Part shown: positions 1 to 34,768 of the stretch, in pieces
Numbering within the stretch: position 1 is the stretch's first letter
Layout: each line of letters opens with the position of its first letter
Assembly: GCA_002840675.1 (NCBI GenBank)
Contig: PHBR01000008.1
Location: forward strand, 1-34,768
Direction of reading: 5' to 3'
Source: Chloroflexi bacterium HGW-Chloroflexi-9
GTDB taxonomy: Bacteria > Chloroflexota > Dehalococcoidia > UBA2979
DNA length: 34,768 bases
Made by a program: the position numbers and the translations under genes
Notes under the pieces: generated by a model
Told to the model about the DNA's origin: nothing
What the model saw: the letters and a program-made list of their open reading frames with translations, nothing else
Database searches by the model: none

Positions 1-2718
<2,718 letters not shown>

Positions 2719-2858
2719 CCGGGGCACCTTCTGTCCGAGCGGGGGAGGGGACGGCGCGGACGCCGGGGCGACGTTCCGAACAGGTATCGTACCGCCGAGG
2801 GGTGCCCGCATGGAAGCCTCCCGGCGCACGCGGCGGAGGAGAGGCGCACCGCGGGCGC

Positions 2859-2864
2859 TAGGAT
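2859..2864 (+). promoter_or_regulatory. Candidate -10 element placed for a leaderless mRNA
   Basis: TAGGAT sits seven bases before the ATG at 2872, where transcription would begin at or next to the start codon. No convincing -35 hexamer lies 17 bases upstream, and an ATG overlaps the motif itself at 2863. Weak candidate. Confidence 0.25.
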
Positions 2865-2871
2865 GCGCACG

Positions 2872-3357
2872 ATGAGCAGCGACCCCGTCCCCGGGCGGCC
2901 TCGACGGATGGCGGAGTACGGCGTGCCCGTGTCCCTGGAGGGCCTGCTGCCGTGGTCCTGGGCGGCGGAACGTCTCGCCGGCAGCCGGAACTACTGGTTG
3001 AGCACGGCCGACGCCCGAGGCGTCCCGCATGCGGCTCCCGTCTGGGGCGTATGGCTGGACGGCACCTTCCTGTTCGACACCGGCCTCGACTCCCGCAAGG
3101 CGCGCAACCTCGCCGGGCAGCCGCGCGTGGTCGTGACCACGGAGCAGGCGAGCGAGCCGGTGATGCTGCACGGCCTCGCCGAGCGGGTGGGCGACGACGA
3201 GGCGATCGAGTCCCACCTCGCGGCGTACGAGGCAAAGTACGGCTCGCGGCCACCAGGGACGCGCTTCCTGGTGCGCCCGGTCGTTGCATTCGGGTTCATC
3301 GAGGATGCAGCGCACTTTGGAGCCAGCGCGACACGCTGGGAGTGGCCGCAGGCGTAG
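2872..3357 (+). CDS. Pyridoxamine 5'-phosphate oxidase (PPOX)-fold family protein
   Basis: This is a 161-residue cytoplasmic protein of the split-barrel flavin/F420-binding fold. Telling segments are [22 protein letters not shown], typical of strands 1-2 of PPOX proteins (here written without its last residues: ASRNYWLST then [12 protein letters not shown]), followed by [14 protein letters not shown] and PRVVVTTEQ. Members bind FMN or F420 and reduce or oxidise small molecules, but neither cofactor nor substrate can be read from the sequence. The ATG at 2872 gives MSSDPVPG. An in-frame ATG at 2863 adds three residues, and one at 2908 would give MAEYGVPV, which is also plausible. The reading frame is open further upstream to 2677 but that part overlaps uvrA and looks non-coding. 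It ends 10 bases from the convergent gene at 3368. Confidence 0.88.
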
Positions 3358-3367
3358 GGCGAGCGCG

Positions 3368-3868
3368 TCAGGCGGGCGGGCGCGGCTCCTCGGGTGGTGG
3401 GGTGCCCTCGGTGCGGTCGGGGTCGTCGAGTTCGGCGGGGCGGTCGTCGTTCGCACCGGCCGGCGGTTCGGCGTCGAGGCTGCCGAGCGGCGGGATGATC
3501 GGGCCACCGAAGATGTCCGGTAGTTCCGTGCCGGCGGCGGCGAGCTGGTCGCGCAGTTGTCGCTCGAGTTCCGCCAACTGGTCGTCGGTGACGCCGGCGT
3601 GGTGCAGGGTCTCCCGGAACAACCGCTGGACCTCCGGCATGTCGCCCCGCACGAGGGCGTCCGCGACCTCCAGCTGCGTCTCGACCGCCTTGAACCGCTC
3701 GCGTCGCTCGGTGTCGTTCTCGGTCGACAGGATCGTCGCCATTAGCCGCGTGAACAGATTCGTCGTGCGCGCGATGCGGACGCGGTCGTCCGGCTCGCCG
3801 GGGAACTCGCCCGTGACCTGCACCTCCAGCCCGGTGCGCGGGTCGGTGGCGATGTACTGCTGGGCCAT
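3368..3868 (-). CDS. Hypothetical protein with acidic, proline-rich tail
   Basis: I do not recognise this 166-residue protein. It has no signal peptide or membrane segment. The N-terminal half begins [16 protein letters not shown] and contains charged helices. Residues about 95-110 ([18 protein letters not shown]) look able to form a short coiled coil. From about residue 115 the chain becomes rich in Pro, Asp and Glu (ending [10 protein letters not shown]), which suggests a disordered tail. The ATG at 3866-3868 has a strong ribosome site, GAGGGAG, a few bases upstream, so the start is well supported. It converges with the PPOX-fold gene with a 10-base gap and lies downstream, on the same strand, of the giant secreted protein gene, separated from it by a hairpin. 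Confidence 0.75.
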
Positions 3869-3959
3869 GACGTCTCCCTCGGCGGTGGTGGTGCCTCGAT
3901 CCTACCGCCGGGAAGGGCGAGGGGCCTGCGCGGGCGTACCACTAAGGCGGGGAAGCGAG

Positions 3960-3992
3960 AGGCCCCCGGCGTCTCGCGACGGCCGGGGGCCT
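3960..3992 (-). terminator. GC-rich hairpin downstream of the giant gene
   Basis: AGGCCCCCGGC (3960-3970) pairs perfectly with GCCGGGGGCCT (3982-3992). Inside, GTC (3971-3973) can pair with GAC (3978-3980) around a TCGC loop, leaving one bulged G. The stem starts 26 bases after the stop codon of the giant gene read on the minus strand. No run of T follows, so it may act as an intrinsic terminator of the GC-rich type or as an mRNA 3' stabiliser. Confidence 0.7.
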
Positions 3993-4017
3993 GAGGTGGT
4001 CGGAGGCCGGTCAGGCG

Positions 4018-7000
4018 CTAGTGGTGCGCCTGGATGTTGCCGCCGGTGAGCTTGCCGCTCACCTGCGAGATGACCTGGCCGCTGGCGTCCTTGATCACCA
4101 CGGAGATGGTGTCGTTGCGCCCCGGCTCACCCTGGTCGGTGATGGTCAGTTCCACCGTGCCCGTTGCCCCGTTGCCGAGGCGGCCCGTGCCCGTGAGCAC
4201 CATCGTGTCGATGGACGCCGGGCGGGGTTTCGGGTTGATCGACGGGTTGTCCGAGCAGGTCACCGAAGTGATGGTCTGCAGGTGGAACTTCACGCCGCTG
4301 TCGTGGTCGTTGAACTGGAAGTTGTTCCCGGAGGCGTTGCAGCGCAGCGACAGCCCGAAGGTATAGCGGTCACCGCTCACCACGATGTTGCCGCCGCCCG
4401 TCATCCGCCCCGTGCCGGTCCCGCCGGAGGTGGGCGCACCGATGGTGACCGTCACCGTGGCCGTGTCCGTCGCGCCGGAGGAGTCCCGGACCGTGTAGGT
4501 GAAGGTCACCGTACCGGTCTGGTTCTTCTTCGGCGTGAACTTCACGTTCCCACCGGTGATCGAGACGGTCCCCTTCGAGTTGCCCGAACCGGGCTGGGTG
4601 ACGGAGATGACCGTCAGGCCCGTGCCGGAATCGTTGGCCCGTACGTCGATCGTGACGGCGGTGTTCTTCGGCGTGACCGCCGCGTCATCCACCGCCTCGA
4701 GGGCGGACTGCACCGTCACCGTCACGGTTGCCGTGTCGGTCGCCCCGGAGGCGTCCGTCACGGTGTAGGTGAAGGTGGCCGTCCCGGAGAAGCCCGGGGC
4801 GGGGGTGTAGGTGATCGTGGTGCCGTCGGTGGTCGCGGTGCCGCTCGTCGGGGTGCTCACGGCGGTCACCGTGAGTTCGCCCACCGTGGCGGTGTCGTTC
4901 GCCAGCACGTTCACCGTCACCGGCGTGCCACCGGGGGTGGTAGCGGTGTCGTTGGACGCCTCGACCACACACGGGATGCCTATGACCTGGAAGACCACGT
5001 CGTTGTAGTCCTGGTCACCGCCGCCGTAGACGTCCTCGAAGCCGACCACGTACAGGACGCTGCCGGAGCCAGCGTTGATCTGGGCGTGGACGAGGTTGTC
5101 CGGGTTGGCCGAGGCAGTGCCCGTCACGAAGGTGTAACCGGTCTGCTGGACCTTGATCCCGAAGTCAAGCGTGGTACCGGCGGCGTAGAAGCCGACCGTG
5201 ACCTGCTGGTTGACGTTCTGGTTGGTCACGCCCAGGTAGCGCGGGCCATCCGGGCCCATCAGCCAGATCTGGCTCGTGTAGCCAGCGCTGAAGGCCATCA
5301 CCTTGATCGCGATGCAGGCGTCGGCCGCGACGAAGATGCGCGGGGCGCCCGCCACGGTGATGGTCACCGTGATCGTGGCCGTCCCGCCGTTGCCGTCCGT
5401 GACGGTGACGTCGAAGGCGTCCTCGCCATCGAAGCCGGCGTTCGGGGTGTACGTGACCGAGCCGCCGCTGACCGCCACCGTGCCGTTGGCCGGCGTGGTG
5501 GTGGAATCAATCGCCAGCGGGTCGCCGTCCGGGTCGGACACGCCGGCCAGGATGTCTACGGTCACCGGCGCGTCCGCGCCCGTGGTGGTGCCGATGTCGT
5601 TGCCCTCGGGGGCGCCGTTCACGGTCACCGTGACGGTGATAGTGAGCGAACCGCCGTTTTCGTCCTCCACCGTGACGGTGAAGGAGTCGGTGCCGGAGAA
5701 GCCCGGGGCCGGGGTGTAGATGACGTTGCCACCGCTGATGGTGACGGAGCCGTTGGCACCCTGCGTGACCGAGGTGATCGCCAGGTCGTCGCCATCCGGG
5801 TCGGTCACACCGCCCAGGATGTCGATGGTGACCGGGGTCTCAGCCTGCGTAGACGCGGAGGCGTCCGCGCCGACCGGCGCGCCGTTCACGGTGACCGTGA
5901 CGGTGATGGTGAGCGTGCCGCCGTTCTCGTCCTCCACCGTGACGGTGAAGGTGTCGGTGCCGGAGAAGCCCGGGGCCGGGGTGTAGACGACCTCGCCACC
6001 GGAGATGGTGACGGAGCCGTTGGCACCCTGCGTGACGGAGTCGATGGTCACAGCGTCGCCGTCCGGGTCGGTAATGCCGGCCAGGATGTCGATGGTGACC
6101 GGGGTCCCGGCCTGCGTGGACGCGTTGACATCTGTGCCGACCGGGTTGCCGTTGACCAGCACGGAGACCGTGATGGTCAAGGTGCCGCCGTTGCCGTCCG
6201 TGACGGTCACGTCAAACGTGTCCGTCCCGGAGAAGCCGGTGACCGGGGTGTAGGTCACCTCGGTGCCGTCAGTCGTGACGGAGCCGCTGGCGCCCTGCGT
6301 GACCGCGTCCACCACCAAGTCGTCGCCGTCGGGGTCGCTGACCCCGGCGAGGACGTCGATGGTGATCGGGGTCTCGGCCTGCGTCACGGTCTCGATGTCG
6401 TCGCCGACCGGGGCCGCGTTCGTGACCTGGACGGTCACGGTCAGGACCAGTTCGGAGCCGTGCTCGTCCACCACGGTCACCGTGAAGGTGTCCGTGCCGG
6501 AGAAGCCCGGGGCCGGCGTGTAGATGACGTTGCCGCCGCTGATGGTGACGGTGCCGTTGGCGCCCTGAGTCACGGCGTCGATGGTGACGTCGTCACCCTC
6601 CGGGTCGGTGACCCCGTCGAGGACATCGATCGTCACCGGCGTACCGGCGACCGTCGAAGCCTCGATGTCGTCGCCGACCGGGGCCTGGTTGGTCACGTCC
6701 ACCGTGACATTGAGGGTCAGTGCGCCGCCGTGGATGTCGACGACGGTCGCCGTGAAGGAGTCGGTGCCGGAGAAGCCCGGAGCCGGGGTGTAGACGACCT
6801 CGCCGCCGCTGATGGTGACGGAGCCGTTCGCACCCTGGGTGACCGCGTCGATGGTGACGACGTCACCATCCGGGTCGGTCACGCCGCCGAGCACGTCGAT
6901 GAACACGGCCGTGCCCGCCGCCGTCGTCGCGTCGATGTCGACGCCCTCGGGAGCGTTGTTCGGGCGGAACTCGACCGTGGTCGAGCCCAGGAGGACCGAG

Positions 7001-10000
7001 CCGCGGTAGATCGAAACGGTGACGATGCCCGGCGTGCTGTTTGCCGTCAGCGCGACGGTGCCGCCCTGGCTCGTGTAGAGGACGCCGCTGCCGAGGTTGG
7101 CCTCGATGCTGGCGGCTGGCCCGGTAGTCACCCACGACGCGATCAGTGAGTCGACGCCGTAGGAGATCCCACCGGTCAGCGTGCCGCCGGTCGTGACGAT
7201 GGTGATCACGTCCGGTGCGCCGGTGATGGCCGGGACGGAGAACGTGATGTCGATCGCGGTCTCGTTCTGACCGGTCGGGACGTCGCTCGCGACGATCGAC
7301 GTCCACTGCGGGGTCAGGACGACGCCGACGAGCGCCAGCGTGCCGGTGCCGGCATCGATGCCCGCCTCGACCTCGAGGTCACCGGAGACGGAGCCGAAGG
7401 TGACGGCCGGCCCGGTGTTGCCACCGGTGATGGTGAAGCCGCTGCCGGAGGGAATCGCCTCGGCCAGGGTGAAGGTCACCGTGGTGCCGTCGATCACGAC
7501 CGCGGACGGCGGTGCGCCAATGCCCGGGGTCGCCTGGATGAACCAGTCGGACGGTGAGGGTGCGCCGCTGAAGGTCGTGCCGGCCGGGAAGGTGACCGCG
7601 ATGGTCCCGCCCACGGGCACGCCGTTGTTGGCAGGGGACTGGGTCACGCTCACGAGCGGCGTGCCCATCGGGACCGTCGCCCCGGCGAGGAACGTGATGG
7701 TGGCCACGTCCAGGACCGCCGGGACGCCCTGGATGGTGACCGTCACGGTCAGGACCAGGATGCCGCCGAAGTCGTCCACGATCGTCACGGTGAACGTGTC
7801 CACGCCCTGGAACGCGGTGTCCGGGATGTACACGACGTTGTTGCCGGAGATGTAGGCGATGCCGTTCGCCGGGTCGGAGATGCTGGCCAGGAAGACGGAG
7901 TCGCCGTCCGGGTCAGTGACGCCCGCGAGGACTTCGATGCTGATGCTCTGGTCCGGCCCGGTCGACACCTCGATGTCGTCACCCTCGGGCAGGCCGTTCG
8001 GGAGCACCGTCACGGAGACGGTCGCCGTCGCGACGTTCCCGAGGCCGTCCTCCACCGTGTAGGTGAAGGTGTCGGTGCCGGTGAAGCCCAGCTCCGGGAT
8101 GTAGACGACCTGCAAGCCGTTGATGATCGCCTGCCCGTTGGAGGGCTGTGTCACGGACACGATGGCGAGGCTGCCGCCGACCGGTGCGGTGTCGTTGTCG
8201 AGGACGTTGACCTCGACCTGGCTACCCGCGCGGGTCTCCGGGGCGTCGTCGCCAGCCACGATCGTCGCCTCGACCGTCACGGTCACGGTACCGGTAGCGA
8301 TGCCGCCTCGGCCGTCGGAGACGGTGTAGGTGAAGGTGTCGGTGCCCAGGAAGTTGAGCGCCGGGGTGTACGTGAAGGTGTTGCCAGAGAGCGTCACCGT
8401 GCCGTTGGACGGCTGGGTGAAGGCGACGTTCGGCACCGCCGCGCTGATTGCGGTGTGGATGTCGCCGAGTTCCGTCGCGCCCAGGGCGACCGGGAACACG
8501 GTCAACTGCCGCAGCTCGTCACCTGCGCCACCAGCGCCGTAGAGCGTCTGGCCCAGTGTGATGAGGTCGGTGCCGGTGTCCAGGTCAGTCCACAGCGTGG
8601 CGGTGGTGCCGGCGACGCCGTCCACCCACGCGGTCAGGCCGCGCGCGCCGTCGTACACGAGCGCGATCGTGTGCTCGAGCCCGTCACCGAGGTTCGTCCC
8701 CACGGGCAGGTCCAGCACCACGTCGTTGTTCCACCCGGCGAAGACCAGCTTGTCGTTGCCGAGGCTCGTCCGCGCGATGGAGAACTGCGCGAAGTTCGTC
8801 AGGTTGGTGCCGTAGCCGAACAGGCCGATGTCACCGGGGCCTGCGAAGTTCGCCTTGAAGCGGAACACCACCGTGCGCGGGTCGTTCCCCGTCGGCAGGC
8901 TGCCCACGCCAGAGCGCGAGACGGACCCACCGAAGAAGGAGATCCCGGTCCCGCCGTCGCAGTCACCGGTGGTGGCGCCAGCCGCCGCGCCACCCGAGAG
9001 GGTGCCGGTCAGGCCGTTGCCGGAGAAGTCGAAGAGCGTGCTGCCGCCGGACGGCAGGCACTCCCAGAACAGGCTGGGGCCGAGCGCCACGATCGTCGGG
9101 CGGGCAGCGGAGCCGCTACCTACGTGGAGCGAGTCGAAGTCAGGATCGGAGTCGTTCATCAATACGGCGATGTCGACGGGCTGGTTCTGGCCCGTCGTCG
9201 CCGCGTCGTCCACGGCCACCGGGGGCGCGTTGTCAGGCGTGACGTTGACCATGACGGTCGCGGTGCGCGTCTGGCCGTTCTCGTCCTCGATCGTGTAGGT
9301 GAACGAGTCCGAGCCCTGGTAGAGCGGGCTCGGGGTGTACGTGACCATCGAGCCGTCGGTCGTGACGGTGCCGTGGGCGCCGTCCGTGACCGCGGTGATG
9401 GTGATGCCAGCGCCCGTGTCGTTCGTCAGCACGTCGATCGTGGTGGCCCCGCTCACGAGCGCCAGGTCGTCCACCGCGATGACCGGGCCCATGACCGTGA
9501 GGGTCACGAGCGCGACCGAGGCGCCGCCCTGGCCGTCCGAGACGGAGTAGAGGAACTGGTCCGTACCGCTGTAGCCGGGGTCCGGGGTGTAGGTGATCGT
9601 CAGGAAGTCCGGCGACAGCGAGAGGGATCCGAACTGCGGCTTCGTGAAGGCGCGGTTGAGCACGGCGGCCTCAATGGCCGCGTGGATCAGGTAGGCGTCC
9701 GCCTCATTCACCGCGTCCGGGAAGATCGCGAACTGGCGCATCTCGTCGCCGGCGCCCTGCCAGCCCCACGGGGAGTGGCCGAGCATGACCGTGTCGTCCA
9801 CGGTTTGCAGCGGGATGCCCAGCGTGCCGGGCGCGCTCTGCACGCCGTCCACATACGCGTAGACCGTCACGTTCCCGTCGTACACGAACATGATCGTGTG
9901 CTCGAGGCCGTCGGCGATATTGAAGCCGGGCTGCAGGTCGAAGTGCAGGTCGTTCGCCCACGAGGTGAAGATCAGCTTGTCGTTGCCCAGGATGGTGCGG

Positions 10001-13000
10001 GACACGGTGAACTGCGCGAACGGCGTGCCGTTCAGGCCGTAGCCGAACAGCGGGATGTCAGCCGGGAGCGGCTGGTTCGCCTTGTAGCGCACCAGGGCAG
10101 CGCGCGGCTGCGCCCCCGTCGGCAGGTCCGGGTTGGTCAGCGAGATCACGCCGGTCGGCCCCGGGTTGAAGACCATCGACGAGCCGTTGTCGCAGTCACC
10201 GGTGTAGGTGCCGGGCGTGATGCCAGCGCCGACGATGCCGGTGCGGCCGTTACCGCTCGTGTCGAACTGCGTGGCCGAGCCGCCGAACGGCAGGCACTCC
10301 CAGTGGAGCAGCGGGCCCTGGCGCAGGATCGCCGCGCGGGCCAGCGCACCGGGGGAGATGAACAGCGTGCCACCGTCCGCGTCCGAGTCGTTGTCCAGCA
10401 CCGGGATGGTGACGGAGGTCTCGAATGGTGCGATCGCCGTGTCGTCCACCGCGACCGGGAAGATGTTGTCCGGCGCAACCAGCACCGTGACCGTGCCCGT
10501 CGAGGTGTTCAGGTCCGCGTTGATGATCGTGTAGGTGAACGTGTCGGTGCCGACGAAGTTCGGGTTGCTGGTGTAGGTCACCGTCAGCCCGTCCGTGGTG
10601 ACCACGCCGTTGGCGGGCTGCGTCACGGAGTCGATCGCGATGCCGTCGCCGGCGTCGTTCGCGAGCACGTCGATGGTGACCGGGTCGTTGGTCAGCGTGT
10701 TCGCGCCATCGTCCACCGCGAGCAGGCCGGCGGTCACCGTGACGGTCACGGTCGCTGCGGCGATGCCACCACGACCGTCAGAGACGGAGTACGAGAAGGT
10801 GTCGACGCCGGTGAAGCCCGGATTGGCGGTGTAGGTGACGGCGTTGCCGGTGAGGGTGACGACGCCGTTGGCCGGCTGGGTGAAGGCCTGGAAGGCGGCA
10901 GCCGCGTCGATGGCCTGGTGGAGGCCCTCGATCTGCGGGGCGCTGAGGGCGCCTGCGTACACCGCGAACTGGCGCAGTTCGTCGCCGAAGCCGGCGGCTC
11001 CGTAAACGGTCTGCCCGAGGTGGACGACCCCATCGACGGTGTCGAGCGGAATGAAGAGGTTGGCGGTGGGGCCGGCGACGCCATCGACGTACGCGGTCAG
11101 CCCGGTCGCCCCGTCGTAAACGAGGACGAGCGTGTGCTCGATGCCGTCGCCGAGGTTGGTGCCGGCGGGCAGGTCGATGACGGCGTCGTTGCCCCACGCG
11201 GCGAAGTAGAGCTTGTCGTTGCCGAGGCCGGTGCGGGCGATGGAGAACTGGCCGTTGCCGACGGCGTTGGTGCCGGCGCCGAAGAGCCCGACATCACCAC
11301 CGCCGACGTTCGCCTTGAAGCGCAGCAGGAAGGAGCGCGGCGAGGAGCCGCTCGGGAGGCCCGGGCTGGTGAGGGTGACGGAGTCGCCGGGGAAGAACGC
11401 GAGGCTGGTGCCGCCGTCGCAGTCGCCGGTGGCCGCGCCCGCGGTCACGCCGGTGACGACGCCGTCACGGCCGTTGCCGCTGAGGTCGGTGAGGGTCGCT
11501 GCACCGCCGGCCGGGAGGCACTCCCAGTGGAGGACGGGCCCGAGGCCGTCGATCGCCGCGCGGGCGAGTGCGCCCGGGGAGATCGAGACCGGGTCGCCGT
11601 CCGGATCGGTGTCGTTCGCGACCACGTCGATCAGGACCGGGGTCACCCCAACGGTCGATGCAACGTCATCCACCGCGACGGGCGGCTGGTTCGTTACCAC
11701 CGCGGCCTGGACATCCACGGTCACGGTCGCGCCGGCGATGGCGCCGAACGCGTCGGAGATCGAGTACGTGAACGAGTCGGTGCCGGTGAAGCCGAGGTTC
11801 GGCGTGTAGAGCAGGTTGTTACCGTCCAGCGTCACCACGCCGTTCGCCGGCTGCGTGAAGGACTGGTACGCGGCGGCCGCGCTGACCGCGGAGTGCAGGC
11901 TGGCGATCACAGATGCAGACAGCGCCGTCGGGAAGACGGCGAACTGGCGCATCTCGTCACCCGCGCCGGCGCCGCCGTACAGCGTCTGGCCGAGCATGAC
12001 CTGGCCGTCGAGGGTGCCGAGGGGGATGAAGAGGTTGGCGGTGGGACCGGCGACGCCGTCCACGTACGCAGTCAGGCCGGTCGCCCCGTCGTAGACCACG
12101 ACGAGTGTGTGCTCGATGCCGTCGCCGAGGTTCGTCCCTGCCGGCAGTTCAATGACGGTGTCGTTGCCCCACGCGGCGAAGTAGAGCCTGTCGTTGCCGA
12201 GCCCGGTGCGCGAGATCGAGAACTGGCCGTTGCCGACGCCGTTGGTGCCGAGGCCGAACAGGCCCACGTCACCGGGGCCAGCGAAGTTGCCCTTGAACCT
12301 GACCATGATCGAGCGCGGCGCGGAGCCGCTCGGCAGACCGGGGACGGACGTGACGACGCTCGCGTTGGCCCACGACCAGAACGTCATGGCGGTGCCGCCG
12401 TCGCAGTCGCCGGTGGTGCTGCCGGCCTCGAGGCCGGTCGCGATGCCGTCCCGGCCGTTGCCGCTGCGGTCCACGATCACGCCCGCGCCACCAGCGGGGA
12501 GGCACTCCCACTGCAGCGACGGGGAGAGGTCCGAGATCGCGGCGCGCGCGAGGGCGCCGGGGGAGATCGAGATCGCGTGGCCGTCCGGGTCGAAGTCGTT
12601 CGACAGGACGTTGATGCTGACGGGGGTTCCGCTGGTCGTGCTCGCGAAGTCGTTGGTGGCGAGGGGCGGGTTGTTCGGGAGGGCGCTGACAGTGACGGTG
12701 ACCGTGCCGATGGAGACCAGGAGCTCCTCGTCCTGCACTTCGTACGTGAAGACGTCATCGCCGACGAAGCCGGGGTCGGAGGTGTACACGACGGTGTCAC
12801 CGTCGATCACGGCTGAGCCGTTCGCGGGGTCGCTGACGCTGATGAGCGTGAGCACACCCAGTTCCGGGTCGGCGTCGTTCGCCAGGACCGGGATGATGAC
12901 CGGGACACCAGAGGTGGTGGACGCCGTGTCAGGGATCGCGACGGCCTCGGCCGCACCAGCCGGTGACGCGTGGACCGCGAGCACCGAAATGGTGAAGACG

Positions 13001-13050
13001 AGCGCCGTGGTGAACCACGACAGCGCCTGTCGCGCAGGGAGGTGCGTCAT
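4018..13050 (-). CDS. Giant secreted multidomain protein: cadherin-like repeats with inserted LamG-like domains, DUF4114
   Basis: From the ATG at 13050 the protein is about 3010 residues. An upstream in-frame TTG (13116) exists, but the ATG places a classic signal peptide first (MTHLPARQALSWFTTALVF..., cleavage near ASPAGA-AEA). Residues 34-1770 hold nine Big_9/cadherin-like repeats of about 90 residues. Four of these are interrupted by LamG-like domains at about 163-395, 491-721, 897-1135 and 1311-1542. A unique stretch at about 1773-2031 follows, then six near-identical repeats (2032-2570), a DUF4114 domain (2571-2695, with GFEDVYGGGDQDYNDVV), two more repeats and a C-terminal beta domain (about 2885-3010, RMTGGGNIVV to GGNIQAHH) that resembles the post-COAP-type domain. 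Acidic DPDGD motifs suggest calcium binding. I see no sortase signal or membrane anchor. Likely an adhesin or surface-layer/matrix protein; ligand unknown. Confidence 0.92.
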   Translation of the reverse strand: MTHLPARQALSWFTTALVFTISVLAVHASPAGAAEAVAIPDTASTTSGVPVIIPVLANDADPELGVLTLISVSDPANGSAVIDGDTVVYTSDPGFVGDDVFTYEVQDEELLVSIGTVTVTVSALPNNPPLATNDFASTTSGTPVSINVLSNDFDPDGHAISISPGALARAAISDLSPSLQWECLPAGGAGVIVDRSGNGRDGIATGLEAGSTTGDCDGGTAMTFWSWANASVVTSVPGLPSGSAPRSIMVRFKGNFAGPGDVGLFGLGTNGVGNGQFSISRTGLGNDRLYFAAWGNDTVIELPAGTNLGDGIEHTLVVVYDGATGLTAYVDGVAGPTANLFIPLGTLDGQVMLGQTLYGGAGAGDEMRQFAVFPTALSASVIASLHSAVSAAAAYQSFTQPANGVVTLDGNNLLYTPNLGFTGTDSFTYSISDAFGAIAGATVTVDVQAAVVTNQPPVAVDDVASTVGVTPVLIDVVANDTDPDGDPVSISPGALARAAIDGLGPVLHWECLPAGGAATLTDLSGNGRDGVVTGVTAGAATGDCDGGTSLAFFPGDSVTLTSPGLPSGSSPRSFLLRFKANVGGGDVGLFGAGTNAVGNGQFSIARTGLGNDKLYFAAWGNDAVIDLPAGTNLGDGIEHTLVLVYDGATGLTAYVDGVAGPTANLFIPLDTVDGVVHLGQTVYGAAGFGDELRQFAVYAGALSAPQIEGLHQAIDAAAAFQAFTQPANGVVTLTGNAVTYTANPGFTGVDTFSYSVSDGRGGIAAATVTVTVTAGLLAVDDGANTLTNDPVTIDVLANDAGDGIAIDSVTQPANGVVTTDGLTVTYTSNPNFVGTDTFTYTIINADLNTSTGTVTVLVAPDNIFPVAVDDTAIAPFETSVTIPVLDNDSDADGGTLFISPGALARAAILRQGPLLHWECLPFGGSATQFDTSGNGRTGIVGAGITPGTYTGDCDNGSSMVFNPGPTGVISLTNPDLPTGAQPRAALVRYKANQPLPADIPLFGYGLNGTPFAQFTVSRTILGNDKLIFTSWANDLHFDLQPGFNIADGLEHTIMFVYDGNVTVYAYVDGVQSAPGTLGIPLQTVDDTVMLGHSPWGWQGAGDEMRQFAIFPDAVNEADAYLIHAAIEAAVLNRAFTKPQFGSLSLSPDFLTITYTPDPGYSGTDQFLYSVSDGQGGASVALVTLTVMGPVIAVDDLALVSGATTIDVLTNDTGAGITITAVTDGAHGTVTTDGSMVTYTPSPLYQGSDSFTYTIEDENGQTRTATVMVNVTPDNAPPVAVDDAATTGQNQPVDIAVLMNDSDPDFDSLHVGSGSAARPTIVALGPSLFWECLPSGGSTLFDFSGNGLTGTLSGGAAAGATTGDCDGGTGISFFGGSVSRSGVGSLPTGNDPRTVVFRFKANFAGPGDIGLFGYGTNLTNFAQFSIARTSLGNDKLVFAGWNNDVVLDLPVGTNLGDGLEHTIALVYDGARGLTAWVDGVAGTTATLWTDLDTGTDLITLGQTLYGAGGAGDELRQLTVFPVALGATELGDIHTAISAAVPNVAFTQPSNGTVTLSGNTFTYTPALNFLGTDTFTYTVSDGRGGIATGTVTVTVEATIVAGDDAPETRAGSQVEVNVLDNDTAPVGGSLAIVSVTQPSNGQAIINGLQVVYIPELGFTGTDTFTYTVEDGLGNVATATVSVTVLPNGLPEGDDIEVSTGPDQSISIEVLAGVTDPDGDSVFLASISDPANGIAYISGNNVVYIPDTAFQGVDTFTVTIVDDFGGILVLTVTVTIQGVPAVLDVATITFLAGATVPMGTPLVSVTQSPANNGVPVGGTIAVTFPAGTTFSGAPSPSDWFIQATPGIGAPPSAVVIDGTTVTFTLAEAIPSGSGFTITGGNTGPAVTFGSVSGDLEVEAGIDAGTGTLALVGVVLTPQWTSIVASDVPTGQNETAIDITFSVPAITGAPDVITIVTTGGTLTGGISYGVDSLIASWVTTGPAASIEANLGSGVLYTSQGGTVALTANSTPGIVTVSIYRGSVLLGSTTVEFRPNNAPEGVDIDATTAAGTAVFIDVLGGVTDPDGDVVTIDAVTQGANGSVTISGGEVVYTPAPGFSGTDSFTATVVDIHGGALTLNVTVDVTNQAPVGDDIEASTVAGTPVTIDVLDGVTDPEGDDVTIDAVTQGANGTVTISGGNVIYTPAPGFSGTDTFTVTVVDEHGSELVLTVTVQVTNAAPVGDDIETVTQAETPITIDVLAGVSDPDGDDLVVDAVTQGASGSVTTDGTEVTYTPVTGFSGTDTFDVTVTDGNGGTLTITVSVLVNGNPVGTDVNASTQAGTPVTIDILAGITDPDGDAVTIDSVTQGANGSVTISGGEVVYTPAPGFSGTDTFTVTVEDENGGTLTITVTVTVNGAPVGADASASTQAETPVTIDILGGVTDPDGDDLAITSVTQGANGSVTISGGNVIYTPAPGFSGTDSFTVTVEDENGGSLTITVTVTVNGAPEGNDIGTTTGADAPVTVDILAGVSDPDGDPLAIDSTTTPANGTVAVSGGSVTYTPNAGFDGEDAFDVTVTDGNGGTATITVTITVAGAPRIFVAADACIAIKVMAFSAGYTSQIWLMGPDGPRYLGVTNQNVNQQVTVGFYAAGTTLDFGIKVQQTGYTFVTGTASANPDNLVHAQINAGSGSVLYVVGFEDVYGGGDQDYNDVVFQVIGIPCVVEASNDTATTPGGTPVTVNVLANDTATVGELTVTAVSTPTSGTATTDGTTITYTPAPGFSGTATFTYTVTDASGATDTATVTVTVQSALEAVDDAAVTPKNTAVTIDVRANDSGTGLTVISVTQPGSGNSKGTVSITGGNVKFTPKKNQTGTVTFTYTVRDSSGATDTATVTVTIGAPTSGGTGTGRMTGGGNIVVSGDRYTFGLSLRCNASGNNFQFNDHDSGVKFHLQTITSVTCSDNPSINPKPRPASIDTMVLTGTGRLGNGATGTVELTITDQGEPGRNDTISVVIKDASGQVISQVSGKLTGGNIQAHH
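5346..6955 (-). repeat. Six tandem, near-identical coding repeats of about 268 bp
   Basis: Six consecutive cadherin-like units of about 89 residues share the core VTIDVLAGVTDPDGD, VTQGANGSVTI, YTPAPGFSGTDTFTVTV and NGGTLTITVTV. Units 4 and 5 (roughly 5610-6150) are the closest at DNA level. The last unit before the DUF4114 domain has drifted most. Repeats this similar could recombine and change the length of the protein between strains, and they are a risk for assembly collapse. Confidence 0.9.
8425..12563 (-). repeat. Four copies of a LamG-like domain, each inserted in a cadherin-like repeat
   Basis: Copies lie at about 11866-12563, 10890-11580, 9648-10360 and 8425-9120, each about 232 residues. 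Each starts after ISPG with A-ARAAI or a variant, carries WECLP, SGNG, GDCDGG or GDCDNG, RTxLGNDKL, GDGxEHT, YDGxxGxTAYVDGV and GDEMRQFAVFP-like motifs, and ends just before the resumed repeat FTQPANG or a variant. Two cysteines (WECLP and GDCD) are kept in all four copies and may form a disulfide. Confidence 0.88.
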
Positions 13051-13541
13051 AGAATCGCCCGATCGATTAGACCCCAGCCAGTTGCCTGATATGAAGTTAC
13101 CGGTCGGCACGGGCAAGGGGGGCTCCTACCCCGTCCTCCACCTTCACTCTCAACCTCTCCTATACCGTCTTTACCGTTCCTTCACTGAGAAATAGAGTCC
13201 GTCGCTGAGCAGCGGTCAGCGCTGCCCGGTTCACTGTCTTTAGAAGACATAACGAATCAAGAAGCGGATCCCGCCCGCGTGCCTTCGTGGCGCGTTCGAG
13301 GGCGGTTCGGCGCGCGCCGTTCGACCTCCCGTGAGGGTGTTTCGGCGGCCCAGACCGGCGACGTTCCGCACCCCGCCGGGTGTCACTGCGAGCGGTGAGT
13401 GACGCACGAGGTAGACCGCACATGACGGCGACCGCAACGCGATTCGCATGTGATTGGCACACGGTCGGCGCGCGAATGCGGCACATACCGTGCGCGGCGC
13501 GCTAGAGTCCCGTCAGCCCTCGGACTGCTCCTGGAGTGCAC
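13051..13541. other. Intergenic region between the giant gene and livG, with short repeats
   Basis: This region carries no convincing gene; the open frames in it have no family features. The part 13140-13260 is visibly richer in A+T than the surroundings. It contains a tandem nonamer pair CTATACCGT-CTTTACCGT (13160-13177), the octamer CCTTCACT twice (13141-13148 and 13179-13186), a third TTCACT at 13230-13235 and a small palindrome GTCTT-TAG-AAGAC (13236-13248). These lie 90-200 bases upstream of the giant gene's ATG on its side and are candidate regulatory sites. The GC-rich part 13261-13541 must hold the livG promoter, but I find no good hexamer pair there. Confidence 0.5.
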
Positions 13542-14318
13542 ATGACGGATGACGCGATCCTGGTGGTCGATCGGTTGGAGAAGCGCTTCGGCGGCAACCG
13601 CGCGGTCGATGGTGCTTCGTTCACTGTCACCCGTGGATCGATCACCGGACTGATCGGGCCGAACGGCGCGGGCAAGACCACCTGCTTCAACTGCATCGCC
13701 GGTGCGCTCCGTCCCGACGGTGGCAGCGTCACGTTCGATGGGCACGACATCACCGGTGAGCCGCCGTACCGCGTGTTCAAGCGTGGGCTGGTGCGCACGT
13801 TCCAGATCCCGCAAGAACTCGGCGGGATGACGGTGATTGAAAACCTCATGCTCGTCACCGCGGGGCAGTCCGGCGAACGGCTCTGGGAGCCGCTGCTCCG
13901 GCCGTGGCGTGTGCGCGCGGAAGAACGCGCGAACGCGGAGCACGCGTACGAGGTGCTCCGGCAGGTCGCGCTCGATCACCTCGCACTCGAGCCGGCGTCC
14001 AACCTGTCGGGCGGGCAGCGCAAGCTGCTGGAACTCGCGCGGGCACTGATGGCCACGCCGAAGATGATCCTGCTCGACGAGCCGAGCGCCGGCGTGAACC
14101 CCACGCTCGCGCAGCGGCTGGTGGACGACATCCGCGCCATCCAGCGCGACCAGGGCGTCACGTTCCTCGTGATCGGCCACGACATGGATGTCGTCGCCCG
14201 CCTCTGCGACAGGATCGTCGTGATGGCAGGTGGGCAGGTCCTCACCGAAGGCACACCGGATGAGGTGCTGAGCAACGTCGAGGTGCAAGAGGCGTACCTG
14301 GGGAGCCAGTACCGTTGA
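13542..14318 (+). CDS. livG: Branched-chain amino-acid type ABC transporter ATPase LivG
   Basis: A 258-residue cytoplasmic ATPase that would pair with LivF to power uptake through LivHM. Visible are Walker A GPNGAGKT, the Q-loop region TFQIPQ, the signature LSGGQRK, Walker B MILLDEPSAGV and the switch histidine in VIGHDMDVV. The C-terminal GQVLTEGTPDEV...VQEAYLG is characteristic of LivG proteins. The ATG at 13542 is preceded by CTGGAG at correct spacing; a GTG six bases upstream is in frame but overlaps the ribosome site. It is the first gene of livG-livF-livH-livM. The canonical substrates of the family are Leu, Ile and Val, but relatives import urea, amides and other small molecules, so the substrate is not settled. 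Confidence 0.95.
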   Translation: MTDDAILVVDRLEKRFGGNRAVDGASFTVTRGSITGLIGPNGAGKTTCFNCIAGALRPDGGSVTFDGHDITGEPPYRVFKRGLVRTFQIPQELGGMTVIENLMLVTAGQSGERLWEPLLRPWRVRAEERANAEHAYEVLRQVALDHLALEPASNLSGGQRKLLELARALMATPKMILLDEPSAGVNPTLAQRLVDDIRAIQRDQGVTFLVIGHDMDVVARLCDRIVVMAGGQVLTEGTPDEVLSNVEVQEAYLGSQYR

Positions 14319-15037
14319 GCGCGCTGCTGGAGGTGGTCGGGCTCTCCGCCGGGTACGGCGGCGTGCAGATCGTGCATGAAGCCTCGATCAGCGTGTCGCA
14401 GGGCGAGATCGTCACGATCATCGGTCCCAACGGGGCCGGGAAGTCCACGTTCCTGAAGGCGATCTTCGGAGCGATTCGACCCACGGCCGGGCGCGTCATG
14501 CTCGACGGGCGCGACGTGTCGGGGCTCAGCGCGAACCAGATGGTCGCGGCCGGCGCCGGGTTCGTCCCGCAGACCGAGAACGTGTTCCCGTCGCTCACGA
14601 TCCGCGAGAACCTGGAGATGGGTGCCTACCGCCGCCGGGGCGGCGTGAACGAACGCATCGACGAACTCCTCGCGCGCTTCCCGGAACTCGCGAGGCGTCC
14701 CGGGGAGCCCGCGACCCGGCTCTCCGGCGGCCAGCGCCAGGCGCTCGCCATGTGTCGCGCGCTCATGCTGGAGCCGCGCGTGCTGTTGCTGGACGAGCCG
14801 ACGGCGGCGCTCTCGCCGATCATGCGCGAGGAGATCTTCCAGCAAATCCAGACGATCCGGGACAGTGGCGTGGCGGTGCTCATGGTGGAGCAGAACGCGC
14901 GCGAGGCGCTCGCGATCTCGGACCGCGGGTACGTCCTCGTCGCCGGGCGCAACGCGCTGGAGCAGAGCGGGCGCGAGATGCTCGACAACCCGGAAGTCGG
15001 GCGGCTGTTCCTCGGTCGCGTCGAGGTGGAGGGATAG
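14315..15037 (+). CDS. livF: Branched-chain amino-acid type ABC transporter ATPase LivF
   Basis: The second ATPase of the importer, 240 residues, the usual LivF length. It shows Walker A GPNGAGKS, the Q-loop FVPQTENVFPSLTIRENLEMG typical of LivF, signature LSGGQRQ, Walker B VLLLDEPTAAL and MVEQNAREAL. The LivF ending with the NPEVGRLFLG segment is also present. The start is TTG at 14315, whose last bases overlap the TGA of livG (TTGA), indicating translational coupling. livH starts 2 bases after its stop. Confidence 0.95.
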   Translation: MSALLEVVGLSAGYGGVQIVHEASISVSQGEIVTIIGPNGAGKSTFLKAIFGAIRPTAGRVMLDGRDVSGLSANQMVAAGAGFVPQTENVFPSLTIRENLEMGAYRRRGGVNERIDELLARFPELARRPGEPATRLSGGQRQALAMCRALMLEPRVLLLDEPTAALSPIMREEIFQQIQTIRDSGVAVLMVEQNAREALAISDRGYVLVAGRNALEQSGREMLDNPEVGRLFLGRVEVEG

Positions 15038-15039
15038 CG

Positions 15040-15939
15040 ATGCTCGACCTCGCGCAACTCGTCATCGTCGGCCTCGTCGTTGGCTCGATCATCGGGCTCG
15101 GCGCGATGGGGCTGACGCTCTCGTACGGCATCATGAAGTTCGCGAACTTCGCGCACGGCGACATGATGTCGCTGGGCATGTTCCTGGCGTACGCGGCGGT
15201 GACCACGTTCGGCACGGGTGGGGTGGGGCCGTTCTCCGTAGGCTGGACCATGATTCCGGCGCTATTGCTGGCGATGCTGGGTGTGGGCGTAGTGGCGGCG
15301 GGTGTCGACCAGGTGGTCTACCGGCGCCTCCGACGACGTGGCAGCAGCACGATCTCGATGGCGATCGCGTCGCTCGGCATCGCGATCATGGTGCGTGCGC
15401 TCATCCAGATGGAGTGGGGTCCATCGCCGGTGCGGTACGCTTCCGGCATCAACCGCGCCTGGACACTCCCCGGCGACCTCAAGATCCGGCCGGACCAGGT
15501 GCTGATCATCACGGCGATGCTCATTGTTGCGGTCGCCGTGTACCTCCTGCTCTTCAAGACCCGCCTGGGCAAGGCGATGCGTGCGACATCCGACAACCCG
15601 GCACTGGCGGAGATCTCCGGGATCGACACCGAGCGTATCCGCGCTGCGACATGGGTGATCGCGGGCGGGCTGATCGCGGTCGCCGGCGTGATGTTCGGCA
15701 TCCAGTCGCAACTGAAGTTTGACGCGGGGTTCGAGTTCCTGTTGCCGATGTTCGCAGCGGTGATCCTCGGCGGGATCGGGAACCCGTGGGGCGCGCTGGT
15801 GGGTGGGCTGATCGTGGGGATCTCGCAGGAGACCTCCACCTACTGGATTCCCACCGGCTACAAGACGGCCGTCCCGTTCGTGCTGCTCACCGTCATGCTG
15901 ATCGCGCGCCCGCGCGGCCTCTTCGGTTCGACGGTGTAG
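15040..15939 (+). CDS. livH: Branched-chain amino-acid type ABC transporter permease LivH
   Basis: A 299-residue inner-membrane permease with about eight hydrophobic segments. The N-terminal LSYGIMKFANFAHGDMM motif is diagnostic of LivH-type permeases, as is the EAA-like stretch containing GKAMRATSDNPALAEISGID and the C-terminal ILGGIGNPWGALVGG. The ATG at 15040 has GGAGG upstream inside the end of livF. The coding frame is open further upstream across livF, but that part is a shadow. It works as a heterodimer with LivM. Confidence 0.95.
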   Translation: MLDLAQLVIVGLVVGSIIGLGAMGLTLSYGIMKFANFAHGDMMSLGMFLAYAAVTTFGTGGVGPFSVGWTMIPALLLAMLGVGVVAAGVDQVVYRRLRRRGSSTISMAIASLGIAIMVRALIQMEWGPSPVRYASGINRAWTLPGDLKIRPDQVLIITAMLIVAVAVYLLLFKTRLGKAMRATSDNPALAEISGIDTERIRAATWVIAGGLIAVAGVMFGIQSQLKFDAGFEFLLPMFAAVILGGIGNPWGALVGGLIVGISQETSTYWIPTGYKTAVPFVLLTVMLIARPRGLFGSTV

Positions 15940-15950
15940 GGGGCGAGAAG

Positions 15951-16997
15951 ATGATCGAGGCGCTACTTCCGTCGCCGATGTTGCTGCTGACCTTCAGCGG
16001 CGTGGCGAACTGGTCGATCGGCTTCTTCACGACCGTCGCGATCCTGGGGATCGCGGTGCTCGGGCTGAACATCCAATGGGGCTACACGGGCGTCCTGAAC
16101 TTCGGTGTCGCTGCGTTCCTCATGGTCGGCGCCTACACCACGGCGTTGTTGACGCTGCCGCCGGCCGGCGACTTCCAGGCGTACCAGCTGGGCCTGGAGT
16201 TGCCCGTGTGGGCCGGCTGGATCGGCGGCGCCGTCGCTGGCGGCCTGCTCGCGTTCATCATCGGGCTCCCCACCCTGCGGCTCCGGCGCGACTTCCTCGC
16301 GATCGCGACGATCGGTGTCGCGGCGATCCTCCGCACGATCGCGAACACGGCGGAGGGCTTCGTGAACCGCGCCCGCGGGCTGAACGGCATCCCGAGGTTC
16401 CTGGGGGACTCGTTCGACTCCTCCGACTACAAATGGGTGCTGCTGGTGACCACCGTGGTCGCGCTGTTGCTGTGCTACCTGGTGGTGCGCGCGATCACGG
16501 CTTCGCCGTGGGGCCGCGTCCTGCGCGCCGTGCGGGACAACGAGGACACCGCGCAGGCCGCCGGGAAGGCGACGGTGCCGTACCGGATGCAGTCGTTCGT
16601 CCTGGGCGGTGCGCTGATGGGCTTCGCCGGGGCGCTCTGGGCGCACCGCGTCGGCACCATCGCACCTGACGCATTCAGCGACCTGTTCGGCACCTTCTTC
16701 ATCTGGACGATGTTGATCGTGGGTGGCTCCGGGAACCACATGGGAGCGGTCGTCGGGTCCGTGGTGGTGGGCTTCTTCTGGTTCGGGACGCCGCTCATCC
16801 AGGAAGACCTGCCGAGGGCGCTCGCGTCGCAGGTGCTGGTCCTGCGCCAGTTCGCAATCGGCCTGCTGGTGGTGCTTGCGGTGCTGCTGATGCCGAAGGG
16901 GCTCTTCCCGGAGCAGGCGCGCGTTAGCCGCTTCGCCCCGGCGCCACCGCCCACCGGCTGGCGGGCGCGCCTGCGGTTCCGGCGCTCCGGGGCGTAG
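15951..16997 (+). CDS. livM: Branched-chain amino-acid type ABC transporter permease LivM
   Basis: A 348-residue membrane permease, partner of LivH. Characteristic motifs are LNIQWGYTGVLNFGVAAF near the N-terminus, LPTLRLRRDFLAIATIGVA, the cytoplasmic coupling loop WGRVLRAVRDNEDTAQAAGK, and the C-terminal MPKGLFPE ending typical of LivM. The ATG at 15951 follows GGGGGCGAG. It is the last gene of the plus-strand operon and is followed 34 bases later by a strong hairpin shared with the convergent binding-protein gene. Confidence 0.94.
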   Translation: MIEALLPSPMLLLTFSGVANWSIGFFTTVAILGIAVLGLNIQWGYTGVLNFGVAAFLMVGAYTTALLTLPPAGDFQAYQLGLELPVWAGWIGGAVAGGLLAFIIGLPTLRLRRDFLAIATIGVAAILRTIANTAEGFVNRARGLNGIPRFLGDSFDSSDYKWVLLVTTVVALLLCYLVVRAITASPWGRVLRAVRDNEDTAQAAGKATVPYRMQSFVLGGALMGFAGALWAHRVGTIAPDAFSDLFGTFFIWTMLIVGGSGNHMGAVVGSVVVGFFWFGTPLIQEDLPRALASQVLVLRQFAIGLLVVLAVLLMPKGLFPEQARVSRFAPAPPPTGWRARLRFRRSGA

Positions 16998-17031
16998 GCG
17001 GGCTCACTCCAAGCGGATCCGTTCGGACGAA

Positions 17032-17059
17032 CGAACGCCCCTCCGAAGAGGGGCGTTCG
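17032..17059. terminator. Bidirectional terminator between livM and the binding-protein gene
   Basis: CGAACGCCCCTC (17032-17043) and GAGGGGCGTTCG (17048-17059) form a perfect 12-bp stem with a CGAA tetraloop. It lies between the stop of livM (16997) and that of the convergent lipoprotein gene (17085). A second dyad, CGTTCG-GA-CGAACG (17020-17033), overlaps its left foot by two bases and could compete for pairing. No clear T-run is present on either side. Confidence 0.85.
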
Positions 17060-17084
17060 CGTTGGTCCGATGGACCGGCGTGGG

Positions 17085-18398
17085 TCAGTTCGACAGGTCG
17101 AACGGCACCGTGTCCAGTTCGACGATAGCGCCGCCCTGGTACTGCCAGATTCCGATGAAGCCGGTGGTGACGTCGCCGTTGGCGTCCCAGTTCAGGGTCG
17201 TCGCGGCGCCGTCGAAGTCGATCTCGGTGCCAGCGCGGACGGCCTCAATGGCCGCCTTCACGCTCTCGGCGCCCGGGATGAACGTGGCGCCGCCGGGGCC
17301 TGCCACGTCGCGCAGGGCGTCGCGGATCGCCGCACCATCGTTCGAGCCGGCCTTCTCAGCCGCCAGGGCGATGGCGATGACGGCGTCGTACGCCTCGCGG
17401 ACGAACGGTCGGGTCGGCAGGGCGCCGAACTCGGCCTGGAAGGCCGCGTCCCACGCCTGCGTCGCGGCGTTCGCCGGGCCGCCCACGGGGGCGGTGCCCT
17501 TCATCCCCTCGAGCGTCTCAGCGCCCACGGCGGCAATCAGGTCCTCGGACTTGGTGCCGTCGACGAAGAGGAACTTGGCGAACAGGTCGTTCTCCAGCGC
17601 CTCGCGGATGAAGATCTGCGCCTGCGTCGGGTAGCCGATCGCGACCAGCGTGTCAGCGCCGCCCGCAGCAGCCGCCTGCAGTTCCGCCAGGTAAGACGCG
17701 GAGCCGTCCTGGAACGCCGCTTTGGCGACGTTCGCGGCACCGAAGGCCGCCTCAAAGGCGTCCGCCAGGCCCTGGCCGTAGGCGTCATCCAGGTAGAGGA
17801 CGCCGACCTTCTCGATGCCGTCCGCCTTCGCCAGGTCAGCCAGGATCACGCCCTGGGCTGCATCCGACGTGGTGGAGCGGAACAGGAAGTCGCTGTCCTT
17901 CGCCGTGGTCACGGCCGGGGAGGTCGCGGACGGGGAGATCACGATGACCTTCGCGGGCCCGGCGATGCTCTCAGAGACTGCGATAGTGATGCCGCTGGCC
18001 AGCGGGCCAACGATCGCCGAGACACCCTCGACCTCGATGAGGCGACGAGCCTCCTCGGTCGCGGCGGCCGCGTCCGTCTTGTCGTCGCCGACGACGAACG
18101 TGACCGGCTGGCCGTGCACGCCACCAGCGTCGTTGATGTGCTTGACCGCGAGCTCAACGCCCTTCTGGATCTCCGGGCCGAACTCAGCGAGCGGACCGGA
18201 GAAGTCGGCCAGGAAGCCGATCTTCAGAGGAGCCATCGCACCTGCCGTGGCGGTGGCGGTGCCGTCGCCGGCGGCCGCCGTGGCCGTGGGCGTCGCGTCC
18301 TCGTCGCTGGAGCAGGCGAGTAGCGCCACCCCCGCGACCATCGCGACCAGGAGGACCAGCGCCGAACGACGCCAATCCGCAATACGTAGACCGATCAT
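17085..18398 (-). CDS. LivJ-like ABC transporter substrate-binding lipoprotein
   Basis: A 437-residue periplasmic-binding-fold lipoprotein (Peripla_BP_6 type). The N-terminus MIGLRIADWRRS..., a hydrophobic stretch and the lipobox LLAC put the lipidated cysteine at residue 29. An Ala-Thr-Pro linker (DATPTATAAAGDGTATATAG) follows and then the binding domain: LKIGFLADFSGPLAEFG, AVKHINDAGGVHGQPV, VSAIVGPLASG, VIVISPSATSPA, DDAYGQGLADAF and a C-terminal ANGDVTTGFIGIWQY. These are typical of the LivJ/amide-binding family. The ATG at 18398 has GGAGGGAAC upstream. It lies convergent to livGFHM and is almost certainly its binding protein, transcribed separately from its own promoter. The ligand is not determinable. 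Confidence 0.93.
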   Translation of the reverse strand: MIGLRIADWRRSALVLLVAMVAGVALLACSSDEDATPTATAAAGDGTATATAGAMAPLKIGFLADFSGPLAEFGPEIQKGVELAVKHINDAGGVHGQPVTFVVGDDKTDAAAATEEARRLIEVEGVSAIVGPLASGITIAVSESIAGPAKVIVISPSATSPAVTTAKDSDFLFRSTTSDAAQGVILADLAKADGIEKVGVLYLDDAYGQGLADAFEAAFGAANVAKAAFQDGSASYLAELQAAAAGGADTLVAIGYPTQAQIFIREALENDLFAKFLFVDGTKSEDLIAAVGAETLEGMKGTAPVGGPANAATQAWDAAFQAEFGALPTRPFVREAYDAVIAIALAAEKAGSNDGAAIRDALRDVAGPGGATFIPGAESVKAAIEAVRAGTEIDFDGAATTLNWDANGDVTTGFIGIWQYQGGAIVELDTVPFDLSN

Positions 18399-18420
18399 GC
18401 AGTTCCCTCCGTGCTGTTCT

Positions 18421-18441
18421 TGTCCTGATGGTTTCAGGACA
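18421..18441. promoter_or_regulatory. Palindrome in the leader of the binding-protein gene
   Basis: TGTCCTGA (18421-18428) and TCAGGACA (18434-18441) form a perfect 8-bp inverted repeat with a 5-base spacer. It falls about 10-30 bases downstream of the expected transcription start and just upstream of the ribosome site. It could be an operator or a small RNA hairpin; which one cannot be told from sequence. Confidence 0.5.
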
Positions 18442-18457
18442 GATATCAGGCACAGAA

Positions 18458-18486
18458 ATGGTAAGAACTGAGGTTATGCGAGGCAA
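18458..18486 (-). promoter_or_regulatory. Sigma-70-like promoter of the binding-protein gene
   Basis: Read on the minus strand, TTGCCT (18481-18486) is followed after exactly 17 bases by TACCAT (18458-18463). Both hexamers match the vegetative consensus at four of six positions. The site lies 60 bases upstream of the ATG at 18398. Confidence 0.55.
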
Positions 18487-18526
18487 TACGTTCTTAAACT
18501 GGCGTTCGGAACACTGCTGAGAGCGC

Positions 18527-20332
18527 CTACCAGGAGCCCCCGCCGCCGCCGCCGCCGCCGCCCCCTGAGAACCCACCGGAGAAGCCGCTGGAGCCCGATC
18601 CGCCCGGGGTGGCGGCCAGCGTTCCGCTGGTCGCCACCGAGAAGTCGTCGATCGTGGATGCGAACGCCCCGTAGGCCAGGGGGCTGGTGCCCGAGTACCA
18701 CGAGGGCGCCGGCGCCTCCGCCAGCCCCTCGAACGCCTTCGCCCAGCGTTCCGTGAGCCCGAAGACGATCGCGTATGGGAGGTACTCGTAGAACAACTGC
18801 GCCCGCTCCGCGAAGCGCGCCCGTTCGGACTCCGCCGTGGCGATGAAGCGCTGGAAGCCGCGCACGCGGGTGAGCGCGGCGGTGCCCCGGGCGGTCCGGC
18901 TCGGCATCCACGGGTGAGCGATCGTGAGCATGAGCCCGCCGAGCACCAGCGGGACCGCGATCAGGGCCAGGTGGGTGAACGCCGCCGCGGCAACCTGCAC
19001 GATGATGGCGACGGTGAGGGCGCCCAGGCCCAGCCCCAGCCAGCGCATGCGCGTGCCCTCCGGGCTGCTCCGGTACCACCCGCGCGCCACGGCATCCTCG
19101 TACATCGCCTTCTGGACCTTGCCCAGGTCGGCGTGGAACTTCGTCCGCAGGTCGCTCAGGTCCCGCTCGGTCTTGCCGCCGCCGAAGAGCGCATCCAGCA
19201 GGACACGCTCGTATTCCAGGAGTGGGGTCGTGCCGGGCAGGCGCGTCAGCCGCCAGTCCGGCTTCTTCTTCTCCGTCGAGATCTCCGTGATCTGCAGGTG
19301 CCCGCGTACCGCGAGGTCGACGATCGTGGCGGTCACGTCCACGGTATGTGCGCGCTCGTCCAGCACGAGGCCCACCTGGCCCGGCCGGAGCGAGTCCGGC
19401 GGGACGTACTCCACCGGGTACGGCCCGCTCTGGAACAGCGGGACGCGCTGGTCGGCGCCGCCCGCTCCGCCGAAGGCGACATCCACCGCCGAGCCCTGGA
19501 AGCGCCGGTCGCGTCCGCGCGTCCAGACCAGGCGGGCGGTCCCCGCTATCACCAGCACCAGCAGCGCGCCGGCGCCGCCGAGCGTGAACGGGGTGACCTC
19601 GAACGCCCGGCGGAACGACCACCGCTCCTCCAGGATCGGGGCGGGCTCCGGCACGGCTCCCTTCGGGAGCGCCACCACCACGGTCACGCCCTGGTAGGCG
19701 CGCAGGCCGCCCTCTGAGAACGTGGCGCGTGTCCCGGCGGTAATCGCGCTCGTGCACCTGAGCGACGAGCCATACGACCCGGCGTAGCAGGCGACCTGCT
19801 CGATCGGCGCGGGCGCGACCACCTGCACCGCCACGCGGTCGATCGGGACATCCCAGTTCGTGCCGATGGCATTCCAGTTGAGTTCGTCGTGCGAGGTAAA
19901 GGCGTTCAGCGCGCCCCGGATCCGGTACTGGATCCGGTACTCGTGGCGCCCGCTGATCGTGACGTCGGCATCGCCGATCCGGATCCGCCGGTTGCCCGCA
20001 CCACCGTCCTCCAGCACGAAGCCGGCAGGCGTGCGCTCCGAGGCGGTCACGGACAGCACGTCCAGGCGGTACACCCGGTCGTGGGTATCGTCGTAGCGGA
20101 GCCGGACAGGGATGTCGCGAAGGATGCCGTGCCGCTCCTCCGTCCCAAAGTCGTACACGATCTGCTCGTCGATGAGCAGCGCACCGTCCGCCTCGATCTC
20201 GATGCGCACCTCGAACGAAAGGATGCGCTCGCCCGCCTGGGCACGCGCCACGCTGGCCGCGGCGACCATGAGCGCGGCGAACAGGGCAAGGACCGCGACC
20301 GACAGGGCCGCGAGCCGGCGATAGTCAAACAT
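18527..20332 (-). CDS. DUF2207 domain-containing membrane protein
   Basis: A 601-residue membrane protein of the DUF2207 (YciQ-like) family, whose molecular role is unknown. A signal/anchor segment (residues about 8-32) precedes an extracytoplasmic beta domain with IEIEADGALLIDEQIVYDFG, GILRDIPVR and LNWNAIGTNWDVPI, all typical of the family. A membrane segment lies at about 245-268. A cytoplasmic part with the ERVLLDALFGGGKTE motif precedes two more membrane segments (about 430-475). The C-terminus is Ser/Gly-rich and ends SGGGGGGGGGGSW, a usual DUF2207 tail. The ATG at 20332 has GGGGGAG upstream. It is divergent from lemA at 20434; DUF2207 and LemA proteins are often encoded together, which supports both calls and suggests joint action in the envelope. 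Confidence 0.92.
   Translation of the reverse strand: MFDYRRLAALSVAVLALFAALMVAAASVARAQAGERILSFEVRIEIEADGALLIDEQIVYDFGTEERHGILRDIPVRLRYDDTHDRVYRLDVLSVTASERTPAGFVLEDGGAGNRRIRIGDADVTISGRHEYRIQYRIRGALNAFTSHDELNWNAIGTNWDVPIDRVAVQVVAPAPIEQVACYAGSYGSSLRCTSAITAGTRATFSEGGLRAYQGVTVVVALPKGAVPEPAPILEERWSFRRAFEVTPFTLGGAGALLVLVIAGTARLVWTRGRDRRFQGSAVDVAFGGAGGADQRVPLFQSGPYPVEYVPPDSLRPGQVGLVLDERAHTVDVTATIVDLAVRGHLQITEISTEKKKPDWRLTRLPGTTPLLEYERVLLDALFGGGKTERDLSDLRTKFHADLGKVQKAMYEDAVARGWYRSSPEGTRMRWLGLGLGALTVAIIVQVAAAAFTHLALIAVPLVLGGLMLTIAHPWMPSRTARGTAALTRVRGFQRFIATAESERARFAERAQLFYEYLPYAIVFGLTERWAKAFEGLAEAPAPSWYSGTSPLAYGAFASTIDDFSVATSGTLAATPGGSGSSGFSGGFSGGGGGGGGGGSW
18538..18564 (-). repeat. Trinucleotide (GGC/CCG) run coding the glycine tail
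   Basis: A perfect CCG/GCC triplet run encodes the ten-glycine tract of the DUF2207 protein. Slippage here would change the tail by whole residues without breaking the frame. Confidence 0.7.
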
Positions 20333-20433
20333 TGGGGCTCCCCCGCCCGGTGAGCCGCGGGCAGTGCGAGGATACTGTCTGCTGGTCAGGCGCAGTTGAC
20401 GCGCTGCCGCAATGTTCCCTCAGGAGTCCTCGC

Positions 20434-20991
20434 ATGGATCTCACGGTCTGGATCGCGGTGCCCGTCGTGGTCGTCGTCATGGCGTGGGCCGGCTGGACGT
20501 TCAACGTCCTCGTGCGGAAACGCAACCGCGTGGACGAGGGCTGGTCGCAGGTGGACGTGGAACTGGCCCGCCGTGCCGACCTCATCCCCTCGCTCGTCGC
20601 CACGGTGCGCGGGTACGCCGCGCACGAGGAGGCCGTGTTCACGCGCGTTGCGGAGGCGCGCGCCGGGGCGGTCGCCAGCGCGGGCACGGACCGCCGCGCC
20701 GTCGCCGAGTCAGGGCTGACCGGGGCGCTGCGCTCCCTGTTCGCCGTGGCGGAGGCGTACCCGGACCTGCTCGCCGCCGAGACCTTCCGGGGCCTCCAGG
20801 AACAGCTCGCCACCACGGAAGACCGCATCGCCTACGCGCGCGCCTACTACAACGCGCTGGTCACCGACTACGAAAGCGCCCGCCGCACCATCCCCACGGC
20901 GCTCATCGCCTCGCTCTTCCGCTTCCCCCAGCGCGCCTTCTTCGAGGCGGACATCGCCTCGCGCGGCGCCATCGCGGTGGACCTCGGCTAG
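20434..20991 (+). CDS. lemA: LemA family protein
   Basis: A 185-residue membrane-anchored helical protein. A single N-terminal membrane segment (residues about 4-24) is followed by the family hallmark NVLVRKRNRVDEGWSQVDVEL, then RRADLIPSLVATVRGYAAHEEAVF, LRSLFAVAEAYPDLLA and a C-terminal YNALVTDYESARRTIP-like segment where LemA proteins have YN..V..YN. The ATG at 20434 has CAGGAG at suitable spacing; the frame is open upstream but without family features. Its function is unknown in general. It is divergent from the DUF2207 gene, with 101 bases between the two start codons. Confidence 0.93.
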   Translation: MDLTVWIAVPVVVVVMAWAGWTFNVLVRKRNRVDEGWSQVDVELARRADLIPSLVATVRGYAAHEEAVFTRVAEARAGAVASAGTDRRAVAESGLTGALRSLFAVAEAYPDLLAAETFRGLQEQLATTEDRIAYARAYYNALVTDYESARRTIPTALIASLFRFPQRAFFEADIASRGAIAVDLG

Positions 20992-21008
20992 CTCCGGATG
21001 AGGCTCGG

Positions 21009-21024
21009 CACGCCGTGTGGCGTG
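21009..21024. terminator. Short hairpin after lemA
   Basis: CACGCC (21009-21014) pairs with GGCGTG (21019-21024) around a GTGT loop, 18 bases after the lemA stop. The stem is only six pairs and there is no T-run, so it is a weak candidate. Confidence 0.3.
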
Positions 21025-21050
21025 GGCGACCGCACTGGTGTGTTCATCAG

Positions 21051-21078
21051 TTGACACAGTATCGGGGACTTGTATTCT
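21051..21078 (+). promoter_or_regulatory. Near-consensus sigma-70-like promoter of the polysaccharide locus
   Basis: A perfect -35 hexamer TTGACA (21051-21056) is followed after 16 bases by TATTCT (21073-21078), four of six matches to TATAAT. It is the best promoter in the window and sits at the head of a run of six plus-strand genes. It overlaps the only canonical in-frame start codon of the first gene. Confidence 0.6.
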
Positions 21079-21747
21079 CACGAAGCGGGGACGGGGAAGG
21101 ATGCTTCCATCGCTACGGCTGAGCGAACCCGTGCGCAACCAGCCCCACGCCGCGTTTGGTACGGGGTAACGAAGGTCGGCATCGACCTCGTTCTGGCCAT
21201 CTTGTCCCTCGCGGCGCTCTCGCCAGTCCTGCTGATCGCGGCCCTCGCCGTCCGCTTCACCTCGCCTGGCCCCATCCTGTTCCGCCACCAGCGTGTTGGA
21301 CGGAATGGTGTCCCGTTCGTCGTCTACAAGTTCCGGACGATGCGAACCGATACGGGTCTGACCCCCGACGCTATCGCCTCCTTCCGCGAGAACTACAAGT
21401 TGGCGGGCGACCCGCGCATCACCCCGGTCGGCCGCTGGCTGCGCCGGACCAGCCTGGACGAAGCGCCGCAACTCCTGAACGTCCTCAGCGGCACCATGTC
21501 GATCGTTGGGCCCCGCCCTGTGACACCAGTGGAGCTGCATGAGAAGTACGGTGAGCACGCCGACGAACTGGTTTCGGTGAAGCCGGGCCTCACGGGGCTC
21601 TGGCAGGTCTCGGGACGGTCATCCCTGACCTATCGGCAGCGCGTTGATCTGGACCTCCAGTACGTGCGTGAGCGCGGGCTGTGGACGGACCTCAAGATCA
21701 TCGCCCGCACGCCGCTCGCGGTGCTGCTCATGCGCGGGGCCGAGTAG
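21070..21747 (+). CDS. Polyprenyl-phosphate sugar-1-phosphate transferase (initiating glycosyltransferase)
   Basis: A 225-residue member of the bacterial sugar transferase (WcaJ/PglC-like, Bac_transf) family. It moves a sugar-1-phosphate from a nucleotide sugar to undecaprenyl phosphate at the membrane, the first step in building a surface glycan. Motifs: the membrane re-entrant helix [87 protein letters not shown] and DLQYV. All catalytic-core motifs are present. The start is uncertain: TTG at 21070 is the only canonical in-frame start, yet it lies inside a promoter-like sequence. An ATG with GGGGAAGG at 21101 is out of frame, and its frame stops at 21169. The conserved domain begins near 21170, so the core call is not affected. 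Confidence 0.9.
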
Positions 21748-21766
21748 CGCCCGCCCGCGGGACACC

Positions 21767-24181
21767 GTGGCCCATTCACCACTCACGCCCATCCCGCTCC
21801 GCTGGCGGATCGCCACCCTGCTGGCGGTCGCCCTCGCCGTCCTCGTCTTCGATTTCGGGCGTCGTTCGGTGACCGGGTACCGCGAGCTCAGCGCCGCCGT
21901 CGACCGCATCGAGGCGGCGCGTGCGACGCTGGAGCCGATCGTCCGCTTCGACGCATCACGCTGGCCGGCCGCGGAAGCGATCGCCGTCGCTCACGCTGAC
22001 TTGGAGGAAGCAAACCGCCGCTTCGAGCGTGCGGACCGCCGGCTCAGCTACGTGCCGGGGGTTGCCCGGCTGTTCGCATGGGTGCCACGCTGGGGAGACA
22101 GCCTGGGACACGCGCAGGACGCGCTCCGCGCCGGGCGGACGGTCGCCGGCAGCACCGACCGGCTGGTGCGCCGCCTGGACGCCCTGGTCGCGGGTGAGGG
22201 CCGCATCGCCGACCGTGCCTATCAGACCTTCGTGATCGACGCGGCGCCCCTGCTCGCGGAACTCGAGACGCTCGCGGCGTTGCGCGGCGACCTCGAACGC
22301 CTCGCGGCGGTCGACTGGCACCCACCGTTTGGGCGTGTGGGCCGCGCGCTCCAGCTCGCGTTGGCGGAGCTCGAACGGGTGGAGGAGGCCCGCGACATCG
22401 CGACAGGACTCCGTGATGGGCTGCCGGTGCTGCTCGGGTACGACCAGCCGCGGACGCTGCTGCTCCTGGGCCAGAACGATCACGAGGTGCGTCCGACCGG
22501 CGGGTTCATCGGCACCGTCGGACTCCTCACCCTGGATCAGGGGCGCGTGACCTCGAGGCGGTTCGGGTCCTCGTACGACTTCGATGCGCCGACACGTGAT
22601 GGACTGCGGACGCCGCCCCTCGATCTCTCGTCGTCGCTGGGCATTGGCGAGTGGCACATCCGCGACGCCAACTGGTCTCCGGACTTCCGCGTATCGGGCG
22701 AGACCGCCCGTCGCTTCCTGGCGGAGGACCTGGGCGTCGAGGCCGACAGCGTGGTCGCGGTGGATTCGCACTTCGTCGCGCTGCTCCTCGGCGCCCTCGG
22801 CCCGGTGGAGGTGGATGGGTACGACGAGCCGCTCACCCAGGACAGCTGGTTCGTGCAGGCAGAGAACAGCATCTACGCCCTGGAGTTCGGCGAGACGGCC
22901 GCCCCCGCGGACGTTGGCGAGGGCGGCGTGAACCTCGTCGCAAACCCGGGCTTCGAGGCGTCGCTGGCCGGATGGGACGCGGCCGGTGACGCCGAGCTCG
23001 ATCTGCTCGAGGCGTTGGAGGACGCGGCCTACGGCAGCGGTGCGCTGCGGGTCGATGCACACAGCGCGGGAGGCGGCGCGCGTTACACCGGCGCAGCGAA
23101 TGCTCGCGCGGGCCAGGCCTACACCGCGTCCGTCAGTGTGCGTGCGGCGGACGCCGCCTCGGTCGGTGCCGAGGTACAGCTGCTGTTCGAGGCGCGCGGC
23201 GGTGAATACGAGCAGGCCTCCACGACCATCCGCCTCTCCGATCAGTGGCAGCGGTTCTCCGTGACGACCACCTGGGCCAACGAGGGCCACACCGGCTGGG
23301 GGCTCACGGTCCGGGACGCCATCGGCCAGTCGCTCGTCGTGGAGATGGACGGCGTGCAGGTGGAGGCCGGCCCGGAGGCAACGCCCTACGAGGAGACGGA
23401 TCGCACGAGCACCGAGCAGGCTGGAGGGCGCGGGGTGGCGCGGCAGGCCTACCTCAGCCCGGTGCTCGACACGCTGCTCGAACGCGCGGAACTAGCATCC
23501 GGCGACACCGTGCCGGCGCTGATCGGCGCCCTCAGCCAGGCCGTCCGGGCACGCAACCTCCAACTGTATTCGCCACACGGATCGGTCGCCGCGCTGGCGA
23601 GACAGCTTGAGGTCGACGGTGCGATCGAAGCGCCGGCGGACGGCGATCAGCTGGTCGTGGTGGACGCGAACGTCTCGTACAGCAAACTCCAGCCCGCCAT
23701 CACCCGCTCCATCACGTACCTCCTGGGGCAGGACGGCCACGTGGACATTCTGATCCGCTGGCGGAACGACCTGCCCACCTTCGACGGCGGGCGGTACGCG
23801 CGGCTGGGACAGGACGGCATGATCTGGGACCCGGTCGCCTACCGCATGAACACTGCGCCCGGGACGTTCGCGACCTACACCCGGCTCATCCTCCGTGGCG
23901 ATGCGGAGACGGTGAGGACGACCGGATTCGAGCAGCGCGGCCTCTTCCCTGGCGAGGACGCCCTCACCTTTGCTGGGCGGGTGATCGTCCCACCTGGCGA
24001 GGAAGCCTTCGTGGCGGTGAGCTACGAATTGCCGGACCGCCCGCAGACTCTGCGCCTCTGGAAGCAGGGAGGCTTCGCTTCCACCACCGTGAAGGTGCTG
24101 GTGAACCAGGGCGGGACGCAGCACGTCGCGTTCGAGGGCCTGCTCCTGGAGGACACCGTGGTCGATCTGAAGGCGCCCTGA
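21767..24181 (+). CDS. DUF4012 protein with an inserted carbohydrate-binding-like module
   Basis: About 804 residues from GTG 21767, 19 bases after the sugar transferase; the longer open frame upstream overlaps that gene and is a shadow. One N-terminal membrane segment (about 11-28) anchors an extracytoplasmic protein. The DUF4012 core includes LLGQNDHEVRPTGGFIGTVG (about 229-248), SYDFD, WHIRDANWSPDF and VVAVDSHFVALLLGALGPVEV. At about 388-551 a separate beta module interrupts it: LVANPGFEASLAGW, WQRFSVTTTWANEGHTGWGL and VEMDGVQVEAG are typical of family 4/9-like carbohydrate-binding modules. The DUF4012 part then resumes (RQAYLSPVLDTLLERAEL...). DUF4012 proteins often lie in polysaccharide loci but have no proven function. 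The module is related to that in the last gene of the window. Confidence 0.88.
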   Translation: MAHSPLTPIPLRWRIATLLAVALAVLVFDFGRRSVTGYRELSAAVDRIEAARATLEPIVRFDASRWPAAEAIAVAHADLEEANRRFERADRRLSYVPGVARLFAWVPRWGDSLGHAQDALRAGRTVAGSTDRLVRRLDALVAGEGRIADRAYQTFVIDAAPLLAELETLAALRGDLERLAAVDWHPPFGRVGRALQLALAELERVEEARDIATGLRDGLPVLLGYDQPRTLLLLGQNDHEVRPTGGFIGTVGLLTLDQGRVTSRRFGSSYDFDAPTRDGLRTPPLDLSSSLGIGEWHIRDANWSPDFRVSGETARRFLAEDLGVEADSVVAVDSHFVALLLGALGPVEVDGYDEPLTQDSWFVQAENSIYALEFGETAAPADVGEGGVNLVANPGFEASLAGWDAAGDAELDLLEALEDAAYGSGALRVDAHSAGGGARYTGAANARAGQAYTASVSVRAADAASVGAEVQLLFEARGGEYEQASTTIRLSDQWQRFSVTTTWANEGHTGWGLTVRDAIGQSLVVEMDGVQVEAGPEATPYEETDRTSTEQAGGRGVARQAYLSPVLDTLLERAELASGDTVPALIGALSQAVRARNLQLYSPHGSVAALARQLEVDGAIEAPADGDQLVVVDANVSYSKLQPAITRSITYLLGQDGHVDILIRWRNDLPTFDGGRYARLGQDGMIWDPVAYRMNTAPGTFATYTRLILRGDAETVRTTGFEQRGLFPGEDALTFAGRVIVPPGEEAFVAVSYELPDRPQTLRLWKQGGFASTTVKVLVNQGGTQHVAFEGLLLEDTVVDLKAP

Positions 24182-24209
24182 TGCCCTATCTCCCGCGATC
24201 ACGCGCCGA

Positions 24210-24215
24210 TATGAT
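24210..24215 (+). promoter_or_regulatory. Candidate -10 element for a leaderless gmhA transcript
   Basis: TATGAT (five of six matches to TATAAT) ends six bases before the gmhA ATG at 24222, so transcription would start at the A of the start codon. No ribosome site is visible in the 40-base gap. No good -35 hexamer is seen. Confidence 0.4.
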
Positions 24216-24221
24216 GCGCGC

Positions 24222-24806
24222 ATGACGGCTGCGGAGACGCTCTTCAGCGCTGGACTTGCGGAGCATGCGGCTGTGCTGGAAGCCGTGCGCCGTGACCTCG
24301 GCGGCCCCTTCGAGCGGATGCTGGAGGCGTGGGTCATCGCCACCCGCGGTGGCGGCAAGATCATGTTCTGTGGCAACGGGGGCAGTGCGGCGGACGCGCA
24401 GCACCTCGCCACCGAACTTACCGTCCGCTACGTCTCGGATCGCCCGGCGATCGCCGCGCTGGCGCTGACCACGGACACCTCCGCGCTCACCGCGGTCGCG
24501 AACGACCACGGCTACGAGACGGTGTTCGCGCGCCAGGTGGAGGCGCTCGGCCGCCCGGGCGACGTCCTCGTCGCGATCTCCACCTCCGGCCGCAGCCCGA
24601 ACATCCTGCTGGCGCTACGCCGCGCGGGTGAACTGGGCATCGTGCCTGCCGCCCTCACCGGTGGCGATGGCGGCGGGGTCGTGGGCCTCGCCGACCCGGT
24701 GATCGTCGTGCCCTCTCGCACCACCGCGCGCATTCAGGAGATGCACATCACGCTGGGGCAACTCCTCTGCTCGGGGCTGGAGCAAGCCCTCGGGTACGCT
24801 TCGTGA
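24222..24806 (+). CDS. gmhA: GmhA-like sedoheptulose-7-phosphate isomerase (SIS domain)
   Basis: A 194-residue SIS-fold enzyme. GmhA converts D-sedoheptulose 7-phosphate to D-glycero-D-manno-heptose 7-phosphate, the first step of heptose nucleotide synthesis. It aligns without gaps to E. coli GmhA as I recall it: FCGNGGSAADAQH places the metal/catalytic H61 and E65 at the same numbers, STSGRS is the phosphate site, and RIQEMH gives Q172 and H175. At position 180, where E. coli has the metal-binding histidine H180, this protein has Gln. DiaA-like SIS proteins also lack that histidine, so a changed role is possible, but the operon with hddA favours heptose synthesis. The next gene overlaps its stop by four bases. 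Confidence 0.88.
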   Translation: MTAAETLFSAGLAEHAAVLEAVRRDLGGPFERMLEAWVIATRGGGKIMFCGNGGSAADAQHLATELTVRYVSDRPAIAALALTTDTSALTAVANDHGYETVFARQVEALGRPGDVLVAISTSGRSPNILLALRRAGELGIVPAALTGGDGGGVVGLADPVIVVPSRTTARIQEMHITLGQLLCSGLEQALGYAS

Positions 24807-26056
24807 CCGTCTGCCGAGTGTGCTCCGGAGACTCGCTCCGGCTGGTGATCGACCTCGGCGACCAGCCACATTGCAACTCGCTCATCGGTCCCGAGGCGCT
24901 TGCTGAGCGCGAGCCGTACTACCCCCTGCGGCTCTTCTTCTGCGAGGACTGCACCACCGTTCAGATCGACCACACGGTGCCGAAGGAGACGATGTTCTCC
25001 GAGTACCTGTACGTCTCCGGCACCACCGAGACCCTCCGTGCCCACTTCCGCGACACCGCGGAGCGGTTGACCGCGCGCCTCGGGCTGCAGTCCGGCGACC
25101 TCGTCGTGGACATCGGCAGCAACGATGGCACCTGGCTCGCGGAGTTCCAGGCGCTGGGGCTGCGCGGGCTCGGCGTCGAGCCGGCACGAAACATCGCGGC
25201 GCTCGCGAACGACGCCGGTATTCGCACGCTCAACCGCTTCTTCAACGCCGAGGTCGCCACGGCGATCCTCGACGAGGGCACGCCGCCGAAACTGGTCACA
25301 GCGGCCGGCGTCTTCTTCCACCTGGAGGAACTGCACAGCGCCACGGAGGGTGTGGCCGCGCTCTGTCGCGCGGGCGCGGTGTTCTGCGTGCAGGCGATCT
25401 ACCTCCGGGAGATGCTCCGCCAGACCGCGTTCGACAACATCTATCACGAACACCTCACCTACTGGACGCTGCGCTCGTTCAGCGTGTTGCTGGAGCAGTA
25501 CGGGCTGGAAGTGATCTCCGCCAACGTGGTGCCGATCCACGGTGGCACCATGGAGCTGCTCATTGCGGAGCGCGGGCGCTTCCCGGTCGACGCCTCGGTG
25601 GAAGCGATACGAACGCGAGAGACCGAGGAACGGCTGGGCGAGGTTGAGACGTACCTGGCGTTCGCCGAACGCGTCCGCGCGATCGGCCGGGACCTCCTCG
25701 CGATCCTGGAGTCGTACCGCGCGGCTGGGAAAACGGTGTACGCCTTCGGCGCCCCGGCGAAGGGGGCGACGATGCTGAACTCGTTCGGCATCGACACTCG
25801 GTTGGTGGCGCTGGCGACCGAACGCAACCCGCTCAAGGTCGGCCACTGGATCCCCGGTGCACGCATCCCAATCGTGCAGGAGGGGGCGGTGCCGGAGCCG
25901 GACGCGTACCTCGTGCTGCCGTGGAACTTCCTGGGCGAGTTCCTCCGTCGCAACCAGGCCTACGTGGAGGGCGGGGGCGACTTCATCGTGCCGATCCCCC
26001 GACCGAGGGTGATCACGGCGGCCAATATCGACGAGGAACTGGCGGGCATAAAATAG
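24803..26056 (+). CDS. Sugar C-methyltransferase-like SAM-dependent enzyme
   Basis: A 417-residue three-part methyltransferase of the NovU/TylC3/TcaB9 type. The N-terminal zinc-binding part has Cys4, Cys7, Cys47 and Cys50. The SAM-binding Rossmann core has VVDIGSNDGTWL followed by GLRGLGVEPARN. The motif IYHEHLTYWTL carries the Glu-His pair known to be catalytic in this family. IHGGTMELLI and a C-terminal nucleotide-binding-like region with VYAFGAPAKGATMLN complete the family pattern. Known members methylate a carbon of a nucleotide-linked keto-sugar. GTG 24803 overlaps the gmhA stop (GTGA), so the two are coupled. Lying between gmhA and hddA, it may make a C-methylated sugar or heptose; the actual substrate is unknown. 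Confidence 0.9.
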   Translation: MTVCRVCSGDSLRLVIDLGDQPHCNSLIGPEALAEREPYYPLRLFFCEDCTTVQIDHTVPKETMFSEYLYVSGTTETLRAHFRDTAERLTARLGLQSGDLVVDIGSNDGTWLAEFQALGLRGLGVEPARNIAALANDAGIRTLNRFFNAEVATAILDEGTPPKLVTAAGVFFHLEELHSATEGVAALCRAGAVFCVQAIYLREMLRQTAFDNIYHEHLTYWTLRSFSVLLEQYGLEVISANVVPIHGGTMELLIAERGRFPVDASVEAIRTRETEERLGEVETYLAFAERVRAIGRDLLAILESYRAAGKTVYAFGAPAKGATMLNSFGIDTRLVALATERNPLKVGHWIPGARIPIVQEGAVPEPDAYLVLPWNFLGEFLRRNQAYVEGGGDFIVPIPRPRVITAANIDEELAGIK

Positions 26057-26087
26057 CCGCGAGGCTCGGGGTGGACAGGCGGCCTGG

Positions 26088-27083
26088 ATGTTGATGACCT
26101 CGCGGACACCGCTGCGCGTCAGCCTCTTTGGCGGGGGGACGGACTACCCAGGCTGGTATCAGCGCGAGCGCGGCGCCGTCATCGGCTTCACCATCGACAA
26201 GCACATCTACATCTCCGCGCTCCGCCTCTCCTCCTTCGTGGACTACCGCTACCGCATCTCCTACTCGAAGCTCGAGGCGACCCACCGGATCGAGGAGATC
26301 CAGCACCCGGTTATCCGCGCCGTCCTGCTCCGCGAGCACTTTGACGACCCGATCGACTGCTCGATCCAGGCCGATCTACCCGCGAACACCGGCCTGGGGA
26401 CGTCCTCCGCGTTCACCGTCGGCTTCCTGAACCTCGTCGCGGCGATGAAGGACGCGCCCCGCACGAGGATGGAACTCGCCCGGCTCGCGATCGAGGTTGA
26501 GCAGCAGGATCTGCAGGAGCGTGTCGGCGTCCAGGATCAGTTGCACGCCACCTTCGGCGGCCTCAACCACTTCGAGTTCGAAGGCGACCAGGTCCGCGTC
26601 CTCACCCCGCATGTCCGAGGCGAAACGCTGGATCTGCTCGCGGACTGGATGCTCCTCGTCTACACCGGCACCAAGCGCCACGCCTCCGCAACACTCGGGG
26701 AGCAGTTGGAGAACACCGCCGCGCAGCGCGTGGATGTTGAGTTGCGAGAGATGCTGGCGTTGGTGGATGAGGCGCATCGCCTGTTCGAGGGCTGTCACGG
26801 CGATGATCTGCCGCGCGAACTTAGCCGCCTGCTCGCGGAGGGGTGGCGCCTGAAGCGTCGCCTCTCCTCGCAGGTCACGAACTCCGACATCGACACGCTG
26901 TACGGGGCGTGCCTGGGCGCGGGCGCGCTCTCCGGGAAGCTGTGCGGCGCCGGCGGCGGCGGCTTCCTGCTGATGATCGTCCCGCCGGAGCGCCGCGCCA
27001 CCTTCATCGAGACCGTCGGCCGGGAACGGTGCATTCCGTTCCGCATCGAGCACCACGGTTCAACGATCCTGCGCGGGGGCTGA
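26088..27083 (+). CDS. hddA: HddA-like D-glycero-D-manno-heptose 7-phosphate kinase (GHMP kinase)
   Basis: A 331-residue GHMP-family kinase. HddA phosphorylates C1 of heptose 7-phosphate in the GDP-heptose route. Motifs: RTPLRVSLFGGGTDYPGWY at the N-terminus, the ATP-binding loop LPANTGLGTSSAFTVG (about 98-113), VGVQDQLHATFGGLN and the C-terminal KLCGAGGGGFLLMI. These match the HddA/heptose kinase group rather than galactokinase or mevalonate kinase. The ATG at 26088 is taken; an in-frame ATG at 26094 is an alternative. It follows the methyltransferase by 31 bases and the next gene starts 3 bases after its stop. The later enzymes GmhB and HddC are not in the window. Confidence 0.9.
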   Translation: MLMTSRTPLRVSLFGGGTDYPGWYQRERGAVIGFTIDKHIYISALRLSSFVDYRYRISYSKLEATHRIEEIQHPVIRAVLLREHFDDPIDCSIQADLPANTGLGTSSAFTVGFLNLVAAMKDAPRTRMELARLAIEVEQQDLQERVGVQDQLHATFGGLNHFEFEGDQVRVLTPHVRGETLDLLADWMLLVYTGTKRHASATLGEQLENTAAQRVDVELREMLALVDEAHRLFEGCHGDDLPRELSRLLAEGWRLKRRLSSQVTNSDIDTLYGACLGAGALSGKLCGAGGGGFLLMIVPPERRATFIETVGRERCIPFRIEHHGSTILRGG

Positions 27084-27086
27084 CGG

Positions 27087-28193
27087 GTGCGCCGTCCCCG
27101 GCTGCTCCTCGATCTCACCAGGTATCACCCAGCCGACGGCGGTTTCGCGACAGCGGTGCATCACCTGCTTGCGTCGACGTCGACATTCGACGACATCGAT
27201 GTGGTCGCCGTGGCCCTTGATCAGTTCGCGGATGCCCTGCGGCAGCACGGGACGCACGTGGCCTCCATCCACGCACCAATGAAGGCTCGTAGCTATGTGG
27301 GGCTACTCGCCATGCCCTTGCTGGCGCGCCGGTTTGGTGCTGATGCGCTGCACGCCGAGATAGGCGCGTTGCCGTACGGAATGGGTATCCGGAGCTCCGT
27401 AACGGCCCACGACCTCCACTTCCTATCGTCCGCAGACCAGCCACCGGGGGGACTATCCGGTCTGAACTACCGCCTGTACTGGCGGCACCTATACGTGTCA
27501 TCGCTGAAGCGGGCCACCTTGATCAAGGCGATCTCGCGCGCGACGGCCACGGCGGTCACCCGGGCGATCGGCGACAGTGATCGGATACGCCTGGCATATC
27601 CGCGCGTCGACCCTGGGGACCCAACGACGGGAGAAGGAACCCCGGTTGAAGGTCGGGAACTCAATCTTCTGTTCCTGGGAAGCGTGGTCCCGCGCCGCAA
27701 TCTGCCGTTCTTGCTGGACGCGCTGCGCCTCGTCAAGCGACCCTGGCGTCTGAACATCGTCGGTCAGGTCTGGTGGGGGGCCAGAGAACTCGGCACCGTC
27801 GACCCCCGGGTAACTTTCCACGGCTTCGTGCCAGACCCTGTCCGCGACGGGATGCTAAGGCAGGCCGACGTGCTCATATGCCCATCCTGGGACGAGGGAT
27901 TCGGCTACCCGGTTGCCGAGGCGATGGCGTACGGGACGTTCGTGCTCGCGTCGGATATTCCGGTGTTTCGAGAGTACGTCCCCGCCGAGTGCCGGTTCTC
28001 GCTTAACTCCCCCGTCGATCTGGCCGCGAAGATTGAGTCTCTGGACGCGACCTCCATGGCCGATCTCAAGTCCTCGCTTATCGACGCGATTCGGCCCTAC
28101 TCCCGTGAGCGCCACGCCGAGGCACACCATGCGTTCTTCAGGGAGCTCCTGGGTCTTGCCTCGCCTCAGTCGTTCGCTCCACCGCCTGGCTGA
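27087..28193 (+). CDS. Glycosyltransferase family 4 protein
   Basis: A 368-residue GT-B fold glycosyltransferase that would add a sugar to a growing lipid-linked glycan on the cytoplasmic side. The C-terminal half shows the GT4 pattern: LLFLGSVVPRRNLPFLLDAL, WRLNIVGQ, VTFHGFVPD and the nucleotide-sugar site DVLICPSWDEGFGYPVAEAMAYG with the conserved E-x7-E spacing, then VLASDIPVFREY. The N-terminal acceptor half contains SSVTAHDLHFL. It starts at GTG 27087, three bases after hddA. Sampled 60-base lines here are 63-65 percent GC by hand count, lower than several neighbours, which hints at a separate origin. Its last 56 bases overlap the end of the convergent gene at 28138. Confidence 0.9.
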   Translation: MRRPRLLLDLTRYHPADGGFATAVHHLLASTSTFDDIDVVAVALDQFADALRQHGTHVASIHAPMKARSYVGLLAMPLLARRFGADALHAEIGALPYGMGIRSSVTAHDLHFLSSADQPPGGLSGLNYRLYWRHLYVSSLKRATLIKAISRATATAVTRAIGDSDRIRLAYPRVDPGDPTTGEGTPVEGRELNLLFLGSVVPRRNLPFLLDALRLVKRPWRLNIVGQVWWGARELGTVDPRVTFHGFVPDPVRDGMLRQADVLICPSWDEGFGYPVAEAMAYGTFVLASDIPVFREYVPAECRFSLNSPVDLAAKIESLDATSMADLKSSLIDAIRPYSRERHAEAHHAFFRELLGLASPQSFAPPPG

Positions 28194-29256
28194 TCGCCCG
28201 GCTCCATCCTGTGGCGAATGCCTCCGCTGACGGAAGGTCGGACGGTATCCCATCCCTGCGCCTCCGCCGGGCGCGCGAGAACGCCTCGGTCAGACCGCGG
28301 CGCAGATCATCGTCGCCACGGCCGTCGAGCCAGACGATCGAGGCTGAGTCGCGGAACTCCTCGACCCCCCAGGCGATCCGGGTGGACAGCACCACCGCGC
28401 CGGCGGTGAGCGCGTCGAAGAGCAGGCCGCTCGTGCCGGAGGTGTAGAGCGCGGGGTCGTACGGCAGCACCACCACGTCGGACGCGAGTAGCGCGCGATC
28501 GTAGTCGCCCGCGGAGAGGTGACCGGCGTGGATGGTCGCGCGCGGGTCGGCGGCGTAGTGCCCGGCGAGCGCCTCCGTCACGGCGCGCTCGGTCGTCGTC
28601 AACGGAGTGTCCGCGACCTGGCAGAACAGGCGCACTTCCGGGTCGATCTCCCGCGCGATGCGCAGCACCGTCTCGTAGTGGTCGATGCCCTTCTCCTCAC
28701 GGAACAGCCCCAGGAGGCTGACCGTGAGCGGCCCTTCCCGATGGTTCGCGCGCGCTGCCTCCAGTCCTGGCCGCACCGGCAGCGGGATCACGGGCACGTC
28801 CCGTCCGGTGATTGCGGACCACGTCCGGGCCGCGGCGTGCGAGTCGGAGACGAGGTGCACCACCCTGCGCGCCACCAGCCCGCGCACGCAGCGCTCGATC
28901 AGCCGGGCGCGCCAGTCGTCGCGTCCGAACATGATCTCCGCGCCGCGGCGCATCATGATCACCGCGCACCCTCGTCGCGCCACGGGCAGCGTCGTGAGCG
29001 TCCATAGCACCAGGATGTCGCGCGCCTCCGGCGTGTGAAACACCACGACATCACCTCGGCGGAAGGCGGACCACATCGCGCGGATGAAGCGGTGGTAGCG
29101 GTCCACGCGACCTGCCGGCGGCGTCTCTTCGAGATAGGGCGCCAGCACCTCGAACGGCCGGCCCGCCAGAGCATCCTGGAGCAGTCCGAGGTACTCCGCT
29201 GTGTGTCCACCGACGGAGCGGCCGATCAGGAAGTCCACCAGGAGCACGCCACTCAT
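28138..29256 (-). CDS. Glycosyltransferase (GT-B, GT4-like)
   Basis: About 372 residues from the ATG at 29256 (MSGVLLVDFLIG); the open frame runs further upstream without family features. The N-terminal GHTAEYLGLLQDAL resembles the acceptor domain start of GT-B enzymes. The C-terminal half has LTVSLLGLFREEKGIDHYETVL, the DVVVLPYDPALYTSGTSGLLFDALTAG nucleotide-sugar site (quoted here in two parts: VVVLPYDPALYTSG and TSGLLFDALTAG), and VVLSTRIAWGVEEF. The sugar and acceptor are unknown. It is the only minus-strand gene inside the plus-strand run, overlaps the preceding glycosyltransferase tail to tail by 56 bases, and is divergent from the FkbM gene. Confidence 0.86.
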   Translation of the reverse strand: MSGVLLVDFLIGRSVGGHTAEYLGLLQDALAGRPFEVLAPYLEETPPAGRVDRYHRFIRAMWSAFRRGDVVVFHTPEARDILVLWTLTTLPVARRGCAVIMMRRGAEIMFGRDDWRARLIERCVRGLVARRVVHLVSDSHAAARTWSAITGRDVPVIPLPVRPGLEAARANHREGPLTVSLLGLFREEKGIDHYETVLRIAREIDPEVRLFCQVADTPLTTTERAVTEALAGHYAADPRATIHAGHLSAGDYDRALLASDVVVLPYDPALYTSGTSGLLFDALTAGAVVLSTRIAWGVEEFRDSASIVWLDGRGDDDLRRGLTEAFSRARRRRRDGIPSDLPSAEAFATGWSRAISQAVERTTEARQDPGAP

Positions 29257-29306
29257 GCGACGCGTCCCCGCGGCGTATCTGGGGTGAATTCCAGGACGCG
29301 CATTCG

Positions 29307-29312
29307 TATGAT
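29307..29312 (+). promoter_or_regulatory. Candidate -10 element upstream of the fkbM leader
   Basis: TATGAT matches TATAAT at five of six positions. The sequence at -35 (near 29284-29290) is poor. It lies in the divergent gap and would start transcription about 12 bases before the ribosome site at 29331. Confidence 0.35.
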
Positions 29313-29342
29313 GATGAGACCGCCGACGGTGAGGAGCACGCG

Positions 29343-29408
29343 ATGCGTATGTTCTACCGGATGCCTCGCGGCCGTGCCAGCGTCCGCCCATCCGATCCCG
29401 GGCGTTGA
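29343..29408 (+). CDS. Possible 21-residue leader peptide overlapping the FkbM gene start
   Basis: ATG at 29343 opens a frame of 21 codons (MRMFYRMPRGRASVRPSDPG and a final Arg) ending at TGA 29406-29408. It is preceded by a strong ribosome site, GAGGAG at 29331-29336, at ideal spacing. Its stop overlaps the TTG start of the next gene (TTGA). It may be a leader whose translation is coupled to the FkbM gene, or the true N-terminus of that gene with a frameshift. No homology is recognisable. Confidence 0.4.
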   Translation: MRMFYRMPRGRASVRPSDPGR

Positions 29409-30244
29409 GCCTGCTTCGCCTGGCCCGCGGCTCCGTCCGGCGCGCCGTCCGCGCCGGCCTCGGGGCCGACCGCGAAGCCGCCCTCCACCGTGCCTACCAC
29501 GACGTCCTCCGCCGCACCGGCCGGTTTGTGCCGCCGGAGGATGCGCTCACGCTGGCAGTCCTGTCGCTCCTCGCCGCCCGCGCCCGCACGATCCTGGACG
29601 TCGGCGCGAACACCGGCCGGTACACCCACCTCTTTGCCGAGGCTGCCACGGCCGCCGCGACGTTGCACGCGTTCGAGCCGCACCCGGGCGCCCGGGCGTT
29701 GCTGGAGGCGAACACCGGTCGCGACCCCCGCGTCCACATCCATGACTGCGCGCTGGGCGAGGCGGACGCAGCGCTGACGCTCGCGGTGCCGCTCGATGAG
29801 CGAGGCAACCCGGTGAGCGCGCTTGCGCGCGTCGGTGCGGCGGTGGCGGGCGAGCAGTCACTCGCCGTCCGCGTCCGCGCGCTGGACGCGCTGGTCGCTT
29901 CGGGCGAACTGACGTTGGAGCAGCCGGTGCTCGCGAAGATCGATGTCGAAGGGCACGAGGGCGCCGTGCTCGCGGGGGCGCGCCGCCTGCTGGAAGCGGG
30001 GGCCGCGATCTACTTCGAGTCGCAGGAGGGCCACCTCGACCGTCCCGGGAGCACGTCGCCGTGGCCCGTGCTGCGGGAGGCGGGATACGAGGTCGTCGTC
30101 CGCGATGGTGATGGCTGGCGACGGTGCGACGGCCCGATTGCCGGGCGGCCGAACTACCTCGGACTTCCGGGTGGGACGCTGCCCGCGGGCGAGGTCTCTC
30201 ATGCCGCGCTGGTTGCGACGCTCGCTAGGTGGGTGACCGCATGA
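29405..30244 (+). CDS. FkbM family methyltransferase
   Basis: A 279-residue SAM-dependent methyltransferase. The FkbM pattern is clear: TILDVGANTGRYTHLFAEA (SAM motif I), HAFEPHPGARALLEAN, a central VRALDALV segment and LAKIDVEGHEGAVLAGARRLL, then EAGYEV near the C-terminus. FkbM enzymes O-methylate sugars or polyketides; in this locus a sugar hydroxyl is the likely target. The start is TTG at 29405, with no good ribosome site of its own but overlapping the stop of a 21-codon frame that has one. Its stop overlaps the ATG of the next gene (ATGA). Confidence 0.88.
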   Translation: MSLLRLARGSVRRAVRAGLGADREAALHRAYHDVLRRTGRFVPPEDALTLAVLSLLAARARTILDVGANTGRYTHLFAEAATAAATLHAFEPHPGARALLEANTGRDPRVHIHDCALGEADAALTLAVPLDERGNPVSALARVGAAVAGEQSLAVRVRALDALVASGELTLEQPVLAKIDVEGHEGAVLAGARRLLEAGAAIYFESQEGHLDRPGSTSPWPVLREAGYEVVVRDGDGWRRCDGPIAGRPNYLGLPGGTLPAGEVSHAALVATLARWVTA

Positions 30245-31542
30245 CCGCACCGGCGCGCCCTTCACGGCCGGCCGCAATCTCACGCACGCAGGTGCGCCTG
30301 CACCACTGGGCCGCCGTGATCCTGCTGCTCGCCTACGTCTCCGGCGACGGTGTCGCCACGGCCATTCAGGCCACCCGCGGATGGGCGAGCCCGTATCCAC
30401 TGATGGTGCCGTTCCTGTTGCTGGCGATCCTCCTCATGGTGGTCGACCGGGGACGAGTCTCCGTGCGGCTCGTGATCTGGATCCTCTCCCTGCTCGCGTT
30501 CGCGACGGCGGTGCTGCTGGCACACCTGAACGTGTTCCGCAGCGTCAACCTCGCCGGCTACGGCCAACTGTGGGTGATCCTGCTGGCGATGTTTGCCGTG
30601 CAGGATCTGGTCGCCCATGCGTCGGATGGGATGATCGAGGCGTTCCGGCGCAGCGTGCGCATCTTTCATTTCGCTCTTGCTGCCTACCTCGCGATCAGCG
30701 CGGTGGTCTGGTACACCATCGGCCTTGACCTCGGAATCTCCAGCCTGATCCTGAGGACACCGACGGTCCTGAGCGAGTACTACGGCTTCCGACCGTCCGG
30801 CCTGAGCCGCGAGCCGGCGTGGGCCGGGTTCCTGTTGATCTCCACGTTCATCGCGGTCTACGTGAGCAACCCCAGGGACCGCCTCCCCGCGTTCGCCGCC
30901 CTCATCGTGGGGATCGCGTCGCTCCGGTCGGGCACGGCGTTTGCGTTCACGGTGATCGCGATGGCGGCCCTTGTCCTGCAGAGCCGGCGTCATCTGCCCT
31001 TCGGGCGGTCGCTGTTGATCAGCATCGGAGGGGCGTTCGTCCTGATCTTGCTCGTCGGGGAGCGCGCAAGCACGGTGCTCCAGGGCGCTGATCCGTCCGG
31101 TCTCATGCGGGTTGAGTCCGGGCGGGTTGCCTGGGACGTCATCAGGGAGTCGTTCCCGGGTGGTGTTGGATATGGGAACTTCCGCGACCACGCGGAGTAT
31201 GGGCAACAGTTCGATCGCTGGATCAACCTGGACGGCACTGACACCTACAAATCGGACATCGCGATCCTCAACCTGATCGCGGAGTTCGGCGCGCCGGGCC
31301 TGGTGATCGTCGGCGTGCTGGTCGCGCTCTACTGGCGCGGCCACCACCTCCTGCTCTGGGCACACCTGGCTGCGATGCTCTTCCTCACGGGCGGCCTCCT
31401 CATCCCCTCGAACGTGCTCGTCGTCGCCGTCATCGGCTTCCGCGAGCGCGAGCGCCGGCTAGCGGCGGCGCAGACGCGGGTGGTGTCGGTGGTACCGCCG
31501 AGGCGGGTCGCGCCGCTGCGCCATCCGCATGTGACGACGTGA
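30241..31542 (+). CDS. Wzy/O-antigen ligase-like polytopic membrane protein
   Basis: About 433 residues with roughly ten hydrophobic segments, rich in Leu, Val and Ala. Between the last segments lies a large outside loop containing SGRVAWDVIRESFPGGVGYGNF, then TYKSDIAILNLIAEFGAPG, a pattern seen in O-antigen polymerases and ligases (G-G-G-N-F followed by the N-x-I-x-E-F-G helix). RPSGLSREPAWAG also fits this class. Such proteins join glycan repeat units or transfer glycan to an acceptor on the outer face of the membrane. The ATG at 30241 overlaps the FkbM stop. Polymerase versus ligase cannot be decided from sequence. Confidence 0.8.
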   Translation: MTAPARPSRPAAISRTQVRLHHWAAVILLLAYVSGDGVATAIQATRGWASPYPLMVPFLLLAILLMVVDRGRVSVRLVIWILSLLAFATAVLLAHLNVFRSVNLAGYGQLWVILLAMFAVQDLVAHASDGMIEAFRRSVRIFHFALAAYLAISAVVWYTIGLDLGISSLILRTPTVLSEYYGFRPSGLSREPAWAGFLLISTFIAVYVSNPRDRLPAFAALIVGIASLRSGTAFAFTVIAMAALVLQSRRHLPFGRSLLISIGGAFVLILLVGERASTVLQGADPSGLMRVESGRVAWDVIRESFPGGVGYGNFRDHAEYGQQFDRWINLDGTDTYKSDIAILNLIAEFGAPGLVIVGVLVALYWRGHHLLLWAHLAAMLFLTGGLLIPSNVLVVAVIGFRERERRLAAAQTRVVSVVPPRRVAPLRHPHVTT

Positions 31543-32750
31543 CCATGCGCGTCCTCTGGCTCACCCGGGAGGCGCCGTATCCCCCTCGCTATGGGGGCGA
31601 CTACCTCTACTCCTCCCGCCTGATCGAGGCGCTCGCGGCGGCGGGTGTGGACGTGCACGTGCTCTGCTCGCCGGGCGGCGGGCTGGGCCCGGACGTCCAG
31701 TGCCGCGAGCCGTCCGTGACCTGGAAGGTGGTCGCGCCGCCGCCGCTTCGGCCCGCGTGGCGCAGTCTGCTCACCCCGCTGCCGAACATCGCCGCGCGCC
31801 AGGTCGCGGAGGCGATGCGTCAGCGCGCGATGGCGCTGGTGGCGCAGGGCGGGTGGGACGCGGTCTGCCTGGACCACATCGGGATGGGGTGGCTGCTCCC
31901 GCACCTGGAACGCGCGCGCACCGGTCGGCGTCCGCTGCTCGTCTACATCGCCCACAACCACGAGAAGACCGTCCGCGCGCAACTTGCGCGCGAGGCGCCG
32001 GGCGGGCTGCCGCGCCGCCTCGCGCTGCGCCTGGACGCGTGGAAGGCAGGGCGGCTGGAGGACGCGCTGGTGCGCCGCTCCGACCTCGTGATCGCGAACA
32101 CCGAGGTGGACGAGGCGCTCTACCGCCGCGAACACCCCGGCGTGGCGGCGGTGGTGGTGAAGCCCGCCTACGAGGGGCCCGTGCTCGACCCGCTGCCGCC
32201 CGAGGCGAAACCTCGCCGCGTGGTGCTGGTCGGGTCGTTCGGCTGGTTGGCGAAGCAACTGAACCTGGACGCGTTCCTCGATGAGGCGGCGCCGCGACTG
32301 GCCGCCGCCGGCGTGGAACTGGTGGTCGCGGGCGCGATGCCGCTCGACTACGAGCGTGCCGTCAGCGCGCGGTTCCCCTCGGTGCGTCTCACCGGCGCGG
32401 GCGAGGACCTGACCCCGCACCTGCGCGAGGCGCGTGCGGGGGTGGTGCCGGAGCACGTGGGTGGCGGCTTCAAGCACAAGGCGCTGCAGTACGTCTTCTG
32501 TCGCGTGCCGATCCTCGCGCTGTCCGGCTCCGTCGCCGGCACGCCGCTGGTGCCGGGCCGCAGCATCCTCGAGTATGCGGACATGCGCGCGCTCGTGGAC
32601 GGCATCCTGGGCGTGGTCGACGATGCGCCGCGCCTCACCGCCGTGGAGGCCGCGGCCTTCGAGGCGTGCCGCGACGGCTTCCGCTGGGCGGACCGAGGCG
32701 TCACGCTCCGCGACGCCTTCGCCAGGCGGCTGCAAGAGGTCCCGGCATGA
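31539..32750 (+). CDS. Glycosyltransferase, GT-B fold
   Basis: About 403 residues from GTG 31539, or 401 from ATG 31545 (MRVLWLTREAPYPPRYGGDY). The N-terminal segment is a typical GT4 acceptor-domain start. The linker region shows VVLVGSFGWLAKQLNLDAFL, then VELVVAGAMP, VRLTGAGEDLTPHLREARAGVVPEHVGGGFKHKALQY (here summarised by its key parts RAGVVPEHVGGG and FKHKALQY), the equivalent of the nucleotide-sugar site. GTG overlaps the stop of the membrane protein (GTGA), and its own stop overlaps the next ATG (ATGA), so the genes are coupled. GC is very high here: 49 of 60 bases in 31981-32040 by hand count. Confidence 0.87.
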   Translation: MTMRVLWLTREAPYPPRYGGDYLYSSRLIEALAAAGVDVHVLCSPGGGLGPDVQCREPSVTWKVVAPPPLRPAWRSLLTPLPNIAARQVAEAMRQRAMALVAQGGWDAVCLDHIGMGWLLPHLERARTGRRPLLVYIAHNHEKTVRAQLAREAPGGLPRRLALRLDAWKAGRLEDALVRRSDLVIANTEVDEALYRREHPGVAAVVVKPAYEGPVLDPLPPEAKPRRVVLVGSFGWLAKQLNLDAFLDEAAPRLAAAGVELVVAGAMPLDYERAVSARFPSVRLTGAGEDLTPHLREARAGVVPEHVGGGFKHKALQYVFCRVPILALSGSVAGTPLVPGRSILEYADMRALVDGILGVVDDAPRLTAVEAAAFEACRDGFRWADRGVTLRDAFARRLQEVPA

Positions 32751-32959
32751 GCCTGCTCACGACGTTCCGGCGGATGCTGAACCCTCGATACGCGGGGCTG
32801 CCGGCCGCCTGGTTCCGGCGCCCGCTGCGTGTGCTGGATGCCGGCGCCGGCCCGGCGGACGGCCTGCTCGCGCGGGCGTTCCTGGCGCCGGGCTCACGCT
32901 TCGAGGGCGTGAACATCACCCCGCTGGCGGAGGGGTCGCCCGAACGTGCGCGACACTAG
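32747..32959 (+). pseudogene. Truncated SAM-dependent methyltransferase (N-terminal remnant)
   Basis: Only 70 residues remain: MSLLTTFRRMLNPRYAGLPA, then LRVLDAGAGPADGLLARAF, a SAM-binding motif I, and SRFEGVNI resembling the strand that ends in motif II. A working enzyme of this class needs about 200 residues. The frame stops at TAG 32957-32959 inside a palindrome where the convergent FkbM gene also ends, and no continuation exists in any plus frame downstream. It is translationally coupled to the glycosyltransferase by ATGA overlap. It looks like the stump left by a recombination that joined foreign minus-strand genes to the operon. Confidence 0.72.
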
Positions 32960-32964
32960 TGTCG
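32951..32964. other. 14-bp perfect palindrome carrying both convergent stop codons
   Basis: CGACACTAGTGTCG is fully self-complementary. Its central CTAG supplies the TAG of the plus-strand remnant (32957-32959) and the TAG of the minus-strand FkbM gene (32956-32958). It marks the join between the two blocks. Confidence 0.75.
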
Positions 32965-33618
32965 GCGCTCGAACCGCAGATCTCCATACTCGCCGCCCGC
33001 TACGGCACCAGTCAGACGGAAGTCTGCCTGCGACATGAAGTCGATCAACTCGGATGCGGGGGGGATGGGCGGTGCCGCCGCGAAACTGCACTCCGCGACT
33101 ACGGCGTCGATGAATGGCAACGTGAGCGACGCGCCTTTCAACACCTCAAGCTCAAATCCCTGTACGTCGAGTTTGAGAAGTGCGGGCCGGGCGAAGTCCA
33201 GGTCGACTGCGTCAAGGCGACGCACCTGGACTGTCAGCGGCACACCTCGGAGTTGTACAAGGAACGATGCGCCATCGTCGGCGGCAGGGACGGTGAGCAC
33301 TCGCTCCTCCATCGCCGAGCCGAGGGCGAAGCGGTGAAGCTCGACCCCAGAGTCGCCCTCGAACACGGCGCTGAACGTGGCCGCAGCGCTCGGGACTGGC
33401 TCGAAGGAGATGATGCGCGCCTCGGGCCACGTCGCACGGGCGACGAGAGCGAACTGTCCGCGGTTCGCTCCGACGTCGATGACGGTTCGGAAGTTCCCTC
33501 CGAGAAGAGGCGCCAACTCAACTGTGGGCAGGACACGATGCCTCACGAAGGCGCGACGATAGGCGGGTCGGCGAAGGGCCGCCAATAGCTTCTGCGCCCG
33601 AATCGCGAGGAGCCTCAC
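32956..33618 (-). CDS. FkbM family methyltransferase (second copy)
   Basis: About 220 residues from GTG 33618 (VRLLAIRAQKLLAALRRPAY). The SAM motif VIDVGANRGQFALVARATWP, then RIISFEPVPSAAATF, and LLKLDVQGFELEVLKGA are all diagnostic of the FkbM family. The C-terminus is short (YGDLRFERRH), ending inside the palindrome at 32956, so a few residues may have been lost or the protein is naturally compact. The longer open frame up to 33921 overlaps the upstream gene and is not used. It starts 29 bases after the LamG protein gene on the same strand, suggesting one transcript. It probably methylates a surface sugar; the substrate is unknown. Confidence 0.86.
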   Translation of the reverse strand: MRLLAIRAQKLLAALRRPAYRRAFVRHRVLPTVELAPLLGGNFRTVIDVGANRGQFALVARATWPEARIISFEPVPSAAATFSAVFEGDSGVELHRFALGSAMEERVLTVPAADDGASFLVQLRGVPLTVQVRRLDAVDLDFARPALLKLDVQGFELEVLKGASLTLPFIDAVVAECSFAAAPPIPPASELIDFMSQADFRLTGAVAGGEYGDLRFERRH

Positions 33619-33647
33619 TTCCGGAGTATAGGTCCCGCCAGACTCCA

Positions 33648-34768
33648 CTAGCCCCCGCGCGTCTGCCACGGGGCCCAAATGGCGGCCTTGTGGAGGACGC
33701 CATCGATCTGGTCGCCAGCGACATCTTCGGTCGCTCCAAGCGTGACGGTCCGCAGCGGCGGGAGACGGGGTCCTTCTACAACATCCTCCGTGGCATCTAC
33801 TCGCAGCCGTCCGATTCCGCCATCCCAAGTGGCGATCAGGGCAATGAGCTGGCCCACGCTGTGCTCCTGTGGGATTGCGACCGCGGCCGTAGCAGCGCCC
33901 GATGAGATCGAAAGGTGCCACTCACCGGAGGTCTCTGCTGCGACGCGGATGTGCCGGCTCGGTGGCCCGGAGATCTCGGCGACGACGTGCCGGCGTCCGT
34001 CGCTGGCTGGCCAGAAAGGGGCGAAGGCAACCTCGATCCGACACGCGTTGATCGCTCCACCCGCGCGGAGAACGGCGGCGGATCGGAGGCTTGGACTGCC
34101 GTGGGCGGTCGCATCCCAAGCGTAGCCACCACCATGTGATCCGTCTGCGTAACCCGTCACGAGCCCAGACTCGTATTGGACACCATCCACATGAAAAGCG
34201 AACGCTGCCTGTGGGAACGCGCTCCGATCTAGCAGCCCCCAGCCCGTGTGGCCGGACTGGGCCCACGTTGCTGCGATCACCACGCGACTCCATGTCTCGG
34301 TGAGGACGTGGTCGGTGGCGAAGATCTCGTAGGTGCCTCCCGGCGCGTCCAGATACACCTGCACGGTCTTGCCGATGTCGGACGGCGAGGCGGCGCGCAG
34401 GTGCATGGAGGCGGCGTAGGGGGCGCCCTGCGCGGCGTTGCCGGAGCCGGTGACGCGGATGCCGTGACCGGTGCTCGTGACGTCGACGCGCGCGTAGGCA
34501 TTGCCGAAGGCGCCGCCGCCCGAGGTCTGCCGCGAGATCGCCGCGCCCGCGACCGCGCTCCAGCCGGACAGGTCCACCTCGAACGAAGGGTTCGTGACGA
34601 AGTTCGTCGTGCCGCGCTCGATGCGGAGGCCGGGGCCGTGCGGCGTGACGATGGCCGGCGCGGCGCCTTCGATCTGCAGCGGGACCAGCCCGCGGGGCGT
34701 CAGCGCCGGGCCGCTGCCGCGCCATAGCCAGTCCGGTCGCGCGGCCTCGACGCGGCCCGGCGAGCCGG
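33648..34768 (-). CDS. Secreted protein with carbohydrate-binding-like and LamG-like modules (5' end beyond the window)
   Basis: About 372 residues are visible; the frame is open at the right edge, and the GTG at 34577 is internal. Upstream of it the reading continues as ...GLRIERGTTNFVTNPSFEV. Residues about 53-190 of the visible part form a beta module (NFVTNPSFEVDLSGW, TWSRVVIAATWAQSGHTGWGL, FHVDGVQYESG) like family 4/9 carbohydrate-binding modules. It is followed by YADGSHGGGYAWDATAHGSP, a linker common in tail-like and secreted proteins. The rest (about 195-372) is a concanavalin/LamG-like domain with CRIEVAFAPFWP, LIALIATWDGGIGRLRVD and LGATEDVAGDQIDGVLHKAAIW. It shares the module with the DUF4012 protein at 21767. 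Likely extracellular and glycan-binding; signal peptide not visible because the start is missing. Confidence 0.85.
   Translation of the reverse strand, partial: GSPGRVEAARPDWLWRGSGPALTPRGLVPLQIEGAAPAIVTPHGPGLRIERGTTNFVTNPSFEVDLSGWSAVAGAAISRQTSGGGAFGNAYARVDVTSTGHGIRVTGSGNAAQGAPYAASMHLRAASPSDIGKTVQVYLDAPGGTYEIFATDHVLTETWSRVVIAATWAQSGHTGWGLLDRSAFPQAAFAFHVDGVQYESGLVTGYADGSHGGGYAWDATAHGSPSLRSAAVLRAGGAINACRIEVAFAPFWPASDGRRHVVAEISGPPSRHIRVAAETSGEWHLSISSGAATAAVAIPQEHSVGQLIALIATWDGGIGRLRVDATEDVVEGPRLPPLRTVTLGATEDVAGDQIDGVLHKAAIWAPWQTRGG

Follow-up and report, generated by a model that had tools for sequence, protein, structure and literature searches.

The window, that is, the whole stretch of 34,768 nucleotides analysed here, belongs to an uncultured member of the Chloroflexota and carries on its minus strand, at 13050-4018, a gene encoding a protein of 3010 residues, with an ATG at 13050 and a stop codon at 4018-4020. 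The gene is contained in a longer open reading frame (13116-4018), and the internal ATG is its likely start because a sister species keeps the protein from MTHLPARQ onward, while the sequence upstream diverges. Residue n begins at base 13050-3(n-1), and all features described below are located on the minus strand. A plus-strand reading of the range 8425-12563 was discarded, as its frame is meaningless.

Overall layout of the protein

Behind a signal peptide come a single plain Big_9 repeat and four Big_9 repeats that are interrupted, with plain repeats between copies 2 and 3 and between copies 3 and 4. Two more plain repeats, an unassigned stretch at residues 1778-2031 and six stalk repeats come next, and the protein ends with a DUF4114 domain, two further Big_9 repeats and a post-COAP-1 tail. 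The signal peptide (residues 1-35, MTHLPARQALSWFTTALVFTISVLAVHASPAGAAE; 12946..13050) was recognized by reading the sequence and, like the start, is kept in the sister species. The first plain repeat, h0 (36-125; 12676..12945), matches Big_9 positions 4-89 at 62.8 bits, and the pair behind the interrupted series, h5 and h6 (1597-1777; 7720..8262), scores 72.4 and 55.5 bits. The stretch 1778-2031 (6958..7719) may contain more Ig-like repeats; its only match is to Big_5, at 13.8 bits and under the cut-off. The stalk proper consists of six plain Big_9 repeats, r1-r6 (2032-2568; 5347..6957), the sister species having two fewer, and NCBIfam matches over their cut-offs assign the stalk to tand_rpt_95 (661 bits) and to the CshA-type fibrillar adhesin repeat (106 bits). 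The DUF4114 domain (2569-2696; 4963..5346), with cysteines 2579 and 2694, reaches 44.6 bits against a cut-off of 27. Two plain repeats matching the Big_9 profile (2697-2871; 4438..4962) precede the C-terminal tail (2872-3010; 4018..4437 including the stop codon), which matches the post-COAP-1 family NF041523 at 50.3 bits (cut-off 40).

No RTX family in Pfam or NCBIfam matches the protein, which has an N-terminal signal peptide instead. There would also be no room for the N-terminal retention module of RTX adhesins with its LapG cleavage site, because on sequence reading a Big_9 repeat directly follows the signal peptide. Neither a sortase motif at the C-terminus, where it was looked for by reading the sequence, nor any other recognizable surface anchor was seen in the protein sequence.

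Four Big_9 repeats interrupted by LamG-like domains

Four Ig-like Big_9 repeats (PF17963, gathering score 23.6) are each interrupted at the same loop by a LamG-like domain, as the original prediction had proposed. The N-half of host 1 (126-162; 12565..12675) covers profile positions 1-39 at 32.2 bits and its C-half (397-452; 11695..11862) positions 33-88 at 51.6 bits. Host 2, which adjoins the first unit without a plain repeat between them, has its N-half at 453-490 (11581..11694; positions 1-39, 31.6 bits) and its C-half at 722-777 (10720..10887; positions 36-89, 54.0 bits). The halves of host 3 lie at 861-898 (10357..10470; positions 4-39, 23.4 bits) and 1134-1187 (9490..9651; positions 40-89, 46.0 bits), and those of host 4 at 1272-1310 (9121..9237; positions 1-42, 31.0 bits) and 1543-1596 (8263..8424; positions 39-89, 61.8 bits). 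In a genome-wide Big_9 search, the C-halves were found at E-values of 1.9e-11 to 2.3e-16 and the N-halves at 2e-4 to 4e-7; together with the complementary profile ranges, these values speak against chance matches. The plain repeats announced between copies 2 and 3 and between copies 3 and 4 are present as p23 (778-860; 10471..10719; 53.6 bits over positions 6-88, 56.5 when scanned alone) and p34 (1188-1271; 9238..9489; 63.3 bits over positions 4-89).

The profile ranges to the left and right of the guest are complementary in all four hosts, with the break at about position 39/40 of 89, and the same genome-wide search found such a mid-profile break in none of the plain repeats of this protein. 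The junctions read DPDGxxxSI / SPGALARAAI... / FTQPANG in copies 1 and 2, DADGGTLFI / SPGALARAAI... / FTKPQFG in copy 3 and DPDFDSLHV / GSGSAARPTI... / FTQPSNG in copy 4, where the plain repeats run uninterrupted as DPDGDAVTIDSVTQGANG; the insertion point thus agrees to the residue across the copies. With the guests removed, the hosts score 85.0, 87.7, 75.2 and 94.6 bits, that is, 75-95 bits over the whole profile, compared with 54-82 bits for plain repeats taken singly (54-72 bits for h0, h5, h6, p23 and p34). Such a joined score by itself does not prove pairing, because any N-half and any C-half could score together. Nesting is supported because the halves complement each other in every one of the four copies and no other segment could complete either half, so that the two halves of each host probably come together as a single Ig sandwich.

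In two AlphaFold2 models of the host and guest unit (mean pLDDT 68.3 and 72.8; pTM 0.67 and 0.71), the two parts of the host belong to the regions predicted with higher confidence, with block means of about 71-94 and 75-94 pLDDT. The models show a beta-rich guest with an entry helix (SPGALARAA) at 42-50 before the jelly roll and an exit helix at 252-266 after it; their confidence is low for roughly the first 50 residues of the guest (pLDDT 35-56). If the flanks were truncated, separate or unfolded pieces, there would be no true nesting. We regard this as very improbable: neither half is a Big_9 domain alone in the profile analysis, the complementary ranges recur in every copy, the N-halves, about 38 residues long, reach roughly 80-94 pLDDT in the models, and the hosts are constrained (dN/dS 0.21, see below) much like plain repeats.

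The guests measure 231-235 residues, close to the predicted length of about 232, and extend over bases 12564-8425, in agreement with the range first noted. Guest 1 (163-396, 234 residues; 11863..12564) matches Laminin_G_3 (PF13385) at 27.2 bits, just under the gathering score of 27.6, while guest 2 (491-721, 231 residues; 10888..11580) and guest 3 (899-1133, 235 residues; 9652..10356) exceed it at 36.7 and 31.1 bits. Guest 4 (1311-1542, 232 residues; 8425..9120) has no Pfam match when scanned alone and is 50-59% identical to guests 1-3. A Pfam scan of the whole protein reported no Laminin_G_3 match; the protein is therefore an example of a nested architecture that standard domain annotation can miss. 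Each guest contains one pair of cysteines 33-34 residues apart (183 and 216, 511 and 544, 919 and 953, 1331 and 1364), an arrangement suggestive of one disulphide per guest. Cysteines are absent from the Ig repeats, and the remaining ones of the protein occur as pairs in its two C-terminal domains.

Foldseek matches of the guest models include pentraxins, the jelly rolls of clostridial toxin receptor-binding domains and viral LamG proteins, all of the ConA-like fold. The top PDB matches are receptor-binding domains of clostridial neurotoxins, and a relationship to these toxins was rejected, as the likeness is that of the ConA-like jelly roll, with sequence identities of roughly 8-16%, and is of the same sort as that to the pentraxins. 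Judged by the Laminin_G_3 profile, whose cut-off three of the four copies exceed or approach, and by the predicted-structure matches, the guests are LamG-like, as first claimed. Against a binding role stand the low model confidence at the start of the guest, the lack of a Pfam match for guest 4 alone and the fact that LamG-like domains can also be structural or belong to enzymes.

Origin and distribution of the nested series

A tree of 17 repeats separates the four split hosts from the others by a branch supported at 88/87, below the starred level. Guest identities for pairs 1-2, 1-3, 1-4, 2-3, 2-4 and 3-4 are 74, 49, 57, 52, 59 and 50%, and the corresponding host identities of 61, 43, 55, 50, 62 and 51% rank similarly. 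The grouping of the split hosts and the similar ranks fit one insertion followed by duplication of host and guest as a block, which is the simplest account of these sequences and bears out the block duplication proposed at the outset.

The sister genome, the MAG Dehalococcoidia bacterium C15_concoct.bin.172 (JAUXUW01), carries all four copies on two contigs whose ends lie inside copy 2. Guests, hosts and plain repeats follow one another there as they do in the window, and the DNA of the two loci is 92-95% identical. Between orthologous guests the identity is 95-100%, against 49-74% among the four paralogues, and therefore the series predates the split of the two species. Mis-joining of repeats during metagenome assembly could be suspected, given that these are MAG data and that the sister assembly breaks inside copy 2; the shared order and the gap between orthologous and paralogous identities largely refute this reading, which we consider barely credible. 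Between the two species, the guests are under purifying selection, with dN/dS of 0.09, 0.02 (74 codons only), 0.11 and 0.19 for guests 1-4. They are at least as conserved as the neighbouring repeats, for which values of 0.21 (split hosts) and 0.27 (plain N-terminal repeats) were obtained.

The sister MAG was the only genome to come up in a GTDB scan. Among 40 genomes searched as relatives, the guest family occurs in two, those of the window and the sister, and the third genome of the genus has no match to the guest profile. A nested profile, run against 400 genomes sampled from the phylum, found nothing besides the window's own genome, and a junction profile matched the full span of guest and host only in the window; these rarity figures describe samples inside one phylum. 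In the class, Laminin_G_3 itself is widespread (93 of 393 genomes), but at the 30 class loci fetched it was never flanked by Big_9 halves. Searches with the guest in IMG/VR and among plasmids, and with a guest-host junction query among plasmids and phages, gave no nested relative; two Methylomonas plasmids matched the C-half of the host only. Four Chloroflexota loci (L050, L054, L055 and L059) with weak half-matches resembled further splits, but their sequences read as repeats of a different kind and not as interrupted Big_9, and the match to PDB chain 36gk_A ('RTX protein') is confined to the host C-half.

Split-domain adhesins and the proposed function

The original prediction considered serial nesting of this kind rare. 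This part is not supported in that form, since the same design has been described in RTX adhesins of Gram-negative bacteria, namely AhLap of Aeromonas hydrophila, FrhA of Vibrio cholerae and MpIBP, in which Ig-like 'split domains', known from crystal structures, hold a ligand-binding domain sideways (PMC12077191, PMC10865825). In both cases, the sequence of an Ig-like repeat in the rod is broken by the insertion of a binding-type domain, the remainder of the repeat follows after it, and plain extender repeats surround the split unit. The differences are several. The Big_9 host is split near its middle (at about 39 of 89 positions), whereas in FrhA a single strand precedes the insert; the guests are LamG-like and form four paralogous units attributable to block duplication, whereas the RTX adhesins carry unlike guests; and the Chloroflexota protein has a signal peptide and no RTX family match. 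The design itself is thus already known; new are the LamG guest, a series of four paralogous units, a split in the middle of the host domain and the occurrence in a non-RTX protein of Chloroflexota. The split-domain principle, known from RTX adhesins of Gram-negative bacteria, thereby extends to an uncultured Chloroflexota lineage, to a protein outside the RTX group and to a LamG-like guest. Graham et al. (2024, doi 10.1002/prot.26689) reportedly deal with the general rule.

With the tandem-95 and CshA-type fibrillar adhesin repeat families (NF012211, TIGR04225), the protein shares a long tandem Ig-like stalk scoring over the NCBIfam cut-offs, one of the features of fibrillar adhesins next to an adhesive domain and a surface anchor. 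These families describe the stalk alone, and the nested LamG domain is not part of them. The LamG-like guests are candidate adhesive domains, and we propose, with a probability of roughly 70%, that the region is the display part of a large secreted fibrillar adhesin-like protein in which LamG domains are nested for multivalent binding. The most likely function is that of a multivalent adhesin or glycan-binding surface fibre, for which we infer binding, projection and a surface location.

According to this proposal, the chain would form the first strands of the Ig sandwich and exit via a short helix (SPGALARAAI); the LamG jelly roll would be built next, and the chain would return via the C-terminal helix of LamG, the Ig sandwich then being completed. 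The LamG domain would be held at both ends and stand off from the axis of the stalk, its free end pointing away from it; this sideways projection, like the rigidity of the rod, is suggested by the RTX split-domain precedent. Plain repeats would act as spacers, and the four units, lying in the N-terminal half and probably on the far side from an attachment point close to the C-terminus, could provide multivalent binding. The predicted ligands are most likely glycans, whether of a surface, a neighbouring cell or an exopolysaccharide.

The guests might instead have a structural role, as spacers or as bulky side arms of a protein resembling a sheath or S-layer, with their LamG fold providing packing or protection. 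LamG-like domains indeed occur commonly elsewhere in the class, and the Laminin_G_3 loci checked lie outside Big_9 proteins. The dN/dS of the guests (0.02-0.19, against 0.21-0.27 in the surrounding repeats) and the identity of the design with proven ligand-binding split domains (PMC12077191) argue against this explanation, which we find improbable.

A somewhat better, still unlikely alternative is a secreted polysaccharide-binding or matrix scaffold that cross-links exopolysaccharide and is not a cell-to-surface adhesin. It would suit a protein sequence without a recognizable anchor, and surface-polysaccharide genes occur on the same contig, 11-20 kb away; not being adjacent, they provide a link that is positional only. 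Work on RapA2 and on S. degradans, cited in PMC12153261, describes some bacterial cadherin-like domains as binding polysaccharides. Against the scaffold stands the long tandem stalk, which suits a fibrillar adhesin, the reading we prefer.

Beyond this preferred reading, the split Ig and LamG cassette, duplicating as a unit, might be a transferable display module that evolved in Chloroflexota independently of RTX adhesins, a tentative idea that we hold to be doubtful. If it were true, mid-domain insertion into cadherin-like repeats would be a general, repeatable route to side-pointing multivalent lectin combs. The four paralogous nested units offer a natural series for following how nested domains duplicate and diverge.

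Stalk region of the probable adhesin

The stalk block of the adhesin protein consists of six plain Big_9 repeats (window 5347-6957), while its counterpart at the sister-species locus L004 is shorter by two repeats. The adjoining residues 1778-2031 (window 6958-7719) are conserved, being 97.6% identical with a low dS of 0.09, and a family search of this stretch gave no confident match.

A GGDEF-EAL gene in the sister species

In the sister species, a GGDEF-EAL (cyclic-di-GMP) gene is located just upstream of the adhesin gene (7356-9203 of locus L003). This gene is absent at the corresponding place in the window (13301-13486), and its best match elsewhere in the window's genome is 39% identical. 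That it is tied to the control of the adhesin is only a guess.

Other possible binding-domain proteins, and polysaccharide genes

The ORF at the contig end (33648-34766, minus strand) reads like an extracellular protein of CBM-like plus LamG-like make-up; a Pfam search of it returned no match. An 845-aa protein matching the DUF4012 family (21644-24181, plus strand) carries a CBM_4_9 carbohydrate-binding domain at residues 430-544, immediately C-terminal to the DUF4012 match and followed by another 300 residues. It is possibly a second instance, within the window, of a binding domain lodged within another protein. Surface-polysaccharide genes occupy positions 24803-32750, namely those for a C-methyltransferase, a GHMP kinase, glycosyltransferases, and a Wzy_C O-antigen ligase.

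Follow-up and report, generated by a model that had tools for sequence, protein, structure and literature searches.

LytR-CpsA-Psr (LCP) enzymes attach polysaccharides to cell walls, and their fold holds a glycan linked to polyprenyl pyrophosphate and hands this glycan on to an acceptor. In the numbering of Cps2A, the catalytic residues are R267, R362, R374, D234, D246 and Q378, with R362, R267 and R374 contacting the pyrophosphate (PMC7831098). The absence of LCP proteins from Dehalococcoides was reported earlier (PMC2632651). DUF4012 proteins have been reported from Gram-positive bacteria, Cyanobacteria and CPR bacteria (PMC6744442). In Bifidobacterium longum 105-A a DUF4012 gene (BL105A_0406) adjoins cpsD, in the order transferase, DUF4012, and was silenced along with it in the published cpsD deletion (PMC5412050). 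A third described system is the head spike fibre of the Rhodobacter gene transfer agent (RcGTA), namesake of the NCBIfam family GTA_spike_fiber and a reported binder of capsular polysaccharide (PMC10218006). Here we describe, from one Chloroflexota genus, a DUF4012 protein with a predicted LCP-like core and a module of sugar-binding type inserted in it.

The window (the whole stretch of DNA that was analysed, 34,768 nucleotides) is a contig of a metagenome-assembled genome. It contains a polysaccharide locus in which Pfam also detects glycosyltransferases, and which looks like one for a heptose-containing polysaccharide. The features on which the argument draws are the following.

21070-21747, forward strand: bacterial sugar transferase of the priming polyprenyl-phosphate glycosyl-1-phosphate transferase type, immediately before the DUF4012 gene (Pfam PF02397 Bac_transf, 206 bits)
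21644-24181, forward strand: DUF4012 open reading frame, open throughout, with GTG at 21767 as the likely start
21767-24181, forward strand: DUF4012 protein with an inserted carbohydrate-binding-type module (Pfam, AlphaFold2)
22442-22870, forward strand: Pfam DUF4012 domain, the N-terminal part of the predicted LCP-like core, with the motifs GQNDHEVRPTGGF and VAVDSHFVALLLGALGPVEV (Pfam; fold from an insert-free relative)
22895-23434, forward strand: whole insert, about 180 residues when the low-confidence linkers at its two ends are counted, bounded by the two helices flanking the site (alignment, AlphaFold2)
22931-23401, forward strand: carbohydrate-binding-type module, CBM_4_9 / GTA_spike_fiber (Pfam at 22931-23275, NCBIfam at 22967-23401, Foldseek matches to CBM4, CBM22 and CBM16)
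23435-24178, forward strand: continuation of the core, with the VARQAYLSPVLDTLL helix, an Arg that aligns with the LCP RxxRQ motif or next to it, and the beta-rich C-terminal part (AlphaFold2, HHalign, column conservation)
24222-24806, forward strand: SIS-domain protein of the polysaccharide locus (Pfam SIS_2), putatively a GmhA-like isomerase
24803-26056, forward strand: sugar C-methyltransferase (Pfam Methyltransf_13/_14)
26088-27083, forward strand: GHMP-type sugar kinase (Pfam GHMP_kinases), possibly of the heptose kinase type
30229-31542, forward strand: membrane protein of the Wzy/O-antigen-ligase type (Pfam Wzy_C, 37.7 bits)
34161-34613, reverse strand: second copy of the module, in a protein truncated where the contig ends, 41-42% identical to the module of the insert

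Elsewhere in the window, a giant protein of 3032 residues (4018-13116, reverse strand), with about 20 Big_9/cadherin-like repeats and a DUF4114 domain, is probably a surface protein. According to Pfam, Bac_transf lies directly upstream of the DUF4012 gene both in the window and in L002 (record G002:C302), a second genome of the genus. As a general neighbour of DUF4012 the priming transferase was rejected: a strict motif scan matched the window only, to which Pfam added L002. In L086 and L087, two further members of the family, the few neighbouring genes that were looked at belong to other kinds, and within the family the pairing of transferase and DUF4012 looks local to the genus.

The window protein (P0001) consists of an N-terminal membrane-type helix, a helical stalk, the predicted LCP-like core and a beta-rich C-terminal part, and its topology would be extracytoplasmic and membrane-anchored. 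It belongs to the DUF4012 family (Pfam PF13196), scoring 96.5-100.5 bits at residues 231-372 against a cut-off of 28. The earlier note had described the core of this protein as broken between ALEFGE and VARQAYLSPVLDTLL, and alignment with insert-free relatives bears this out: the insert occupies residues 382-561, between these two segments, and the place given to the module agrees with ours. The Pfam model stops ahead of the insert; it is the wider conserved core that is interrupted and that resumes after it. Our comparison set comprised 98 DUF4012 proteins (47 in a class alignment and 51 from a phylum sample), 96 of which are free of the insert. At the insert site, the window protein and its L002 ortholog have 208 residues versus 22-41 in the other 45 of the 47 (29 in insert-free relatives of the same family), and the 51 further proteins from the phylum have 25-40. 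The insert as an integral part of DUF4012 proteins, a possibility that the note had raised, is ruled out by the insert-free relatives in both alignments. Pfam scans of both protein sets found CBM_4_9 only in the two members of the genus, and the sole Bacillota protein compared (L003) is without insert. DUF4012 itself is present in 44 of 294 genomes of the class and in 102 of 301 genomes sampled across the phylum.

What might the interrupted core be? Because the module dominated a first Foldseek search, an insert-free family relative (L023) was folded instead, giving an AlphaFold2 model with a mean pLDDT of 85.6 and a pTM of 0.84. LCP domains take the first 11 places among its PDB matches, including LytR, Cps2A with octaprenyl pyrophosphate, LcpA and TagV, at probability 1.00, target TM-scores of 0.35-0.48, 11-15% identity and E-values of 9.5e-4 to 7e-3, which are modest even at their best; some of the entries are annotated by old names only. 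The two best matches are structural-genomics entries with titles that state no function, which we take to be LCP domains in line with the rest of the list. Moreover, HHalign aligned 96 DUF4012 proteins with 20 LCP proteins of the class over 107 columns (P = 3.2e-4), with a score of 35.2; the highest score among 60 controls with shuffled columns was 21.9. This alignment pairs the VDGVIAVD...LL...GPV segment of DUF4012 with the I..YV.VDF.GF...D.LGGV segment of LCP proteins, and the RK.F helix of the former with the R..RQ helix of the latter. An LCP fold is thus predicted by structure search and profile alignment, but the catalytic residues of LCP enzymes are largely missing. In the column of R374 or the one beside it, 78 of the 98 DUF4012 proteins have a basic residue, which is Arg in the window protein. 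The AL.Y.R.R loop of LCP proteins has no DUF4012 counterpart in the HHalign alignment, and the remaining catalytic residues could not be recognised in the DUF4012 sequences; by eye, the R.D motif of D246 seems to correspond to TGG, and the SIPRD arginine (R267) was not seen. Additionally, the LCP profile (PF03816, LytR_cpsA_psr) has no match in the window protein or its genome. As the loop and most catalytic residues are missing, we call DUF4012 LCP-like and not a member of the LCP family. The note's statement that DUF4012 has no established role stands for the literature searched, although the predicted fold now offers a role that can be tested. In the portions of that literature available to us we saw no link between DUF4012 and LCP proteins, and databases may already record one.

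The strongest of the rival explanations, which we regard as a real possibility while leaning against it, is that the core does not function as LCP domains do: as a scaffold, it would sense the polysaccharide machinery or bring it into position, and would share the alpha/beta fold without binding a lipid-linked glycan. The loss of most LCP catalytic residues argues in this direction, as does the presence of both families in many genomes. Nonetheless, the top PDB matches are LCP domains without exception, and DUF4012 has near-invariant charged columns of its own, with Glu (of ELRPTGG), Asp, Lys and Arg at 94-99%, which suggest a functional pocket. DUF4012 and LCP proteins occur together in 26 of the 44 DUF4012 genomes of the class, which rules out a simple replacement of LCP by DUF4012. 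Within the family of the window, no PF03816 protein was found in any genome searched, and MurC scores above its cut-off in 28 of 30 genomes; the window's own assembly, 82% complete, gave no full MurC match. Among the DUF4012 frames, some are fused to other domains: sortase (2), protein kinase (1), glycosyltransferase family 2 (1), TPR (1) and GDP-mannose dehydratase (1). The sortase fusions fit a role in envelope attachment.

The insert had been proposed to be a module of the carbohydrate-binding type, and profile scores and structural matches both agree. CBM_4_9 (PF02018) covers residues 394-508 with 30.2 bits in the whole protein and 33.8 in the isolated segment (cut-off 25.9), and GTA_spike_fiber (NF048003) covers residues 406-550 with 48.7 bits in the whole protein and 52.6 in the isolated module (cut-off 36), which places the module above the curated cut-offs of both families. 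In the AlphaFold2 model of the window protein (804 residues, mean pLDDT 82.9) the insert is an all-beta domain, with ten strands, and lies between the helices 361-374 and 563-575. With Foldseek, the whole model matches CBM4-2 of the Rhodothermus xylanase, CBM22, CBM16, CBM29, domains of Klebsiella phage tail fibres and phage tailspike domains in the PDB, each with probability 1.00. Structure prediction, the check that the note had suggested, thus yields a beta-sandwich-like domain, modelled with moderate pLDDT and recognised as CBM4/22/16-like. In the linkers on both sides pLDDT drops to 27-45, and the placement of the module relative to the core is therefore not fixed by the model. Among viral models, phage tail proteins and 'CenC-like carbohydrate-binding' proteins match best, and the tail fibre family PHROG 4492 matches the module with an E-value of 2.2e-10. 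A direct origin from a phage or plasmid was discarded: tblastn of the module against phage and plasmid records found nothing, and the link to phage fibres rests on profile and fold searches. A scan of viral contigs for the module gave no confirmed relative, and no phage genes were identified within the window.

In the HHalign alignment, the module is inserted precisely at the position of the missing AL.Y.R.R loop, in which, on our reading of the motif, R362 would sit; the insert is thereby predicted to lie beside the pocket. We favour, at roughly even chances for the claim as a whole, a membrane-anchored LCP-like protein of polysaccharide transfer or attachment whose module holds the glycan at the pocket. 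The LCP-like core would handle a lipid-linked polysaccharide outside the cell. In this genus, a module of the CBM4/phage-fibre type would have entered the core at the loop with which LCP enzymes bring R362 beside the pocket. There it may grip the glycan that leaves the pocket, be it the product of the locus or an acceptor glycan, and this grip could raise the local concentration or the selectivity for transfer or attachment. Glycan binding and the ligand are inferred; binding of the locus polysaccharide, to which the note had pointed, and any transferase activity of the DUF4012 protein would be further steps. More tentatively still, and with less confidence than doubt, DUF4012 could be an unrecognised, widespread second branch of the LCP fold that attaches envelope polysaccharide with different active-site residues, is the only such protein in some lineages and here carries a phage-fibre-type module at the position of the catalytic loop.

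Alternatively, the module may take no part in substrate handling and, as a carbohydrate-binding module, fasten the protein to an existing envelope structure (S-layer glycoprotein, peptidoglycan or capsule) or orient it there, which we consider rather unlikely. Relatives of the module are found at the ends of extracellular proteins or between their domains, where an anchor would be expected. In Chloroflexota, as identified by eye, they occur in PKD-repeat surface proteins, hydrolase-like and phosphoesterase-like proteins and a phage-derived-looking protein. Among solved sequences, the closest come from modules of an endoglucanase associated with the S-layer, a weak match (E ~0.06). Closer to home, the second copy in the window precedes an apparently LamG-like part in the protein cut by the contig end (33648-34768, reverse strand; no Pfam match at 1e-3), seemingly a surface protein. 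For a mere anchor, however, a site in a core loop beside the pocket and not at an end is odd, and the protein already has a membrane-type helix. The envelope anchor and the non-enzymatic scaffold are the main rivals to a glycan-holding transfer protein; they concern different parts, module and core, and do not exclude each other. In another genome of the class, a phage-like protein (L082:52-1998, forward strand) contains a relative of the module with 34% identity, a possible link to phages. Two further module matches (G218, G062) were dropped, as they looked like out-of-frame GC-rich artefacts without the NPxFE motif.

A less probable alternative, and in our view an unlikely one, is that the module has lost sugar binding and acts as a spacer or in contacts between proteins. 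Folds of the CBM type often undergo this loss and also take on non-glycan roles, and the module is diverged, as its weak PDB sequence match shows. Yet the module shows no obvious decay. It shares the motifs TWA..GHTGWGL and DGVQ.E with the second copy, its closest relative after the ortholog among 294 genomes of the class and 400 of the phylum (34.5 bits against GTA_spike_fiber, just under the cut-off). Furthermore, dN/dS between the window and L002 is 0.16 in the module, comparable to the rest of the gene (0.11 in the DUF4012 domain, 0.17-0.26 elsewhere), which indicates that the module is maintained under purifying selection. Over the same gene (21752-24178 versus 8001-10397 in L002) dS is uneven, 0.66 in the module and 0.15 in the C-terminal part, which may reflect recombination. 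Finally, a neutral or artefactual insertion (chimeric assembly, phage fragment or pseudogene) could be suspected in a metagenome-assembled contig with a module family frequent in phage tail proteins, but it is highly improbable and already contradicted by the open frame, the purifying selection and the L002 ortholog (89% identity over the protein), in which the insert, its boundaries and the upstream gene recur. In a third genome of the genus (G001) the protein was not matched. The insert is probably a late addition restricted to the genus; since the second copy was not found in the search of the sister genome, it is not clearly the donor.

With a predicted LCP-like fold and an adjoining priming transferase, DUF4012 becomes a testable claim on the assembly or attachment of surface polysaccharides. 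The inserted module is a natural experiment in this respect, since the ligand of such a built-in handle for glycans could point to the substrate.

Within the sampled set, a CBM-type module inside a DUF4012 core is a new architecture made of parts of known kinds. Like LCP enzymes, the window protein has a membrane-anchored layout, a place in a polysaccharide locus, the predicted fold and the aligned helix/RxxRQ region, but its helical stalk is longer and it has a beta-rich C-terminal part. Its overall layout is that of its insert-free DUF4012 relatives, none of which (96 proteins) has the 180-residue insert of the CBM type. With CBM_4_9 modules (CBM4, CBM9, CBM16, CBM22) it shares the NPGFE...GW start and the beta-sandwich-type model, whereas it is not joined to a glycoside hydrolase and sits inside an LCP-like protein of a polysaccharide locus. 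With the fibres of gene transfer agents and phages it shares the NF048003 profile and the match to a PHROG tail fibre family, yet its host protein is cellular and not a component of a particle.
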